Source of the DNA: Burkholderia metallica
GTDB taxonomy: Bacteria > Pseudomonadota > Gammaproteobacteria > Burkholderiales > Burkholderiaceae
Reading direction: 5' to 3'
Length of the DNA stretch: 64,000 nt
Assembly: GCF_902832845.1 (NCBI RefSeq)
Contig: NZ_CADFDB010000003.1
Coordinates: 248,001 to 312,000 of the forward strand
This document shows positions 1 to 64,000 of this stretch, in pieces. The position numbers were made by a program, and so were the translations under genes. The notes below the pieces were generated by a model. The model was not told the origin of the DNA, did no database searches, and was given only the letters and a program-made list of their open reading frames with translations. How positions within the stretch are numbered: position 1 is the first letter of the stretch; each line of letters opens with the position of its first letter.

Positions 1-2000
1 ACCTGGCCGACGTCGAGCGCCGGGTTCAGCGACGCGCCCACGTCGTGCAGCGCATCCACACGCAGCGTGCGCATCTCGCCCGTCAGCGTGTCGATCACGA
101 CTTCCGACACGGCCGCGCCGTACGAGTAGTAGTAGAACGGCCGGCCCTGCAGCTTCGACTGGTCCCAGTACAGCTTCGGCGTCGCGTAGAAACCGTCGGA
201 CCACAGCTGCACGCGCGCGAGGTACGCCTTCGCGATCACTTCGCCGAACGGCACGCTCGCGCCGCCGACCCACACGAAGTCGTTGCCGAACTTCACGTCG
301 GCCGCATCGACCTTGCCGTCGCCGAACTGCTTCGCGGCGAACACCGCGAGCCGCTCGCGCAGCTGGCGCGCCGCATCCTGCGCGGCCTTGCCGTTCAGGT
401 CCGAGCCCGTCGAGGCCGCCGTCGCGGACGTGTTCGCGACCTTGCTCGTGTCGGTCGCCGTCACGCGGATCCGGCCGAAGCGGATGCCGAGCTCGTGCGC
501 GACGACCTGCGCGACCTTCGTGTTGAGCCCCTGCCCCATCTCCGTGCCGCCGTGGTTCACGAGCACCGAGCCGTCGGTATAGATATGCACCAGCGCGCCG
601 GCCTGGTTGAAGTGCGTGACGTTGAACGCGATGCCGAACTTCACCGGCGTGAGCGCGATGCCCTTCTTCAGCACCGTGTTGCGCGCGTTGAATTCGCGCA
701 CGCCCGCGCGCCGCGCGCGGTAGTCGCTCGTCGCCTCGAGTTCGCCGAGCAGCTCGGGCAGCACGTTGTCCTCGACGGTCTGCCCGTACGGCGTCACGTT
801 GCGCTCGGTCTTGCCGTACAGGTTCGCGTAGCGCACGTCGAGCGGATCGCGGCCGAGCGAACGCGCGATGTCGTCGAGGATGTACTCGATCGCGAACGCG
901 CCCTGCGGGCCGCCGAAGCCGCGGAACGCGGTGTTCGACTGCGTGTTGGTCTTGCCGCAGTAGCCGGCGATCGCGACGTCGCCCAGCCAGTACGCGTTGT
1001 CGAAGTGGCACACCGCGCGCGTCATCACCGGGCCCGACAGGTCGGCCGAGAAGCCGCAGCGCGACGTCATGTCGAGCGCGACGCCGTCGATGCGGCCGTC
1101 GTCGTCGTAGCCGACGTCGAAGCGGTAATGGAAGTCGTGCCGCTTGCCGGTGATCATCATGTCGTCGTCGCGGTCCGGACGCAGCTTCACCGGGCACAGC
1201 AGCTTCCATGCGGCGAGCGCCGCGCAGCAGGCGAACAGGCCCGACTGCGATTCCTTGCCGCCGAAGCCGCCGCCCATCCGGCGGCATTCGACCAGCACGT
1301 TGTGCGACGCGACGCCGAGCACGTGCGCGACGAGGTGCTGCATCTCGCTCGGGTGCTGCGTCGAGCAGTACACGTGCATGCCGTCGTCGTCCTTCGGCAC
1401 CGCGTACGCGATCTGGCCTTCGAGATAGAACTGCTCCTGCCCGCCGAGCAGCATTTCGCCGGACTCGCGGTGCGGCGCGACGGCGAGCCGCGCGGCCGCG
1501 TCGCCGCGCGCGAGCTTCAGCGGCGGGATCACGTAGGTTTCGGCCGCCCGCGCTTCCTGCGCGGTGAGGATCGCGGGCAGCTCCTCGTAGTCGACCTGCG
1601 CGCGGCGCGCGGCGAGCCGCGCGGTTTCGTGCGACGTCGCGACGACGATGAACATCGGCTGGCCGACGAACTGCACGACGCCCTTCGCGAGCACCGGGTC
1701 GTCGTGGATGATCGGGCCGCAGTCGTTGACGCCCGGGATGTCGTCGGCCGTGAACACGGCGACCACGCCCGGCGTCGCGCGCACCGCGTCGAAGTTCATC
1801 GACACGATTCTTGCGTGCGCTTTCGCCGACAGGCCGAGCGCCGCGTGCAGCGTGCCCGCGACGACCGGGATGTCGTCGGTGTAGGTCGCGCGCCCGCTCA
1901 CGTGCAGGTGGGCGGATTCGTGCGCGCGCGAGACGTGGACCTGCGCGGCGTCGGCTTGCGGGTCGAGGGTGCTCAGGAACGGTTCTGCTTGCTGGTTCAT
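1..2000 (-). CDS. xdhB: Xanthine dehydrogenase, molybdopterin-binding large subunit (3' end cut by window edge)
   Basis: This is the molybdenum-cofactor subunit of bacterial two-subunit xanthine dehydrogenase, which oxidises hypoxanthine and xanthine to urate in purine catabolism in the cytoplasm. The visible 666 codons start MNQQAEPFLSTLDPQ and show the family's RRMGGGFGGKES segment, the FRGFGGPQGAF segment and GGTEMGQGLNTK, all molybdopterin or substrate contacts of the xanthine oxidase fold. The full protein is usually about 780 residues, so roughly 115 C-terminal residues lie left of the window. The ATG at 2000 has a GGAGA ribosome site and sits 18 bp after the xdhA stop, so the two genes are co-transcribed. 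The usual third gene, xdhC, would lie outside the window. Confidence 0.95.
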   Translation of the reverse strand, partial: MNQQAEPFLSTLDPQADAAQVHVSRAHESAHLHVSGRATYTDDIPVVAGTLHAALGLSAKAHARIVSMNFDAVRATPGVVAVFTADDIPGVNDCGPIIHDDPVLAKGVVQFVGQPMFIVVATSHETARLAARRAQVDYEELPAILTAQEARAAETYVIPPLKLARGDAAARLAVAPHRESGEMLLGGQEQFYLEGQIAYAVPKDDDGMHVYCSTQHPSEMQHLVAHVLGVASHNVLVECRRMGGGFGGKESQSGLFACCAALAAWKLLCPVKLRPDRDDDMMITGKRHDFHYRFDVGYDDDGRIDGVALDMTSRCGFSADLSGPVMTRAVCHFDNAYWLGDVAIAGYCGKTNTQSNTAFRGFGGPQGAFAIEYILDDIARSLGRDPLDVRYANLYGKTERNVTPYGQTVEDNVLPELLGELEATSDYRARRAGVREFNARNTVLKKGIALTPVKFGIAFNVTHFNQAGALVHIYTDGSVLVNHGGTEMGQGLNTKVAQVVAHELGIRFGRIRVTATDTSKVANTSATAASTGSDLNGKAAQDAARQLRERLAVFAAKQFGDGKVDAADVKFGNDFVWVGGASVPFGEVIAKAYLARVQLWSDGFYATPKLYWDQSKLQGRPFYYYSYGAAVSEVVIDTLTGEMRTLRVDALHDVGASLNPALDVGQ

Positions 2001-2018
2001 GTTCGGTGTTCTCCGTCT

Positions 2019-3578
2019 TCAGACGCGCGCCGCGTCGGTGCCGGCTTCGGCGGCCACTTCACGCACATTCAGGGCTTGCGGCGGCAGCGGGTCGTGCGCA
2101 CGCGTCTCCAGCCAGAATCGATACATCAGGTTCTTCGCGGTATCGAGGCGGTATGCGCTCGTCGCGCGCATGTCGGACAGCGGCTGGTAGTCGCGCTCCA
2201 GCGCCTGCATCGCGGCCTGCGCGGTGGCTTCGTGCCACTGCGCGCCGTCGAGCACGGCTTCCGTTTGGGCCGCGCGCTTCGGCGTCGCGGCCATCCCGCC
2301 GAACGCGACGCGCGGTTCGCGGATCGTGTCGCCGTCCGCGATGAACGCGAACGCCGCGCACACGGCCGAGATGTCGGAATCGAACCGCTTCGACAGCTTG
2401 TACGTGCGGAACTGCAGCTTCTCGCGCGCGCCGGTGCGGGTCGGCACCTTCAGGCCGACGACGAATTCGTGCGGCGCCATGTCCTTCTGCTGGTAACCCG
2501 TGTACAGCGCCTCGAGCGGCAGCTCGCGCACCGTGTCGCCGCCGCGCAGCACCACACGCGCGCCGAGCGCGATCAGGCCCGGCATCGAATCGCCGATCGG
2601 CGAGCCGTTCGCGACGTTGCCGCCGATCGTGCCCGCGTTGCGGATCGGCAGCGACGCGAAGCGCTTCCACATCTCGGTCAGCTCCGGATACGTGCCGGCG
2701 AGCGCCGCGTAGGCCTTCTCGACCGTCACGCCCGCGCCGATCTCGATCCAGTCGCCGCGTTCCGCGACGCGCTGCAGTTCGGCGATCTGGCCGACGTAGA
2801 TCAGGTCGTCGAGCCGGCGCATCTGCTTGGTGACCCACAGGCCGATGTCGGTGCTGCCGGCCAGGATGCGCGCGTCGGGCCGCTCGGCCTTCAGCGCAGC
2901 CAGCGCGTCGAGCGTGCGCGGCGCCGCGAAGCGCGCGCCGTTGAGCGTCGTGTAGTCGAACGTGTCGTCGCGCTTGAGCGACGCGAGCGTGCGGGCCAGC
3001 GCGGCCGTGTCGACCGGCGCCGACGGAGCCGGCCCACCTTCGCCGGCCGCGTCAAACATCTGCACGGCCGCATCGACGATCGGGCGATAGCCGGTGCAAC
3101 GGCACAGGTTGCCGGTCAGCGCATCGGCGATCTCGGTGCGCGTCGGCACGTCCTTCGCCTTCGCGCACGCCGTGCCGCAGCCTTCGTGGCCGTGCTTCTC
3201 GTACAGCGCCCACATCGACATCACGAAGCCGGGCGTGCAGAACCCGCATTGCGACCCGTGGCAGTCGACCATCGCCTGCTGCACCGGATGCAGCGTGCCG
3301 TCCGGCTGGCGCAGGTCCTCGACCGTCAGCAGCGCCTTGCCGTCGAGCGTCGGCAGGAACTGGATGCATGCGTTGACGGCCTTGAACTCGACCGCGCCGG
3401 CGTCGGTCAGTTCGCCGACGACGACCGTGCACGCGCCGCAGTCGCCTTCCGCGCAGCCTTCCTTGGTGCCGGTGCAATGCGCGTCTTCGCGCAGATACTG
3501 CAGCACGGTGCGGGTAACGTCCGCGCCGCTGACTTCGCGGATCGCGTGACGATGGTAGAAGCGGATCGGCTCACTCAT
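2019..3578 (-). CDS. xdhA: Xanthine dehydrogenase, FeS/FAD small subunit
   Basis: This is the electron-transfer subunit that passes electrons from XdhB to NAD+ through two [2Fe-2S] clusters and FAD. The N-terminal plant-type ferredoxin domain has the CAEGDCGAC cysteine pattern. A second cluster domain follows, with QCGFCTPGF and LCRCTGYRP. The C-terminal FAD domain shows ILAGSTDIGLW and RNAGTIGGNVANGSP. At 519 residues it is the expected length for the bacterial fused small subunit. I chose the ATG at 3578 (MSEPIRFYHR); an in-frame TTG six codons upstream is possible but less likely. It is the first gene of a leftward xdhAB operon whose promoter must lie in 3579-3914, facing a divergent transporter gene. 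Confidence 0.96.
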   Translation of the reverse strand: MSEPIRFYHRHAIREVSGADVTRTVLQYLREDAHCTGTKEGCAEGDCGACTVVVGELTDAGAVEFKAVNACIQFLPTLDGKALLTVEDLRQPDGTLHPVQQAMVDCHGSQCGFCTPGFVMSMWALYEKHGHEGCGTACAKAKDVPTRTEIADALTGNLCRCTGYRPIVDAAVQMFDAAGEGGPAPSAPVDTAALARTLASLKRDDTFDYTTLNGARFAAPRTLDALAALKAERPDARILAGSTDIGLWVTKQMRRLDDLIYVGQIAELQRVAERGDWIEIGAGVTVEKAYAALAGTYPELTEMWKRFASLPIRNAGTIGGNVANGSPIGDSMPGLIALGARVVLRGGDTVRELPLEALYTGYQQKDMAPHEFVVGLKVPTRTGAREKLQFRTYKLSKRFDSDISAVCAAFAFIADGDTIREPRVAFGGMAATPKRAAQTEAVLDGAQWHEATAQAAMQALERDYQPLSDMRATSAYRLDTAKNLMYRFWLETRAHDPLPPQALNVREVAAEAGTDAARV

Positions 3579-3914
3579 GTCTCGATGATTCTTCAAATGG
3601 GGGGCAAGGCGGCCCGCGCAGTGCGCTCGACCGACGTTTTTCTGACAGTTTGCACGCTATCACCATCAAATTTCGCAACCCATAGCCCATCACGCATGGG
3701 GCCCATATAACTGACGCGATATGAGCGCCGCGGCGGCCCGGCGGCCTGCCTGACGGGGCTCCCGGCCCTGTCCCCGCGCCGCCGCCACCGTCCGTCGGCC
3801 TCCAGAACAGGTCGCGATTAACTAAATGGTACCTGCGCCAAAACCGGTTCCATGGGAAAATCCCGATTCCCTTTTCCCCGTCTTTCGTGCGTTTCGCTCA
3901 TTCGTTCCGACCCC
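3579..3914. other. Divergent intergenic region xdhA / MFS transporter
   Basis: This 336-bp non-coding stretch separates xdhA (leftward) from an MFS gene (rightward), so it must hold both promoters. An imperfect dyad, GCCCAT-CACGC-ATGGGGC, lies near 3686-3703 on the xdhA side, and a lower-GC patch near 3635-3715 is a plausible promoter region. No clear -35/-10 pair could be assigned and no small gene is supported. Confidence 0.5.
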
Positions 3915-5129
3915 ATGTCAACCGACTCCGCCACACCGCCGCGCAGCGGGTTCGCGGTCACGCTGCAAATCGTGTCCGTCGTCTGCTTCACGTTCATCTG
4001 CTACCTGACCATCGGCCTGCCGCTCGCGGTGCTGCCGGGCTTCGTCCATGACGACCTCGGCTTTTCCGCGATCGTCGCGGGCGGCGCGATCAGCGTCCAG
4101 TATTTCGCGACGCTCGCGTCGCGGCCGCTCGCCGGGCGCTTCGCCGATACGCTCGGCCCGAAGCAGACGGTGCTGCGCGGGCTGATCGGCTGCGGCGTGT
4201 CGGGCGTGCTGCTGCTCGTCGCGCTGCTGCTCGCGCACTGGCCGGTCGCGAGCCTCGTGCTGCTGGTCGCGAGCCGGCTCGTGCTCGGCGTCGGCGAAAG
4301 CCTGTGCGGCACCGGCGCGATCCTGTGGGGTATCGGCCGGGTCGGCGTCACGCACAACGCGAAGGTGATCTCGTGGAACGGCATCGCGACCTACGGCGCG
4401 CTCGCGCTGGGCGCACCGGTCGGCGTCGCGATCGCGCATACGCTGAATCCCGCGCTGATCGGCGTGATCGTCATCGCGCTGGCCGCGCTCGGCTTCTACC
4501 TCGCGCGCCTGATCGATCCGGTGCCGCTCGTGCACGGCGAACGGATGTCGTACGCGAGCGTGTTCACGCGCGTGCTGCCCCACGGCCTCGGCCTCGCGCT
4601 CGGCTCGGCCGGCTTCGGCTCGATCGCGACCTTCGTCACGCTGTACTACGCGGCGCGGCACTGGCCGAACGCCGCGCTGTCGCTGACCGTGTTCGGCACG
4701 CTGTTCATCGGCGCGCGCCTGCTGTTCGCGAACACGATCAAGACCTACGGCGGCTTCCGCGTCGCGATCGTGTCGTTCGCGTTCGAATGCTCGGGCCTCG
4801 TGCTGCTGTGGCTCGCGCCCGTGCCGCACGTCGCGCTCGTCGGCGCCGCGCTGACGGGCTTCGGCTTCGCGCTGATCTTCCCGGCGCTCGGCGTCGAGGC
4901 GGTCGCGCTCGTGCCGCCCGCGAGCCGCGGTGCGGCGCTGTCCGCGTACTCGGTGTTCCTCGACCTGTCGCTCGGCATCACGGGCCCGCTCGCCGGCTAT
5001 GTCGCGGGCGCGTTCGGCTATCCGCAGGTGTTCCTGTTCGCGGCGGTGGCGGCCGCGGCGGGCGTCGCGCTGTCGATGGTGCTGTACCAGCGCCAGGCGC
5101 GAGTGACGGAAAGCGGCGCGGCGGCCTGA
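3915..5129 (+). CDS. MFS transporter (YhhS/YfcJ-type efflux permease)
   Basis: This 404-residue inner-membrane protein has about twelve hydrophobic segments and the major facilitator motif A region [15 protein letters not shown] between TM2 and TM3, with a second signature around [14 protein letters not shown] in TM5. The overall look, including the [11 protein letters not shown] segment, matches the YhhS/YfcJ group of drug or sugar efflux permeases; the substrate cannot be read from sequence. The ATG at 3915 (MSTDSATPP) is preferred because the longer frame upstream adds a non-membrane extension without a ribosome site. It is monocistronic and ends at a bidirectional terminator near 5200. 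It is divergent from xdhA, but a purine role would be guesswork. Confidence 0.85.
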
Positions 5130-5191
5130 TCGCGCGGCCCGTTGCAACGAAGCCGGTCGCGGCAATCACGCGGCCGGCCACCCCAAATAAA

Positions 5192-5214
5192 AACGCCCGC
5201 ATCGCGCGGGCGTT
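5192..5214. terminator. Bidirectional intrinsic terminator
   Basis: A perfect 9-bp stem, AACGCCCGC with GCGGGCGTT, encloses a 5-nt loop. A-rich sequence (AATAAAA) lies on the left and TTT on the right, so it can end transcripts from both sides. It lies between two convergent genes, the MFS gene ending at 5129 and the EamA gene ending at 5253. Confidence 0.85.
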
Positions 5215-5252
5215 TCCGTATCCGGACGAGGCCGGTGCGGCGGGCAGGCCGG

Positions 5253-6143
5253 TCACGCGGCCCGGAGAAACAACCGCCGCGTCAGGTCGAACGCGACCAG
5301 GTTGCCGGCCACCACCAGCAGCAGCCCGACGACCGCGAGCGGCGACCACTGGTAACCCTCGAACACCGTCGACACGGCCAGCGCGACGATCGGAAACAGC
5401 ACCGTGCAGTACGCGGCCCGCTCCGGCCCGATCCGGCCGACGAGCGTCAGATACGCGGTAAAGCCGATCACCGAGCCGGGCACGGCCAGGTAGACGAGCG
5501 CGCCGAGATAGCGCGGGCTCGTGTCGAGCGTGAACGGCAAGCCGGCCACCGCGCTGCCGACGGTCAGGATCGCCGCGCCGATCAGCATCGCCCAGCCGTT
5601 GGTCACGAGCGGATGCAGCCCCATCGACTGCATCCGGCTCGACAGCAGGTTGCCGGCCGAGAAGCACATCGTGCCCGCGAACGCGATCGCGAGGCCCATC
5701 CAGGTCGCATGGTCGTCGAGATGGCCGGCCATCTGCTGCCAGAACAGGCACGCGATGCCGGTCAGCCCGAGCAGCGCGCCGGCGATCGCCGACGGCCGCA
5801 GCGGACGGCCCATGAACAGCCGGCCGTTGATCGAGTTCAGCAGCGGCGCGGTCGAGAAGATCACAGCGACGAGGCCGCTCGGCACGACCTGCTCCGCGTA
5901 GTAGAAGCACAGGAAGTTCACGCAGAACAGCGCGAAGCCCTGCGCCACAAGAAAGCGCCACGCTTCGCGCGGCGGGCGCACCGGCCGGCGCATCACGCGC
6001 AGCAGCGCGAACAGCACGGCGGCCGCGAGCCAGAAGCGCCATGCGATCGACACGGGCGGCGGCACCGAGCCGAGCTGCCACTTGATCGCGATCCAGGTGG
6101 TGCCCCAGATCAGCACGGTGACGAAATAAAGCGACAGGTTCAT
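5253..6143 (-). CDS. EamA/DMT-family transporter
   Basis: This 296-residue inner-membrane protein has about ten hydrophobic segments and two EamA repeats, beginning MNLSLYFVTVLIWGTTWIAI, where the WGTTWIAIK segment is typical of the drug/metabolite transporter superfamily. The first repeat runs to about residue 135 and the second from about 145 to 280. Such proteins mostly export amino acids or metabolites; the substrate is not predictable here. The start at 6143 is chosen because the longer frame adds an Arg/Pro-rich stretch that would precede TM1. The gene is divergent from an AraC-type regulator across 137 bp, a common arrangement in which the regulator controls the transporter. Confidence 0.88.
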   Translation of the reverse strand: MNLSLYFVTVLIWGTTWIAIKWQLGSVPPPVSIAWRFWLAAAVLFALLRVMRRPVRPPREAWRFLVAQGFALFCVNFLCFYYAEQVVPSGLVAVIFSTAPLLNSINGRLFMGRPLRPSAIAGALLGLTGIACLFWQQMAGHLDDHATWMGLAIAFAGTMCFSAGNLLSSRMQSMGLHPLVTNGWAMLIGAAILTVGSAVAGLPFTLDTSPRYLGALVYLAVPGSVIGFTAYLTLVGRIGPERAAYCTVLFPIVALAVSTVFEGYQWSPLAVVGLLLVVAGNLVAFDLTRRLFLRAA

Positions 6144-6280
6144 GGCGGCAACGATCCGAAAAGACGAATGAAACGGGAATCCGACTATGCCGCCGCCCGG
6201 CGCGCGCCGATTGTCCGGAATTGCGGTCTTTTTCGGGACACCGCACGCGGCGCTGCGCACCCGCTTATACTCGGCGCATC

Positions 6281-7216
6281 ATGAGCGTCTCTCTTTCCGC
6301 CCCGCCCGTCGACCACCCCGCCGCCCTGGCCGGCGGCGATCTGCCGTTCGGCCTGCAGTCGGTCTGCCGCACGCTCGCCGACGCGAACGCGACGCTCGAG
6401 CGCTTCGCGTGGCTCGGCGACCATCTCGCGATCGCAGAATGGACGCGGATCACCGACGAAAGCGAGACGATTTACGAGCAGCCGGGTCACCACACGCTGT
6501 CGTGCTACCTCGACGGCGGCTACCGGACCGAGCGCCAGCGCGTGCCGCGCTACGGCGCGCCGAGCCTGCTGTGCGCGCTGCCGGGCGACCATGAATCGCG
6601 CTGGTGGGTGCGCGGCGAGATGCACTTCATCCACCTGTATTTCCTGCCCGAGCACTTCACGCAGCGTGCGATCTGCGAGCTCGACCGCGAACCGCGCGAA
6701 CTGAAGCTCGCCGACCGCACCTACTTCGAGGATGCGCGCGTCGCCGCGCTGCTGCGCGCGCTCGCCCTGGATGGCTGGGACGACGCCGACGAACGGCTGC
6801 GCGTGAACGAGACCGCGCACGAAGTGCTGAGCCTGCTGCTGCGCGGACAGAGCGCGACGCGCACCGACACGTCGTTCCGCGGCGGCCTCGCGCCGGCCGT
6901 GCGCCGCCGCGTGCGCGACTACATCGACACGTACCTGACGCAGCCGCTGACACTCGGCGAACTCGCCGAAGTGGCCGCGCTGTCCGAATACCACTTCTCG
7001 CGGATGTTCCGGCTGTCGTTCGGCCGCGCGCCGCATGCATGGGTCGCCGAGCAGCGCCTCGCGCGGGCGCGCGAGCTGCTACGCACGACCGCGCTGCCGC
7101 TCGCGCAGATCGCGGCCGACTGCGGGTACGCGAATGCCGGCCACTTCAGCCATCGCTTTCGCGACGCGCACGGCACGACGCCGAATACGTACCGGCGCGC
7201 GATGCAGGGCCGCTGA
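6281..7216 (+). CDS. AraC-family transcriptional regulator
   Basis: This 311-residue protein has an N-terminal ligand or cupin-like region of about 200 residues and a C-terminal double helix-turn-helix from about residue 208. LTLGELAEVAALSEYHFSRM forms the first HTH and LAQIAADCGYANAGHFSHRF the second, the latter being the AraC family signature. It probably regulates the divergently transcribed EamA exporter 137 bp away. The ATG at 6281 (MSVSLSAPPV) is preferred to an upstream in-frame start. The inducer is unknown. Confidence 0.92.
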   Translation: MSVSLSAPPVDHPAALAGGDLPFGLQSVCRTLADANATLERFAWLGDHLAIAEWTRITDESETIYEQPGHHTLSCYLDGGYRTERQRVPRYGAPSLLCALPGDHESRWWVRGEMHFIHLYFLPEHFTQRAICELDREPRELKLADRTYFEDARVAALLRALALDGWDDADERLRVNETAHEVLSLLLRGQSATRTDTSFRGGLAPAVRRRVRDYIDTYLTQPLTLGELAEVAALSEYHFSRMFRLSFGRAPHAWVAEQRLARARELLRTTALPLAQIAADCGYANAGHFSHRFRDAHGTTPNTYRRAMQGR

Positions 7217-7244
7217 GCGCGGCCCCTTTCGTCGCTTTCGCGCG

Positions 7245-8456
7245 TTACGCGCCGCGCCGCGACAGTTCCTGTTCGAGCGCCGCGACGCCGGCCGGCAGGT
7301 CGACCGGCACCTTGAGGTCGACCATCGTGCGGCCGAACGCATGCAGCGTGCGGAACAGGTTGTGTTCGCGGCATTGCTCGCCCATCTGCCCGATCCGCAC
7401 GATCGGCAACCCGAACGAGCCCGAAATCTCGACCTGGTACTGCTTCGAGATATGCCCGCAGACCATGCCCGGCGTGAGCCCTTCCGGCGTCTCGATCCCG
7501 ACGACCGAGTTCAGCCGGCAGTCCTTCGGCGCATAGAGCTTGAGCCCCAACGACTCGACCCCGGCCTGCAGCGCGAGCGAGCAGCGCAGATGGCGCGCGA
7601 AGCGGCTTTCGAGCGTCTCCGCGCACACGAGCCGCAGCGCCTCGTGCAGCGCGAGCACGCCGGACACGGGCGCCGTGTAGTGATAGCCGGCGTTGTGCCA
7701 GAAGTTCTCCGCGAGCGCCATGTCGAGGCACCAGTGCGCGTTCGGTTCGGGGCGGTGCTTCATCCGCTCCCATGCGGCGTCGGAGAACGCGATCAGCGAC
7801 ACGCCCGGGATCGAAGACAGCCCCTTCTGGCCGCCGGTGATCACCGCGTCGATGCCCCACGCGTCCATCTCGAGCGGCATCGTCGACAGCGTGCACACCG
7901 CGTCGACCACGACCAGCGCGCCGGCCGCCTTCGCGATCGCCGCGATGTCGCGCAGGTCGCGGTTCCACACGGTGTTCGACGTCTCGCCCTGCACGATCGT
8001 GACGATCTCGGGCCGTTCGCGCGCGATCGCGTCCGCGACCTCGTCGAGACTGGCGACCGCGCGGTCGGCCACTTCGAGCGTCGCGACGTCGGCGCCGACG
8101 CGCGTGGCCATCTCGGCCATCCGCGCGCTGAAGAAGCCGTTGCGGATCGACAGCACGCGCGTACCGCGCCACGCGAGGTTCGAGATCGCCATTTCCATCG
8201 CGGCCGATCCGGGGCCCGCGACGCCGAGCACCCACTTCGTGCGGGTCTGGAACACGTAGCGCGCCATCTCCTTCACCTGCTCGATGATCTTCGCCATCGT
8301 CGCGCCGAGGTGATTGATCACGATCGTGTTCGCCTTCGCGACGGCGGCCGGAATCGGAACCGGGCCGGCGCCCATCATCAGCAGCGGTTCTTCGGGCAGG
8401 ATCGCGTCGAGCGGCACGACGACGGGACAGGGAATCGGCGAGTAATCGATGGACAT
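7245..8456 (-). CDS. Class V aminotransferase (alanine/serine-glyoxylate aminotransferase family)
   Basis: This is a PLP-dependent class V aminotransferase of 403 residues, close in form to alanine-glyoxylate and serine-pyruvate aminotransferases. The N-terminal LLMMGAGPVPIP matches the usual GPGP-type start of these enzymes. VVVDAVCTLSTMPLEMD carries the PLP-ring aspartate, and ITGGQKGLSSIPG carries the Schiff-base lysine. The probable reaction transfers an amino group from alanine or serine to glyoxylate; the amino donor cannot be assigned. ATG 8456 (MSIDYSPIP) is chosen over a GTG ten codons upstream; neither has a strong ribosome site. It is monocistronic and converges on the AraC gene with a 28-bp gap. 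Confidence 0.88.
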   Translation of the reverse strand: MSIDYSPIPCPVVVPLDAILPEEPLLMMGAGPVPIPAAVAKANTIVINHLGATMAKIIEQVKEMARYVFQTRTKWVLGVAGPGSAAMEMAISNLAWRGTRVLSIRNGFFSARMAEMATRVGADVATLEVADRAVASLDEVADAIARERPEIVTIVQGETSNTVWNRDLRDIAAIAKAAGALVVVDAVCTLSTMPLEMDAWGIDAVITGGQKGLSSIPGVSLIAFSDAAWERMKHRPEPNAHWCLDMALAENFWHNAGYHYTAPVSGVLALHEALRLVCAETLESRFARHLRCSLALQAGVESLGLKLYAPKDCRLNSVVGIETPEGLTPGMVCGHISKQYQVEISGSFGLPIVRIGQMGEQCREHNLFRTLHAFGRTMVDLKVPVDLPAGVAALEQELSRRGA

Positions 8457-8577
8457 GGCTGGTCGAGAAGAGAAAAGGAAGTGCACTGACGCTCGCCTCG
8501 CGGCAAGCGAATTGATCGATCATTCCGCGTTCCGCCGTCACGCGCAAGAGGCACGCGCGGCCGGACAGCGCGGCGGT

Positions 8578-8599
8578 GGCCCGGTCGCCGGACCGGGCC
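8578..8599. repeat. GC-rich hairpin in aminotransferase leader
   Basis: GGCCCGGTC and GACCGGGCC form a perfect 9-bp stem with a GCCG loop, about 120 nt upstream of the aminotransferase start on the minus strand. No T-run follows on either side, so it is not an ordinary terminator. Confidence 0.5.
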
Positions 8600-9090
8600 G
8601 GTCGGCCGTATGCGGGCGGCGGGCCGGTCGATCCGATTGAAAAAGGAATGCCGGCCGGGCCGTGAAACGGTTCCATTCGTGCGTCAAGCGCGCGATTTAC
8701 TTACCCAATAACGCCGCGATTCGCCGACATCGACGGTTCAGACCGACTTCCGCCTCGAAAAAATAGACCCGCTCCACGGTAAAAATCTCCTCCGGGAATC
8801 AGATAAGCGAAATTCGCGCACGAGCGAAGAACATCCATTACGTCTACATGTATTGGGGCACGCTTTCTGGCAATACCTGACCCAACCCATGCGAAATCCA
8901 TACAAGCCATTGATTAACATGCAAAACATTCGCCACAGTCACATTAATTCATTTACCGGATCGCCTTTGAACGGCAGCCATACGAGACAGCACTTCGTTT
9001 AACGCGTTACCCTCGATTTCGATTTTCCGCAACCCGCCCCTTTTCTCAGGTTGACGGATATCGCTTCCGTATTTAACAATTGTCTGCGGA

Positions 9091-9113
9091 ATCGAAAAAA
9101 ACGATTTTTCGAT
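9091..9113. promoter_or_regulatory. AT-rich perfect inverted repeat upstream of LysR gene
   Basis: Nine-base arms ATCGAAAAA and TTTTTCGAT are separated by AACGA, about 95 bp before the lysR-type start. It could be a regulator operator or a bidirectional terminator-like element; the T-run inside the arm makes either reading possible. Confidence 0.4.
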
Positions 9114-9208
9114 ACAGGAAAGAACCGGGTATCGCACGATGCGCTTTCGAGGCCGTGCGGCGAAATACCACCACCATAATCAATCAACCGGGCCAGAAAT
9201 ACGCAGCC

Positions 9209-10192
9209 ATGAACCAGATTCAGACCATGCGTGTATTCGTCTGCGTCGCCGAGCAGCAGAGCTTCCGGCGCGCGGCACACCATCTCGGCGTGTCCAATGC
9301 CCTCGTCACGCGTTCGATCGCGATGCTCGAGGGTCACCTGAACACCCGGCTGATCCATCGCACCACGCGCAACCTGTCGCTGACCGAGGCCGGCGTGCGC
9401 TACCTCGACGGGTGCCGCGCGCTGCTGGAGGAATTCGATCACCTCGAATCGTCCGTCGCGCATGCCGTGCGCGAGCCGGCCGGCACGCTGCGCGTCGTCG
9501 CGTCGGGGCTGCTGTCGCCGCTGGCGCTGACGCCGCTCGTCAGCAGCTTCCGGCACCGCTACCCCGAGTTGCGCGTGCAGCTGACCGTCGCCGAAGGGCC
9601 GCTCGACGTGCTCGATTCGGGTTACGACGTCGGCATCGTCACCGGCAACCGGTTCGACGGCAACCCGACGCTGATCGGCCATGCGCTCGCGCCGAACCCG
9701 TTCGTCGCGTGCGCGGCGCCGGCCTATCTCGAGCGGCGCGGCGAGCCGCGCGTGCCCGACGACCTCCCCGGCCACGACTGGGTCACGCTCGCACCGCACC
9801 AGCATGCGCCCGCGTGGCAACTGGTCGGCCACGACGGCGTCGCGCATGCCGTCACGGTGCGCCCGACCTGCACGGTCAACCAGCTCGCGCTCGTCCAGGC
9901 GGCCGCCGTGGCCGGCGCCGGTATCGCGGTGCTGCCCGAGCCGTGCGTCGCCGACGCGCTCGCGAGCGGCACGCTCGTGCGGTTGATGGCCGGCTACCGG
10001 ATCGACGATCCCGATACGCAGTTGTCGCTCGTCTACCCGAATCGCCAGTACGTGCCGGCCCGCACGCGCAGCTTCGTCGAACATGCGCTCGACCACTTCA
10101 GCGCGCAGCCGGCCCGCGAACGGACCGACTACGGCTTCCTGCGGCCGCCGCGCGGGCCCGATCGCGCCGACATCGTCACGGGCCTGCAGTAA
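9209..10192 (+). CDS. LysR-family transcriptional regulator
   Basis: This 327-residue LysR-type regulator starts MNQIQTMRVFVCVAEQQSFR. The winged HTH spans residues 1-60, with AAHHLGVSNALVTRSIAMLE as the recognition helices, followed by the substrate-binding fold from about residue 90 (LRVVASGLLSPLALTPLV). The sequence style resembles the CrgA/AaeR subgroup. ATG 9209 is chosen from the conserved LysR N-terminus; the frame extends upstream without conserved content. It lies 30 bp ahead of, and in the same direction as, the D-lactate dehydrogenase gene, so the two may be co-transcribed and the dehydrogenase may be its target. Confidence 0.92.
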   Translation: MNQIQTMRVFVCVAEQQSFRRAAHHLGVSNALVTRSIAMLEGHLNTRLIHRTTRNLSLTEAGVRYLDGCRALLEEFDHLESSVAHAVREPAGTLRVVASGLLSPLALTPLVSSFRHRYPELRVQLTVAEGPLDVLDSGYDVGIVTGNRFDGNPTLIGHALAPNPFVACAAPAYLERRGEPRVPDDLPGHDWVTLAPHQHAPAWQLVGHDGVAHAVTVRPTCTVNQLALVQAAAVAGAGIAVLPEPCVADALASGTLVRLMAGYRIDDPDTQLSLVYPNRQYVPARTRSFVEHALDHFSAQPARERTDYGFLRPPRGPDRADIVTGLQ

Positions 10193-10222
10193 ACTGCGCG
10201 CGTCAGCCATCGGAGGTGCAGC

Positions 10223-11221
10223 GTGCGCGTGATCCTGTTCAGCAGCCGGCAGTACGACGACGATTCGTTTGCGGCCGCCAACCGGCAGTTCGGCTATCGG
10301 CTGCACTTCCAGCCGTCGCACCTCGACGCGGAAACGGCGATCCTCGCGCACGGCTACGACGTCGTCTGCCCGTTCGTCAACGACCGCGTGGACGCGGCCG
10401 TGCTCGAACGTCTCGCGGACGGCGGCACGCGCCTGATCGCGCTGCGCTCGGCGGGCTTCAACCATGTCGACCTGGCGGCCGCCGAGCGGCTCGGCGTCAC
10501 GGTCGTGCGGGTGCCCGCCTATTCGCCGCACGCGGTTGCCGAACACGCGGTCGCGCTGATCCTGGCGCTCAACCGGCGCCTGCCGCGCGCGGTCGCGCGT
10601 ACCCGCGAGGGCGACTTCTCGCTGAACGGGCTGCTCGGCTTCGACCTGCACGGCAAGACCGTCGGCGTGATCGGCACCGGCCTGATCGGCAGCGTGTTCG
10701 CGAAGATCATGATGGGCTTCGGAATGCACGTGCTCGCGCACTCGATGCCGCCGTACGACGACGAGCTGATCGCGTTCGGCGCACGCTACGTCGAGCTCGA
10801 CGAGCTGCTGCAGCGCGCCGACATCGTCAGCCTGCACTGCCCGCTGCTGCCGTCGACCCACCACCTGATCAACGAACGGACGCTCGCGCGGATGAAGCCC
10901 GGCGCGATGCTGATCAACACCGGGCGCGGCGGCCTCGTCGACGCGCACGCGCTGATCGACGCGCTCAAGAGCGGCCGGCTCGGCCATCTCGGGCTCGACG
11001 TGTACGAAGAGGAAAGCGGGCTCTTCTTCGAGGATCACTCCGACCTGCCGCTGCAGGACGACGTCCTCGCGCGCCTGCTGACGTTCCCGAACGTGATCGT
11101 CACGTCGCACCAGGCGTTCTTCACGCGCGAGGCGCTCGCCGAGATCGCGCACACCACCCTGCTGAACATCGAAGCGTGGCATGCGGGCACACCGCAGAAC
11201 GTCGTCACCGCGAATCGCTGA
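10223..11221 (+). CDS. ldhA: D-lactate dehydrogenase (D-2-hydroxyacid dehydrogenase family)
   Basis: This NAD-dependent D-2-hydroxyacid dehydrogenase has 332 residues, about the size of E. coli LdhA. The Rossmann motif VGVIGTGLIG lies near residues 147-156. The catalytic set is visible: the arginine in INTGRGGLVD, the glutamate in GLDVYEEESG and the histidine in TSHQAFFT, the last two segments being characteristic of fermentative D-lactate dehydrogenases. It reduces pyruvate to D-lactate in the cytoplasm. The GTG start at 10223 has a clear GGAGG ribosome site (10212-10216). The gene follows the LysR gene closely. Confidence 0.9.
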   Translation: MRVILFSSRQYDDDSFAAANRQFGYRLHFQPSHLDAETAILAHGYDVVCPFVNDRVDAAVLERLADGGTRLIALRSAGFNHVDLAAAERLGVTVVRVPAYSPHAVAEHAVALILALNRRLPRAVARTREGDFSLNGLLGFDLHGKTVGVIGTGLIGSVFAKIMMGFGMHVLAHSMPPYDDELIAFGARYVELDELLQRADIVSLHCPLLPSTHHLINERTLARMKPGAMLINTGRGGLVDAHALIDALKSGRLGHLGLDVYEEESGLFFEDHSDLPLQDDVLARLLTFPNVIVTSHQAFFTREALAEIAHTTLLNIEAWHAGTPQNVVTANR

Positions 11222-11401
11222 GAAACCAACGAAATCCCCGCATTTCACGCGCGCCGGCGAGAACGCAATCGTTTGCTTTTCGATTTCGCTGCACCGCCGA
11301 CCTTTTTCGTCAACAATTTTGCGCTTTGTTTCGACTGATGTAACGATTCCCGCGCCGCGTCTGCTATCGTTGCGCCGACGTTATCCCGCCGCCTGCCCCT
11401 C

Positions 11402-12169
11402 ATGCGTTTCGACGACTCCGACATCGCCGCCGTCTACCGCGCCATTTTCGAACGGCGCGACATGCGCCACTTCACGCCGGCGCCCGTCGATCCGGCCGTG
11501 CTCGCGCGTCTGCTGCGCGCGGCGCATCACGCGCCGAGCGTCGGCTTCATGCAGCCGTGGCGTTTCATCCGCATCACCGATCCCGCGCTGCGCACCGCGA
11601 TCCACGCGCTGGTCGAGGCCGAGCGGCGCGCGACCGCCGACGCGCTCGGCGAGCGCCAGGACGAATTCATGCGGCTGAAGGTCGAAGGCGTGCGCGAATG
11701 CGGCGAGCTGCTGGTCGTCGCGCTCGCCGACGGCCGCGAGCGCCACGTATTCGGCCGCCGCACGTTGCCGGAAATGGACCTGGCGTCTGCCGCATGCGCG
11801 ATCCAGAACATGTGGCTCGCGGCGCGCGCGGAAGGGCTCGGGATGGGCTGGGTGTCGCTGTTCGACGTCGACGCGCTGCGCGCGCTGCTGCGGATGCCCG
11901 ACGGTGCGAAGCCGATCGCGGTCCTGTGCGTCGGGCACGTCGACGCGTTCTATGCGAAGCCGATGCTCGAGCAGGAGCGCTGGGCCGCGCGGATGCCGAT
12001 CGAAGCGTGCCTGTTCGAAAACGGCTGGGACGATCCGGCCGCGGCCGATGCGACCGGAGCGCCTTCGTCGCTCGCCAACGCGGAACCGGCAGCGGGTACC
12101 GGCGCCGACGCCGACGCGGCAAACTCGCCGACCCCAAGCGTCGACGGGTTCCCGGAACGCGTCGCCTGA
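11402..12169 (+). CDS. bluB: 5,6-dimethylbenzimidazole synthase BluB
   Basis: BluB breaks down reduced FMN with oxygen to make 5,6-dimethylbenzimidazole, the lower ligand of vitamin B12. The protein has the flavin-destructase form of the nitroreductase fold: FERRDMRHFTPAPV near the N-terminus, HHAPSVGFMQPWRFI for flavin contacts, and EGLGMGWVSLFD later. It is 255 residues long; the last 45 or so are an Ala/Pro-rich low-complexity tail not needed by the fold. The gene stands alone, without other cobalamin genes or a visible cobalamin riboswitch in the 180 bp upstream. Confidence 0.92.
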   Translation: MRFDDSDIAAVYRAIFERRDMRHFTPAPVDPAVLARLLRAAHHAPSVGFMQPWRFIRITDPALRTAIHALVEAERRATADALGERQDEFMRLKVEGVRECGELLVVALADGRERHVFGRRTLPEMDLASAACAIQNMWLAARAEGLGMGWVSLFDVDALRALLRMPDGAKPIAVLCVGHVDAFYAKPMLEQERWAARMPIEACLFENGWDDPAAADATGAPSSLANAEPAAGTGADADAANSPTPSVDGFPERVA

Positions 12170-12410
12170 CGCGCACACCGGCGCCGCCGCCGTTCCGTCC
12201 CCCCGCCCGATTCACCGCCGCAAACCCCGCCGAATCCCACACTGTGAGTTTCCCGCGCGCTGCCCCGTCGCACGCCGGCAACATCCCGTTTTGGCCCCAA
12301 ACATAGGGGTTTTCACTGAAGTAGAATCGCGACTGTCGTCCGCCTCGCCGTCCGTCCGCCCCGCGCATCCCGCGCCCGCCCGCACGACGGCTTTTCCCGA
12401 GCCTTCCGCG

Positions 12411-13580
12411 ATGCCCTTACCTCTTTTCTCCCTCGCCGTCGCCGCATTTGGAATCGGTACCACCGAGTTCGTGATCATGGGGCTGCTTCCGAACGTCGCG
12501 CGCGACCTCGGCGTGTCGATCCCGGCTGCCGGGATGCTCGTGTCGGGCTATGCGCTCGGCGTGACGATCGGTGCACCGATCCTCGCGATCGTCACCGCGA
12601 AGATGCCGCGCAAGCGTGCGCTGATGGGCCTGATCGGGCTGTTCATCGCGGGCAACCTGTTCTGCGCGATCGCGCCGGGCTATGCGGTGCTGATGGCCGC
12701 GCGCGTCGTCACCGCGTTCTGCCACGGCGCGTTCTTCGGGATTGGCTCGGTGGTCGCGAGCAATCTCGTCGCGCCGAACCGTCGCGCGCAGGCGATCGCG
12801 CTGATGTTCACCGGCCTCACGCTCGCGAACGTGCTCGGCGTGCCGCTCGGCACCGCGCTCGGCCAGGCGTTCGGCTGGCGTGCGACGTTCTGGGCCGTCA
12901 CCGGCATCGGCATCGCCGCGGCCGCCGCGCTCGCCGTCTGCCTGCCGAAGCACCTCGCGATGCCCGACACCAGCATCACGCGCGAATTCGGCGTGCTGAA
13001 GCACCCGCAGGTGCTGATGGTGCTCGGCATCAGCGTGCTCGCATCGGCGAGCCTGTTCAGCGTGTTCACGTACATCACGCCGATCCTCGAGGACGTGACG
13101 GGCTTTTCGCCGCGACAGGTCACCTACGTGCTGCTGCTGTTCGGCCTCGGGCTGACGGTCGGCGGCACGCTGGGCGGCAAGCTCGCCGACTGGCGCCGGA
13201 TGCCGTCGCTGATCGCGACGCTCGCACTGATCGGCGTGGTCCTCGCGCTGTTCGCGGGCACGATGCATCTGCCGTTCGCCGCGCTCGCGACGATTTTCGT
13301 GTGGGGCATCCTCGCGTTCGCGATCGTGCCGCCGCTGCAGATCCTGATCGTCGACCGCGCGAGCGACGCGCCGAACCTCGCATCGACGCTGAACCAGGGC
13401 GCGTTCAACCTCGGCAACGCGACCGGTGCATGGCTCGGCGGCATGGCGATCGGTTCCGGCGTGTCGCTCGTGAGCCTGCCGTGGGTCGGCGTCGCGATGG
13501 CCGTCGCCGCGCTCGCGCTCACGCTGTGGTCGGCGTCGCTCGAACGCCGCCCGGTGGCCGTGCCGACCGAATACGTATGA
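12411..13580 (+). CDS. MFS transporter (AraJ/YdhP-type efflux permease)
   Basis: This 389-residue major facilitator with twelve hydrophobic segments starts MPLPLFSLAVAAFGIGTTEF. The GIGTTEFVIMGLLPNVA segment in TM1 is the hallmark of the AraJ/YdhP/PbuE group of sugar, drug or nucleoside efflux permeases, and MPRKRALMGLIG follows TM2. The start at 12411 is set by this conserved TM1; the open frame upstream, which overlaps bluB, is not coding. A possible -10 box TAGAAT lies at 12322-12327. It is followed 93 bp later by a second MFS gene, perhaps in one transcript. Substrate unknown. Confidence 0.88.
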   Translation: MPLPLFSLAVAAFGIGTTEFVIMGLLPNVARDLGVSIPAAGMLVSGYALGVTIGAPILAIVTAKMPRKRALMGLIGLFIAGNLFCAIAPGYAVLMAARVVTAFCHGAFFGIGSVVASNLVAPNRRAQAIALMFTGLTLANVLGVPLGTALGQAFGWRATFWAVTGIGIAAAAALAVCLPKHLAMPDTSITREFGVLKHPQVLMVLGISVLASASLFSVFTYITPILEDVTGFSPRQVTYVLLLFGLGLTVGGTLGGKLADWRRMPSLIATLALIGVVLALFAGTMHLPFAALATIFVWGILAFAIVPPLQILIVDRASDAPNLASTLNQGAFNLGNATGAWLGGMAIGSGVSLVSLPWVGVAMAVAALALTLWSASLERRPVAVPTEYV

Positions 13581-13673
13581 AGCCGCGCTGTCGCGATCGT
13601 TGCGCACGCAACCCCACGCGGACCTGATGGCCTTCATGGACCTTTCAAGGGCCGCGGTGTAGCATCCCGGCCG

Positions 13674-14834
13674 ATGAAAGCCATTCTCAATCGTGATTTC
13701 CTTGCGCTGATCCTGAGCGTCGCGGTCGTCGGTCTCGGCACCGGCGCCACGCTGCCGCTCACCGCGCTCGCACTGACCGAGGCCGGACACGGCACCAACG
13801 TCGTCGGCATGCTGACGGCCGCGCAGGCGCTCGGCGGCCTCGCGATCGTCCCGTTCGTCACCGCATTGGCGCGGCATATCGGTGCGCGCCGCGCGATCGT
13901 CGTGTCGGTCGTGCTGCTCGCGGCGGCTACCGCGCTGATGCAGTTCACGTCGGACCTGATCCTGTGGGGCGCGCTGCGCGTGCTGTGCGGCGCCGCGCTG
14001 ATGCTGCTGTTCACGATCGGCGAGGCGTGGGTCAACCAGCTCGCCGACGATGCGACGCGCGGCCGCGTCGTCGCGATCTACGCGACCAATTTCACGCTGT
14101 TCCAGATGGCGGGCCCCGTGCTCGTGAGCCAGATCGCCGGCGCGACGGGCATCCGCTTCGCGCTGTGCGGCGCGCTGTTCCTGCTCGCGCTGCCGACGCT
14201 CGCGACGATCCGGCGCGCGCCGCTCGCCGGCGACGACGCGCATCACGAAGCGCACGGCCGCTGGCTCGACGTGCTGCCGCGCATGCCCGCGCTGATCATC
14301 GGCACCGGCTTCTTCGCGCTGTTCGACACGCTCGCGCTGTCGCTGCTGCCGCTCTATGCGATGGATCACGGCGTCGCGAGCGCGACCGCCGTGCTGCTCG
14401 CGTCGATCATGCTGTTCGGCGACACCGCGATGCAGTTCCCGATCGGCTGGCTCGCCGACAGGCTCGGCCGCGAACGCGTGCACCTCAGCGCGGGCTGGAT
14501 CGTGCTCGCCGGCCTGCCGCTGCTGCCGTTCGTCATCGCGAATCCGTGGCTGTGCTGGCCGCTGCTGTTCGTGCTGGGCGCGGCGGCCGGCAGCATCTAC
14601 ACGCTGTCGCTCGTCGCGTGCGGCGAGCGCTTTCGCGGTGCGGCGCTCGTCACCGCAAGCTCGCTCGTCTCGGCGTCGTGGAGCGCCGCGAGCTTCGGCG
14701 GCCCACTGGTCGCCGGTGCGCTGATGGAACAGCTGGGCAGCCACGCGCTGGTCGGCGTGCTGGTCGTCTGCGTCGCGGCGTTCGTCGCGGCCGCGCTGTG
14801 GGAGCGCCGCGCCGCGTTGCAGCGCGCGGTCTGA
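13674..14834 (+). CDS. MFS transporter (YcaD-type)
   Basis: This 386-residue, twelve-segment transporter starts MKAILNRDFLALILSVAVVG. The TM4-TM5 segment LMLLFTIGEAWVNQLADD and the later FPIGWLADRLGRER resemble the YcaD/YfcA-like major facilitator subgroup. It differs clearly from the preceding MFS protein, so the pair is not a recent duplication. No ligand can be deduced. It ends about 100 bp before a terminator that serves the opposite-strand fahA operon. Confidence 0.86.
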   Translation: MKAILNRDFLALILSVAVVGLGTGATLPLTALALTEAGHGTNVVGMLTAAQALGGLAIVPFVTALARHIGARRAIVVSVVLLAAATALMQFTSDLILWGALRVLCGAALMLLFTIGEAWVNQLADDATRGRVVAIYATNFTLFQMAGPVLVSQIAGATGIRFALCGALFLLALPTLATIRRAPLAGDDAHHEAHGRWLDVLPRMPALIIGTGFFALFDTLALSLLPLYAMDHGVASATAVLLASIMLFGDTAMQFPIGWLADRLGRERVHLSAGWIVLAGLPLLPFVIANPWLCWPLLFVLGAAAGSIYTLSLVACGERFRGAALVTASSLVSASWSAASFGGPLVAGALMEQLGSHALVGVLVVCVAAFVAAALWERRAALQRAV

Positions 14835-14939
14835 CACCGGCACATACGCGCCGCGACGCAGCGACGCGCGGCGCCGACACGACCGTCGCGCGCACCCGCG
14901 CGGCGCGGCCCCGGCAGCGCCGTTCGCACCGCGAAAACG

Positions 14940-14968
14940 ACGACGGCCCGCGCCATGCGGGCCGTCGT
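14940..14968 (-). terminator. Intrinsic terminator of the hmgA-fahA operon
   Basis: A perfect 12-bp stem (ACGACGGCCCGC with GCGGGCCGTCGT, 5-nt loop) is followed on the minus strand by TTTTCGC. It lies 46 bp beyond the fahA stop and ends the leftward aromatic operon; it may also slow readthrough from the converging MFS gene. Confidence 0.8.
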
Positions 14969-14992
14969 GTTCGGGTCGCGATACGTCGCGTA

Positions 14993-15020
14993 TTACGCGT
15001 TACGCGTTACGCGTTACGCC
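14993..15020. repeat. Four-copy heptamer repeat at the fahA stop codon
   Basis: TTACGCG is repeated four times (the last copy ends GCC). On the minus strand each unit contains TAA, and because the period is 7, successive TAA codons fall in different frames. The first copy reached by ribosomes supplies the fahA stop. Confidence 0.8.
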
Positions 15021-16318
15021 TTCAACGCCGGCAGGATCTTGCCGGCACACGTGCCGAACCCGACGCGATAGCCGTCGCCCTCGCACCATCCGGCGAGCGT
15101 GAGCTCGTCGCCGTCCTCGATGAACGTGCGGCTGCCGCCGCCGTTCAGCGCGACCGGCTCCTTGCCGTTCCACGTCAGTTCGAGCAGGCTGCCGAACGAA
15201 TCCTTCGTCGGCCCGCTGATCGTGCCCGAACCCATCAGGTCGCCCACGCGCGTGTTGCAGCCCGCGACCGTGTGATGCGCGAGCTGCTGCGCCATCGTCC
15301 AGTACATGTGCCTGAAGTTCGTGCGGCAGATCGACGTCGCCTCCGCTGCCCCGTCGGCGCGCAACGTCACTTCGAGCGCGATGTCGAACGCATGCTTGCC
15401 CGCGTGCCGCAGATACGCGAGCGGCTGCGGCGACTGCTCGGGCTGCGCGACGCGGAATGGTTCGAGCGCGTCGAGCGTGACGATCCACGGCGAAATCGTC
15501 GTCGCGAAACCCTTCGAGTTGAACGGGCCGAGCGGCACGTATTCCCACTGCTGGATGTCGCGCGCGCTCCAGTCGTTCAGCAGCACCATCCCGAAGATGT
15601 GCGCTTCCGCGTCCTCGCACGCGATCGGTTCGCCGAGCGCGTTGCCCTTCCCGACGATGAAGCCCGTCTCCAGTTCGATGTCGAGCTTGCGGCATGCGCC
15701 GAACACCGGGCGCTCCTGGTCGGGCAGCTTCAACTGCCCGTTCGGGCGCCGCACCGGCGTGCCGCTCACCACCACCGACGACGCACGGCCGTTGTAACCG
15801 ATCGGCATCTCCGACCAGTTCGGCAGCAGCGCGTTCTTCGGATCCCGGAACATCGAGCCGACGTTGGTCGCGTGCTCCTTCGACGAATAGAAATCGGTGT
15901 AGCCGGGAATCTCGACCGGCAGATGCAGCGTCGCATCGCGCTGCGCGACCAGCACCTGCGCACGCAGCGCCGCGTCGTCGCGCAGCCGCGCGTTGTCGCG
16001 CGAAAACAGATCGGACAGCTGCACGCGCACGCCGCGCCATGCGTCGCGGCCGAGTGCGATGAACGCATTGAGCGTCGGCGCGGCGAACACGTCGGCGCCG
16101 GCCGGCAGCGTCACGAGGCCCGCGCGCGCGAGCGCCGCCAGATCGACGATCTGGTCGCCGAGCGCGACGCCCGCACGGCGCGACGCTTGCTTCGCATCGC
16201 TGAAGATCCCGAACGGCAGATTCTGGATCGGGAAATCGCAGGCGGCGTCGTTCGCCGACTCGACCCAGCTCTTGCGGGCCGGGTCGAGCGTCGCGCGCCA
16301 GTCTTGGGTATCGCTCAT
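15014..16318 (-). CDS. fahA: Fumarylacetoacetase
   Basis: The last enzyme of homogentisate degradation hydrolyses fumarylacetoacetate to fumarate and acetoacetate in the cytosol. The protein has 434 residues, as expected for the full-length two-domain form. The N-terminal SH3-like domain holds [11 protein letters not shown]. The catalytic domain shows [15 protein letters not shown], the metal-binding [12 protein letters not shown], and [18 protein letters not shown]. The ATG at 16318 overlaps the hmgA stop by four bases (ATGA), so translation is coupled. It is the last gene of the leftward operon. The stop codon lies in a TTACGCG tandem repeat. Confidence 0.96.
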
Positions 16319-17649
16319 CGTTGCTCCGGATTGAAGTGTTTCCTGATGCGTTGCCAGCATTCGAAGTAGTCGGCCTGCAGCTGCGCGGTGTCGAGCGCGT
16401 AGCGCGTCGGCCGGATCAGCGTGCGGGTTTCGAACATGAACGCCATCGTCGCGTCGACCTTGTGCGGCTTCGACGTGTCGCTCGCGGACGCCTTCTCGAA
16501 CGTGTCCGCGTCGGGCCCGTGGCCCGACATGCAGTTGTGCAGGCTCGCGCCGCCCGGCACGAAGCCTTCGGCCTTCGCGTCGTACGCGCCGTGCACGAGC
16601 CCCATGAACTCGCTCGCGACGTTGCGGTGGAACCACGGCGGGCGGAACGTATCCTCGGCCGCGAGCCAGCGCGGCGGGAAGATCACGAAGTCGATCGTGT
16701 CGACGCCCGGCGTGTCGCTCTGCGACTGCAGCACGAGGAAGATCGACGGATCGGGATGGTCGAAGCTGATCGAGCCGATCGTGTTGAACAGGCGCAGGTC
16801 GTACTTGTAAGGCGCGTAGTTGCCGTGCCACGCGACGACGTCGAGCGGCGAATGGCCGATGTCCGCGCGCCACAGGCGCCCGTTCAGCTTCGCGATCAGT
16901 TCGAACGCGCCTTCACGGTCTTCGTACGCGGCCTGCGGCGTCAGGAAATCGCGCGGGTTCGCGAGACCGTTCGAGCCGATCGGGCCGAGATCCGGCAGAC
17001 GCAGCAACGCGCCGAAGTTTTCGCAGATGTAGCCGCGCGCGTCTCCGTCCGGCAGCGCGACGGTAAAGCGCACGCCGCGCGGGATCACCGCGATCTCGAA
17101 CGGCTCGACGTCGAGCCGGCCGCATTCGGTCGCGATGAACAGGCGCCCCTGCTGCGGCACGATCAGCAGTTCGCCGTCCGCGCTGTAGAAGAAGCGGTCC
17201 TGCATCGAGCGGTTCGCCGCGTACAGGTGGATCGCGCAGCCGTTCATCGCGGCGGCCGAACCGTTGCCGGCCATCGTCACCAGTCCGTCGACGAAATCGG
17301 TCGGCTCGACCGGTATCGGCAGCGGATCCCAGCGCAACTGGTTCGGCGGCGTCGGCGGCACGTCGGCCGAGTCGCCGAACTCCGATACGAGCCGCGGCGA
17401 GCCCGCGTACGGCTCGAACGGCCGGTGCACGGCGGCCGGGCGAATGCGGTACAGCCACGAGCGTCGGTTGTGGCCGCGCGGCGCGGTAAACGCGGTGCCC
17501 GACAATTGCTCCGCATACAGTCCGTACGGTGCGCGCTGCGGCGAGTTGCGGCCGTGGGGCAGCGCGCCGGGCAGTGCCTCGGTCGCGAATTCGTTCGCGA
17601 AACCGCTCAGGTAGCCGGCAGTCGCCGGCTTCGACAAATCAAGCGTCAT
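16315..17649 (-). CDS. hmgA: Homogentisate 1,2-dioxygenase
   Basis: This non-haem Fe(II) enzyme opens the ring of homogentisate to maleylacetoacetate. The 444-residue protein begins with the family's [14 protein letters not shown] region. It carries the active-site block [13 protein letters not shown], then [19 protein letters not shown], with the iron-ligand Glu and His residues, and ends with [13 protein letters not shown]. It lies 15 bp after the transporter gene and overlaps fahA. The maleylacetoacetate isomerase needed between HmgA and FahA is not in the window and must be encoded elsewhere or replaced by a glutathione-dependent enzyme. Confidence 0.97.
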
Positions 17650-17664
17650 CGTTTCCTTTCTCCG

Positions 17665-19026
17665 TCAATTCATGGCGGCGTTCGGCGCCTGCGCGCCGTT
17701 GCGCCGCGTGACGCCCGCCAGGCCGAGAACGAACAGCGCCGAACACAGCACGGGCACCGCGGCCGCGTGGAACAGCGCGCCGTTCGACCAGTTGAGCGCA
17801 ATCAGTTGTCCGCCGACGAGCGGCCCCAGCACCGAGCCGATCCTGCCGATGCCGAGGCTCCAGCCGATGCCCGTCGAGCGCAGCGACGTCGGGTAATACT
17901 GGCCCGCGAGCGCGTTCACGGCCGGCTGGCCGCCGACCACGCAGAACCCGCCCGCGAACACGACCACCAGCAGCCACGGCAGCGCATGCGCGACCGAACC
18001 GATCAGCCCCACCGACACGGCCGCGCACGCGAAGCACACGAACAGCACGCGCACGAAGCCGTAGCGTTCGATGAACCAGCCGAGCGACAGCGTGCCGATC
18101 ACGCCGCCCGTCTGCAGCACCGTGCCGACGATCACCGCCGTGCCCGGCGAATAGCCGGCGTCGCGCATCACGGTCGGCAGCCAGTTCGACAGGAAGTACA
18201 GATCGATCAGGTTCATGAAGCTGATCGCCCACAGCAGCAGCGTGACCGGCAGGCGGCCGTGGCTGAACAGTTCGGCGACCGGCGCCCCGCTCGCCGCGCG
18301 CTCGCGCACGACGAGCCGCGTGGCCGCATCGATGCCGGCCTGCGGCGCGAATCGCGCGAGCCAGTCGCGCGCCTGCGCGACGCGCCCTTTCAGCACCAGG
18401 AACTGCAGCGACTCCGGCAGCCGCGCGACCATCGCGAGCGTCAGCACGAGCGGCACCGCGCCGCCGACGAAGAACACCGAGCGCCAGCCGAACGCCGGAA
18501 TCAGCGCCGCGCTGATGAAGCCGCCGATCGCCGCGCCGAGCGTGAAGCCGCACGACACGATCATCATCCGCTTCACGCGATGCGCGGCCGGGCTGAACTC
18601 GCCGACCAGCGCCATCGCGTTCGGCATGATGCAGCCGAGGCCGAGCCCCGTGACGAAGCGCAGCGCCATCAGCACGGGGATCGAGCCCGCGAACGGCGTC
18701 GCGAGCATCGTCACCGCGAAGAACAGCGTCGAGCCGATCAGTACCGGGCGGCGCCCGATCCGGTCGGCGAGCACCGACAGCCCGAGCGCGCCGAGCAGCA
18801 TCCCGAACAGGCTCGCGCTGAACACCGGGCCGAGCGCCTGCTTCGGCACGCCCCATTCGGCGATCACGCTGGGCGCGACGTAGCCCATCGCCTGCGCATC
18901 GAAACCGTCGATCACGAGGCACAGCCCGCACAGCACCAGCAGCATCCAGTGAAAACCCGGGCGATGGGTCTCGTCGATCACGCGCTCGACTTCGAGCACG
19001 CGCGCGTCGGCCGGCGCCGCGCTCAT
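17665..19026 (-). CDS. Aromatic acid:H+ symporter (AAHS-family MFS)
   Basis: This 453-residue inner-membrane carrier has twelve hydrophobic segments, a long central loop near residues 205-260, and TM1 with CLVIDGFDAQAMGYVAPSV. The DGFD motif in TM1 is the aromatic acid:H+ symporter signature, and SVLADRIGRRPVL is the MFS loop 2-3 motif. It probably imports the hydroxyphenylacetate-type substrate of the operon; in Pseudomonas putida the corresponding mha cluster also carries a transporter. The start ATG overlaps the stop of the DUF2783 gene by four bases, and hmgA follows 15 bp later. Confidence 0.9.
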   Translation of the reverse strand: MSAAPADARVLEVERVIDETHRPGFHWMLLVLCGLCLVIDGFDAQAMGYVAPSVIAEWGVPKQALGPVFSASLFGMLLGALGLSVLADRIGRRPVLIGSTLFFAVTMLATPFAGSIPVLMALRFVTGLGLGCIMPNAMALVGEFSPAAHRVKRMMIVSCGFTLGAAIGGFISAALIPAFGWRSVFFVGGAVPLVLTLAMVARLPESLQFLVLKGRVAQARDWLARFAPQAGIDAATRLVVRERAASGAPVAELFSHGRLPVTLLLWAISFMNLIDLYFLSNWLPTVMRDAGYSPGTAVIVGTVLQTGGVIGTLSLGWFIERYGFVRVLFVCFACAAVSVGLIGSVAHALPWLLVVVFAGGFCVVGGQPAVNALAGQYYPTSLRSTGIGWSLGIGRIGSVLGPLVGGQLIALNWSNGALFHAAAVPVLCSALFVLGLAGVTRRNGAQAPNAAMN

Positions 19027-19253
19027 TGCGCGACCTCGGCGGCCGGATGGACGGGCGGCGTCACGCCCTGGCGCGCGAGCGCCATCGCTTCGCGCAGCAC
19101 GTCGGCATCGCCGATCTGGTTCGCGAGCAGCAGGATCAGCTTTGCGTTGACGAGCTGGCTGTCGGCGTCGGACAGGTCGCGATGCATGTCGATCAGCGCT
19201 TCGTAGAACGCGTCCGGATCGGTCAGGCGCGGGCGGGTGTCGAGTGGGGGCAT
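19023..19253 (-). CDS. mhaB: Small DUF2783 protein, probable coupling component of the hydroxylase
   Basis: This 76-residue acidic soluble protein starts MPPLDTRPRLTDPDAFYEAL and has no membrane segment or cysteine. DUF2783 proteins occur next to FAD-dependent aromatic hydroxylases. The size and position match MhaB, the small coupling protein of the P. putida two-component 3-hydroxyphenylacetate 6-hydroxylase, so I infer that it supports the flavoprotein encoded 30 bp upstream. The gene overlaps the next gene (transporter) by four bases. Confidence is high that the gene is real and moderate for the coupling role. Confidence 0.75.
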   Translation of the reverse strand: MPPLDTRPRLTDPDAFYEALIDMHRDLSDADSQLVNAKLILLLANQIGDADVLREAMALARQGVTPPVHPAAEVAQ

Positions 19254-19283
19254 GGCGAAGTCTCCGGTGTCTTTGTCGTGTAT

Positions 19284-20945
19284 TCAGCGGGCGCAGGTCG
19301 CGCGCGCCAGTGCGTCGGCGATCGCCCGACGGTCGAGCATGCGCGTGCGCGCGCAGACGTGCTGGTCGGGCCGCAGCAGGTAGAACGTGCCGGGCTGCGC
19401 GTCGTAGCGTTGCGCGGCGAGGCCGTCGACGTCCTCCACGACGTCGACGCCGGCCACCGGCTGCGCGTGCCCGGCCGGCACGACGAGCACGGGCCGCACC
19501 GGCAGCGCGAGGCCGTCGAGCGCCTGGGCGAGCGCGGCCGCGTCGCCCGGCAACCCGAACAACATGCCGGTGAAGCCGCTGCCCAGATGCTGCAGCAGCC
19601 AGCCCGGCGCGCCCTGCGCACGCACCGGCGCATCGGCCGCCGCGGCACCGGGGCGCATTGCCCCCGCGAACGCGTCGCCGTCACGGTCGGGCGTATTCAG
19701 CGGCGAATCGGCGAGCACCGCCGGCACCGACAGGCGGCCGCTGTTCACGAGCTTGCGCGCGAACTCGCAGTCGCGCGCGAGCTTCAGCGTCGCGTCGCGG
19801 AACACGCGCGACACCGGGCTCTTCGGCGTGATGAAGTCGGTCGAGCGCGTCGAATTGCGGATGTTCTCGTCGGCCGCGAATTCGCGTTCGCTCGCATACG
19901 TATCGAGCAGGCTGTCGGCCGCCCGCCCTTCGAGCACGAGCTTCAGCTTCCATGCGAGGTTGTCCGCGTCCTGCACGCCGCTGTTCGCGCCGCGCGCGCC
20001 GAAAGGCGACACGCCGTGCGCGGAATCGCCCGCGAACAGCACGCGGCCGTGACGGAACGACTCCATCCGCTGGCAGCGAAACGTATAGACGCTCACCCAT
20101 TCGAGCTCGAACTCGACGTCCGGCCCGAGCAGCGCACGCACGCGCGGGATCACGCGCTCCGGCTGCTTCTCCGCGACGGGGTCGGCGTCCCAGCCAAGCT
20201 GGAAGTCGATGCGCCACACGTTGTCGGGCTGGCGATGCAGCAGCACCGACTGATTCGGGTGAAACGGCGGGTCGAACCAGAACCAGCGCTCGGTCGGAAA
20301 CTCCGCCTTCATCTTCACGTCGGCGATCAGGAAGCGGTCCTTGAACGTGCGGCCGTGGCTTTCGAGGCCCATCATCGTGCGCATCGGGCTGCGCGAGCCG
20401 TCGGCCGCGATCACGTACCGCGCGCGCAGCGTCGCGACGCCATCCGGCGTCTCGATCGTCACGACCGCGTGCTCGGCCGACTGGTCGATGCCCGTCACCT
20501 TGTGCTTCCAGCGGATGTCGATGTTCGGCAACTCGAACGCGCGCTCGGCCAGATAGCCTTCGACGTAATACTGCTGCAGGTTGATGAACGCGGGCCGCGC
20601 GTGCCCTTCCTCGGGCAGCAGGTCGAATGCGTACAGCTGCTCGTCCTGCAGGAACACCTTGCCGACGTGCCAGCTCACGCCCTTGTCGACGAAGCGCTCG
20701 CCGCAGCCGAGCCGGTCGAAGATCTCGAGCGTGCGCTTCGCGAAGCAGATCGCGCACGAGCCGGTCGACAGCGTGTCGTCGTCGTCGAGCAGCACGACCG
20801 GCACGCCCTGCTGCGCGAGGTCGATCGCCGCCGCGAGGCCCACCGGGCCCGCGCCGACGACGATCACCGGATGAACGGTTGCGTCCTGCGCACACGGACG
20901 GTATTCGAACTTCAGCGTCTGGTAATCGATGCTCATGGTCGCCAT
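19284..20945 (-). CDS. mhaA: FAD-dependent aromatic hydroxylase (probable 3-hydroxyphenylacetate 6-hydroxylase)
   Basis: This 553-residue class A flavoprotein monooxygenase has an N-terminal dinucleotide-binding motif VVGAGPVGLAAAIDLAQQG, an NAD(P)H/FAD DGSRSPMRTMMG motif, and GRVLFAGDSAHGVSPFGARG for FAD ribityl binding. A C-terminal thioredoxin-like domain follows. With a DUF2783 partner and hmgA/fahA in the same operon, the likely reaction is hydroxylation of 3-hydroxyphenylacetate to homogentisate, as for MhaA. A 3-hydroxybenzoate or MhpA-like activity is the alternative but fits hmgA less well. Two starts are possible, ATG 20945 or ATG 20936 (MSIDYQTLK); a GAGGAG site sits only 3 bases before the first and 12 before the second. 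Confidence 0.85.
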   Translation of the reverse strand: MATMSIDYQTLKFEYRPCAQDATVHPVIVVGAGPVGLAAAIDLAQQGVPVVLLDDDDTLSTGSCAICFAKRTLEIFDRLGCGERFVDKGVSWHVGKVFLQDEQLYAFDLLPEEGHARPAFINLQQYYVEGYLAERAFELPNIDIRWKHKVTGIDQSAEHAVVTIETPDGVATLRARYVIAADGSRSPMRTMMGLESHGRTFKDRFLIADVKMKAEFPTERWFWFDPPFHPNQSVLLHRQPDNVWRIDFQLGWDADPVAEKQPERVIPRVRALLGPDVEFELEWVSVYTFRCQRMESFRHGRVLFAGDSAHGVSPFGARGANSGVQDADNLAWKLKLVLEGRAADSLLDTYASEREFAADENIRNSTRSTDFITPKSPVSRVFRDATLKLARDCEFARKLVNSGRLSVPAVLADSPLNTPDRDGDAFAGAMRPGAAAADAPVRAQGAPGWLLQHLGSGFTGMLFGLPGDAAALAQALDGLALPVRPVLVVPAGHAQPVAGVDVVEDVDGLAAQRYDAQPGTFYLLRPDQHVCARTRMLDRRAIADALARATCAR

Positions 20946-21130
20946 CCGCTCCTCAACCCTGCCGGGCGCCCGACGGCGCGCCCGTGTTGCCTTTCGTCTC
21001 CTGCCGGCGCGCGTGCCCGCCTGTCCTGTCAACCGCCACGTCTCGCTCCTTGCTTCCTGTTGATTCGTGAACGGCGCCGTTTCCCGGCGCCCGCATGCCG
21101 CATTTCTTGATCGGCGACAAATCCCTGGAT

Positions 21131-21162
21131 TTACGAATAGTAAAACCAATTACGAATAGTAA
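21131..21162. promoter_or_regulatory. Twin dyad operator candidate for the mha-hmg operon
   Basis: The 13-bp dyad TTACGAATAGTAA (TTAC-N5-GTAA) occurs twice, at 21131-21143 and 21150-21162, exactly 19 bp apart and with near-identical flanks (AAAAC/AAAAT). It lies about 190 bp upstream of mhaA and 46 bp before a possible rightward ATG at 21208. Two phased identical dyads strongly suggest binding of a dimeric regulator. No regulator gene is adjacent, so the protein is unknown. Confidence 0.6.
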
Positions 21163-21260
21163 AATCAACGTAAACCCTAGGCGCTCCTGCCGGGACGGGA
21201 TAACCATATGAGCGAAACGCCAAGCCGAGCCTGGCGCGCGCTGCTAATATCGAGATACGA

Positions 21261-21285
21261 GGCGGCCCTATCGGCCGCCGTTTTT
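21261..21285 (+). terminator. Intrinsic terminator just before the EAL-like gene
   Basis: GGCGGCC and GGCCGCC form a perfect 7-bp stem with loop CTATC, followed by GTTTTTCCTTTT. The T-run is on the plus strand, although no annotated plus-strand gene ends here. It sits 14-20 bp before the EAL-like start codon, so it may attenuate that gene or end a short leader RNA. Confidence 0.55.
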
Positions 21286-21298
21286 CCTTTTCACGCCG

Positions 21299-22102
21299 AT
21301 GATTCCGCCCACCATCCCCGAGCTGGTCGCCCGTGCCGGGCAACTGCCGTATCTGCGGGAGCACCTCGCGCTGGCCGAAGGCGGCACCGCATGCGCGAAT
21401 CTGCCCGAGCGCACGCTCGCCAGCGCGTACGAACCGATCTACGACGTGACGATGCCCGGCGCGCCGCAGTCGACGTCGTTCGCCGACGCGATCGAGCGCT
21501 ACGGCGACGAACTCGGCTTCCAGGCCGTCACGGTCGTCACGGGCACGCCGCACGATCCGGTCGACTCGGCCGTCGAAGACCAGACGCTCGTCGCGATCGA
21601 CCGTCTGTCGCGCGCGCTGCACGCGATCAATTTCTTCGGTGCGCAGCGCCACGGGCTGCTGTTCCTGCGCGTACACGAGCGGCTGCTCAAAAGCGTGAAG
21701 TACGACCACGGCAAGCATTTCTCGACGGTGCTGCAGCGCTTCGGGCTGCCGACCGAGCGGATCGTGATCGAGCTGCCGGCGGTCGCGGTCGCGCACAAGA
21801 CCTTCCTCGGCTACCTGACGCGCAGCTACCAGCACCACGGCTTCAAGGTCGCGGACAAGCTGCCCGACCCGGGCCGCATCCTCGCGGTCGAATCGGAAAT
21901 GGCGCGGCCCGACTACATCAAGATGGATGCGGGCATCGCGCTGCGCGGCGGGATGGTCAAGGCGCTCGTCGCGTATGCGCAGCGCATGCGGATTCCGTTG
22001 ATCTTCGACGGCGTCGTCGACGAGACGCAGTGCGATCTGCTGCGCCAGCACGACGTTCGGTTCATGCAGGGGCCCGTGTTTGCGAAAGTGGTGACGGCGT
22101 GA
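21299..22102 (+). CDS. Degenerate EAL-domain protein
   Basis: This 267-residue single-domain protein is recognisable as EAL-like by ASAYEPIYDV (the FQPI-type opening), IVIELPAVAVAH (the ELTES-type strand) and YIKMDAGIALRGG (the IKID strand). However, the EAL tripeptide itself is absent and the DDFGTG loop is replaced by GFKVADKLPDPG. Most metal- and c-di-GMP-binding residues of active phosphodiesterases are therefore missing, and it is probably a binding or regulatory protein rather than an enzyme, as known for other degenerate EAL proteins. There is no signal peptide or membrane segment. The short leader just upstream contains an intrinsic terminator hairpin. Confidence 0.7.
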   Translation: MIPPTIPELVARAGQLPYLREHLALAEGGTACANLPERTLASAYEPIYDVTMPGAPQSTSFADAIERYGDELGFQAVTVVTGTPHDPVDSAVEDQTLVAIDRLSRALHAINFFGAQRHGLLFLRVHERLLKSVKYDHGKHFSTVLQRFGLPTERIVIELPAVAVAHKTFLGYLTRSYQHHGFKVADKLPDPGRILAVESEMARPDYIKMDAGIALRGGMVKALVAYAQRMRIPLIFDGVVDETQCDLLRQHDVRFMQGPVFAKVVTA

Positions 22103-22345
22103 AGACGGGTGTGACCGTTCGCCCGACGATCGGGCGTCAACGCACCGCGTAGTGCGCGGGAGAAGCCGCGTGCCGGCAGGGGTAGAGTCGCCCGGCACGT
22201 TTCGGCAGGTAGATGCGGAAGCGGAACGCTCGCGCGGCCCGTCATGCGAGGCCGGGCGGCGCGTTATCCACGGTGCCGATAGGCCGAACGCGGGTGGGAA
22301 CCGCTCGCGCGTCCGGAATCGGGAAGTCGATACGGACGGCCAAGC

Positions 22346-22756
22346 CTAGTCCTCACCGCCATCGTCGTACTTCGGCAGATCGTCGTCGATCTCGATGCCC
22401 GGGAAACGATCCCCATACCAGACGTGCCACGCGGGGCGCAGCCGCGACGGCTCGTCGAGCGTCGCGTAATTGATTTCGACCGTTTCGGGCGCATCGATGA
22501 GCCGGTATTCGAGCTGCGCGCCGCACCGGTTGCAGAAACGCCGCTCGCCCCACGCGCTCGACGCGTAGACCGTCGGCTCGCCTTGCAGGTACGTGAACGC
22601 GTCGATCGGCACCGATGCCGATGCGACGACCGCCGCCCCGGTCGTGCGCTGGCAGAGCCGGCAGTGGCAAAAACCGGCGTCGGCCGGAACATCGGTGATC
22701 CGGTATCGAATCGCGCCGCATGCGCATCCGCCTTCCATCGGTTCCGCGTCGGACAT
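22346..22756 (-). CDS. GFA-family (glutathione-dependent formaldehyde-activating enzyme-like) zinc protein
   Basis: This 136-residue protein is of the GFA/CENP-V fold. Zinc-binding cysteines are visible in EGGCACGAIRYR, GFCHCRLCQRTTG and FCNRCGAQLEY, which is the complete family pattern. The founding member accelerates the glutathione-formaldehyde adduct reaction, but most family members have no proven activity, so the function is open. ATG 22756 is chosen from the MSDAEPMEGGC start. No operon partner is evident; it points toward the EAL-like gene and away from the IclR gene. Confidence 0.85.
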   Translation of the reverse strand: MSDAEPMEGGCACGAIRYRITDVPADAGFCHCRLCQRTTGAAVVASASVPIDAFTYLQGEPTVYASSAWGERRFCNRCGAQLEYRLIDAPETVEINYATLDEPSRLRPAWHVWYGDRFPGIEIDDDLPKYDDGGED

Positions 22757-22902
22757 GGCAACCCTCTTCGTCGGTGACCCGGCGACCGATCATGCGCGCG
22801 GTTCGTCCGTCGCACAACAACCGCCGGCGACGATACCGGGCGCGTCGGTAACCGCCCGTCCCGGCGGCAGGCGCCATGCTCCGTGCCGCGCGTCGCGGCT
22901 GC

Positions 22903-23694
22903 TCAGACAGTCTGCCCGAGCCGCTGCGCGAGCGCCTTCAACCTCGGCCCGACCCGCGTGCGAAACACGTCCTCGCCCATCGACGACGCCGGGCCGCTGC
23001 AGCTCAGGATCAGCCAGCGCCCCTCGCGCGGCTCGCGAAACGGCACGGCCGCCGCGTTGACGTCCATGTGCCACGCGCGAAACGAATAGCAGCATCCGCC
23101 GTCGGAAAACTCCGCCACCGCCTGCTGCGCGGCTTCGACGAGCGCATCGGCATCGGCCGCGCCGCCCGCCGCGCGGTGCAGTTCCGCATAAAGCGCGCGG
23201 CGCGCGTCCTCCGGCTGCACGGCCAGGTACGCGCGCCCCATCGAGCTGGTCAGCATCGACAGCCGCGAGCCGGGCGCGAGCCCGAGCGTCAGCGCGGTCT
23301 CGCTGCGGATCGTCTCCAGATAGATCATGTCGAGCCCGTCGCGGCAGCCGAGCGACACGGCCGCGCCGATCTCGCGCGCAAGCGCCTGCATGTGCGGCCG
23401 CGCGAGGTCGAGCGTCCCCGAACCCGACAGCAGCGCGTAGCCAAGCGACAGCACGCCGGCGTCGAGCGCATACTTTCCGAGCGTCTCGTCGTAGCGCAGG
23501 TAGCCGAGCACGGTCAGCGTATAGGCGAGCCGGTTCACCGTCGCCTTCGGCAGCCCCGTGCGCTCCGCGAAGTCGCGGTTGCCGAGCATCGTCTCGCCGG
23601 GCCGGAATGCGCGAAGCAGGTCGAGCCCGCGCGCGAGCGCGACGACGAACTTGCGTTCGTCGATCGTGGTTTCGTCGATGGTTGAAAGTGTCAT
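22903..23694 (-). CDS. IclR-family transcriptional regulator
   Basis: This 263-residue IclR-type regulator has an N-terminal winged HTH (residues about 15-75), with [20 protein letters not shown] as the DNA-binding part, and a C-terminal effector-binding domain from about residue 90 with [20 protein letters not shown]. It is transcribed away from gcdH across 114 bp that hold a perfect GTTCCG/CGGAAC dyad, so it most likely controls gcdH and itself. The effector may be glutaryl-CoA or a related acid; that is inference from position only. Confidence 0.92.
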
Positions 23695-23728
23695 CCGGTG
23701 CTACACTGGGTTCGATTTGCAAAACATT

Positions 23729-23745
23729 GTTCCGTACAGCGGAAC
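23729..23745. promoter_or_regulatory. Operator candidate between iclR-type gene and gcdH
   Basis: The perfect dyad GTTCCG-TACAG-CGGAAC lies midway between the two divergent starts (35 bp from the regulator, 64 bp from gcdH). GTTCCG/CGGAAC-type palindromes suit IclR-family dimers, so this is the expected site for the adjacent regulator. Confidence 0.65.
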
Positions 23746-23808
23746 TTGAGTCAAGCGAACTTTTGGCATGGGCCCGGCTGGAAGACCGGACCAACAGGAG
23801 ATGAGACG

Positions 23809-24996
23809 ATGAGTGCTGCAACTTTTCATTGGGACGATCCGCTGCTGCTCGACCAGCAACTGACCGAAGAAGAGCGAATGGTGCGCGATGCCGCCCAGGC
23901 CTACGCGCAGGACAAGCTGGCCCCGCGCGTCACCGAAGCGTTCCGCCACGAGCGCACCGACGCCGAAATCTTCCGCGAGATGGGCGAAGTCGGCCTGCTC
24001 GGCCCGACGATTCCCGAGGAATACGGCGGCCCCGGCCTCAATTACGTCAGCTACGGGCTGATCGCGCGCGAAGTCGAGCGCGTCGACTCCGGCTACCGGT
24101 CGATGATGTCCGTCCAGTCGTCGCTCGTGATGGTGCCGATCTTCGAATTCGGCTCCGATGCGCAGAAGCAGAAATACCTGCCGAAGCTCGCCACCGGCGA
24201 ATGGATCGGCTGCTTCGGGCTGACCGAGCCGAACCACGGCTCCGACCCGGGCAGCATGGTCACCCGCGCTAAGAAGGTGCCCGGCGGCTACTCGCTGTCC
24301 GGCGCGAAGATGTGGATCACGAACTCGCCGATCGCCGACGTGTTCGTCGTGTGGGCCAAGCTCGAGGAGAACGGCAAGGACGCGATCCGCGGCTTCATCC
24401 TCGAGAAAGGCTGGAAGGGCCTGTCGGCGCCCGCGATCCACGGCAAGGTCGGGCTGCGTGCGTCGATCACCGGCGAAATCGTCCTCGACGAAGTGTTCGT
24501 GCCGGAAGAGAACCTGATGCCGAACGTGAGCGGCCTGCGCGGCCCGTTCACGTGCCTGAACTCGGCGCGCTACGGGATCGCATGGGGCGCGCTCGGCGCC
24601 GCCGAATCGTGCTGGCACACCGCACGCCAGTACGTGCTCGACCGCCAGCAGTTCGGCCGGCCGCTCGCCGCGAACCAGCTGATCCAGAAGAAGCTCGCGG
24701 ACATGCAGACCGAAATCACGCTCGGCCTGCAAGGCGTGCTGCGCCTCGGCCGGATGAAGGACGAAGGCACGGCGGCCGTCGAGATCACGTCGATCATGAA
24801 GCGCAACTCATGCGGCAAGGCGCTCGACATCGCACGGCTCGCGCGCGACATGCTCGGCGGCAACGGCATCTCCGACGAATTCGGCGTCGCGCGCCACCTC
24901 GTGAACCTCGAAGTGGTCAACACGTACGAAGGCACGCACGACATCCACGCGCTGATCCTCGGCCGCGCGCAGACGGGCATCCAGGCATTCTTCTGA
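23809..24996 (+). CDS. gcdH: Glutaryl-CoA dehydrogenase
   Basis: This acyl-CoA dehydrogenase oxidises and decarboxylates glutaryl-CoA to crotonyl-CoA in lysine, tryptophan and aromatic degradation. The 395-residue protein shows [15 protein letters not shown] (FAD/substrate), [17 protein letters not shown], and the glutaryl-CoA-dehydrogenase-specific end [20 protein letters not shown], where Glu374 is the catalytic base. ATG 23809 has an AGGAG site eight bases upstream. It is monocistronic, with a strong terminator at 25052-25089. The divergent IclR regulator probably controls it. Confidence 0.95.
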
Positions 24997-25051
24997 TCGT
25001 CCGGCTGCCGCGCACGCGGCAACTCGCCCGCGCCGCGCACGCGCAAAAGAC

Positions 25052-25089
25052 ACGGCCCGCCCGGCATGACTGCCGGGCGGGCCGTTTTT
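25052..25089 (+). terminator. Intrinsic terminator after gcdH
   Basis: A perfect 15-bp stem (ACGGCCCGCCCGGCA with its complement), loop TGAC, ends in TTTTT on the plus strand. It lies 55 bp after gcdH and converges on the peroxiredoxin gene. Confidence 0.92.
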
Positions 25090-25146
25090 CACAGGAGTCG
25101 CGCGCCGGACCGCCGGCCCGGGATCGCGCGCATCTGCAGCCGATGC

Positions 25147-25785
25147 TTACTTGTTCGGCTGCGGCGTGAGACGCAGATACGGACGCACCGCGTTGAAGCC
25201 CTTCGGGAAGCGCTTCTTCAGTTCCTCGGGATCCTGCAGCGACGGCACGATCACGACGTCGTCGCCATCCTTCCAGTTGCCGGGCGTCGCGACCTTGTAG
25301 TTGTCGGTCAGTTGCAGCGAGTCGATCACGCGCAGCACTTCGTCGAAGTTGCGCCCGGTGCTGGCCGGGTACGTGATGGTGAGGCGCACCTTCTTGTTCG
25401 GATCGATCACGAACAGCGAACGCACCGTCAGCGTTTCATTCGCGTTCGGATGGATCATGTCGTACAACTGCGAAACCTTGCGGTCCGCATCGGCGATGAT
25501 CGGGAAGCCGACGACCGTCGATTGCGTTTCGTTGATGTCGTTGATCCAGCCCTTGTGCGACTCCACACCGTCGACCGACAGCGCGATCACCTTCACGTTG
25601 CGCTTCTCGAATTCGCCCTTCAGCTTCGAGGTCAGCCCGAGCTCGGTCGTGCACACCGGCGTGTAGTCGGCCGGATGGGAGAACAGGACACCCCAGCTGT
25701 CGCCCAGCCACTCGTGAAACTTGATCGGGCCCAGGCTCGATTCCTGCTCGAAATCCGGTGCGATGTCGCCAAGACGCAGACTCAT
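25147..25785 (-). CDS. 1-Cys peroxiredoxin (Prx6 type)
   Basis: This 212-residue thiol peroxidase reduces hydrogen peroxide and alkyl hydroperoxides. The peroxidatic cysteine is Cys45 in SHPADYTPVCTTELG, and the C-terminal half has the extended Prx6-type region with YPASTGRNFDEVLRVIDSLQ. ATG 25785 (MSLRLGDIAPDFE) has an excellent GAGGAGG site; the longer frame upstream is not needed. The gene is monocistronic, converges on gcdH and diverges from the YqjD-type gene. No OxyR-like site could be assigned. Confidence 0.93.
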   Translation of the reverse strand: MSLRLGDIAPDFEQESSLGPIKFHEWLGDSWGVLFSHPADYTPVCTTELGLTSKLKGEFEKRNVKVIALSVDGVESHKGWINDINETQSTVVGFPIIADADRKVSQLYDMIHPNANETLTVRSLFVIDPNKKVRLTITYPASTGRNFDEVLRVIDSLQLTDNYKVATPGNWKDGDDVVIVPSLQDPEELKKRFPKGFNAVRPYLRLTPQPNK

Positions 25786-26101
25786 GATGTTCCCTCCTCG
25801 AACGATGCTGGTTGAAACCGCGCGGGTCGGCGCGGGAAAGTGTGTCAGCTTACGGGAAGCCATGGGGCGTGCGAACGATTATTCCGTTTGATATTCATAC
25901 TTTTTTGTCATTTTTGCGCGGTATCGGTACAGGATGGGCGGCCACACTGGAAACTTTTCACCCCGTTTGGCGCTCTGTTCATCATTACAAGTCGTTTACC
26001 ATGCAGTTTTGCAGTGCCGCCGTGTGTCTTCCCGGCTCGCCAGCAGGCAGGCGTTTCGCTACGATGTGAACCTGCAGCATGACAGCACGAAGGGAGTTGC
26101 A
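25786..26101. other. Divergent intergenic region peroxiredoxin / YqjD-type gene
   Basis: This 316-bp non-coding stretch has a low-GC patch near 25875-25920 that includes a TTTTTTGTCATTTTTG tract, a plausible promoter area for both directions. A GGGAG ribosome site for the rightward gene lies at 26092-26096. No RNA gene or small ORF could be supported. Confidence 0.5.
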
Positions 26102-26404
26102 ATGTCGGAAATCAACAAGGAGAAACTGATGTCGGATATCAAAACCGTTCTCTCGGACGCCGAAGACCTGCTCAAGCAAGCGGCGAGCAGCACGGGCGAC
26201 CGTGCGGCCGAACTGCGCGAAAAAGCCATGTCGCGCCTGAAGCAGGCCAAGGAAAAGGCAGCCGACGTCCAGGTCGTGGTGGTCGAGAAAGGCAAGAAGG
26301 CGGCCCGCGCGACCGACGACTACGTGCACGAGCATCCGTGGACGTCGATCGGCGTCGCTGCCGGCGTCGGCGTGCTGATCGGCCTGCTGATCAACCGCAA
26401 GTAA
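26102..26404 (+). CDS. DUF883 (ElaB/YqjD-type) membrane-anchored protein
   Basis: This 100-residue protein has a long charged helix (residues 1-75, coiled-coil in style, with EDLLKQAASSTGDRAAELRE) and a single C-terminal membrane segment TSIGVAAGVGVLIGLLINRK. This is the ElaB/YqjD pattern of inner-membrane proteins, some of which bind ribosomes in stationary phase in E. coli. A GGGAG site precedes the ATG. It starts a rightward run with YqjE- and DUF3318-type genes (gaps of 125 and 43 bp), the same grouping as yqjD-yqjE-yqjK in enterobacteria. Confidence 0.9.
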   Translation: MSEINKEKLMSDIKTVLSDAEDLLKQAASSTGDRAAELREKAMSRLKQAKEKAADVQVVVVEKGKKAARATDDYVHEHPWTSIGVAAGVGVLIGLLINRK

Positions 26405-26529
26405 CGCGCTCTGCGCGGTTTTCGTCCCGCGGGCGCGCATCGCGCGGCTTGCGGGCGTCGAAGCCAGCCGGTGGAAACCGCCGGCCGGCTTTGTCCTAGC
26501 TGCACACTGCACGCGCACGCACCTCACCC

Positions 26530-26919
26530 ATGACGACAGACACCCCCTCGCAGCCGTCCGGTCACGGACCGCTGCGCCGCCTCGTCGGCTCCGCGATCGG
26601 CCTTCTACAGACGCGCCTCGAACTGGTGGGCATCGAGCTTGCCGAGGAAAAGGAGCGCCTGATGGGCGTGCTGTTCCTCGGACTCGCCGCGATGATGCTC
26701 GCGACGATGGCGCTCATCAGCCTGACCGTGCTCGTCGCGATCGCGTTCTGGGATACCTACCGCTGGCAGTCGCTGGCCGCGATCACCGCGGTGTATGCCG
26801 TTGGCGGCATCGTATGCGCGCTGAAGGCGCGCTCCGGCCTGCGCGACGCGCCGACCGTATTCGAGGCGACGCTCGCCGAGCTCGAGAAAGACCGCGAACT
26901 GTTCCGCGGCAAGCCGTGA
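26530..26919 (+). CDS. YqjE-type (phage holin superfamily) membrane protein
   Basis: This 129-residue protein has an amphipathic N-terminal part (LLQTRLELVGIELAEEKERL, the conserved YqjE signature) and two hydrophobic segments near residues 47-72 and 80-98. The holin superfamily label reflects topology only; no phage genes are nearby. It is the middle gene of the YqjD-YqjE-DUF3318 run. Function unknown, probably envelope-related. Confidence 0.88.
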   Translation: MTTDTPSQPSGHGPLRRLVGSAIGLLQTRLELVGIELAEEKERLMGVLFLGLAAMMLATMALISLTVLVAIAFWDTYRWQSLAAITAVYAVGGIVCALKARSGLRDAPTVFEATLAELEKDRELFRGKP

Positions 26920-26962
26920 ACGCACACGCGCTCACCCTTTCCACCTACTTCGCCGACGCGCC

Positions 26963-27415
26963 ATGAGCCAGAACGTCACGGGCAATTCACCCCGCTCCCA
27001 TTCGTCGCGATCGAACTGGAGCGCGTCGCAGCATCGCGCGCTCCGCAAGGAACTGCTGATCCTGCGATCCGAAGTCGAGCGGCTCGAACTCGCGGAAGCC
27101 GCCGGCGACATGCGCCGGGCCGTCACGCGCTTCAGCTGGCTGAAAGTGTTCATCCCCGGGATGTCCAGCCACAAGTTCAGCCAGTCCGCCAAGAACCTGA
27201 ACGCGAACCTCGGCCACCTCGTCAACCAGTATCCGATGCTGAGTTCGCTTGCGTCGCTCGTGCTCGCGAAACCCGTTCGCTCGTTGCTGCGCGCGAGCGC
27301 GGGACCCGCGCTGAAGTGGGGCACCGTCGGTTTCGCCGCCTGGGAGGTCTACCGGATCTGGAAGCAGTCCCGCGACGAGCGCGAACTCGACACGCACGAC
27401 ACGCACGACGACTGA
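26963..27415 (+). CDS. DUF3318/YqjK-like conserved protein
   Basis: This 150-residue basic protein has RKELLILRSEVERLELAEAA, a short coiled-coil, and a weakly hydrophobic middle (YPMLSSLASLVLAKPVRSLL). It resembles the third gene found after yqjD and yqjE in beta-proteobacteria. No catalytic motif is visible. It ends 53 bp before the convergent pilE-type gene, with no clear intrinsic terminator between them. Confidence 0.8.
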   Translation: MSQNVTGNSPRSHSSRSNWSASQHRALRKELLILRSEVERLELAEAAGDMRRAVTRFSWLKVFIPGMSSHKFSQSAKNLNANLGHLVNQYPMLSSLASLVLAKPVRSLLRASAGPALKWGTVGFAAWEVYRIWKQSRDERELDTHDTHDD

Positions 27416-27468
27416 CACCCGCATCCCGCGCGCACGGCCCTGCGCCGTGGCGCGCCCGTCATCCGGCT

Positions 27469-27915
27469 TCAACGCACACCCCAGCACGCCGCGACCTGTC
27501 CGTCGGCGCCATCGCTTCGCACATTGCCTTTCGTCCCGTCCGAGCGCAGCGTGAATACGCCGCATGCGTCGCCGTGCATCGGGCCCGTGTCGAGCGGGAT
27601 GGCTTCCAGTTCATAGCTCACCGGCCCATCGTCGCCGTCCGGTCGCGCGAGCGCCAATCGATAGACCGCCCGCCCGTCCGGTGGCGCTTGCGTGAGCGAC
27701 GCCGGCAATGACGAAGGCGGCACACCCTCCCGCGTTTCGAGATACTGGGCCGCCCGATACAGCGCGGCGACCGCCGATGCGCGATGAACGTGCACGACAT
27801 GCCCGCGATACGACGGGATGCCCCATCCGGCCAGCACCGCGACGATCGCGAGCACGATCATCAGCTCGATCAGCGTGAATCCCGCCGGGCGCGACCTGGG
27901 CAGGCGCTCGCTCAT
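27469..27915 (-). CDS. pilE: Type IV pilin-like protein (PilE type)
   Basis: This 148-residue prepilin has a class III signal: a short basic leader MSERLPRSRPAG, cleavage after the glycine, then FTLIELMIVLAIVAVLAGWG with the essential Glu5 of the mature pilin. The C-terminal half has two cysteines (CGVF and ACWGVR) that could form the usual disulphide loop. It is the last gene of a leftward minor-pilin operon and overlaps the pilX-type stop by four bases, so it is probably a minor pilin rather than the major subunit. Confidence 0.85.
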   Translation of the reverse strand: MSERLPRSRPAGFTLIELMIVLAIVAVLAGWGIPSYRGHVVHVHRASAVAALYRAAQYLETREGVPPSSLPASLTQAPPDGRAVYRLALARPDGDDGPVSYELEAIPLDTGPMHGDACGVFTLRSDGTKGNVRSDGADGQVAACWGVR

Positions 27916-28580
27916 CGAAGCACCGTCGCGACGCGACGCCAATGCAAGGCGACGATGTGTCCATCGCGTATCGCGACCTGATACTGCAGCCAGACGACGC
28001 TCGATGGATGCGTACCGACGCCGCGCGCGGTGACGACGTAAGCACGGCCACCGGCCGGCCCTGCTCCGCGCCATGCTTCGATCAGGCATCGCGGCGGTTG
28101 CTCAGCCGTCGGCCAGCCGGCGAACGGCGCGAATGCTTCGGCGGCCGCCAGCGTCGGCATGCGCCGCCAGGCGTCGGGCTCCGTATGCGACTCGCGTTCG
28201 CTCACGTAGGGCGCCGTACCGCGACGCAATCGCGCGGTGCACGCGGCAAGCGCAGCATCGGCCGCGTGGAACGCAATCAGCCGATCGGACAACGCTCGCG
28301 TGCGGCGCGACTCCGTCAGTGCGGCTTCGAACCACGTGCCCGTCAGCGCGGCAATCGCCGCGCCGACCGCGATCACCGCGGGCAATGCAAGCCCCGCGTC
28401 GCGACGCCAGTCACGGCTGGCCGACCGCAACCGCATGGGCGGCGCCCGCCGGCTCGTGGTGAGGACTTCCGCACCTGTCGCGTGCCGCGGCTCGTCGCGG
28501 TTTGTCGCGATACGTTCATGCGTGCTGCGTGCCGCAACGCATCGCGATCGCTCCCGTGCATGCTGCCCCGCTCCGCTCAT
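27912..28580 (-). CDS. pilX: PilX-type minor pilin assembly protein
   Basis: The 222-residue reading assumes the ATG at 28580, which overlaps the pilW stop by four bases. An internal ATG at 28436 (MRLRSASRDWRRDAGLALPA) would give 174 residues and place a basic leader directly before the hydrophobic stretch GLALPAVIAVGAAIAALTG, as in PilX proteins, so the shorter form may be the true one. The hydrophobic helix is followed by AADAALAACTARL, typical of PilX/PilW folds. Minor pilins prime pilus assembly. The assignment rests mainly on gene order. Confidence 0.7.
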   Translation of the reverse strand: MSGAGQHARERSRCVAARSTHERIATNRDEPRHATGAEVLTTSRRAPPMRLRSASRDWRRDAGLALPAVIAVGAAIAALTGTWFEAALTESRRTRALSDRLIAFHAADAALAACTARLRRGTAPYVSERESHTEPDAWRRMPTLAAAEAFAPFAGWPTAEQPPRCLIEAWRGAGPAGGRAYVVTARGVGTHPSSVVWLQYQVAIRDGHIVALHWRRVATVLR

Positions 28581-29410
28581 CGCAGCACCCCGCGTGCATC
28601 CGGTGCATCGCGCGACGTATCGTCGACTGCGCGAGCGGAATTCCTCAACGCGACGATCCGATCGAGCGCCAGACGCGCGCGACCGTCATGCGCGACGACC
28701 GTGCGGCCGTCGCAGTCGACGTGCCGTGCCAGCTCCCCCGCCGGTTCGCCGCGCGCCCGCACGCAGACATGCACGGCCACGACATCGCGCCAGTCGTCGC
28801 CGCGCAACGCATCGGCATCGACGAACCGCATGCCGCCTCGGCGAAGATAACGCACCCGCAATTGATCGATTCCCGACACGACCGGCTGCGGCGTGCCCGG
28901 ACGGCCGTTTCCTTCGCAATACAATTCGGGCTCGCCCGTCGACGGACTGACGTGCACATCGAAGCGGTTCTCCACCGGCGCCGGCTCGCCGGACATACCG
29001 ATACCTTGTCCGAGGCAATCCGATACCTGGCCGCTGACGGTGGCCCACGTCGACACGGTGTCGCCGACATACCGGATCAGCAACGCGTCAGACGCCGCGC
29101 GCGCGGGCTCGCACCGTACCTGCGCGCCATCCCCTCTCACACGCGCCATCGAACAGCCGAATACCGGCGGCAATGACGATACCCCTTTCGCATCGAGCGA
29201 CCGGAATCCGGCCATCTGGATCTGCTGGCCGATCAGCATCAGTGCTGCGCCGGCCGCATCGCGCATCAGGAACCCGTCGTCCGCGCGCCGCTGTGCGACG
29301 CGCTGCGCGTGGTACAGCGCACCGGCCGCCGCGAGCACGAGCAGACCGACGGTCATCGCAATCAACACTTCAAGCAGCGTATGCGCGCGCATGCGGCGAT
29401 CAGCGTTCAT
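28577..29410 (-). CDS. pilW: PilW-type minor pilin assembly protein
   Basis: This 277-residue protein starts MNADRRMRAHTLLEVLIAMT: a basic leader, then a type IV prepilin helix with Glu at the mature +5 position; alanine replaces the usual glycine before the cleavage site. The body contains LMLIGQQIQMAGFRS, the PilW motif. It overlaps pilV upstream by 11 bp and pilX downstream by 4 bp, so the genes are translationally linked. Confidence 0.85.
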   Translation of the reverse strand: MNADRRMRAHTLLEVLIAMTVGLLVLAAAGALYHAQRVAQRRADDGFLMRDAAGAALMLIGQQIQMAGFRSLDAKGVSSLPPVFGCSMARVRGDGAQVRCEPARAASDALLIRYVGDTVSTWATVSGQVSDCLGQGIGMSGEPAPVENRFDVHVSPSTGEPELYCEGNGRPGTPQPVVSGIDQLRVRYLRRGGMRFVDADALRGDDWRDVVAVHVCVRARGEPAGELARHVDCDGRTVVAHDGRARLALDRIVALRNSARAVDDTSRDAPDARGVLR

Positions 29411-29801
29411 CGTCGTCGGCCTCCCGATACGGCATCCGGACGCACGACGGCTGCTGCGCCGACCTGCCCGCCGCTTCGCATCGCGGCCCGGTGGCCGCAG
29501 TGCCGCTACGCCAGCCGACCACCGCGTAGCGCACGCCGTCCGGCCCGTCACCGCGCGTCATCGTGCCGCCGGGCAACGACGCCGCGGCTCGCGCCGCCAG
29601 ATCATCCTCGGCTCCCGGCGCAACGTGCACGCGCTCGATGCGCGCATCCGCGAGCCACAGCGCGCGTTCGCGCCAGATCGTCGCGCGCTGCGCCCGCGCC
29701 ATCGCGAGCTGGCTACTTGCCACTGCCAGCATCACGGCCGCGAGCAGCGCGATGGCCAGGGTCGCTTCGATCAGCGACGTGCCGCGCATGGCATGGCGCA
29801 T
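29400..29801 (-). CDS. pilV: PilV-type minor pilin
   Basis: This 133-residue prepilin begins MRHAMRGTSLIEATLAIALL, with cleavage expected after Gly7 and Glu5 of the mature protein conserved. The GTSLIEATLAI segment matches PilV, where the usual F/M is replaced by T at +1. It follows fimT by 5 bp and overlaps pilW. It is shorter than most PilV proteins, consistent with the compact pilins of this cluster. Confidence 0.82.
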   Translation of the reverse strand: MRHAMRGTSLIEATLAIALLAAVMLAVASSQLAMARAQRATIWRERALWLADARIERVHVAPGAEDDLAARAAASLPGGTMTRGDGPDGVRYAVVGWRSGTAATGPRCEAAGRSAQQPSCVRMPYREADDDER

Positions 29802-29806
29802 GGCGC

Positions 29807-30370
29807 TCACGCCGCGTCGCAGCGGCCGGCGACGACCCGCGCCCGGCCGCCTGCCGCGATCCGCACGCAACGCGATGCACGCGTGTCGTCAGCCCCCGAC
29901 ATGTCGCGCCTCGGACGCAATTCGAAACGCCGGATGCCGCCGATTGCCTGACCGATCGGCGGGGCGAACGCGAGATCGTGCGCGGCCCCCGCAACGGTGA
30001 CTTCGGCATCGTGCGGATAGCGCCGCAGCACGCGTGACTGCCCGTCGATTTGCCCGCTCACGATCCAGTCGCACGACCATTCGGCCGGATCGCATCGCTC
30101 ACCGGCGCGCAGACAGGTGCCGCCGCGCCCGGCCCGACACAGCGTGACACGCACGCCGAGGCGCGCCGCCTCGGTACGGGCGAACGACAGCGCACCGAGC
30201 AACGTGCGTGCGCGTGCGTCCACCCGTTCGCGCATGCGCCACTGGTCGAACACGGGCGCCGCATAAAGCGCGAGCCCGGCCGTCAGCGAAAGGGCAACCA
30301 TCAACTCGACGAGCGTGAACCCGCCCGAGCGTCGCGTTGAATCTTTCAGGGGTAGAGCGTGCCGTCCCAT
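29807..30370 (-). CDS. fimT: FimT/GspH-type pseudopilin
   Basis: This 187-residue prepilin has leader MGRHALPLKDSTRRSGG, then FTLVELMVALSLTAGLALYA, the class III signal with Glu5. A GspH/FimT domain follows, with LLGALSFARTEAARLGVRVTL, diagnostic of this family. It is the first gene of the leftward fimT-pilV-pilW-pilX-pilE operon. The promoter should lie in 30371-30523, behind nrdR, where I see no clear boxes. Confidence 0.88.
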   Translation of the reverse strand: MGRHALPLKDSTRRSGGFTLVELMVALSLTAGLALYAAPVFDQWRMRERVDARARTLLGALSFARTEAARLGVRVTLCRAGRGGTCLRAGERCDPAEWSCDWIVSGQIDGQSRVLRRYPHDAEVTVAGAAHDLAFAPPIGQAIGGIRRFELRPRRDMSGADDTRASRCVRIAAGGRARVVAGRCDAA

Positions 30371-30523
30371 CGCAGTCGTCCTTCGCCAAGATGATGCGAC
30401 GACTGTAGCGGTACATGAGCCATGCGCACCATTGGCCGAACGGCCGAGTGGCGGCGTGCGATCGCAACCGACACAATCGGCGCGAACTGACCAACAGAGA
30501 AGACGATGAACGGACGCAGCGCG

Positions 30524-31003
30524 TCAGCGCTTACGTGGAGTCTTGGCGGGAGAGGCGCGACGGAATTCTTCGATCACGTCGGCAAATTCGGAAACGTCCT
30601 CGAACCGGCGATACACCGATGCGAAGCGGACATAAGCAATCGTATCGAGGCCGCGCAACTCGTTCATCACGAGTTCGCCGAGCTTCTCGCTACGCACTTC
30701 GCGCTCGCCTGTCGCGAGCAATTGATATTCGATACGGGCGACCGCCGCGTCGATCGCGTCGGCGGCAACCGGCCGCTTGCGCAGCGCGAGTTGCATGCTG
30801 GCGACGATCTTGCGACGGTCGAATTCCGTGCGGCTGCCGTCCTTCTTCACGACGAACGGCAGCGACAACTCGACCCGCTCGTACGTCGTGAAGCGCTTGT
30901 CGCAAGCCGAGCAGCGACGGCGCCGCCGGATCGCGGCGCCATCTTCGGACACGCGGGAATCCACGACCTGCGTGTCGTCATGCCGGCAGAACGGGCAGCG
31001 CAT
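30524..31003 (-). CDS. nrdR: Transcriptional repressor NrdR
   Basis: NrdR is the ATP/dATP-sensing repressor of ribonucleotide reductase genes. The 159-residue protein has the N-terminal zinc ribbon (Cys3, Cys6, Cys31, Cys34) and the ATP-cone domain with [19 protein letters not shown]. The length is normal. It lies 6 bp after glyA, so the two genes are co-transcribed, the usual order in Burkholderiaceae. Confidence 0.97.
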
Positions 31004-31009
31004 CGTCGA

Positions 31010-32257
31010 TCAGCGATAGACCGGGAAACGCTTGGTCAGCTCGGCAACCTGCGCGCGCACGCGCTCGATCGTCGCTGCGTCTTCCGGGTTGTCCAGCACG
31101 TCCGCGATCAGGTTGCCCACCTGTTCCGCTTCCGCCGGACCGAAGCCGCGCGTCGTCATCGCGGGCGAGCCCAGACGGATGCCGCTCGTCACGAACGGCT
31201 TTTCCGGATCGTTCGGGATCGCGTTCTTGTTCACCGTGATGTGCGCCGCGCCCAGCGCCGCTTCCGCTGCCTTGCCGGTGATGTGCTTCGCGCGCAGATC
31301 GACCAGCATCACGTGGCTTTCCGTGCGGCCCGACACGATCCGCAGCCCGCGCTTGACCAGCGTTTCGGCCAGCACGCGTGCGTTCTCGACCACCTTCTCC
31401 TGGTACGCCTTGAACTCCGGCGACAGCGCTTCCTTGAACGCCACCGCCTTGCCCGCGATCACGTGCATCAGCGGGCCGCCCTGGATGCCCGGGAAGATCG
31501 CCGAGTTGATCGGCTTCTCGTACTCCGCCTTCATCAGAATCACGCCGCCGCGCGGGCCGCGCAGGCTCTTGTGCGTCGTCGTCGTCACGAAATCCGCGTG
31601 CGGCACCGGGTTCGGGTACACGCCGGCCGCGATCAGCCCTGCGTAGTGCGCCATGTCGACCATCAGGTACGCGCCCACCGACTTCGCGATCTTCGCGAGA
31701 CGCTCGAAGTCGATCTTCAGCGAGAACGCCGACGCGCCCGCGACGATCAGCTTCGGCTTGTGTTCCTGCGCGAGCTTCTCGGCCGCTTCGTAGTCGATGT
31801 CTTCGTTCTCGTTCAGGCCGTAGCTCACCACGTTGAACCACTTGCCCGACATGTTCACCGGCGAGCCGTGCGTCAGGTGGCCGCCGTGCGCGAGGCTCAT
31901 GCCCATGATCGTGTCGCCCGGCTTGAGCATCGCGAAGAACACGCCCTGGTTCGCCTGCGAGCCCGAGTTCGGCTGCACGTTCGCGGCTTCCGCGCCGAAC
32001 AGCTGCTTCACGCGGTCGATCGCGAGCTGCTCGACGACGTCCACGTATTCGCAGCCGCCGTAGTAGCGCTTGCCCGGATACCCTTCCGCGTACTTGTTCG
32101 TGAGTTGCGAGCCCTGCGCGGCCATCACGGCCGGGCTCGTGTAGTTTTCCGACGCGATCAGCTCGATGTGATCTTCCTGGCGGCGGTTTTCCTGTTCGAT
32201 CGCGGCAAAGATTTCGGGATCGACGTTCGCGATGGTGCTTTGGGCTCTGTCAAACAT
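31010..32257 (-). CDS. glyA: Serine hydroxymethyltransferase
   Basis: This PLP enzyme interconverts serine and glycine with tetrahydrofolate and supplies one-carbon units. The 415-residue protein shows [32 protein letters not shown], and the PLP lysine in [17 protein letters not shown] 32257 ([10 protein letters not shown]) is the standard start. It is followed by nrdR with a 6-bp gap. A probable sigma-70 promoter lies about 250 bp upstream, giving a long leader. Confidence 0.98.
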
Positions 32258-32675
32258 ACGGGTTCCGTTAAGTGTGTACAGGTTGACCGGGGTGACCGAG
32301 TACGGTGCGCCGCTGGCGGGACCCGCTCGACGTGGCGGAAGAATCCGGATGACGCGAGGCAGGACAGCCACCGGCGATGCACGTGACGGCGCACAACGGC
32401 TGCCCAGGCGAACGGCAAAAACGGCGCCCCGCGCTTCACGGTGGGATGCTCCACCTTGAACCCGAAGGGTTCTATCGCCAGTCACGCGGGGGTGATGAGC
32501 GCGTTAGTGTATTGGATGCGTCATGAATAGGCAACCGCACGGCAGTGCGCCGGAGATAATTGGGGCCGGATTCTACGCGCCCGTGCCGGAACGCTTTGGC
32601 GCCTTGCCGCGGTGCGGCAATCTCAGTAGGCTTGCGGGATACCACCCGCTATTTTGTCATCGACCAGGAGCAGCA
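32258..32675. other. Divergent glyA / SDR intergenic region with long glyA leader
   Basis: This non-coding 418 bp contains the glyA leader of about 240 nt and the promoter area of the rightward dehydrogenase. A small perfect dyad GAACCC-GAA-GGGTTC lies at 32458-32472 in the glyA leader. I could not recognise a glycine riboswitch or another known leader element. Confidence 0.5.
32506..32534 (-). promoter_or_regulatory. Candidate sigma-70 promoter of glyA-nrdR
   Basis: Read on the minus strand, TTGCCT (32534-32529), 17 bp, then TACACT (32511-32506). Spacing is optimal and the hexamers match the consensus at four of six positions each. Transcription would begin near 32499. Confidence 0.5.
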
Positions 32676-33422
32676 ATGATCGTGTTCGTCACAGGCGCGT
32701 CCGCCGGCTTCGGCGCCGCCATCGCCCGTGCCTTCGTCAATGGAGGCCACCGCGTCGTCGCGACCGCGCGCCGCAAGGATCGTCTCGATGCGCTCGCCGC
32801 CGAACTCGGCGATGCCCTTCTGCCGCTCGAGCTCGACGTGCGCGATCGCGCGGCCGTCGAGGCCGTGCCGGCCGCCCTTCCCGCCGATTTCGCAGCGCTC
32901 GACGTGCTCGTCAACAACGCCGGCCTCGCGCTCGGCGTCGAGCCGGCCCAAAAGGCCAGCCTCGACGAATGGCACACGATGATCGACACGAACTGCACGG
33001 GCCTCGTCACGGTCACGCACGCGCTGCTGCCCGGCATGATCGAGCGCGGCCGCGGGCACATCTTCAATATCGGCTCGGTCGCGGGTTCGTACCCTTATGC
33101 GGGCGGGAACGTCTACGGCGCCACCAAGGCTTTCGTCAGACAATTCAGCCTGAACCTGCGCGCGGACCTGCTCGGCACGCCGCTGCGCGTCACCGACATC
33201 GAGCCGGGTCTCTGCGGCGGCACCGAATTCTCGAACGTCCGCTATCGCGGCGACGACGCGAAAGCGGCGAACGTCTACCACAACGTCCAGCCGCTGATGC
33301 CCGAAGACATCGCCGATACGATCTACTGGATCGCGACGCGCCCGGCCCACGTCAACATCAACGCGATCGAGCTGATGCCGATCGCGCAGGCACCCGGCGG
33401 CCCGACCGTCCACCGCGGCTGA
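32676..33422 (+). CDS. YdfG-type short-chain dehydrogenase (3-hydroxy acid dehydrogenase family)
   Basis: This 248-residue classical SDR has MIVFVTGASAGFGAAIARAF with the nucleotide motif, NNAG at the end of strand 4, and YGATK as the catalytic Tyr-Lys pair. VTDIEPGLCGGTEFSNVRY, with the GGTEFSNVR segment, is characteristic of YdfG, an NADP-dependent L-allo-threonine/3-hydroxypropionate dehydrogenase (malonic semialdehyde reductase). ATG 32676 is preceded by AGGAG. It is divergent from glyA and appears monocistronic. Confidence 0.9.
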   Translation: MIVFVTGASAGFGAAIARAFVNGGHRVVATARRKDRLDALAAELGDALLPLELDVRDRAAVEAVPAALPADFAALDVLVNNAGLALGVEPAQKASLDEWHTMIDTNCTGLVTVTHALLPGMIERGRGHIFNIGSVAGSYPYAGGNVYGATKAFVRQFSLNLRADLLGTPLRVTDIEPGLCGGTEFSNVRYRGDDAKAANVYHNVQPLMPEDIADTIYWIATRPAHVNINAIELMPIAQAPGGPTVHRG

Positions 33423-33480
33423 AGCCCGCGGGCCGGCCTGTTCGGGCCGGTCCGCGGCGTGCTACGGCATACTACATTCC

Positions 33481-33501
33481 GTTACGAATCGGTTACGAAT
33501 C
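33481..33501. promoter_or_regulatory. Phased 11-bp direct repeat upstream of ybgC
   Basis: GTTACGAATC occurs at 33481-33490 and again at 33492-33501, exactly 11 bp (one helical turn) apart. A TAGAAT -10-like box follows at 33519-33524, only 8 bases before the ybgC ATG. Direct repeats with this phase are typical sites for OmpR/PhoB-type response regulators. Confidence 0.4.
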
Positions 33502-33531
33502 AGGCCCCGGCCTTCCGGTAGAATGCGCGCC

Positions 33532-34008
33532 ATGACTCAGCCTACCCGCTCCCCGGAAGCGCCCTCCGGCTTCATCTGGCCGGTGCGCGTCTACTACGAG
33601 GATACCGACGCAGGCGGCATCGTCTTCTATGCCAACTACCTGAAGTTCTTCGAACGCGCCCGCACCGAGTGGCTGCGCGCCTGCGGCATCGACCAGCGTC
33701 GGCTCGCCGACGACACCGGCGCGATCTTCGTCGTGCGCAGCACGTCGCTCGACTACCGCGCACCGGCGCGACTCGACGACACGCTGGCGATCACGAACCG
33801 GCCGGCGCGCATCGGCCGCGCGTCGGTGGAATTCATGCAGGAAGCCTGGTGTGGCGACACGCTGCTCGTGGCCGGACACATCCGCCTCGGCTGCGTCGAC
33901 CGTACCGGCATCCGGCCCGCGGCCATCCCGCCGCCCGTGCTCGACGCGCTGCACCGTGGGCCCATCGTCGACGACGCGCAGCGTCCACTGTCAACGAAGC
34001 TCGCGTGA
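33532..34008 (+). CDS. ybgC: Tol-Pal-associated acyl-CoA thioesterase YbgC
   Basis: This hot-dog thioesterase of 158 residues has the signature VRVYYEDTDAGGIVFYANYL, with the catalytic aspartate in EDTDAGG, and FFERARTEWLR. It acts on short- or medium-chain acyl-CoA or acyl-ACP and is found at the head of tol-pal operons, where its role is thought to touch phospholipid metabolism. I chose ATG 33532; an ATG at 33523 is also open but overlaps the -10-like box. It is followed after 130 bp by tolQ. Confidence 0.93.
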   Translation: MTQPTRSPEAPSGFIWPVRVYYEDTDAGGIVFYANYLKFFERARTEWLRACGIDQRRLADDTGAIFVVRSTSLDYRAPARLDDTLAITNRPARIGRASVEFMQEAWCGDTLLVAGHIRLGCVDRTGIRPAAIPPPVLDALHRGPIVDDAQRPLSTKLA

Positions 34009-34138
34009 GCGCCGTTTAGACAAAGCCTATGAACTTGCCTTTCTGATTCGATACTAAGCAAGGTTCGGCGCCAGGCATGGCCGGCGCGCCGCGCCGCACG
34101 CATACCCGGCGCCCCGAAGGGACGTTACTCAAACCTCT

Positions 34139-34816
34139 ATGAATACTTCTCAAGACCTGTCGATCATTTCCCTCGTCCTCAACGCGAGCGTGCTGGCCCA
34201 GGCCGTGATGGGGCTGCTGCTGCTGCTGTCGCTGATGTCGTGGACATTCATCTTCCGCAAGTGGTTCGCGATCCGCCGCGCACGCGCGCAGACCGAACGC
34301 TTCGAGAAGGATTTCTGGTCGGGCGGCGACCTGCAGGCGCTGTACCAGAGCGCAGCGAACAACCGCCACACGATCGGCGCGCTCGAGCGGATCTTCGAAT
34401 CGGGCATGCGCGAGTTCCTGAAAGCGAAGGAAAAGCGCCTCAGCGATCCGGGCCTCGTGCTCGACGGCGCACGCCGCGCGATGCGCGCGTCGTTCCAGCG
34501 TGAAATGGACGTGCTCGAAGCAAACCTCGCGTTCCTCGCATCGGTCGGCTCGGTCAGCCCGTACATCGGTCTGTTCGGCACGGTCTGGGGGATCATGAAC
34601 TCGTTCCGCGGCCTCGCGAACGTGCAGCAGGCCACGCTCGCGAACGTCGCGCCGGGCATCGCCGAGGCGCTCGTCGCCACCGCGATCGGCCTGTTCGCCG
34701 CGATCCCGGCGGTGGTCGCGTACAACCGTTACGCGCACGACATCGACCGCCTCGCGATCCGCTTCGAGACCTTCATCGAAGAGTTCTCGAACATCCTGCA
34801 GCGTCAGGCCCAGTAA
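34139..34816 (+). CDS. tolQ: TolQ, proton channel subunit of the Tol-Pal system
   Basis: This 225-residue inner-membrane protein of the TolQ/ExbB/MotA family has a periplasmic N-terminus, a first segment near residues 16-37, and two further segments near 130-155 and 170-195. The conserved VGSVSPYIGLFGTVWGIMNS block lies at the start of the second. With TolR it uses the proton gradient to energise TolA, which pulls the outer membrane inward at division. It lies 10 bp before tolR. Confidence 0.97.
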   Translation: MNTSQDLSIISLVLNASVLAQAVMGLLLLLSLMSWTFIFRKWFAIRRARAQTERFEKDFWSGGDLQALYQSAANNRHTIGALERIFESGMREFLKAKEKRLSDPGLVLDGARRAMRASFQREMDVLEANLAFLASVGSVSPYIGLFGTVWGIMNSFRGLANVQQATLANVAPGIAEALVATAIGLFAAIPAVVAYNRYAHDIDRLAIRFETFIEEFSNILQRQAQ

Positions 34817-34826
34817 GGAGCGCGCC

Positions 34827-35276
34827 ATGGCAGGAAGCCCCATCCGATCCAGCATGCGCGGCGGCCGCTCGCGCCGCGCAATGGCCGACATCAACGTCGT
34901 GCCGTACATCGACGTGATGCTGGTGCTGCTCGTGATCTTCATGGTCACCGCACCGCTCGTCGCCCCGTCGATCATCAACCTGCCGACCGTCGGCAACGCC
35001 GCGCCGCAGGAGCAGACGCCGCCCGTCGTCGTCAACATCAAGGCCGACCGCACGATGAGCGTCAAGTACAAGGGCGACTCGGGCGCGACGCAGGAAGACA
35101 CGATGACGAAGGCCGAGCTCGACAGCTTCATCTCGGCCCGGCAGGCCGATCACCCCGACCAGCCGGTCGTGATCGCAGCCGACAAGACCGTGCAGTACGA
35201 TGCCGTCATGACCGTGATGTCCGATCTGAAGGCGCGCGGCGTCAAGCGCGTCGGCCTCCTCGTCAAATCGCAATGA
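34827..35276 (+). CDS. tolR: TolR, proton channel subunit of the Tol-Pal system
   Basis: This 149-residue protein has a single N-terminal membrane segment. It contains the proton-carrying Asp29 in NVVPYIDVMLVLLVIFMV, followed by a periplasmic domain ending [16 protein letters not shown] strong AAGGAG site precedes the ATG. The tolA start overlaps the tolR stop by four bases. Confidence 0.97.
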   Translation: MAGSPIRSSMRGGRSRRAMADINVVPYIDVMLVLLVIFMVTAPLVAPSIINLPTVGNAAPQEQTPPVVVNIKADRTMSVKYKGDSGATQEDTMTKAELDSFISARQADHPDQPVVIAADKTVQYDAVMTVMSDLKARGVKRVGLLVKSQ

Positions 35277-36328
35277 ACCGGCAGCAATCCTCGCGCAGTA
35301 CCGCCTACCCGCCTCGCCCTCCCCGCGAGCGCGGCACCGGGCGCGCATTCGCGCTCGCCGCGCTGATGCACGTGCTGCTCGCGCTGTTTCTCTATCACGG
35401 CGTGCAGTGGCAGAACAGCACGCCGGCCGGCGCCGAAGCCGAGCTGTGGACCGAGGTGCCCGACGTCGCCGTGCCGCGGCCCGTCGTCACGCCCACGCCG
35501 CCCGTGAAGGTCGCGCCGCCGCCTCCCCCGGTGCGCGACGAGCAGGCCGACATCGCGCTGCAGCAGAAGAAGCGGCAGCAGGAAGCGGCCGCGCGTGAAG
35601 CGCTGCTCGAACAGCAGCGCCGCGCACAGCAACTGAAGGCCCAGCAGGAAGAGGAAGCCCGGCGTGCGCAACTCGCGGCGCAGCAGGCAGCCGCCCTCGC
35701 CGCGCAGAAGGCCGCGGAACGCGACAAGCAGAAGCAGGCCGACAAGCTCAAGCAACAGCAGCTCGCGGAGCAGCAGAAGCTCGAACAGCAGAAACTCCAG
35801 CAGCAGAAGCAGGCGCAGCTCGAAGCGCAGCAGGCGGCGAAGGCGAAGGCCGACGCGGCCGCGAAGGCGAAGGCGGAAGCGCAGGCCAAGGCGAAGGCCG
35901 AAGCCGCGGCGCGCGCGAAGGCCACCGCGGCGGCGAACGCGAAGCTCGACCGCGAGCGCAGCGCGCGTCTCGCCCAGATGCAGGGCCTGTCCGGCGCCGG
36001 CGAAGGCGGCGGCGAAGGCCTCGCGAAAAGCGGCACGGGCACGGGCTCCGGCGGCCATGCCGCGACGCCCGGCTATGCCGACAAGGTGCGCCGCCGCGTC
36101 AAACCGAACATCGTTTGGGGCGGCGAGCGGGCAGGCCTGACCACCGTCGTCAAGATTCGGTGCACGCCGTCCGGTGACGTATTGAGCGCATCGGTTTCCC
36201 GTTCCAGCGGGAATTCGGGGTGGGATCAAGCCGTGGTCAATGCGATCCACGCATCGGTCCCGTTGCCGCCCGATTCTAACGGTCGTACCCCGTCTGACAT
36301 TACGATTACCTTCAAGGCGGCGGAGTGA
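35273..36328 (+). CDS. tolA: TolA, periplasm-spanning energy transducer
   Basis: This 351-residue protein has a membrane anchor near residues 24-42 ([20 protein letters not shown]), a long Ala/Gln/Lys/Glu-rich helix (about residues 95-240) that crosses the periplasm, a Gly-rich hinge ([14 protein letters not shown]), and a C-terminal TonB/TolA domain starting at [15 protein letters not shown]. It links TolQR to TolB-Pal. The central repeat is highly simple and may vary in length between strains. Confidence 0.95.
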
Positions 36329-36437
36329 AAGGAAATGCGCTTACACTCCGGGCGTCGCGGTCGGACGGGAACGAATCGGGTATTTTTACTGTCTCTGCCG
36401 TTGCGCAGCGATCCAAGCCATACGGGAAGCAAGAAGC

Positions 36438-37733
36438 ATGAGTTTGATGACAAAGCTAGGTTTCAGGGCACTCGTGGCCTCGTGTCTGATTACGGCGGGC
36501 AGCGCCGCTAACGCTCAGGTCAACGTGCTGATCACCGGGGTCGGCTCGACCCAGTTCCCCATCGCCACCGCGAATTTCGCGAACGAGGCGAACCTGCCGC
36601 AGCAGGTCACGTCGATCGTCCGTGCCGACCTCGCCCGCAGCGGCAAATTCACCAACATCGACGCAGGCAGCACGCCCGTGCCGGAAACGGCATCGGTCGA
36701 TCTCGGTGCGTGGAAGGCCAAGGGCGCGAATGCGTTCGTCGCCGGCAGCGTGAACCGCGAGGCGAACGGCCAGTACAAGGTCAACTTCATCCTGTACGAC
36801 ACCGTGAAGCAGCAAAGCCTCGGCGGCCTGTCGCTGACGGCCACCGACACCACGCTGCGCACGGCCGGCCACAAGATCGCCGACTACATCTACCAGAAGC
36901 TGCTCGGCGTGCGCGGCGTGTTCGCCACGCGCCTGTCGTACGTGATTAAGACCGGCAACCGCTACCAGCTGCAGATTTCGGATTCGGACGGCCAGAACGC
37001 GCGCATCGCGCTGTCGAGCACGGAGCCGATCATCTCGCCGTCCTGGTCGCCGAGCGGCACGAAGGTCGCGTACGTGTCGTTCGAGCGCAAGAAGCCGATC
37101 GTCTACATCCACGACCTGCCGACCGGCCGCCGCTACATCGTCTCCGACCAGAAGGGCAACAACAGCGCACCGGCATGGTCGCCGGACAGCAACACGCTGG
37201 CCGTCGCGCTGTCGCTCACGGGCAATACGCAAATCTATACGGTCAACTCGACGGGCGGCGGCCTGCGCCGCCTCACGCAGAGCAGCTCGATCGACACCGA
37301 GCCGTTCTACTCGCCGGACGGTCGCTGGATCTACTTCACGAGCGATCGCGGCGGCGCGCCGCAGATCTACCGGATGCCCGCACAGGGTGAAAGCGCCGGT
37401 GCCGCGCAGCGCGTGACCTTCACCGGCAGCTACAACACGAGTCCGCGTATCAGCCCGGACGGCAAGCTGCTCGCTTACATCTCCCGCACGGGCGGGGGCT
37501 TCAAGCTGTACGTTCAGGATCTGCAGACCGGCGCGGCGAACGCCATCACGAATACGAATCGCGACGAATCGCCGAGCTTCGCGGCAAACGGCCAGTACCT
37601 TCTGTACGCCACCCAGTCGGGTGGTCGCAATGTTCTGGCAGCAGTGCCCTCCGACGGCAGCGCGCCGCCGCAGATCCTGTCCGTCCAGGGCGGCTCCGTA
37701 CGTGAGCCGTCGTGGGGGCCCTTCATGCAATGA
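36438..37733 (+). CDS. tolB: TolB, periplasmic beta-propeller of the Tol-Pal system
   Basis: This 431-residue secreted protein has a signal peptide ending SAANA before QVNVLITG, an N-terminal TolB domain (residues about 25-150), and a six-bladed beta-propeller with repeated [20 protein letters not shown]-type blades. TolB binds Pal and TolA. ATG 36438 is chosen because it begins the signal peptide; the frame stays open well upstream. It lies 110 bp after tolA and 17 bp before pal. Confidence 0.97.
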
Positions 37734-37750
37734 CCACAAGGAGAGTAACC

Positions 37751-38263
37751 ATGATGTCGAATAAAGCTCGTCTGGCCCTGGCCGTGATGATGATCAGCGC
37801 GCTCGCAGCGTGCAAGTCGGGCGTGAAGCTCGACGACAAGGCAAACAACGCGGGCGCGGTCAGCACGCAGCCGAGCGCCGACAACGTCGCGCAAGTGAAC
37901 GTCGATCCGCTGAACGACCCGAACAGCCCGCTCGCGAAGCGCAGCATCTACTTCGACTTCGACAGCTATTCGGTGAAGGACGAGTACCAGCCGCTGATGC
38001 AGCAGCACGCTCAGTACCTGAAGAGCCACCCGCAGCGCCACGTGCTGATCCAGGGCAACACCGACGAACGCGGCACGAGCGAGTACAACCTCGCGCTGGG
38101 CCAGAAGCGTGCGGAAGCCGTGCGTCGTGCGATGGCACTGCTCGGCGTGAACGACTCGCAGATGGAAGCCGTGAGCCTCGGCAAGGAAAAGCCGCAGGCA
38201 ACGGGTCACGACGAAGCATCGTGGGCGCAGAACCGTCGCGCCGACCTCGTCTACCAACAGTAA
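37751..38263 (+). CDS. pal: Pal, peptidoglycan-associated outer-membrane lipoprotein
   Basis: This 170-residue lipoprotein has signal peptide with lipobox ALAAC; Cys21 is the lipidated residue. Residues about 65-170 form an OmpA-like peptidoglycan-binding domain with IYFDFDSYSVKDEY and GNTDERGTSEYNLALGQKRA, containing the diaminopimelate-binding Asp/Arg pair. An AAGGAGAG site precedes the start. It anchors the outer membrane to the wall and interacts with TolB. Confidence 0.97.
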   Translation: MMSNKARLALAVMMISALAACKSGVKLDDKANNAGAVSTQPSADNVAQVNVDPLNDPNSPLAKRSIYFDFDSYSVKDEYQPLMQQHAQYLKSHPQRHVLIQGNTDERGTSEYNLALGQKRAEAVRRAMALLGVNDSQMEAVSLGKEKPQATGHDEASWAQNRRADLVYQQ

Positions 38264-38282
38264 GTAACGGAAGAATCGCCGT

Positions 38283-39032
38283 ATGACGCACCGTGTAACC
38301 TGGCTGCGCGTTGCCGCAGCATTCTGCGTCGCCGGCGCGGCGTGGTCGGCCGCGCCGGCGCACGCCGGCGTGTTCGACGACAACGAAGCGCGCCGCGCCG
38401 TGCTCGATCTGCGCAGTAAAACCGACAACCTGGCGAGCCAGTTGTCCGCCGCCCAGCGTACGATCCTCGATCAATCCGGCCGTATCGACCAGCTGAACCA
38501 GCAGGTCGCGACGCTGCGCGGCGAGAACGAGGACCTGACGAACCGGCTGACGACGCTCGAACGGCAGCAGAAGGAGTACTACCAGGATCTCGACACGCGA
38601 CTCAAGAAGTTCGAGCCGCAGCAGGCGACGATCGATGGTGTCGAAGGCACCGTGCAGCCGGGTGAAACGGATGCGCTCAACGCGGCGCAACAGCAGTTCC
38701 GCAACGGCAACTTCAAGGCAGCCGCGGCTTCGTTCCGCGCGTTCATCTCGAAGTATCCGCAGAGCCCTTACCAGCCGACCGCGCAGTACTGGTACGGCAA
38801 TGCGCAATACGCGCTGCGCGATTACCGCGGTTCGACGGCAACGTGGCAAGGGATCGTCAGCAAGTTCCCGCAGCATCCGCGCGCAGCCGACGCACTCGTG
38901 GCAATCGGCACGAACCAGCTCGAGCAAGGCCAGAAGGCGGCCGCGAAGAAGACGTTCGAGCAGGTCGTTTCGCAGTACGCCGGGTCGAACGCGGCGCAGA
39001 CGGCGCAGGGCAAGCTTGAAACGATCAAATAA
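38283..39032 (+). CDS. cpoB: CpoB (YbgF), Tol-Pal cell division coordinator
   Basis: This 249-residue periplasmic protein has a signal peptide ending APAHA, a coiled-coil (residues about 35-110, IDQLNQQVATLRGENEDLT), and a C-terminal TPR domain with YQPTAQYWYGNAQYALRDY-type repeats. CpoB links outer-membrane constriction to PBP1B-driven peptidoglycan synthesis. It is the last gene of the ybgC-tolQRAB-pal-cpoB operon, 19 bp after pal. Confidence 0.95.
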   Translation: MTHRVTWLRVAAAFCVAGAAWSAAPAHAGVFDDNEARRAVLDLRSKTDNLASQLSAAQRTILDQSGRIDQLNQQVATLRGENEDLTNRLTTLERQQKEYYQDLDTRLKKFEPQQATIDGVEGTVQPGETDALNAAQQQFRNGNFKAAAASFRAFISKYPQSPYQPTAQYWYGNAQYALRDYRGSTATWQGIVSKFPQHPRAADALVAIGTNQLEQGQKAAAKKTFEQVVSQYAGSNAAQTAQGKLETIK

Positions 39033-39048
39033 TTATCGTGACGGGTTG

Positions 39049-39077
39049 TTGACAGCCTGATAACCCGTCGCTATAAT
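39049..39077 (+). promoter_or_regulatory. Consensus sigma-70 promoter of tRNA-Lys
   Basis: TTGACA (39049-39054), a 17-bp spacer and TATAAT (39072-39077) match the sigma-70 consensus perfectly. The -35 box lies in the loop of an 8-bp dyad (GACGGGTT / AACCCGTC) that may also act as a weak end of the tol-pal transcript. The tRNA begins 64 bp after the -10 box. Confidence 0.92.
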
Positions 39078-39140
39078 CTTTTGCTCTTTGGGTCGTTGCA
39101 AAAGTTGTTGAAGCAACGAGCCAACAGGTTTCAAGAACGT

Positions 39141-39217
39141 GGGGTGGTAACTCAGTTGGTTAGAGTATCTGACTTTTAATCAGAGAGTCGAGGGTTCGAG
39201 TCCCTCCCACCCTACCA
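39141..39217 (+). tRNA. tRNA-Lys (anticodon TTT)
   Basis: The cloverleaf is complete. The acceptor GGGGTGG pairs with CCACCCT (one G-U pair), the D-loop has AGTTGGTTAGA, the anticodon stem-loop is CTGACTTTTAATCAG with anticodon TTT, and the T-arm is GAGGG-TTCGAGT-CCCTC. The 3' ACCA is encoded. It is 77 nt long and has its own promoter and terminator. Confidence 0.97.
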
Positions 39218-39239
39218 ACTATCTTCGATAGTGCAATTA

Positions 39240-39264
39240 AAGCCTCCCAAGTGGAGGCTTTTTT
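39240..39264 (+). terminator. Intrinsic terminator of tRNA-Lys
   Basis: The stem AAGCCTCC/GGAGGCTT (8 bp, loop CAAGT) is followed by TTTT, 23 bp beyond the tRNA CCA end. Confidence 0.92.
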
Positions 39265-39417
39265 GCGTCTGTCGCATTGTCGAGCAACGCGCCCCTCTCT
39301 GCCGGCGACCGCTGCCCCGATGCAAACGCACCGCATGCCGATCGACGTCACACCCGACTGCGACGACACTCGCCGGCGCAGCCTGACCGCACCGGCAAGC
39401 ATCGATCGCGTCGTCCG

Positions 39418-41739
39418 TCACGGCTGTCGCACGCTGGCCTCCACGGCCTTCTCCAATGTCGCCGCCGCAACCGGCACCTGCGCCGCGGCAGCGCCCGGTG
39501 CGCGCAATCGCATGATCCCCTCGTCGCCGACTTCCACGAACAGATCGCCGTTCGGCGCGACGACCATCCCCGCCGGACGATTCAGCGACCCCGGCAATGC
39601 GCCCGGTCGATTGCCGCGTGATCCGAGTTGCCCGGCGATCACCGCCGCGTCGCCCTTCGCGTCGATCCGCAGCACGGTATGGTTTCCGCTGTCGCTCACG
39701 TACACGTTGCCGCTCGCATCGGCCGCGATCCGGTCGGGCATGCACCACGTCCAGTCGCAACTGATCAGGTTGTTCGTCAGCCGGTCTTCCTCGTCGCGCG
39801 ACTTCGCATTCGCCAGCGCGCCGTAGTACGCGTGCTCCGCAGCCGGCCACGGCCCGGGCAGGAAATGGATGCGGTGGGTGCCGGTCGCGGGGTCGATCTG
39901 CCAGATCACGTCGCGACTCAGTACGTAGAGCTGTCCTTGCGGGCCGATCGCCAGATCCTCGTAGCTGCCCGGCCGTCGCCCGCTTGCGACGAAGCGTTCG
40001 ACGTCTTCGCGCGAAATCTTGTATTGCTGCGCCTCGCGCGCCACCGTCGCGACCGTTCCCGTCGAGAAGTCGAGCCGGCGGATACTCGCGCCGTGGCCGG
40101 CCACGTAAGGGCTGTCGTCGAGTACGTACAGCCGGCCATCGCGATCGAAGCGCAGGTAACGCGGCCGCCAGAACGTTGCCTGCGCAAACGCGCCGTCGAC
40201 CCGCGTCTCGTCGCTGACCTTACCGCTCACCGTCTGCACGTCGCCGCGCGAATCGATACGCCGGATCAGCGCATTGCCGCTGTCGGCGACATAGAGGTTG
40301 CCCGCCGCGTCCAGCGCAAGCCCCGACGGATAGCGAAAGCGCGCGGTCAGGCGCGGCCCGTCGTTGCGCCCCTTGACGTCCGGCGCGCCGGCCCACAGCT
40401 CGCTCTTGCCGTCGGGCGCAATCCGGTAGATCGCATCGTCTAGCCGGTCGACGTAGTAGATCGTGCCGTCGGCGGCCACCGCGAAATCGTCGTCGACCGA
40501 CCCCGGCAACCGCACGCGCTTCGCGTCGGCGGTGCCGGTCACCAGCAGCGCATCGCCGCGGTTGCTCACACCGGCGTAGGCGAGCAGGCGGCCGTCCGGC
40601 GCCGCCTGCAGCACGACCTCGCCGCTGCCCGTCGTGACCAGCCAGCGGCCCGATCCGTCGATCGCCAGCGACGTCAGGTCGCGATCATCCGAGCGTCCGC
40701 GCTGCAACGCAGGCTGCGCGATGCGCACGGTCGCGCCCGGCTTGCCGTCGGCACCGATCGCCGAGATCGACCGCGCCGTGGCCGCGATCATCTGCCCCGC
40801 GCCATCGAACGCCAGCGCGATGTAATCGGGATCGTCGCGCGTATCGCTTGATTCGGGCTGCTTGTCATTTTCGCTCGCCGGCGCCATGCCGATGAACGGC
40901 ACGCTTGCGGCCAGTGCCGCGACCGGACCCGGCTCCGGCGGCATGCGAACCGGCACCGCCGACGACGCATCATCCCGCGCATCGGCGGTCTTGCACGAGG
41001 ACGACGGCGAGTAGCCGCTCGGCGTCACATGGCCGAACGCCTTGCCGTCGGTGATCCAGATCGCACCGTCCGGGCTCGCCGCGATCGCGCGGATCCCCGA
41101 TGGCGTGCAATCGCCGTCGGGCTGCTTCCACGTCGCCACCGATCCGTCGGCGCCGACGATGCGCAAATGCCCCGAATACTGTTCGAGCGTCCAGAGCCGG
41201 CCCTGCCCGTCCAGCGCGATGACATCCGGGTGATCGAGCTGACCGACGCCGCGCGGGCCATCCGCGTCGCCCGACTGGCCCGGCACGCCGGCGATCGTCG
41301 CGACGGTGCCGTCAGGCCGGATCGCGCGCACCAGCGAGTTGCCGGTGTCGGCCACATAGACGGTGCCGTCCGGCGCGTGCACGGCATCGCCGGGCTGGTC
41401 GAAGCGCGCGGCGCCAGACACGCCGTCCTGGTACGCGCGCACGCCGCTGCGACCGGCCAGCGTCGTCACATGGCCTTGCGTATCGATATGTCGCACGGTC
41501 GACGCGTACTTGTCCGCCACGAGCACGCCGCCGTCCCGGTCGGCATGCAGCCGCAGGCCGCCGGCAAAGCGGGCGCTCGTACCGGCACCGTCGAGATTGC
41601 CTTCCGAACCGGGTGTGCCAGCCACCCACTCGAGCGACGGCCCGCCTGCCTGCGGAAAGTTACCGCACGCGCTCAGCAGCACGGCCACGGCCGCGCAGGC
41701 TGCGATACGCACGCCGAACCCGTTTGCATTCCGGATCAT
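39418..41739 (-). CDS. NHL/SMP-30-type beta-propeller lipoprotein
   Basis: This 773-residue envelope protein has a lipoprotein signal with lipobox LLSAC (Cys25). The rest is many NHL-type blades, recognisable by recurring patterns such as DGTVYVADTGNSLVRAIRPD, GNLYVADSGNALIRRIDSRG and GNVYVSDSGNHTVLRIDAKG. Such propellers act as scaffolds or as lactonase-like enzymes; no catalytic set could be assigned. ATG 41739 has a GAGGAGA site; the frame remains open upstream into the preceding gene but the lipoprotein signal fixes the start. It is the second gene of a two-gene leftward operon with a YncE-type propeller protein (77-bp gap). Confidence 0.82.
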   Translation of the reverse strand: MIRNANGFGVRIAACAAVAVLLSACGNFPQAGGPSLEWVAGTPGSEGNLDGAGTSARFAGGLRLHADRDGGVLVADKYASTVRHIDTQGHVTTLAGRSGVRAYQDGVSGAARFDQPGDAVHAPDGTVYVADTGNSLVRAIRPDGTVATIAGVPGQSGDADGPRGVGQLDHPDVIALDGQGRLWTLEQYSGHLRIVGADGSVATWKQPDGDCTPSGIRAIAASPDGAIWITDGKAFGHVTPSGYSPSSSCKTADARDDASSAVPVRMPPEPGPVAALAASVPFIGMAPASENDKQPESSDTRDDPDYIALAFDGAGQMIAATARSISAIGADGKPGATVRIAQPALQRGRSDDRDLTSLAIDGSGRWLVTTGSGEVVLQAAPDGRLLAYAGVSNRGDALLVTGTADAKRVRLPGSVDDDFAVAADGTIYYVDRLDDAIYRIAPDGKSELWAGAPDVKGRNDGPRLTARFRYPSGLALDAAGNLYVADSGNALIRRIDSRGDVQTVSGKVSDETRVDGAFAQATFWRPRYLRFDRDGRLYVLDDSPYVAGHGASIRRLDFSTGTVATVAREAQQYKISREDVERFVASGRRPGSYEDLAIGPQGQLYVLSRDVIWQIDPATGTHRIHFLPGPWPAAEHAYYGALANAKSRDEEDRLTNNLISCDWTWCMPDRIAADASGNVYVSDSGNHTVLRIDAKGDAAVIAGQLGSRGNRPGALPGSLNRPAGMVVAPNGDLFVEVGDEGIMRLRAPGAAAAQVPVAAATLEKAVEASVRQP

Positions 41740-41816
41740 CTTTGTCTCCTCGCCATTCCATGTGCGCCGGTTGCCGGCATGCGCATTGCGCGGGCAAGCC
41801 GGCCGACTCCCGTCAT

Positions 41817-42947
41817 TCATTGCGCCGCGGCCTGCTCGGCCGGCCGGCAAAACAGCTCGCCACTGGCGGCCACATAGTCGGTGAGCCGCCCCGGGTCGCG
41901 TATATCGAACAGCGACACGCTGCCGGCCTGGCTCGCATTGAGCACCGCGAGCCGGCTGCCGTCCGGATTGAACGCCAGCGCAAGCGGCCATTCGCCGGTG
42001 CGATAGGCGGCACGCAGCAGGCCCGTCGTGCGATCGACGACCAGCACCGTGTTCTCCTGCGGCAAGCTGAACGCGATCAGATGACCGTCCGGACTGAACG
42101 CGAAGCGGTAGCTCGTCAGCGCACGGCAATACTGCGCGGCCTGGCGCGGCTTCAGCGTGTTCGCATCGTAGATCGCGATGCCGTCGCGAAACAGCGCAAC
42201 CAGTTCGCCGGAGCCCGGTTCGACCGCCACGTCGAACGCGTCGGCATCGGCAATCGTGCCGACCTGCGCGCGCGTCTGCGTATCGAATGCGTCGATGCCG
42301 CCCGCCACGCCGTTCGTGACGAACAGGCGCCGCCCGTCCGCCGACAGCGCAAGCGCAGCCGGGCGGCCGAACGGTTGGTTGCCGGCGCTGCCGCCGTTCA
42401 GCGCAATCGGCTTGCCGACCGTGCGGAACGTCGCGAGATCGATGACGGATACCGAGTTGGCCACCACGTTCAGCACGTAGGCGCGCGCGCCGTCCGGCGA
42501 CACCGCGACAGCCTGCGGAAAGCGCTGCACCTTCGCGACGCTGTCGATCTGCCCGCTGTCGAGGTCGAGCTTCGCCAGCGAATCGGGACGCATCGAGCTG
42601 ACATACGCATGACGCTCGTCGGCCGCGATCGCAATACCCGTCGCTCCCATCCCGCGGCAGAAGTTGTCGGGACAGCCATCCTTCGCAACCTTCGCCGGTC
42701 GCTCGCCAAGGTCACGCATGCGCTGCCCGGCCGCAACGTCGATCACCGCGACGGTGTTGTCGCCGTTGCTGGCGACATACAGCCGCTTGCCGTCCGGCCC
42801 GAACGCGATGCCGGCCGGCTCGTTCCCGACCGCAATGACGCCCGGCGCAGCGGGTGCCGTCTGCGCGCACGCGCCGGCCGCCAGCATCGAAAGCACCATG
42901 GCAAGCACGGCCCGATGCAGCACCCGCGGTTTGAAATCGACTCTCAC
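41817..42947 (-). CDS. Secreted YncE-type beta-propeller protein
   Basis: This 376-residue protein has an N-terminal signal peptide (VLAMVLSMLAAGACA, cleaved near AQTAPA) and YVTN-type blades such as GKRLYVASNGDNTVAVIDVA and RAYVLNVVANSVSVIDLATF. This is the YncE family, a seven-bladed propeller of unknown ligand. The GTG start at 42947 has a good GGGAGA site seven bases upstream. Four scattered cysteines (CPDNFC, QYC, LFC) could form disulphides in the periplasm. It is co-transcribed with the NHL lipoprotein downstream, so the two probably act together. Confidence 0.82.
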   Translation of the reverse strand: MRVDFKPRVLHRAVLAMVLSMLAAGACAQTAPAAPGVIAVGNEPAGIAFGPDGKRLYVASNGDNTVAVIDVAAGQRMRDLGERPAKVAKDGCPDNFCRGMGATGIAIAADERHAYVSSMRPDSLAKLDLDSGQIDSVAKVQRFPQAVAVSPDGARAYVLNVVANSVSVIDLATFRTVGKPIALNGGSAGNQPFGRPAALALSADGRRLFVTNGVAGGIDAFDTQTRAQVGTIADADAFDVAVEPGSGELVALFRDGIAIYDANTLKPRQAAQYCRALTSYRFAFSPDGHLIAFSLPQENTVLVVDRTTGLLRAAYRTGEWPLALAFNPDGSRLAVLNASQAGSVSLFDIRDPGRLTDYVAASGELFCRPAEQAAAQ

Positions 42948-43023
42948 GCTCTTTCTCCCGGAAGAGGGTCACACGGCATCGAACGATGCGTCCGCGCACG
43001 CTCGCGTCCCGCAGCACGCCACC

Positions 43024-43466
43024 CTATCCCGCGTACGGATTGTCGTCGAGCGGCTCGGAGGGAATTGCACGAACACGTCGCGCCGAAACGCGTCGTTCTT
43101 TGCGTCGTAATTGCCGGTGCTCACGCCGATCTCGACGAAGTCGACCGGGCGGGCGCCCAGCGCGGCAATCTCCGCGCACGTATAGGCCGGCAGGCCGTCG
43201 TGCGCGATGATCCATTGCGCGAGTGACGCGGGCCGCACGGTCTGCTTCGACAGCGCCGATACGACGCGCTTCAGACCGTCGACGGCCTGTGCGCCCTCCG
43301 CCGCCGCGCCGGTCGTCCGTCTCCCGCACGAGCACGGCGTTCGCCGCCCTCGTACGCGCTGCGCGCAGGTGCGCCGCGTGGTTTCCGCGCAGTCAGGCAT
43401 CCGGAATATCACCCTCGTCATGCGCACCGGCGCGGATGAAACGAATGGGCGAGAAACCCGCCGCAC
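43024..43466 (-). pseudogene. Frameshifted remnant of an unrecognised gene
   Basis: The minus strand reads convincing protein (SALSKQTVRPASLAQWII, then HDGLPAYTCAEIAALGARPV) up to about 43065. A second convincing stretch ending EPLDDNPYAG-stop follows in another frame, so a one-base shift near AATTCCCTCC would join them. No intact start is visible. I do not recognise the family. The surrounding 590 bp (42948-43541) holds no other supported gene. Confidence 0.35.
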
Positions 43467-43541
43467 TGCAACGATTGCAGGTCGCCCGCGCGTCGTCGTC
43501 GCGAAACGGGCAGCGCTGCAACGCGCCCGCTTCGCGTGGCG

Positions 43542-43985
43542 TCACTCCTGGACGGACGGCGCCGAATCGGCGTCGGTATAGCGCGGCTTCGCGTTCTGCA
43601 GGTCACGCGTATTCTTCTGCACGGCGACCGCACCGAATAGCGCGAGCACGAACGACATCGCGTAGAAGCCCTTCTCGCTCAATTGCAGCGTCGCGTTGAA
43701 GAGACCGACGACCAGCAGCGCGATCGACAGCAGCAGCGCGATCCAGCTGAGGCCGTAGTAGATGCCGGTGACGGGAATGCCTTCCGCGCGGTCGCGAACG
43801 CTCTTCTGCAGCGAGATCGCCGCATAGAGGCCGAACGCCAGCACGGTGAAGTAGTAGCCCTTCTCGTTGAGCTGCATGCCGGCGTTCCAGAGCCCGATCA
43901 GGAATGCCGCGAAACCGGCGAGCAGTGCGGCCCACGACGCGGCCACGAACGCGAACGACGGTTGCTGGATGGTGGTCTGGTTCAT
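43542..43985 (-). CDS. YiaA/YiaB two-helix-domain inner-membrane protein
   Basis: This 147-residue membrane protein is built from two repeats of the YiaA/B two-helix domain. Repeat one (FVAASWAALLAGFAAFLIGL, then NAGMQLNEKGYYFTVLAFGL) and repeat two (YYGLSWIALLLSIALLVVGL, then NATLQLSEKGFYAMSFVLAL) are clearly homologous, each with the LNEKGYY or LSEKGFY motif. Four membrane helices are predicted. ATG 43985 has a GAGAGGG site. Function unknown; E. coli members are uncharacterised inner-membrane proteins. Confidence 0.9.
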   Translation of the reverse strand: MNQTTIQQPSFAFVAASWAALLAGFAAFLIGLWNAGMQLNEKGYYFTVLAFGLYAAISLQKSVRDRAEGIPVTGIYYGLSWIALLLSIALLVVGLFNATLQLSEKGFYAMSFVLALFGAVAVQKNTRDLQNAKPRYTDADSAPSVQE

Positions 43986-44087
43986 TGCTTTGCCCTCTCT
44001 TTCTTCTTGTTCGAAATCATTTTCGTTGAACTGCGTGTCGCGCATGGTAGCAGCTTTGGTACGCGGCAAGACCGCTTGCTTGCAGTC

Positions 44088-45035
44088 TTACGGTTCGCGC
44101 TGCGCCCGTCGCCAGCGGCCCGGCGTCGTGCCGAGCACCGCGCGAAACGCCTTGCCGAACGCGGCCTCGGACTGGTAGCCGACCGCCTGCCCGATCTCCG
44201 CCTGCCCGCGCTGCGTGTCCTGCAGCAGCGCGCACGCATGCATCATCCGGATCTGCGCGACGAACGCGCCGACACTCATCCCGGCCCGCTCGCGGAAATG
44301 CCGCGCGTACGTCGCACGCGACATCGCGGCTGCGTCGCCGAGCGACTCGACCGTCCACGGTTTCTCGGGCGCCTGCAGCACGGCCTGGACCGACGGGCCG
44401 AGCCGCGCGTCGGCTGCCAGCGCGAGCCAGCCGGACGGCACGCGCGCGCCGCGGCCGTATGCGCGCAACGCATACGCGAGCAGCGCCTGGCCGAGCGCAT
44501 TCACGATCGCACCCGCGCCCGGCTGCGCGTTCGACGCCTCGGCGCGCAGCACGCTCGTCAGTAGTTGCAGCGGCGCGAACCCCGATGCCTCGCGCAACCC
44601 GACATGCAGCACGTGCGGCAGCGTGCGCATCAGCAGCTCGCCCGCGCCGCGCGCATAGACGAACCGCCCGCACAGCAGGTCCACGCTCGCGCCGTCCGGT
44701 TCGGCCGGATCGAGATTCGACATGACCGGCAGCACCGCGCCGCCGCCCGCGCCCCGTTCGCGCAGCGCCGCGGCCGGTCGCGACCGGCCGGCGCCCGCGT
44801 CGAGCAGGTCGTGCGCGCCACCGGCGGGCAGCAGCACGAAATCGCCGTCGGCGAGCTGCAGCGTGCGCCCGTCCGCGGTACGCAACCGGCACGTTCCGGC
44901 CAGCACGAGATGAAACACCGCTTCGCCGGGCGGCAGCGGGTCGTGCGGCATCGCGAACGGCCCGTCGAGCAGGCAGCGCACGTCGAGCTCGACATGGCTG
45001 CGGCCCAGCGACAGCAGTTGACTCAGAGCATCCAT
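44088..45035 (-). CDS. AraC-family regulator with cupin domain
   Basis: This 315-residue regulator has an N-terminal cupin-type sensor (GEAVFHLVLAGTCRLRTADG and LADGDFVLLPAGGAHDLLD) and a C-terminal AraC DNA-binding domain. The latter holds WTVESLGDAAAMSRATYARH as the first HTH and IGQAVGYQSEAAFGKAFRAV as the signature second HTH. It is divergent from the AhpD-like gene (129 bp between starts) and is its probable regulator. This cupin/AraC class often responds to small redox-active or electrophilic compounds, but no inducer can be named. Confidence 0.92.
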   Translation of the reverse strand: MDALSQLLSLGRSHVELDVRCLLDGPFAMPHDPLPPGEAVFHLVLAGTCRLRTADGRTLQLADGDFVLLPAGGAHDLLDAGAGRSRPAAALRERGAGGGAVLPVMSNLDPAEPDGASVDLLCGRFVYARGAGELLMRTLPHVLHVGLREASGFAPLQLLTSVLRAEASNAQPGAGAIVNALGQALLAYALRAYGRGARVPSGWLALAADARLGPSVQAVLQAPEKPWTVESLGDAAAMSRATYARHFRERAGMSVGAFVAQIRMMHACALLQDTQRGQAEIGQAVGYQSEAAFGKAFRAVLGTTPGRWRRAQREP

Positions 45036-45164
45036 GAGACGATCGCGCTAAAAATTGACACTGTAGCGTATCGAAACCCTCAGCGCGAACGATCAGAATG
45101 GTCCTGCATCGCCCGATAGCGCGGCGCCCGCCGCTCTCGTCACCTCTTCTCGAAAGGATGCATC

Positions 45165-45494
45165 ATGCTGAACTGGAACGAATACCGGAAGGAACTCACG
45201 ACGCGCATCGGCGACATCGCCAAGCTGTCGCCCGATACGCTGGCCGGCTACAAGGCGCTGTCCGGCGCCGGCGCCAAGACGGGCCATCTCGACGCGAAGA
45301 CGCGCGAGCTGATCGCGCTCGCGGTCGCCGTCACGACGCGCTGCGACGGCTGTATCGCCGTGCACACCGCGGAAGCGGCCAAGCATGGCGCAACCAAGGA
45401 GGAAGTGGCGGAAGCGCTCGGCGTCGCGATTGCGCTGAACGCGGGCGCGGCGCTCGTCTATTCGGCGCGCGTGATGGACGCGCTCGGCGAGTGA
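45165..45494 (+). CDS. AhpD-like carboxymuconolactone decarboxylase-family protein
   Basis: This 109-residue all-helical protein has the AhpD-type redox motif CDGCIAVH (Cys60, Cys63, His67). Members with this CxxC-x3-H pattern reduce peroxides or electrophiles with a thiol partner; true muconolactone decarboxylases lack the CxxC. The start is preceded by GAAAGGA. It is divergent from a cupin AraC regulator that probably controls it, and is followed by a long perfect hairpin at 45555-45598. Confidence 0.9.
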   Translation: MLNWNEYRKELTTRIGDIAKLSPDTLAGYKALSGAGAKTGHLDAKTRELIALAVAVTTRCDGCIAVHTAEAAKHGATKEEVAEALGVAIALNAGAALVYSARVMDALGE

Positions 45495-45554
45495 GCCTGG
45501 ACGGCCGCGGCGCTGCCGTCAGGTGGCGGCGCCCGGCCGCATGGAACGCATGAC

Positions 45555-45598
45555 CGCTGGTCCGCCCGTGTCGCATCGCGCCTCCGGGCGGACCAGCG
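45555..45598. repeat. Long perfect inverted repeat after the AhpD-like gene
   Basis: The arms CGCTGGTCCGCCCG and CGGGCGGACCAGCG (14 bp, perfect) are separated by 16 nt. There is no T-run, so it could be a factor-assisted terminator or an RNA-stabilising hairpin between the AhpD-like gene and the yafJ-type gene. Confidence 0.6.
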
Positions 45599-45714
45599 AT
45601 GTATGACGATAGGTCGGCGTCCCTGGCCGAATGGCCAGCCGGGCCCGCCCCGGCGCGAATGCGCGACGAAGTCGGCTACCATGCTCCGAACGATCCATCG
45701 TGAAGGAGCGCTCC

Positions 45715-46548
45715 ATGTGCCGCTGGCTCGCCTATACGGGTAACCCGATTCATCTCGAGACCGTCCTGTTCCGCGCGAAGCATTCGCTGATCGACCAGAG
45801 CCTGCATTCGGAGCTGGGCGCGACGACCACCAACGGCGACGGCTTCGGCATAGGCTGGTACGGGCACCCCGACGAACTCCCGTTCCGCTATCGCTCCGTG
45901 CATCCCGCATGGAACGACCGCAACCTGCGCGAAGCCGCGCGCGCGATCCGTTCGCGCATGTTCATCGCGCACATTCGCGCGGCCACCGACACGCCCGTAC
46001 AGGAAACCAACTGCCACCCGTTCCGCCACGGCCGCTGGCTGTTCGCGCACAACGGGCTGATCCGCGACTTCCACAAGCTGCGCCGCGACCTCACGATGAA
46101 AGTCGATCCCGCGCTGTTCCCGACGCTCGAAGGCTCGACCGACTCCGAACTGATGTTCCGCCTCGCGCTGACCTACGGCCTCGAGCAGACGCCGCTGCCG
46201 GCGCTCGAGCGGATGGTCGGCGTGGTCGAGGAAACCGCCGCGCGGCATCGCGTGGCCGACGCGCTGAACATGACGATCTGCGCGACCGACGGCGACCGGA
46301 TCATCGCGGTGCGCTATTCGAGCGAACGGCAATCGCGCTCGCTGTTCCACAGCACGTCGTTCAAGCACCTGCACGAGCTGTATCCGCACAACCCGCGCAT
46401 CGCCGAAGCCGGCGACGACGCGTTCATGGTCGTGTCCGAGCCGCTCGTCGACTTGCGGGGCGCATGGGAGGAGGTACCGGAGGGGATGGCGATCGTCGCG
46501 CACGGCGCCGATGTCCAGCAGCGGCCGTTCAGCCCGCGGCACAAGTAG
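45715..46548 (+). CDS. YafJ-type class II glutamine amidotransferase
   Basis: This 277-residue Ntn-type glutaminase starts MCRWLAYTGNPIHLETVLF, so Cys2 becomes the N-terminal nucleophile after Met removal. NGDGFGIGWYG, FIAHIRAAT and FAHNGLIRDF are the glutamine-binding motifs of GATase class II. It supplies ammonia from glutamine, with an unknown acceptor, as for YafJ. A GAAGGAG site precedes the ATG. The last 25 bases of the gene, including the stop, recur 880 bp downstream beyond cysC. Confidence 0.9.
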   Translation: MCRWLAYTGNPIHLETVLFRAKHSLIDQSLHSELGATTTNGDGFGIGWYGHPDELPFRYRSVHPAWNDRNLREAARAIRSRMFIAHIRAATDTPVQETNCHPFRHGRWLFAHNGLIRDFHKLRRDLTMKVDPALFPTLEGSTDSELMFRLALTYGLEQTPLPALERMVGVVEETAARHRVADALNMTICATDGDRIIAVRYSSERQSRSLFHSTSFKHLHELYPHNPRIAEAGDDAFMVVSEPLVDLRGAWEEVPEGMAIVAHGADVQQRPFSPRHK

Positions 46549-46551
46549 CGC
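46524..46551 (+). repeat. Direct repeat copy 1 (yafJ 3' end) flanking cysC
   Basis: GCCGTTCAGCCCGCGGC followed by ACAAGTAG is the end of the yafJ-type coding sequence. The same 25 bases, with one mismatch, occur at 47407-47431. Confidence 0.7.
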
Positions 46552-46717
46552 ATTGACACTGTTGACCGCATCGAGACGGCGGTACCAGACACACGATCAC
46601 GAAGCAATTCGTTAAAAAAGGAAGGGATTACAAACTTTCCGTCGCGTTACAATCCGCCACAGGAGTAAACCGAACTCAAGAATGTAACTGCACGGTCGTC
46701 CGCACCTCACATCGGAA

Positions 46718-47314
46718 ATGCCTCAAGACTTCAAGAATTTGTCACCCGCCACGCCGACGAACGGTCATCCCGCCAGTTCTGACGTGAAACAGGATCGAGC
46801 CTTCGTGGTGTGGCTGACCGGTATCTCCGGCGCAGGCAAATCGACGCTGGCGACTCTGCTGCAGGAACAACTCGATGCCCGCGGACTGCGCACGTATCTG
46901 CTGGATGCCGACCGCCTGCGCGAGGGGCTGAACCGCGATCTCGGATTCAGCGATGCCGATCGCCGGGAAAATATCCGACGCACCGCCGAAGTGGCCAGGC
47001 TGCTGGTGGATGCGGGATTCGTCGTCATCGCTGCGTTAATCTCGCCATTCCAGGAGGCGCGCGCCAAGGCGCGTGCGCGCTTTGCAACCGGTGCGTTCAT
47101 CGAGGTCTTTGTCGACGCGGCACTCGAAGTCACAGAGGCTCGCGACCCGAAGGGACTCTACGCGTTGGCAAGACAAGGCGCGATTCGCCAATTTACCGGC
47201 ATCGATTCCGCCTATGAACCACCGCAGTCCCCTGACGTTCACGTCCGAACGGCCGAGGCAAGCCCCTCGGAGTGTGTCGACACGATCATCCGGAAATTGC
47301 CGTTGGACGGCTGA
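46718..47314 (+). CDS. cysC: Adenylylsulfate (APS) kinase-like protein
   Basis: This 198-residue P-loop kinase has Walker A GISGAGKST (residues 35-43), LNRDLGFSDADRRENIRR, and ISPFQEAR with the APS-kinase active serine. It should phosphorylate APS to PAPS, the sulfate donor. Two positions deviate: the usual LDGDN(V/I)R reads LDADRLR, so the substrate may not be APS. It stands alone without cysD or cysN, lies between two copies of the yafJ 3' end, and is next to a capsule locus, where CysC-like kinases often serve sugar modification. The first 26 residues are a poorly conserved extension; an ATG downstream is not available, so ATG 46718 is kept. Confidence 0.82.
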   Translation: MPQDFKNLSPATPTNGHPASSDVKQDRAFVVWLTGISGAGKSTLATLLQEQLDARGLRTYLLDADRLREGLNRDLGFSDADRRENIRRTAEVARLLVDAGFVVIAALISPFQEARAKARARFATGAFIEVFVDAALEVTEARDPKGLYALARQGAIRQFTGIDSAYEPPQSPDVHVRTAEASPSECVDTIIRKLPLDG

Positions 47315-47406
47315 CGCCGTCGCGATCGAACGTCATCCGGCGCGCGTCTGTGCACTACTCGCGCGAACGGCACCACGTCCGCAGAGAATGCCAACGTACA
47401 CCGACA

Positions 47407-47436
47407 GCCGTTCAGCCCGCGGCCCAAGTAGAGCGC
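47407..47436 (+). repeat. Direct repeat copy 2 (orphan yafJ 3' end)
   Basis: GCCGTTCAGCCCGCGGC followed by CCAAGTAG repeats the yafJ gene end without its coding region. Together with copy 1 it brackets the cysC segment (about 0.9 kb). The rest of 47315-47454 shows no gene. Confidence 0.65.
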
Positions 47437-47454
47437 CAGGCAGGATACGCGCCG

Positions 47455-48135
47455 TCAGGCGCCGCGCGACAACGACAACCGCATCCGGATCGAATCGAGT
47501 TCAGCGGGCAGCCGGCGCGAACGCGCGCGGGGCCGCGGCAGCGCGGTGAACCCGAGCCGCTCGTAAAGCGCACGGGCCCGCACGTTGCGGGTCAGCACGT
47601 CGAGCACGACATCGCGGCCGCCGTCGGCGGGCAACGCGCCGGTATCCAGCGCGTCGCGAAACAGCGCGCTGAAGATTCCCGTGCCGCGCTGCCGCTCGTC
47701 GGTGGCGCAATGCGCGACGAGAATCTGCGAACGCTTCGGCGCCGGAATTTCCGTTTCGAGGATCAGCCCGCGCAACAACTGGCCGATCGTGCGGCGCACG
47801 CCGAAGAAGCGCGCCAGCGCCCACGCGACATGCACGTCGTCGAACCACGTCTGCCGCCCGTCGTGAATCGCCATCACGGCGAGCACGGCGCCGTCGTCGG
47901 CGACCGCGACACGATGCCGGCGCCACGAGAAGCGCCCGTGACGCGACCGGAACACCTGCTGCAGGAAGGCGATGCACCGCGTGTCGCTTTCACCGAGAAA
48001 GAACCCGAATTCAGCCACGCCGGACGCGAACACGAGCGGCGCGCACGCCGCCGCGTCGCCGGCCGCGGCCGCACGAAACCGCACGCGCTCGTCGGCGCGC
48101 GGCGCCGCTTGCGCGAACGCACCGGCCGGCGTCAC
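47455..48135 (-). CDS. GNAT-family N-acetyltransferase in capsule operon
   Basis: This 226-residue protein has a GNAT acetyl-CoA domain in its second half: VAHCATDERQRGTGIFSALF is the acyl-CoA pyrophosphate loop (motif A) and NVRARALYERLGFTALPRPR is motif B. The first half holds a variable substrate region. The GTG start at 48135 overlaps the wcbT stop (GTGA), so it is translationally coupled and forms the end of the capsule operon. In this setting it could acylate the amino group of a WcbT product or of a capsule amino sugar; that is inference. Confidence 0.8.
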   Translation of the reverse strand: MTPAGAFAQAAPRADERVRFRAAAAGDAAACAPLVFASGVAEFGFFLGESDTRCIAFLQQVFRSRHGRFSWRRHRVAVADDGAVLAVMAIHDGRQTWFDDVHVAWALARFFGVRRTIGQLLRGLILETEIPAPKRSQILVAHCATDERQRGTGIFSALFRDALDTGALPADGGRDVVLDVLTRNVRARALYERLGFTALPRPRARSRRLPAELDSIRMRLSLSRGA

Positions 48136-49460
48136 GCGCCGCGCCCCGCGAGCCGCGACAACACGGCAATCGTCCGGCTGATCTGCTCCGGCTCGTGCGT
48201 CGAGCAGATGAAGAAGCGCAGGCGCGCCGCTTTTTCCTCGACGGCCGGATAGAAGATCGGCTGCACGTTGATCCCTTCGTCGAACATCGCGTTGGCCCAT
48301 TGCGCGGCCTTCAGCGAGCTGCCCGTGATCACCGGCACGACTGCGAACCCGGCGCTCGTCCCCGTATTCAGCCCGGCGGCGCGCGCTTCGGTCAGGAACT
48401 GTCGCCCGCGCGCCTGCAGTCGCGCGACACGCTCCGGCTCCGCCTGCAGGCGTTCGAGCGCGGCCAGCGACGCTTCGGCGAGCGCCGGCGCGAGCCCGAC
48501 GCTGTACAGGAAGCCCGGCGCCAGGTGACGCAGCATGTCGACGAGCGGCTGGCAACCGGCGATGAAGCCGCCGCAGCCCGCCAGCGTCTTGCTCATCGTG
48601 CCCATCCACATGTCGACCTGGTCGGACGCGACGCCGCCATGCTCGCGGATGCCCCTGCCGGTCGCGCCGAGCACGCCGAGCGAATGCGCTTCGTCGACCA
48701 GCAGGAATGCGCCGTGACGCGTCTTCACGTCGACGAAGCGCTGCAGGTCGGGGAAATCGCCGTCCATGCTGTACAGCCCTTCGATCGCGATCAGCACGTG
48801 CCGGTATTCGCGGCGCACGCGCGACAGCAGTTCGTCGAGCGCCTGCCAGTCGTTGTGCGCGAAGCTCAGCCGCTTCGCGCCGCTCAGCTGCGCGCCCTGC
48901 ACGATGCTGTTGTGCGCGAGCGCATCGTGGACGATCAGATCGCCGGGGCCGAACAGCGCGCCGATCACCGTCACGTTCGTCGCGTGGCCGCTCACGAACG
49001 CGACGCAGTCGTCGGTCTCGTAGAACGCGGCCAGCGCGCGCTCGAGGTCGCGCTGCACCGGACGCTCGCCCGCGACCATCCGGCTCGCGGAGGCCGACGT
49101 GCCGTAGCGGTCGATCGCGGCTTTCGCGCGCGAGGACACGGCCGGATCGCCGGCAAGACCGAGGTAGTTGTAGTTCGCGAAGTTCAGATACTCGCGGCCG
49201 CCGATCAGCGTCGTCGCACCGGCCACGCCGTCGTGCACGCGGAAAAACGGCGAGTCGACGCGCAGCTTCTCGCCCATCTCGCGCATGATCCGCACCTGCT
49301 GATACTGCGGCATCGATTCGAAGCGGCTGCGCGCCGATGCGCCCTGCGCGGCGGGCGTGCCGGGCACGCCCGGTGCCGCGGCCGCCTCGGTCGCGCGCCC
49401 CAGTTGCCGTTTCAGCGCTTTCGCCGCCAGTTGCTGGCGAAGATGCTCTCCCAGTGCCAT
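48132..49460 (-). CDS. wcbT: Alpha-oxoamine synthase (serine palmitoyltransferase-like), capsule cluster
   Basis: This 442-residue PLP enzyme belongs to the family of serine palmitoyltransferase, 8-amino-7-oxononanoate synthase and 2-amino-3-ketobutyrate ligase. LIVHDALAHNSIVQGAQLSG, LLVDEAHSLGVLGATGRGIR and GTMSKTLAGCGGF, with the PLP lysine at Lys291, are all intact. The enzyme class condenses an acyl thioester with an amino acid and releases CO2 to give an aminoketone. The first 45 residues are a low-complexity extension. It lies 64 bp after wcbS and overlaps the GNAT gene. As the PKS in this operon has no thioesterase, WcbT is a good candidate to release its product. Confidence 0.85.
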   Translation of the reverse strand: MALGEHLRQQLAAKALKRQLGRATEAAAAPGVPGTPAAQGASARSRFESMPQYQQVRIMREMGEKLRVDSPFFRVHDGVAGATTLIGGREYLNFANYNYLGLAGDPAVSSRAKAAIDRYGTSASASRMVAGERPVQRDLERALAAFYETDDCVAFVSGHATNVTVIGALFGPGDLIVHDALAHNSIVQGAQLSGAKRLSFAHNDWQALDELLSRVRREYRHVLIAIEGLYSMDGDFPDLQRFVDVKTRHGAFLLVDEAHSLGVLGATGRGIREHGGVASDQVDMWMGTMSKTLAGCGGFIAGCQPLVDMLRHLAPGFLYSVGLAPALAEASLAALERLQAEPERVARLQARGRQFLTEARAAGLNTGTSAGFAVVPVITGSSLKAAQWANAMFDEGINVQPIFYPAVEEKAARLRFFICSTHEPEQISRTIAVLSRLAGRGA

Positions 49461-49514
49461 TGCTTCCTTCGCTCTGTCTCGAAAAGACGCTATGTTACGC
49501 CGCGCGTCATGAAA

Positions 49515-49532
49515 ACGCGTGGTGTCACGCGT
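49515..49532 (-). terminator. Weak hairpin-T element at the wcbS/wcbT junction
   Basis: ACGCGTG and CACGCGT form a perfect 7-bp stem with a GTGT loop that spans the wcbS stop. On the minus strand it is followed by TTTT. It may reduce, but can hardly prevent, transcription into wcbT. Confidence 0.35.
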
Positions 49533-50442
49533 CGGGAAACTCGGCCCACTCCCACGCGGTGGGTTCGGCCAGCAGCGCGTCCACCAGCCGGAAGTTCATC
49601 TCGTGGCTCGGCCGCAGCGCGCTCACGCGCGCCAGGAGCGGCGCGCCGGCCAGCGCGAGATCGCCGACCAGGTCGAGCACGCGGTGCCGGACGAACTCTT
49701 CCGGCAGCCGCATCCCGCCCAGCACGCGATTGCCGACGATGGACGCCGTACACGACGGCCGCGCACCGCGCAGGATCGGCACCCCGCGCAGATAGCCGGC
49801 GACGATCGCGGGCACCGCCCACTTCACGCGGCCATACGAGCGCGACGGCGCGATTTCGGTCGCAAACGCGGCCGGCGTCAGCGCGCCGTCCCAATGCATG
49901 TCGCCGAAGCCGCGCAGGTCGTTGCGCACGCTCAGTTCGTAACGCGGCGCCGGTTCGATCCGCATTTCGCGCCGCTGGTCGCCGTCGCCGTCGGTGACGA
50001 CGACGGGCCGCAGCACCCGGATGAAACGTTTCGGCGCATCGAGCGCGACGCGCCCGCACGCGCGGATCGCGTCCACCCACGGCGCGGCACTGCCGTCGAG
50101 AATCGGCACTTCCTCGGCATCGATCTCGACGATCGCGTGATCGATCTCGCACGCGAGCAGCGACGCGAGCAGATGCTCGATCGTGCGAACGCCGACGCCG
50201 TCGGCATTGCGCAGCATCGTGCAGAGCGGCTGCGCACGGCGCAGCGCGGGATCGACCGGCAGCGTCGCGAGCGTGCGCCCCTGCGCGACGCGACGGAACG
50301 CAATGCCCGTCACGCCCTCTTCCGGACGCGCGGGCAGGATCCGCACGCTCACCCGGCGCCCCGTGTGCAGCCCGTGACCGTCGATCGTCAGCGGACCTGC
50401 CAGCGTGCCCTGCCGCGATGCCCAGCCGGACGGCGCGCTCAT
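49525..50442 (-). CDS. wcbS: LpxC-type zinc deacetylase, capsule cluster
   Basis: This 305-residue protein has the two-domain fold of UDP-3-O-acyl-N-acetylglucosamine deacetylase. GHGLHTG lies near the N-terminus and RTIEHLLAS supplies Glu89 and the zinc ligand His90. EVPILDGSA follows. RHRVLDLVGDL supplies zinc ligands His253 and Asp257 plus Asp261, and SHEMN supplies the catalytic His280. All catalytic residues are present, so it is probably an active N-deacetylase. The housekeeping lpxC normally sits in the division cluster, so this is a second copy with its own substrate. It overlaps the wcbR stop by four bases. Confidence 0.85.
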   Translation of the reverse strand: MSAPSGWASRQGTLAGPLTIDGHGLHTGRRVSVRILPARPEEGVTGIAFRRVAQGRTLATLPVDPALRRAQPLCTMLRNADGVGVRTIEHLLASLLACEIDHAIVEIDAEEVPILDGSAAPWVDAIRACGRVALDAPKRFIRVLRPVVVTDGDGDQRREMRIEPAPRYELSVRNDLRGFGDMHWDGALTPAAFATEIAPSRSYGRVKWAVPAIVAGYLRGVPILRGARPSCTASIVGNRVLGGMRLPEEFVRHRVLDLVGDLALAGAPLLARVSALRPSHEMNFRLVDALLAEPTAWEWAEFPDA

Positions 50443-53400
50443 CGCGCGACCTCCAGCGTCGGCGACACCTGGCCCGCCACGGGCGCGTGCCGGCTATCGA
50501 GCATCGCGCGCGCTTCGCCGTCGATCGCGTGCTTCGCGGCGAGCGCCGCGACGGCCTCCTGCGCGGCATCCGTCGTGGAGCCGGCGTCCGCGTCGGCCGA
50601 CGCGCCGATCGAATCGACGATACGTCCGGCCAGCGTCGTCACCGATGCGCCCTCGGCAATCGCCATCACCGACAGCTTGACCTCGAATGCTTCCTCGACC
50701 GCGAGGCCGAGTTCCATTCCCATCAGCGAATCCATCCCCATGTCGAGCACGGATTTGTCGAGCGCGATGCGATCGGGCGTCATGTGCAGGATCCGCGCGA
50801 TCTGCGCCTGCAGCGTCCGGGCAACCAATGCGATCGCTTCGTCGCGCGGCAGCGCCAGCACTTCTTCCCGCAGTTGCGTGCCGCCGTCGCGCGCATCGCC
50901 GCCCTGCGCATGCGATTGCAGCAGCACATACCGGCGTGCCTTCGCGGCCGGCATCCCGCGCGCCACCGTGTGCCAGTCGAGCCGGACCACGGCTTCGCCT
51001 GCCGCACCGGCCATCAGCGCGCGTTCGAGCGCGACCATCGCTTCGTCGGACGTGATCGATGCGCCGCCGATCCGCGACTGCAACGCCTCGCGCGTATCCG
51101 CGTGACGCGCGAGGAAGCCGACGTCCTCGAGCGGCCCCCAGGCCATGAACGTGCCCGGCAGGCCCGCCGCGCGACGATGCTCGACGAGCGCCTCGAGGAA
51201 GCTGTTGGCCGCGACGTAGTTCGACTGCCCCGGATTGCCGAGATAGGTCGTCGCCGACGAATAGACCACGAACAGGTCGAGCGGCAACGCGCGCGTCGCG
51301 CGATGCAGGTTCCACGCGCCGGCCACCTTCGGGGCGAGCACCGCGGCCATGCGCGCATCGTCGAGATTGCGCACGAGGCCGTCGTCGATCGACATCGCGG
51401 AATGCAGCACGCCCTTCAATGGGCTGTCGCCCCGGACGATCGCATCGATCATCGCATCAACCGCCGCCGCGTCGGTCACATCGCACGACACGACCTCGAC
51501 CGTGACACCGAGTGTCGCGCGCCAGCGCTCGACTTCCTCGCGTGCGGCAGCAGCGAGTTCGCCGGAGCGGCTCGCCAGCGTCAGCCGGCGGGCGCCGCGC
51601 TCGACCATCCAGCGCGCGCTCGCGAAGCCGAGCCCGCCCGTGCCGCCGACCACCAGGTACGTGCCGTGCGGATCGAGCGCGAGCGAACCCGCGCGCGTGA
51701 CGCCGCGCGTCGGGGCCGGCGTGCCGGACGGATAGGTCACGAGCACCTTGCCGATCTGGCGCGCCTGCTGCATGTAGCGGAACGCGTCCTCCGCCCGTTC
51801 GGCGGGAAACGCGCGATACGGCAGCGGATGCAGCACGCCGGCTGCGAACAGCGCCATCACGTCGCCGAACAGGCGCGCGGTCAGCTCCGGGAGCGCCCCC
51901 ATCAACTGGTCGGCGTCGATGCCGAAGTAGCTGATGTTGTTGCGGAACGGCCGCAGCCCGATATGGCTGTTTTCGTAGAAGTCGCGCTTGCCGAGCTCGA
52001 GGAAACGGCCGAACGGCCGCAGCGTATCGATGCTGCGCACCATCGCCTCGCCAGCGAGCGAATTCAGCACGATGTCGACGCCCTCGCCGCCCGTCATCGC
52101 GCGAATCTCGTCCGCGAACGCGAGGCTGCGCGAATCGAGCACGTGGTCCGCGCCGAGCAGGCGCACGAACTCGCGCTTCTCGTCGCTGCCGGCCGTCGCG
52201 AACACTTCCGCGCCGAAGTGGCGCGCGAGCTGGATCGCGGCGATTCCGACACCGCCCGCGCCGCCGTGCACGAGCACGCGCTCGCCGCGACGCAGCCGCG
52301 CGAGTTCGACGAGCGCGTAGTACGCGGTGAAGAACGTGGTCGGCACCGTCGCCGCTTCCTCGAACGACAGCCGCTCGGGTTTCTGCGCGATCGCCTGCGC
52401 GCGCGTCCTCACGCGCGTCGCGAACGACGCCGGCGCGAAGCCGAGAATCGCATCGCCCGGCGCGAATTCCGTCACGGCGTCGCCCACCCGGACGACGCGG
52501 CCCGACAGCTCCATGCCGATCGTCGCGCCCGCGAAGCCGGTCTCGACCGCTTCATCGGACAGCAGCCCCATCGCATACATCACGTCACGGAAATTAAGGC
52601 CGGTCGCAACGGGCTCGATCTCCACCTCGTCCGCGCCCAGCGCGCTTTCCGGCAACGCGAACCATTCGAGATTGCGCAACGAGCCCGGCGCATCGAACGC
52701 GAGCACGGCCGCACGCGCGATCGCACCGTCGTTGCGCGCCGCAGCCTGTGCGGCGGTCAGCATGCGCGGCACCTGCCGCCCGTGTGCGCCCAGAATGACT
52801 TCTTCCTCGACGGCAGCGCCGGTCAGCTCGCGAATCAATGCGTCGGGGAGGCTGTCCGCCGCGCGATCGACATCGATCAGGCGGCAGGCGAGTTCGGGGT
52901 GCTCGTTCGCCAGCACGCGGCCGAGGCCCCATAGCGTCGCCTGTTCCGGATGCGCATTCGCGCTCCCGGAGAACGGCGCGCCGCCGCGTGTGACGACGGT
53001 CAGCCGCATGGCCGCGTTCGGCTGTGCACCGAGCACACGCACGAGCGCCGCCAGCGCGATCACGCCGTTACGCTGCGCAGCCATCAGGTCGTCCCCCGTC
53101 GTCGATTCGACGAGCGGCGTTTCCGGCGCGCAGAACACGACATGCGCCGGCTGCCCGGCCGGCAACGACGCGATTGCATCGGCCGCGTGCGTGACGTCGA
53201 CGATATCGGCCGGATAGCCCGCGCGCGCCAGCGCATCGGCCAGCTGCCCGCCGAAACCGCCGGCGGCGTCGGGTGCGTGCATCACGAGCCATTGCTCGCT
53301 GCGCGCCAGCGTATCGAGATCGTTCGATTCGTCGTCGCGTCGCGCGGCGATGGCGCTCGCGGGGTTGCGCGCGATGACGAGCGTCGGCGTGCCGTCCAGA

Positions 53401-56400
53401 TCGAGCGACTGCTCGACGTGCCGTACGACGTCGACGTAGCCCGCGCGTTCGAGCGCCGACTCGAGCGCCGCCGGCGTCGGCGGCACAGCCGCATCGGCTT
53501 CAGCCGACGCAGCCTGCGCGCCCGATACGATGTCGGAGAAGCGCCCGCGCCGCGATTCGGCCAGCAGCAACAAGCCGCCCGGCGCCAGCCACGACCGCAT
53601 CGCATTCAGTGCGTCGGCCACGTCGCGATGGCCGCTCAACGCGCGGTTCGCGACGATCAGGTCGTACGGGCCGGCGTCGTCGGCCGCCAGCGACAGCCGC
53701 TCGCCCGACTGCAGCGCGACCGTGCGCACCGCCGCTTCCGCATCCGTGTCGAACCCGGCCAGCTGGCCGGCCGTCGCGGCGATCGTGTGATCGCAGCGCG
53801 CGGCCGCGAGATGCATGCCGAGCGTCTGCAGCACGTCGCCGTCCGTCGCGCCCAGTTCGAGCACGCGCAACCGGCGTGCCGGCTGCCATTCGTCGACGGC
53901 CTGCTCGACGCTTGCGCCCAGCAACGCGTGCACGTGCTGCCACGTCGGCGATGCGGCAAGAAGTTGTTCGACGAGACTGTGCCCGGTCGGCGACAGCAGG
54001 CGCGCGCCGTCCTTCTCCCCGCTCAGCACGTCGGGCAACGCCGCGCCGCAGTGCGCGAGCAACGTCAGCTCCGCCACGTGCCCCGGCGATTCGGCCAGCA
54101 GCCCGCGCCACAGCTCGTCGAGCGGCGGCAGCGCCGCACATGCCGCGTCGTCGCGCACGAGCAGCGCGCCATCGCGATGCGCGAGACCGTCCTCGACCAG
54201 CATGTCGGCAAGACGCGCGGCCAGCGCGTCGCGCCCGGCCGCCGGCTGCCACGTGCCGGAGAAAGCGCCGAGCGCGTCGAACGCGCGAAGCGCGTAGAGG
54301 CTCGCCAGCACGTCGAGCAGCGGCAGGATTTCGGTCAGATGCTGCGTCCGGCGGCCGTCGTGCCCGGCCGCATCGAGCCGCGCAACCGCCTGCGCGAGCA
54401 GCACGTCGGGCGCCGGCAAACCGGCTGCGTCGACGTCGCCCGGCAGCGGCATTTCTTCAAGGTGGTAGACGAAACGCGCGGGCGGGCTCTGCCGGCGGCC
54501 GACGAGATCGACGCGCCGGAACCGGCAGCCGCCGAGCCGCGCGACGATCGCGCCCCGCGCGTCGAGGAATTCGAAATGCGCAACGATCGAATGCGGGCTG
54601 TGCCTGTCGATCCGCACGCGCACCCGCTCGACCGTGTCGCCGCGCAGATAGTCCACCCGGCCGATCTGCACCGGCACGTAGGCCGGATGCTCGCCTTCGC
54701 GCGCGTGCGCCGCCAGCAACGCGAACAGCGGATGAAACCCGCTGTCCATCAGCGCCGGATGCAGCAGATAGGCGGACATCGCCTGCGCGTCGCCGCACGC
54801 GGCCGGCGCGGCGACGTCGGCCAGCGCCTCGCCGTCGCCCGCGGCGACCCGCACGGTGCGGACCCAGCGGAACGCCGGCCCGTAGCCGAGGCCGATGGCC
54901 GCCGTGTTCGCGTACAGCGTGTCGCCGTCGGCGGCGGGCAGCGCGAGCAGACGGGCGAGCGCGTCGGCCGGCACGACGCTCGCGTCGCCGAGCGTGTTGC
55001 CGCTTTCCAGCATCCGCCCCGTCACGTTCAGCGTCCACGCGCTGTCGGACATCCGGTCGCGCGTCTCGATCGTGAAGGTCGCGGTGCGCGGCTCGATCAC
55101 GAGCCGGAACAGTTTCGCCTGCTGCGGCTGGAATACCACCGGCGTGCGGATCTCGACGTCTTCGAGCGCCGCATCCGGCGTATCGAAGAAGGTGCGTGCC
55201 GCCGCGAGCGCCATTTCCACGTACCCGGCCCCCGGGAACGCGACGCCGCCGTCGACCACGTGATCGGCCAGCATCGGCAGCTTCGCCGGATCGAGCTGGT
55301 TTTCCCAAGCGAACGCGTGCTCATGCAGGCGATAGCCGAGCAGCGGATGCGCGCGGCGGCGATTGACGAGGCCGTAGCCTTCGACGGTCGGCGTCAGCCA
55401 GAAGCGCTCGCGCTGCCACGGATAGGACGGCAATGCGGCACGCGATGCGCCCGGCGCGAAGCGCTCGGGATCGACGCTCGCACCATGCGCGATCGCCGCG
55501 AGAATCGCCTGCCGCAGCATCGCCGCGCTGCCGTGATCGCGCTTGAGCGTCGGCAGCGCCACGCCGTTCACGCCGGCTGCCGAGCATGCCTGCTTCACAT
55601 AGCTGCGCAGGATCGAATGCGGCGAGACCTCGACGAACAGCCGGACGCCCTGCTCGATCAGATGCGCGATGCCGTCGCCGAAGCGCACCGGTTCGCGAAT
55701 GTTGCGCCACCAGTAGCGGGCATCGAGCTCGGTGCCGGCCAGCGCGCCGCCGGTCACCGTCGACACGAACGTGCCGTTGCCCGGCTGCGGCCGCAGGCTC
55801 GCCAGTTCGGCCAGCACGACCGGCTCGATGCGGTTCATGTGGCTGCTGTGGAACGCGTAGTCGAGATCCAGCATCTGGAAGAACTTGCCGCTGCCGCGCA
55901 GCGCGGCCTCCAGCGCCTGCAGCCCTTGCAGCTCACCCGCGAGCGTCACCGCATCGGGGCTGTTGATGCCCGCGATCTCGACGCGCCGCGCCAGCCCGTG
56001 GCGCGCGATCAGTTCGCGCGCCGCTGCATCGCCGATGCCGACGGCCGCCATCCGGCCGCTGCCGCGCGTCATCGCCTGCGCGCGGCTGCGGATCTTGATC
56101 ACGCGAACCGCGTCGGCGAGCGACAGCGCGCCCGTCACCCACGCCGCGGCGATCTCGCCGACGCTGTGGCCGATGGCCGCGTCGTAACGCATCCCGCGCG
56201 CGTCGATCACGCGAACCATGCCGACCTGGATCGCGAACAGCAGCGGCTGCGCGTTCTCCGTCGCGGCCAGCCATTCCGCGCCCGCGCCGGCCAGCCATTC
56301 CGCGCCCGGGCCGCCGCGCATCACGTCGACGAGCGACGGGCTGCCGTCGGCACACCACAGCGCGTCGACCTCGTCGAGCGCCGCGCGGAAGACTGCATTC

Positions 56401-58070
56401 TCCGCATAAAGCTCGTTGCCCATCCCGACCCACTGGCAGCCGTTGCCCGAGAAGACGAGCGCGGTGCGCACCGCGTCGGACGGGGCTTGGCCGGTCGCCA
56501 CGCACGCCGGCAGCCCTTCCGACGCCGGCTGGGCCAGCGCCGCCAGCGCCGCGCACCCTTCGGCCACGTCAGCCGGCGCGACGATCGCGCGATGCTCGAG
56601 CCATTGGCGACGACGCGCGGCCGCGGCGGCCAGCGCCTGCCAGTCGCCGCCGTTCTCGAGTGCAGCCAGATAGCGGCCCGCGAGCGCGCCGAGCACGTTC
56701 GCGCTGCGCGCGGTCAGGACGAGCGGAGACAGTTGGGCGGGAGCCGGCTCGGGCGCGGCCTTCGGCGCCACGTTTGCAGCCGGCGCCTCCGTCAGCACGA
56801 CGTGGGCGTTCGTCCCGCCGAAGCCGAACGAGTTGACACCGACCGTCAGCGGCGCGTCGCCCGCGTCGAGCGGCATGTAGCGATCGACGACGCGCAAACG
56901 CCCGCCGTCGAAATCGATCCCGGGATTGGGCGTGACGAAGTGCAGCGAGCGCGGTACCGCGCGATGCTTCAGGCACAGCACGGCCTTCAGCAGCCCGGCC
57001 ATGCCGGATGCCGTCTCGAGATGGCCGATGTTGGTCTTCACCGAACCGATGAGCAGAGGACGATCCGCCGGGCGTTCGCCCGACACGACGTCGATCAGCG
57101 CCCGCGCCTCGATCGGATCGCCGACCGCGGTGCCGGTGCCGTGCGCCTCGAGATACGCGAGCGACTGCGGGTCGATGCCCGCGCGCGCGTACACGCTGCG
57201 CAGCAGCGACGCCTGCGCGGCCGCGCCCGGCACGCTGATGCCGCCGGGCGAATGGCCGACCGAGTTCACGCCGGAGCCGGCGATCACTGCATGGATCGTG
57301 TCGCCGTCGGCGAGCGCGCGATCGAGCGGCTTGAGCAGCACGAACGCGCCGCCTTCCGAGCGGACATAGCCGTCGCCGGTCGCATCGAACGCACGGCAAC
57401 GGCCGCGCGGCGACAGCATCGACGCCTTGGAGAAGCTGACGAAACCGAACGGGTGCAGCAACAGGTTGACGCCGCCGGCGAGCGCCACGTCGGCTTCGCC
57501 GGACTGCAGCGCCTTGACGGCCTGATGGAGCGCGACGAGCGACGACGAGCACGCGGTGTCGACGGACATGCTCGGGCCGCGCAGGTCGAACAGGTAGGAC
57601 ACGCGGTTCGACGCGATGCTCAGCGTATTGCCGGTCGCCGAATACGGATCGATCACGTTCAGATCGTCCATGTTGCGGTTGCCGTAGTCGGTGCCCGCGA
57701 CGCCGACATAGACGCCGCAATTGCTGCCGCGCATGTCGGCCGGACGTACGCCTGCGTCCTCGAAGGCTTCCCATGCGAGTTCGAGCAAGAGGCGCTGCTG
57801 GGGGTCCATCTGGGCCGCTTCGCGCGGAGAAATGCCGAAGAACGCGGCGTCGAAGCCGGCGACGTTGTCGAGCACGCCGGCCGAGAACGTGTAGCTCTTG
57901 CCCGGTTCGCGCTTGGACGGGTGCTGGTAGAAATCGGTGCCGAAGCGGTCCGGCGGGATTTCGGTGACTGCGTCGCGTTCGTCGCGCAGCAGTTGCCAGA
58001 AGTCGCCGAGATTGTTCGCGCTCCCGGGAAACCGACACGCCACCCCAATTATTGCAATCTTACTGTTCAT
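50439..58070 (-). CDS. wcbR: Iterative reducing type I polyketide synthase, capsule cluster
   Basis: This 2543-residue multidomain enzyme holds, in order: ketosynthase (about 1-425; Cys174 in DTACSSS, His310 in EAHGTGT, His350 in KTNIGH); acyltransferase (about 520-840; Ser636 in GHSVGE); dehydratase (about 910-1190; His937 in HVVDGGVAFP, Asp1109); a methyltransferase-like region (about 1300-1560; VLELGATDGD near 1400, weaker than active motifs); enoyl reductase (about 1790-2100; VLVHGGAGGVG near 1935); ketoreductase (about 2130-2320; VVGGTGGLG, Tyr2285); and acyl carrier protein (Ser2448 in GMDSLMG). No thioesterase follows. The full reductive set predicts a saturated fatty chain. In B. pseudomallei wcbR belongs to the capsule I locus. 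Start ATG 58070 (MNSKIAIIGVACRFPGS) follows wcbQ by 3 bp. Confidence 0.93.
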   Translation of the reverse strand: MNSKIAIIGVACRFPGSANNLGDFWQLLRDERDAVTEIPPDRFGTDFYQHPSKREPGKSYTFSAGVLDNVAGFDAAFFGISPREAAQMDPQQRLLLELAWEAFEDAGVRPADMRGSNCGVYVGVAGTDYGNRNMDDLNVIDPYSATGNTLSIASNRVSYLFDLRGPSMSVDTACSSSLVALHQAVKALQSGEADVALAGGVNLLLHPFGFVSFSKASMLSPRGRCRAFDATGDGYVRSEGGAFVLLKPLDRALADGDTIHAVIAGSGVNSVGHSPGGISVPGAAAQASLLRSVYARAGIDPQSLAYLEAHGTGTAVGDPIEARALIDVVSGERPADRPLLIGSVKTNIGHLETASGMAGLLKAVLCLKHRAVPRSLHFVTPNPGIDFDGGRLRVVDRYMPLDAGDAPLTVGVNSFGFGGTNAHVVLTEAPAANVAPKAAPEPAPAQLSPLVLTARSANVLGALAGRYLAALENGGDWQALAAAAARRRQWLEHRAIVAPADVAEGCAALAALAQPASEGLPACVATGQAPSDAVRTALVFSGNGCQWVGMGNELYAENAVFRAALDEVDALWCADGSPSLVDVMRGGPGAEWLAGAGAEWLAATENAQPLLFAIQVGMVRVIDARGMRYDAAIGHSVGEIAAAWVTGALSLADAVRVIKIRSRAQAMTRGSGRMAAVGIGDAAARELIARHGLARRVEIAGINSPDAVTLAGELQGLQALEAALRGSGKFFQMLDLDYAFHSSHMNRIEPVVLAELASLRPQPGNGTFVSTVTGGALAGTELDARYWWRNIREPVRFGDGIAHLIEQGVRLFVEVSPHSILRSYVKQACSAAGVNGVALPTLKRDHGSAAMLRQAILAAIAHGASVDPERFAPGASRAALPSYPWQRERFWLTPTVEGYGLVNRRRAHPLLGYRLHEHAFAWENQLDPAKLPMLADHVVDGGVAFPGAGYVEMALAAARTFFDTPDAALEDVEIRTPVVFQPQQAKLFRLVIEPRTATFTIETRDRMSDSAWTLNVTGRMLESGNTLGDASVVPADALARLLALPAADGDTLYANTAAIGLGYGPAFRWVRTVRVAAGDGEALADVAAPAACGDAQAMSAYLLHPALMDSGFHPLFALLAAHAREGEHPAYVPVQIGRVDYLRGDTVERVRVRIDRHSPHSIVAHFEFLDARGAIVARLGGCRFRRVDLVGRRQSPPARFVYHLEEMPLPGDVDAAGLPAPDVLLAQAVARLDAAGHDGRRTQHLTEILPLLDVLASLYALRAFDALGAFSGTWQPAAGRDALAARLADMLVEDGLAHRDGALLVRDDAACAALPPLDELWRGLLAESPGHVAELTLLAHCGAALPDVLSGEKDGARLLSPTGHSLVEQLLAASPTWQHVHALLGASVEQAVDEWQPARRLRVLELGATDGDVLQTLGMHLAAARCDHTIAATAGQLAGFDTDAEAAVRTVALQSGERLSLAADDAGPYDLIVANRALSGHRDVADALNAMRSWLAPGGLLLLAESRRGRFSDIVSGAQAASAEADAAVPPTPAALESALERAGYVDVVRHVEQSLDLDGTPTLVIARNPASAIAARRDDESNDLDTLARSEQWLVMHAPDAAGGFGGQLADALARAGYPADIVDVTHAADAIASLPAGQPAHVVFCAPETPLVESTTGDDLMAAQRNGVIALAALVRVLGAQPNAAMRLTVVTRGGAPFSGSANAHPEQATLWGLGRVLANEHPELACRLIDVDRAADSLPDALIRELTGAAVEEEVILGAHGRQVPRMLTAAQAAARNDGAIARAAVLAFDAPGSLRNLEWFALPESALGADEVEIEPVATGLNFRDVMYAMGLLSDEAVETGFAGATIGMELSGRVVRVGDAVTEFAPGDAILGFAPASFATRVRTRAQAIAQKPERLSFEEAATVPTTFFTAYYALVELARLRRGERVLVHGGAGGVGIAAIQLARHFGAEVFATAGSDEKREFVRLLGADHVLDSRSLAFADEIRAMTGGEGVDIVLNSLAGEAMVRSIDTLRPFGRFLELGKRDFYENSHIGLRPFRNNISYFGIDADQLMGALPELTARLFGDVMALFAAGVLHPLPYRAFPAERAEDAFRYMQQARQIGKVLVTYPSGTPAPTRGVTRAGSLALDPHGTYLVVGGTGGLGFASARWMVERGARRLTLASRSGELAAAAREEVERWRATLGVTVEVVSCDVTDAAAVDAMIDAIVRGDSPLKGVLHSAMSIDDGLVRNLDDARMAAVLAPKVAGAWNLHRATRALPLDLFVVYSSATTYLGNPGQSNYVAANSFLEALVEHRRAAGLPGTFMAWGPLEDVGFLARHADTREALQSRIGGASITSDEAMVALERALMAGAAGEAVVRLDWHTVARGMPAAKARRYVLLQSHAQGGDARDGGTQLREEVLALPRDEAIALVARTLQAQIARILHMTPDRIALDKSVLDMGMDSLMGMELGLAVEEAFEVKLSVMAIAEGASVTTLAGRIVDSIGASADADAGSTTDAAQEAVAALAAKHAIDGEARAMLDSRHAPVAGQVSPTLEVAR

Positions 58071-58073
58071 CTT

Positions 58074-59606
58074 TTATGTCGCTTTCTCGGACGCGCACGG
58101 CTGCTCCGTGCGATTTCCGTCATCTTGTACCACATGCAAAAGTACCGACCCGAGTTCTTCGGCCGCCAAATTCCGGCATTCGGGAGTGTCTGTGCCGTAA
58201 TTTCGCCAAATGAAGTAGTCGCTGGTTTGCGGAATAACGCCCAGCTTTTCGAAGACATGAGGCAGTGCGGGGACGTGGTCGCCGTAGAAGCAAACGACGG
58301 TTTCACGATCGCTGGTGCGCAAATAATCGAGCAAGCGCCCGATCATTGCGTCTGCATTTTCAATGTGCCGCAGGTATGCAGTCAGGTCACGCCAGGAGGC
58401 GTCTTCGCCAAGAGTATGCCGCGAAGTCGATTCCCCTGGCAAAACCCGCTCGAGGTGCAGCGGGCCATGGTTTTCCATCGTCATGGCGAAGAGGAACTGT
58501 GGGCGGCCACGGTCCGCCGCACTTAGCTTCGAAACGATTGCGTCGGAAACAGCCACATCCGCCACATACGGACCGGCACGCGATGCGGAAGCAAAATGAC
58601 CGATATCGAGGAAATGGGCAAAGCCGAGCAGCGGAAATACCCGGTTACGTCCGAAGAAATCCGCGTAATATGGGTGAATTGCAGTTGTATCGTAGCCGCT
58701 ACATCCCAGCCAGGATGCGAGTGACGCGATTCGACGCCTGACAAATGCGTACGGATAAAAGCGTGCATAGCCAAGCGCGAAGGTTTCCGTGCCGGTCAGC
58801 ACGGCAAATTCCGTACGCATGGTGTTCGCGCCCCAGGCGGGAACGCTCATCTCGCCGTGCCAGACAGCCTCGCGACGCGCGTCGTCGAAGTGCCCGTAGA
58901 GCCCGGACGCGATCGTGTCACCAAGCCGGCGCGCATCGAAGAACGATTCACTCTGGATCACGATCACGTCAGGGCGGCGCCGCGGCTCGCCAATGGCGAA
59001 CGGTCCGGCCGCCACCACTTCAAGCAACCGCCGAAATGTCGTGGGACGCAGGCCATTGAGCAAATAGGCTACAAACACTGCAAAGAAACCATGGCGCCCT
59101 TGGTCGACGTTCGGATCAAGCGTGAGCGGCAGGCGAGCGGCGACGGATACGGCGAGCGCGAATGGCAATACCACCGCAAGCCAGGTCATTGCGGGAGAAC
59201 CTAAAGACACGGACCGCTCGACGACGAAGCCCGCGATCACCAGTACGATGCCGGCTCCAATCGCGGCGAGTTTGCCCACGCTCAGGAACGGCAGGTAGAG
59301 CCGGGGGTGCGAAAACAATTGGCTGAAGAGACTGAGATCGGTAAATACGAACGGCTCACGCAACGACTCGTATTTGGCATTGCTGACTGCAGCGACAAGA
59401 CCGACGAGCGCGAGCGTCGCGCAGGCCGAAAAAAGCGGCCGTGACGTGACGGCGACCAGCAGGTCAAATAAGAAGAGTACCGAAAGAATGTGAAGTGCAG
59501 ACGACAGCAACGGTCGTCGAATCGGTGCCCGCGGAATGGCGACCGCATCGAACGCGAACGAGAACGCAACAGTGGCTGCGAGCCCCCATGTATGGCTCCC
59601 ACTCAA
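58074..59606 (-). CDS. wcbQ: Membrane sulfatase-fold phosphotransferase (LtaS/OpgB type), capsule cluster
   Basis: This protein of about 510 residues has roughly five N-terminal membrane segments and a periplasmic alkaline-phosphatase-fold domain. PDVIVIQSESFFD (metal site), WGANTMRTEF (predicted nucleophilic Thr), MTMENHGPLH and VVCFYGDHVPALP (metal ligands) are the hallmarks of lipoteichoic acid synthase and phosphoglycerol transferase OpgB. It probably transfers a phosphoglycerol or phosphoethanolamine group onto a lipid or sugar outside the inner membrane. I chose a TTG start at 59606 that overlaps the wcbP stop (TTGA) and has a GAAGGG site; no ATG occurs before the membrane segments, and the frame otherwise extends into wcbP. 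Confidence 0.78.
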   Translation of the reverse strand: MSGSHTWGLAATVAFSFAFDAVAIPRAPIRRPLLSSALHILSVLFLFDLLVAVTSRPLFSACATLALVGLVAAVSNAKYESLREPFVFTDLSLFSQLFSHPRLYLPFLSVGKLAAIGAGIVLVIAGFVVERSVSLGSPAMTWLAVVLPFALAVSVAARLPLTLDPNVDQGRHGFFAVFVAYLLNGLRPTTFRRLLEVVAAGPFAIGEPRRRPDVIVIQSESFFDARRLGDTIASGLYGHFDDARREAVWHGEMSVPAWGANTMRTEFAVLTGTETFALGYARFYPYAFVRRRIASLASWLGCSGYDTTAIHPYYADFFGRNRVFPLLGFAHFLDIGHFASASRAGPYVADVAVSDAIVSKLSAADRGRPQFLFAMTMENHGPLHLERVLPGESTSRHTLGEDASWRDLTAYLRHIENADAMIGRLLDYLRTSDRETVVCFYGDHVPALPHVFEKLGVIPQTSDYFIWRNYGTDTPECRNLAAEELGSVLLHVVQDDGNRTEQPCASEKAT

Positions 59607-60394
59607 TTGACCCGGCCCTTCGACGGCAGATACGACAAGCGGCCAAGAATCGCATCGGCCAGCGCGGCGGGTAAAAACGACAGCAGGCGCATGCCGAGCG
59701 CGAGCAAGCCCGGGAACGCGATCTCGCTGCTCCCCGCATCGAGCCGGCGACGAATGTAGGTCGCAGCACGTTCGGCACTCCACAGAAACGGCCTGTCGCC
59801 GGGGAACGCGTCACTCATCGCCGTCTTCACGAAGCCGGGAAGGATCACCGTAACGCCCACCCCGCGGCGAGCCAGCAGCGGTCTTACCGAGTCTCCATAG
59901 GCCTTGATGGCAGATTTGCTCGCGCAATAGGCAGGCGAGATCGCCATGCCGCGCAGCGCGGCGAGCGAGCTGACCATTGCAACGCGACCATACCTGCGCG
60001 AACACATCCGCTCAATGACAGGCAGGACCGTGTTGAGCATGCCGTACAGATTGGTATCGATAACGTGCGCGATGCGCTCCCCCCCCTCCCAATCCGAGGC
60101 CGATGCGATCGTGCTGGCGACACCGGCATTCGCGATCAACAGGTCGATCGGATGCCGGGCGTCGAAATCGTCGAGCCACGCAGCCATGGCCGTCGCCTCA
60201 CGCACGTCGATGACGCCTGTTTCAACCGTAGCACCGCGCGCACGGCAGATCGCAGCGGTCGCATCAATCCGCTCGCGATCGCGACCGATAAGGCCGAGCA
60301 CGGCCCCAGGCCGTGCGTAGGCGTATGCAATAGCTTGACCGAGGCCGGCACTGGCTCCGGTAACCACGATATGCGCCGGCCCTTGATTACGCAT
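59603..60394 (-). CDS. wcbP: Short-chain dehydrogenase, capsule cluster
   Basis: This 263-residue classical SDR has VVTGASAGLGQAIAYAYA, IANAG, and YCASK, with catalytic Tyr156 and Lys160. The C-terminal part (IAFPGLLALGMRLLSFLPAA) is hydrophobic, suggesting membrane association, a feature shared with 3-ketosphinganine reductases. In this operon it could reduce the keto group of an aminoketone made by WcbT, or a sugar intermediate. It overlaps wcbO by 8 bp and wcbQ by 4 bp. Confidence 0.85.
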   Translation of the reverse strand: MRNQGPAHIVVTGASAGLGQAIAYAYARPGAVLGLIGRDRERIDATAAICRARGATVETGVIDVREATAMAAWLDDFDARHPIDLLIANAGVASTIASASDWEGGERIAHVIDTNLYGMLNTVLPVIERMCSRRYGRVAMVSSLAALRGMAISPAYCASKSAIKAYGDSVRPLLARRGVGVTVILPGFVKTAMSDAFPGDRPFLWSAERAATYIRRRLDAGSSEIAFPGLLALGMRLLSFLPAALADAILGRLSYLPSKGRVN

Positions 60395-61592
60395 GTGCCC
60401 GATCCAGCCGGTCGACCGATCCCTTTACCGCCATCTCGATGCCGGTCCGCGTGTAAAAATCGCCGTTGATCTGCGTGTAATGCATGATGTAGTCTAGGAA
60501 CGCTTGATAAAGATCCATGTCCGGCTCGCTCCCTTGCCCCCAGAAGCCATCCAGCGTTCCCTGCCAGGTCAACCCGGGGATTGAGTAGATTGCGTCGCCC
60601 AGCGTAATCAGCGGCCGCCGATGATGTAGGGCCGACAAGCCCACTGTGCTGTTCACCACGACGACGCCCCTAGCATGATCGAGAAGCGTCGGCAAATGCC
60701 CGGCGTCGATAAAGCGAACTCGTTCGGCCACGCACAACTCGTGAGCCAGCCTTTCGGTATAGCGCCTGTATTCGATCAATCCCGTGTCAAGCGGGTGATT
60801 CTTAATTACCAGCAATGAATCCGGCGGAGAATATGCCGCAAACGATTGCACCACACGATCGATTGCGTCACGGACCCCGTCAAATGGGGAATGGACAATA
60901 ATTTGCGCGTCCGAATTCAATTGCAGCGGGAAAAGATAAAAATCCTGCTCTTTCGCCAGAAGTTCTGCTGTCACACGCTCGGCCTCGCCCTGGTGAAGCC
61001 TTTGCAGTAGCGCCCGCGACGCCAGCCCAGCGTATTCAAACAGGCCGTTCTTCGGCCGGTGACTCCGATAATGCGGGAACCGGGCGCTAAGGAACGCATT
61101 GGCTGCACGGTAGCGGATGTCATGAAACGCGCGCTCATACAGGTTATACCCCGTTGGGCGGCCGACCCCGGCGGAGGGCGTCGCGCCGCGCGCCGCGTAG
61201 TAGACAGCCGGATCCTTCGGCAACGACGACCGGCCATTCACGCCGCCGCGCTCAAGCGTCAGCCAATGAGGACGGACGTATCCTTCCTCGAACACATGGA
61301 CCCGGAGGCCGTTCGCCTCGGCGATCGGATGGACAGGACGATGAATTTCCCTACAATCGCCAAACATGACGATGTCAGTAAAATTGCCCGATTTTACGAT
61401 GTGGTCATACCATTCCAGCAAATGCTCGACCGGATCCGAGTAGTTCCAGCTTCCCTTCGAATCCGAATAAATCAGATCCCCGCCACAAAAATTGACCCTA
61501 CGAACCCAGTGTCCGCGCTCACGCAGCGCGGCAGCCAGCCTGCCAAAAAATGGGGAAGCCGTACCCTGCAGGACAAGAAAGGAGCGTTGCAT
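60387..61592 (-). CDS. wcbO: Capsule polysaccharide synthesis protein, KpsS-like Kdo transferase
   Basis: This 401-residue cytoplasmic protein is of the capsule synthesis family (Capsule_synth). HVFEEGYVRPHWLTLERGG is the KpsS/KpsC signature, with LLVIKNHPLDTGLIEYRRY and VVVNSTVGLSALHHRRPLIT later, as in KpsS/LipB. KpsS adds the first beta-Kdo to the lipid acceptor of group 2 capsules, so WcbO marks the step that joins lipid and sugar. It is the first gene of the leftward operon and is preceded by a 411-bp divergent promoter region. Confidence 0.88.
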   Translation of the reverse strand: MQRSFLVLQGTASPFFGRLAAALRERGHWVRRVNFCGGDLIYSDSKGSWNYSDPVEHLLEWYDHIVKSGNFTDIVMFGDCREIHRPVHPIAEANGLRVHVFEEGYVRPHWLTLERGGVNGRSSLPKDPAVYYAARGATPSAGVGRPTGYNLYERAFHDIRYRAANAFLSARFPHYRSHRPKNGLFEYAGLASRALLQRLHQGEAERVTAELLAKEQDFYLFPLQLNSDAQIIVHSPFDGVRDAIDRVVQSFAAYSPPDSLLVIKNHPLDTGLIEYRRYTERLAHELCVAERVRFIDAGHLPTLLDHARGVVVVNSTVGLSALHHRRPLITLGDAIYSIPGLTWQGTLDGFWGQGSEPDMDLYQAFLDYIMHYTQINGDFYTRTGIEMAVKGSVDRLDRAHA

Positions 61593-62004
61593 GTGAAAGC
61601 ATCAAGGCTGCACGAACCAGACGAAGGACCCCCCACGGCTAGGTCAGCAGCAGTTTTTTAATAAGCAGACCGGTGCTCCAGAACCGGCGAAGAATACAGT
61701 ACCTTTGTGAAAATATAAACATCCGCGATTTCGCAACATGCGCGTTGCCACAGCGAGAGATAGCGCGAGTCACTCCACGTAGCTATAATCGGCGGCTCGT
61801 TTTAAAAAACCTACTGCGTTCGCCGCCTCGCACACGCGAAAGTCACGGGCGGCGCATGCCAGATGCGGCGGGCAACGCCTCCGACGTTTGCCGGCCGAGA
61901 TGGGATGCACCGCCGCATCGGTCGCTGCGATTCCCTGCCCCGCTCGTCGGAATTCGCAAGCCCGTTGCTACGGGACGGGAAAAATATTTAGTCTGGGAAT
62001 TGCG
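61593..62004. other. Divergent capsule promoter region
   Basis: The 412 bp between wcbO and wcbD must drive both capsule transcripts. On the rightward side TATAAT lies at 61784-61789, without a good -35 at 17 bp, which suggests an activator. AT-rich patches lie near 61660-61720. No JUMPstart/ops element (GGCGGTAGC) is present, and no small gene is supported. Confidence 0.5.
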
Positions 62005-63159
62005 TTGGAAACCACATCTAGCAACGAAACGACCGTACCACCCAACAACGGCAAGAAGCCCTTGATGGAGCGCATCAAGGGAATCAACCGTCTCTTCGCG
62101 TTCACAGTGATCGTCCCAACCGCGATCGCGGTCGCGTACTTCGGTCTCATCGCATCCGACGTTTACGTCTCGGAATCGCGCTTCGTTGTTCGCAGCCCAC
62201 AGCGGCAAATGCAAACGAGCGTCGTGGGCGCATTGCTGCAAGGCTCCGGCTTCTCGCGCGCGCAGGACGACACCTACGCGGTGGTCGACTATATCCAGTC
62301 CCGCGATGCACTACGTGAGTTGAACAAGGCCGACTATATTGCCAACGCGTATGGTGACCACGGCGACTTCGTCAGCAGGTTCTCGAAGTCGTTCGACAAC
62401 AGCTTTGAAGCCCTGCTGAAATACTATCGCAAGCATGTCGTCTCGGTCGACTTCGACTCAGCATCCGCCATCACGACCCTTCAGATCCGCGCCTACACTG
62501 CGCAGGATGCCGAAAGGATCAACGAATCGCTGCTGGAGCTGAGTGAAGGCCTCGTAAATCGCATGAACGATCGTGCCGCGAACGATACCGTGCGATTCGC
62601 GCAGAAGCAGGTCGACCAGGCAACCGAAAAGGCCAAGGATGCAGCTGCAGCTCTAGCCTCATATCGGAACACGCACACGGTTTTCGATCCCGACAAGCAA
62701 TCCGCCTTGGAGCTGCAGCAAGTCAGCAGTCTGCAATCGCAGTTGCTGGCGGCACAGAGCCAACTAATCCAGTTGCAGTCCACCGCGCCGGCAAACCCGC
62801 AGGTCGCGACGCTAAAAACCAATATTTCGACGCTTCAGCGTCAAATCGAGGCGGCCACCAGCGGTGTCGCCGGCCGAACCGGCTCGCTGTCGGACAAGGC
62901 TGCTCAATACGCACGCCTGCAGCTGGAATCGCAGTTTGCGGACAAGCAGCTAGCTTCCGCGATGACAGGTATGGAAAACGCGCGCGCCGAATTGCAGCGC
63001 AAGCAACTCTATCTCGAACGGCTCGTCGAGCCCAACACCCCAGACATCGCAATCGAACCGCGACGCCTAAAATCGATTTTTGAAACTTTCGCGTTGAGCA
63101 TGATCGTCTGGGGCATCTTGAGCCTGTTGCTGGCCGGCGTCCGAGAGCACTATGACTAA
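62005..63159 (+). CDS. wcbD: Capsule polysaccharide export inner-membrane protein (KpsE/CtrB type)
   Basis: This protein of about 384 residues has two membrane helices, LFAFTVIVPTAIAVAYFGLI near the N-terminus and FETFALSMIVWGILSLLLAG at the C-terminus, flanking a long periplasmic coiled-coil region (residues about 170-330). This is the polysaccharide co-polymerase/export pattern of KpsE, BexC and CtrB, which links the ABC transporter to the outer-membrane channel. The start is uncertain: TTG 62005 with a GGGA site gives a 30-residue cytoplasmic head; ATG 62065 (MERIKGINR) is the alternative. The 3' end overlaps wzm by 8 bp. Confidence 0.88.
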   Translation: METTSSNETTVPPNNGKKPLMERIKGINRLFAFTVIVPTAIAVAYFGLIASDVYVSESRFVVRSPQRQMQTSVVGALLQGSGFSRAQDDTYAVVDYIQSRDALRELNKADYIANAYGDHGDFVSRFSKSFDNSFEALLKYYRKHVVSVDFDSASAITTLQIRAYTAQDAERINESLLELSEGLVNRMNDRAANDTVRFAQKQVDQATEKAKDAAAALASYRNTHTVFDPDKQSALELQQVSSLQSQLLAAQSQLIQLQSTAPANPQVATLKTNISTLQRQIEAATSGVAGRTGSLSDKAAQYARLQLESQFADKQLASAMTGMENARAELQRKQLYLERLVEPNTPDIAIEPRRLKSIFETFALSMIVWGILSLLLAGVREHYD

Positions 63160-63961
63160 TCGGCAAGCCGTGCATCACGACACGCCCTTCTTTCGTTCGT
63201 TGCGCATTCAGATCCGCGTCGTCGGCGCGCTGCTGATGCGTGAAATCATCACGCGCTACGGTCGCCACAACGTTGGCTTCCTGTGGATCATGTGCGAACC
63301 GATGATGTTCACGCTGGGCGTCACAGCCCTATGGACAGTCACCAAGGCGACTCACGGCTCGACGTTGCCGATCACGGCATTTGCCGTCACCGGCTATTCG
63401 ACAGTGCTGCTATGGCGCAATTGCGCAGGCCGCTGCTCGCTTGCGATCCAGCCCAATCAAAGCCTGCTCTACCATCGCAACGTCAGGGTAATCGATCTTC
63501 TGATGGCACGCCTGGTGCTGGAGATATCCGGCGCAACGATGTCGTTTTTCGTACTGAGCGTGCTCTTCATCGGGATCGGCATGATGGCGCCGCCGCACAA
63601 CATCGCCCTGATCCTCGGCGGATGGATTCATATCGCGACCCTCGCTTGCGGCCTCGGATTTACGCTTGGCGCACTAAGCGAGCGCAGCGAAACCGTCGAG
63701 CGAGTCTGGCACACGATCGCCTACCTGCTGTTTCCATTGTCGGGCGCGGTATTCATGGTGGATTGGATGCCTCAGTATGCGCAGAAATTCGTTTTGCTTC
63801 TGCCAATGGTGCACGGCGTAGAAATGATCCGATCCGGTTATTTCGGCCCTCTCGTCAAAGCACATTACGACATCGGTTATATGGTGACCTTCGACCTGGT
63901 TCTTCTACTCATCGGTCTGTGCCTCGTCCGGGAGGCCAGCAAGCACGTGGAGCCGGAATGA
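63152..63961 (+). CDS. wzm: Capsule ABC transporter permease (KpsM/Wzm type)
   Basis: This 269-residue ABC-2 permease has six membrane segments. It starts MTNRQAVHHDTPFFRSLRIQ and contains the family's MREIITRYGRHNVGFLWIMCEP segment, split here as MREIITRYGRHNVG and FLWIMCEP, and the C-terminal FVLLLPMVHGVEMIRSGYFG. Such permeases export lipid-linked capsule across the inner membrane. It overlaps wcbD (8 bp) and wzt (4 bp). Confidence 0.92.
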   Translation: MTNRQAVHHDTPFFRSLRIQIRVVGALLMREIITRYGRHNVGFLWIMCEPMMFTLGVTALWTVTKATHGSTLPITAFAVTGYSTVLLWRNCAGRCSLAIQPNQSLLYHRNVRVIDLLMARLVLEISGATMSFFVLSVLFIGIGMMAPPHNIALILGGWIHIATLACGLGFTLGALSERSETVERVWHTIAYLLFPLSGAVFMVDWMPQYAQKFVLLLPMVHGVEMIRSGYFGPLVKAHYDIGYMVTFDLVLLLIGLCLVREASKHVEPE

Positions 63962-64000
63962 TTGCTCTCAAAGGCCTGAGCAAGGCTTACCACACTCGGA
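63958..64000 (+). CDS. wzt: Capsule ABC transporter ATP-binding protein, 5' end only
   Basis: Only the first 14 codons are present, reading MIALKGLSKAYHTR. This matches the opening strand of KpsT/Wzt-type ATPases (L-K-x-L-S-K-x-Y). The ATG overlaps the wzm stop by four bases, as expected for the KpsM-KpsT pair. The gene continues beyond the window. Confidence 0.85.
   Translation, partial: MIALKGLSKAYHTR

What the first reader, a model, noticed from the sequence alone, without database searches (positions are those of the whole stretch)
47455..61592. Capsule operon that appears to build its own sphingoid-like lipid
One leftward operon encodes a complete reducing PKS (WcbR), an SPT-type alpha-oxoamine synthase (WcbT), a 3-ketosphinganine-reductase-like SDR (WcbP), an LpxC-type deacetylase (WcbS), a GNAT acyltransferase, an LtaS-type phosphotransferase (WcbQ) and a KpsS-like Kdo transferase (WcbO). 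Established knowledge: SPT-type enzymes condense acyl thioesters with amino acids; KpsS adds Kdo to a lipid acceptor in group 2 capsules, where the known acceptor is lyso-phosphatidylglycerol. Inference: PKS chain, then aminoketone, then amino alcohol, then N-acylation gives a dedicated lipid anchor to which Kdo and capsule are added. The wcb genes are known from B. pseudomallei, but I am not aware of a proven biochemical role for this lipid branch.
Basis: partly seen in the sequence, partly recalled or inferred. Interest (0 to 1): 0.85.

Follow-up and report, generated by a model that had tools for sequence, protein, structure and literature searches.

The report
Capsule operon with lipid-making module
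A bacterial capsule gene cluster carries its own small fatty-lipid factory, a relative of one long known from root-nodule bacteria, and new comparisons suggest that the sugar-starting enzyme beside it may be specialised for a sphingolipid-like anchor instead of the usual phospholipid.

Summary
In detail: seven overlapping or nearly abutting leftward genes (47455-61592) encode KpsS-like O, SDR P, GacH/LtaS-type Q, PKS/FAS-like R, LpxC-like S, alpha-oxoamine synthase T and GNAT N inside an ABC-transporter capsule locus. It is not a new kind: it is the wcb/rkp-1 module (S. meliloti pSymB has R-T-P-Q-O in that order), and a 'lipid carrier or anchor' role is in print. My searches found no sphingoid proposal. 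Refinements: R has a decayed methyltransferase and no thioesterase; T is below SPT cut-offs, a neighbouring family with kin fused to PKS or ligase-ACP; S and N are lineage extras. New evidence bears on the sphingoid idea. In 33 hand-matched genomes KpsS separates completely by module (1 change on the tree), KpsC does not (6). In a sphingomonad-like family 30 of 33 KpsS are module-type although only 2 of 34 genomes carry T; in 20 of 20 genomes checked an AOS matches the SPT model. So module-type KpsS seems to travel with PKS-AOS or SPT. Against: one genome outside the matched set has module-type KpsS without T, linkage could explain the split, and a phospholipid anchor is reported for S. meliloti 1021.

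The parts
60387..61592 (-). KpsS-like Kdo transferase (WcbO/RkpJ), module-type clade
   Evidence: Pfam Capsule_synth 358 bits; NCBIfam KpsS 270 bits, below its cut-off 600; trees
59603..60394 (-). SDR oxidoreductase (WcbP/RkpH), proposed 3-keto reductase
   Evidence: adh_short 127 bits; best solved relatives general SDRs
58074..59633 (-). GacH/LtaS-type membrane phosphoglycerol transferase (WcbQ/RkpI); start codon chosen here
   Evidence: Sulfatase 125 bits; GacH best PDB match, active-site E, T and D-H aligned (residue roles recalled); four or five hydrophobic stretches before the catalytic domain
50439..58070 (-). WcbR/RkpA, type I PKS/FAS-like: KS-AT-DH-decayed MT-ER-KR-ACP, no TE
   Evidence: Pfam domains; motif conservation in 44 sequences
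56586..58064 (-). KS domain of WcbR
   Evidence: Cys and two His invariant
55503..56456 (-). AT domain; YAFH motif (malonyl-type reading is recalled knowledge)
53433..53933 (-). decayed methyltransferase-like region
   Evidence: Methyltransf_23 36 bits; SAM motif not conserved
50619..50816 (-). ACP domain of WcbR
   Evidence: PP-binding 46 bits; DSL serine invariant
49525..50442 (-). LpxC-like deacetylase paralogue (WcbS); lineage-specific extra
   Evidence: LpxC 227 bits; PRK13187 622 bits; zinc and catalytic residues aligned to solved LpxC 4mdt (residue roles recalled); stronger LpxC elsewhere in the genome
48132..49460 (-). alpha-oxoamine synthase (WcbT/RkpG)
   Evidence: PLP family 161 bits; tree; residues aligned with KBL and SPT
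47455..48135 (-). GNAT-family protein; lineage-specific extra; start codon chosen here
   Evidence: Acetyltransf_1 25 bits
61888..63159 (+). KpsE-type export protein of the same capsule locus
   Evidence: TIGR01010 362 bits, cut-off 437.5
63152..63961 (+). KpsM-type ABC permease of the same capsule locus
   Evidence: ABC2_membrane, KpsM 94 bits, cut-off 300

Best explanation
This is the wcb/rkp-1 lipid-anchor module of a Kdo-primed, ABC-exported capsule. Proposed order: R, a single-module iterative synthase, builds a saturated acyl chain on its ACP (inferred from intact domains). T takes the chain from that ACP and condenses it with an amino acid, most likely serine, releasing an amino-ketone (chemistry inferred from the family and from natural PKS-AOS fusions; serine is inference only). 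P reduces the ketone to a sphingoid-like amino alcohol (inference). Q adds glycerol phosphate from phosphatidylglycerol (donor inferred from GacH), either to this lipid, giving a lyso-PG look-alike, or later to the exported linker or glycan. Module-type KpsS puts the first Kdo on this lipid (inferred from the KpsS split), KpsC extends the Kdo linker, and KpsMT-E-D export the capsule. S and the GNAT adjust the amine or a sugar in Burkholderiaceae. Shown here: gene content, conserved core, fusions, KpsS-specific split, SPT co-occurrence. Not shown: any product or activity.
For: Same five core genes in the same order on S. meliloti Ak57 pSymB (L211: R, T, P, Q, O). KpsC-KpsS-P-Q-R-T runs without S or GNAT in L027, L075, L076. 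Of 56 named T loci with at least 20 kb held (of 80 returned), R is in view in 54, P in 25, Q in 27, a Kps gene in 29 (views end 10 kb either side). In 399 genomes of the order, T (E <= 1e-100) occurs in 26 and Capsule_synth (E <= 1e-10) in 40, both in 19; 21 of the 373 without T have Capsule_synth; Fisher p 4e-16, genomes not independent. T's clade lies inside a clade holding PKS-ACP-AOS (L089, L217) and ligase-ACP-AOS (L030, L102) fusions. KpsS separates by module: in 33 genomes or records matched by hand, KpsS 1 change, KpsC 6; wider KpsS tree, 44 rows, 2 changes against a shuffled mean of 11.6; E. coli KpsS on the no-module side. In family f253, 34 of 169 genomes have Capsule_synth at E <= 1e-20, 2 of these 34 have T at E <= 1e-100, yet 30 of 33 KpsS are module-type, 8 of 33 loci keep P and Q beside KpsS without R or T in view, and in 20 of 20 genomes checked the chosen AOS matches the SPT model at E <= 1e-100.
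Against: No structure of such an anchor was found. A cited title reports a 'phospholipid anchor' on the Kdo polymer of S. meliloti 1021 (seen in reference lists); from memory its abstract partly identified it as phosphoglycerol with a hydroxy-C28 acid, which has no amine. G671 has module-type KpsS, no T, and one weak AOS match (E 7e-43; not tested with the SPT model); it is not in the matched set. G424 moves between the two sides from tree to tree. G650, a same-genus genome with P-Q-R-S-T-N, shows no KpsS, only one weak Capsule_synth match, and still counts among the 19. Two T-bearing genomes (G427, G472) have no Capsule_synth at E <= 1e-10, so Kdo is not always involved. 22 of 33 f253 loci have KpsS without P or Q in view. 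Three f253 KpsS are E. coli-type; SPT was not checked in those three genomes. The label 'no module' of four matched records (three E. coli, one Cupriavidus metallidurans) rests on the stretch in view. KpsS sits in the module's operon, so linkage could give the split without acceptor specificity. Only two weak clade-diagnostic KpsS positions were found. LtaS-family enzymes are expected to work outside the membrane, KpsS inside (recalled).
Confidence: 0.55

Rival explanations
1. The module makes a dedicated lipid anchor, but it is a phosphoglycerol-acyl lipid, not a sphingoid: R supplies a special long chain and T acts in some other acyl transfer.
For: Title of Fraysse 2005 on a phospholipid anchor (reference lists; abstract recalled only); Q is closest to a phosphoglycerol transferase; (lyso-)PG is the known KpsS acceptor (PMC7694667, passages).
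Against: T keeps the PLP lysine and the other family residues and its kin are fused behind ACPs, which points to amino-ketone formation; the KpsS type in SPT-bearing genomes is unexplained.
Confidence: 0.2
2. KpsS and the lipid genes are inherited together as a cassette; the KpsS split reflects linkage, and the lipid is an envelope lipid made with the capsule but not its anchor.
For: KpsS is in the same operon here and in L027, L075, L076; KpsC, here far from the operon, does not split.
Against: KpsC is next to KpsS in several loci (L027, L075, L076, L126, L133, L178) yet mixes on the tree; f253 loci keep module-type KpsS without R and T in view; rkp-1 is described as required for secretion of the Kdo polymer (PMC4881576).
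Confidence: 0.15
3. Q decorates the exported glycan with glycerol phosphate and has nothing to do with the anchor.
For: The Cobetia marina capsule carries mannose-6-phosphoglycerol and its cluster has a wcb operon (PMC11766843); Q resembles GacH, which decorates a glycan (GacH function recalled); periplasmic topology expected.
Against: The repeat unit given for B. pseudomallei CPS I lists no glycerol phosphate (PMC5507470) although Q is in that operon, and a transposon screen lists wcbQ among capsule hits (PMC4631991), though polar effects are possible; P and Q are both in view in 19 of 56 named loci.
Confidence: 0.4

Closest known systems
rkp-1 region (rkpA, G, H, I, J) of Sinorhizobium
   Same: PKS/FAS, AOS, SDR, LtaS-type protein and KpsS in one order on S. 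meliloti Ak57 pSymB; lipid carrier role proposed in print
   Different: No LpxC-like S or GNAT found in that stretch; KpsD beside it; published rkp-1 is described as chromosomal, so the pSymB set is equated with it by content
wcb operon of B. pseudomallei capsule I and of Cobetia
   Same: Gene names wcbO to wcbT; wcbPQRT in Cobetia
   Different: The window's locus has dTDP-rhamnose-type genes (by first residues) where capsule I is a heptose homopolymer
Serine palmitoyltransferase with dedicated ACP (Rhodobacteria)
   Same: PLP condensing enzyme fed by a carrier protein (PMC9386255, passages)
   Different: T is a neighbouring family, below SPT cut-offs, with the chain built by a PKS instead of a ligase-loaded ACP
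Fungal fumonisin-type PKS plus AOS release (recalled, no call)
   Same: Reducing PKS without thioesterase, released by an AOS, then an SDR
   Different: Secondary metabolite, alanine-derived; not capsule-linked
E. coli K5 group 2 capsule
   Same: KpsS/KpsC Kdo linker and ABC export
   Different: (lyso-)PG acceptor; E. coli KpsS sequences lie in the other clade
Vi antigen anchor
   Same: A capsule with a dedicated lipid anchor that is not lyso-PG (PMC12220298, passages)
   Different: Acylated N-acetylhexosamine, no Kdo linker; no PKS known (recalled)

Membership tests
wcb/rkp-1 capsule lipid module | Adjacent PKS/FAS, AOS, SDR, LtaS-type and KpsS genes | tested here: met
   Window; S. meliloti; other taxa
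wcb/rkp-1 capsule lipid module | Needed for capsule export in the organism | not testable with these tools
   Published for rkp-1, not for this strain
ABC-transporter-dependent (group 2/3) capsule locus | KpsE, M, T, D with KpsC and KpsS | tested here: met
   KpsE, KpsM and KpsS are below the NCBIfam equivalog cut-offs
Serine palmitoyltransferase | Curated SPT score cut-offs | tested here: not met
   291/500, 281/640, 232/670 bits; also not met by L076 and the S. meliloti protein
Serine palmitoyltransferase | Position inside the SPT clade | tested here: not met
   T clade is separate (100/99) with SPT as neighbour (97/84); only two SPT rows, so named by me from an adjacent ACP gene; long branches, unsettled bootstrap
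Serine palmitoyltransferase | Uses serine | not testable with these tools
   No diagnostic residue tested
alpha-oxoamine synthases | PLP lysine, Asp/His and carboxylate-binding Arg conserved | tested here: met
   Alignment to KBL and SPT, invariant columns in 22 rows; residue roles recalled
Highly reducing type I PKS/FAS | KS-AT-DH-ER-KR-ACP with intact motifs | tested here: met
Highly reducing PKS with C-methylation | Intact methyltransferase SAM motif | tested here: not met
   Motif scrambled across 44 rows
GacH/LtaS phosphoglycerol transferases | Catalytic E, T, D-H and N-terminal membrane helices | tested here: met
   by one alignment and hydropathy
LpxC | Zinc ligands and catalytic Glu/His | tested here: met
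   residue roles recalled
LpxC (TIGR00325 equivalog) | Curated cut-off | tested here: not met
   173.6 of 187.25 bits, though PRK13187 passes, 622 of 423; a stronger LpxC lies elsewhere
KpsS (NF050054) | Curated cut-off | tested here: not met
   270 of 600 bits
KpsS-like Kdo transferases | Capsule_synth domain and residues shared with E. coli-type KpsS | tested here: met

The most novel reading that the evidence does not exclude
Kdo-primed capsules of Proteobacteria use two anchor chemistries with two matching KpsS lineages: E. coli-type KpsS on lyso-phosphatidylglycerol, and module-type KpsS on a sphingoid-type lipid (perhaps sphingoid-phosphoglycerol) that is made either by the PKS-AOS module or, in sphingomonads, by the cell's own serine palmitoyltransferase.
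Probability: 0.4. Interest if true: 0.8.

Novelty: new member of a known kind. Interest (0 to 1): 0.55.

Why it matters
The lipid of the rkp/wcb module was postulated in papers of the 1990s (as cited) and I found no proven structure for it beyond the reported phospholipid anchor of S. meliloti 1021. The KpsS split and the SPT-bearing genomes give it a definite identity that can be tested in harmless model organisms. If true, it would define a second class of capsule anchors and give bacterial sphingolipids a structural role in capsule attachment.

Tried and rejected
T as a true SPT: rejected on cut-offs and tree. R as a methylating PKS: rejected, SAM motif decayed. GNAT and LpxC as core steps: not supported; S or N appears in 10 of 80 named loci, all Burkholderiaceae (L146, L150-L154, L157, L159, L160, L162), plus S in unnamed L021. 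Caveat: my N profile came from two sequences and would miss distant GNATs such as the one in the Pseudomonas plasmid module. The reading frames after T in L027 and L075 were looked at as possible GNATs; they look like NusG/RfaH-type proteins by their first residues (no family scan). An SPT inside the f253 capsule loci L304/L322: the AOS there is BioF-like, just under that cut-off. Residues in KpsS that would mark acceptor choice: only two conservative ones. KpsC as an equal marker of the module: it mixes (module label 9 changes, 23 rows). The own-genome search with PF01553 mainly gave the genome's handle. One motif string (KR LDD) was mistyped and not found. Structure prediction and fold search were not used.

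Choices and rows dropped before counts: one search used 44 of 45 sequences (L143 fragment left out); the 33 pairs were picked by hand, G671 is not among them, and four 'no module' labels rest on the stretch in view; one search shows 22 of 33 f253 KpsS and leaves out 12 other rows, (quick method) has all 85; one search lost rows without a KpsC frame of 450 residues; f253 loci are from 33 of 34 genomes (G1269 not fetched); SPT was checked in 20 of 34 f253 genomes, one AOS each, chosen by me. One search left out L201, L260 and L331. In the searches only the four best candidates of each genome were scored. Papers: passages by term search of 15 papers, none read whole; Kiss 1997, Mueller 2009, Cuccui 2012 and Fraysse 2005 were looked for and are not held, Petrovics 1993 was not looked for; what I say of these comes from citing papers, titles, or is marked as recalled.
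Full report
What is there. The seven genes lie on the minus strand between 47455 and 61592 with overlapping or nearly touching ends. To the right run KpsE and KpsM, and beyond the window KpsT, glycosyltransferases, KpsD and a KpsC with two Capsule_synth stretches; rml genes and mutL are named from first residues only. The genus is Burkholderia, inferred because contigs of same-genus genomes have the lengths of named Burkholderia contigs (120,989 bases, Burkholderia sp. Bp8963; 161,817 bases, B. singularis). The species was not determined.

Anatomy. R has KS, AT, DH, a methyltransferase-like stretch, ER, KR and ACP, and no thioesterase match. In 44 sequences (window plus 43 of more than 2300 residues, several of them from the same genus) the catalytic letters of KS, AT, DH, KR and ACP are invariant where a letter is present, and the ER glycines nearly so, while the SAM motif is scrambled. 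R should therefore make a saturated, unbranched chain and needs a partner to release it (inference). T keeps the PLP lysine and partner residues when aligned with KBL and SPT. Q aligns best with GacH, with Glu, Thr and Asp-His kept, behind four or five hydrophobic stretches. S keeps the LpxC zinc ligands but is a second copy: a stronger LpxC is at C3:557687.

A known module. Homologues of T at E <= 1e-100 occur in 46 of 65 genomes of the genus, 26 of 399 of the order, 11 of 369 of the class and 19 of 398 of the phylum, the window's genome counted each time; the samples overlap. Named loci include Halomonadaceae, Bordetella, Pseudomonas, Marinobacterium, Nitrosomonas, Methylobacterium, Roseibium, a Nitrospira MAG and a Desulfomicrobium MAG (the best 80 of at least 588). 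S. meliloti Ak57 pSymB carries R, T, P, Q, O in this order, with KpsD beside them; this is the content described for rkpA and rkpGHIJ, which the literature places on the chromosome. Published text already says that these genes make and modify a lipid carrier or anchor and calls wcb and rkp orthologous. A 2025 paper uses 'lipid carrier biosynthesis (wcb operon)' and adds that little is known of the functions. I found no paper that proposes a sphingoid product (ten searches; open-access library only).

Core and extras. KpsC-KpsS-P-Q-R-T stand together without S or GNAT in L027, L075 and L076. Of 56 named loci with at least 20 kb held, R is in view in 54, P in 25, Q in 27, any Kps gene in 29; S in 9 and N in 8, all Burkholderiaceae. 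These are lower bounds, because views end 10 kb from T and the N profile is narrow. T without Capsule_synth in the genome, but beside KpsD, M and T, occurs in G427 and G472, so some of these capsules may use the lipid without a Kdo linker.

Chain transfer. The T clade (20 chosen rows plus L088; 97/96) sits in a larger clade (100/99) with single proteins that join PKS and AOS (L089 KS-AT-DH-ER-KR-ACP-AOS; L217 from Planktothrix, annotated as one PKS gene) or ligase, ACP and AOS (L030, L102). SPT is the neighbouring group (97/84); it is represented by two rows that I named SPT from an adjacent ACP gene and an unannotated Prevotella row, the bootstrap had not settled, and BioF is a long branch. 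This supports that T takes its chain from a carrier protein, as Caulobacter SPT does (PMC9386255, passages). Serine as partner is inference: it would leave the primary hydroxyl that a KpsS-like enzyme or Q needs.

Link to KpsS. In 399 genomes of the order, 19 of the 26 with T and 21 of the 373 without it have Capsule_synth; one of the 19, G650, has only a weak match and no KpsS. Five of the seven T-only genomes have T at 50% identity or less and look like outgroup loci. On the tree, KpsS of module-bearing genomes and KpsS of the others fall apart (31 module and 13 no-module rows, 2 changes, shuffled mean 11.6; exceptions L200 and L201), and E. coli KpsS joins the no-module side. The control is KpsC, which works after the lipid has its first Kdo: in the same 33 hand-picked genomes or records (17 with module, 16 without; G671 not included) KpsS needs 1 change and KpsC 6. 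KpsC of two module-bearing Burkholderia (L093, L109) is sister to KpsC of two no-module genomes, G618 and G557, although their KpsS fall on opposite sides.

Natural replacement. A Novosphingobium plasmid has module-type KpsS beside P- and Q-like genes without R or T in the 33 kb seen. Following this, in family f253 (where all four genomes passing the SPT cut-off in a phylum sample of 150 lie; the Novosphingobium KpsS nests among its KpsS), 34 of 169 genomes have Capsule_synth. Two of the 34 have T (57-58% identity); in the other 32 the AOS matches have 37% identity or less. Of 33 KpsS loci, 8 have P and Q without R or T, 22 have KpsS without P and Q in view, 2 have Q and a BioF-like gene, 1 has all (one of the 8, G1201, has T on another contig). 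Thirty of the 33 KpsS are module-type, three (L301, L307, L331) are on the E. coli side (quick method). In 20 of 20 genomes checked the AOS I chose matches the SPT model at E <= 1e-100 (only the first is shown with its score, above the cut-off). The simple reading is that module-type KpsS needs a sphingoid-type acceptor, from SPT or from R and T.

What speaks against. G671 has module-type KpsS, no T and one weak AOS match. Linkage of KpsS with the lipid genes could cause the split. Q should act outside the membrane, which sits badly with a role before KpsS; Cobetia's glycan carries phosphoglycerol. Above all, S. meliloti 1021 poly-Kdo is reported to carry a phospholipid anchor (title in reference lists); my memory of the abstract, phosphoglycerol with a hydroxy-C28 acid partly identified, fits Q but not an amine. 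The lipid-anchor role is therefore likely, the sphingoid identity open but now testable.

Verdict.

Noticed in passing
46718-47314, + strand; L005:4759-6477: An APS kinase (PF01583, 210 bits) sits just beyond the GNAT, and the capsule locus right of the window holds a sulfotransferase-like reading frame (named from its first residues; no Pfam hit). Together they may mean a sulfated capsule, as in Cobetia.
   Followed up: partly
L066, L058 (G427, G472), L147: R-T pairs beside KpsD, KpsM and KpsT; G427 and G472 have no Capsule_synth match at E <= 1e-10 in the genome (L147, Nitrosomonas, not searched): possibly capsules on this lipid without a Kdo linker.
   Followed up: partly
L030:6476-9820, L102:2988-6392, L219:5398-10221: Ligase-ACP-AOS single proteins (L030, L102) and a long AOS-ended protein in Streptomyces (L219, other domains not scanned), with no Kps gene detected in view for L030 and L102: likely makers of other amino-ketone lipids.
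   Followed up: no
L168, L172, L174, L184: Two tandem KpsS-like genes beside KpsC and KpsD in Stappia/Roseibium-type loci.
   Followed up: no
L258:12618-13235, L257:778-1581 and 10537-11925: Sterol-desaturase-type proteins (both plasmids) and a cytochrome P450 (Shinella) lie near the lipid/KpsS genes: possible hydroxylases of the anchor lipid.
   Followed up: no
L089:7832-15667: A fused PKS-AOS shows no methyltransferase match, unlike WcbR, where that stretch remains but is decayed.
   Followed up: partly
L213: A plasmid typed as mobilizable in a Pseudomonas carries R-T, P-Q, KpsS and KpsC-like genes with KpsF and KdsB and a different GNAT, so the capsule lipid module may travel by plasmid.
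   Followed up: partly
L027:2408-2929, L075:17376-17891: A NusG/RfaH-like reading frame (by first residues) follows T in two Halomonadaceae-type loci, perhaps an antiterminator of the long capsule operon.
   Followed up: no
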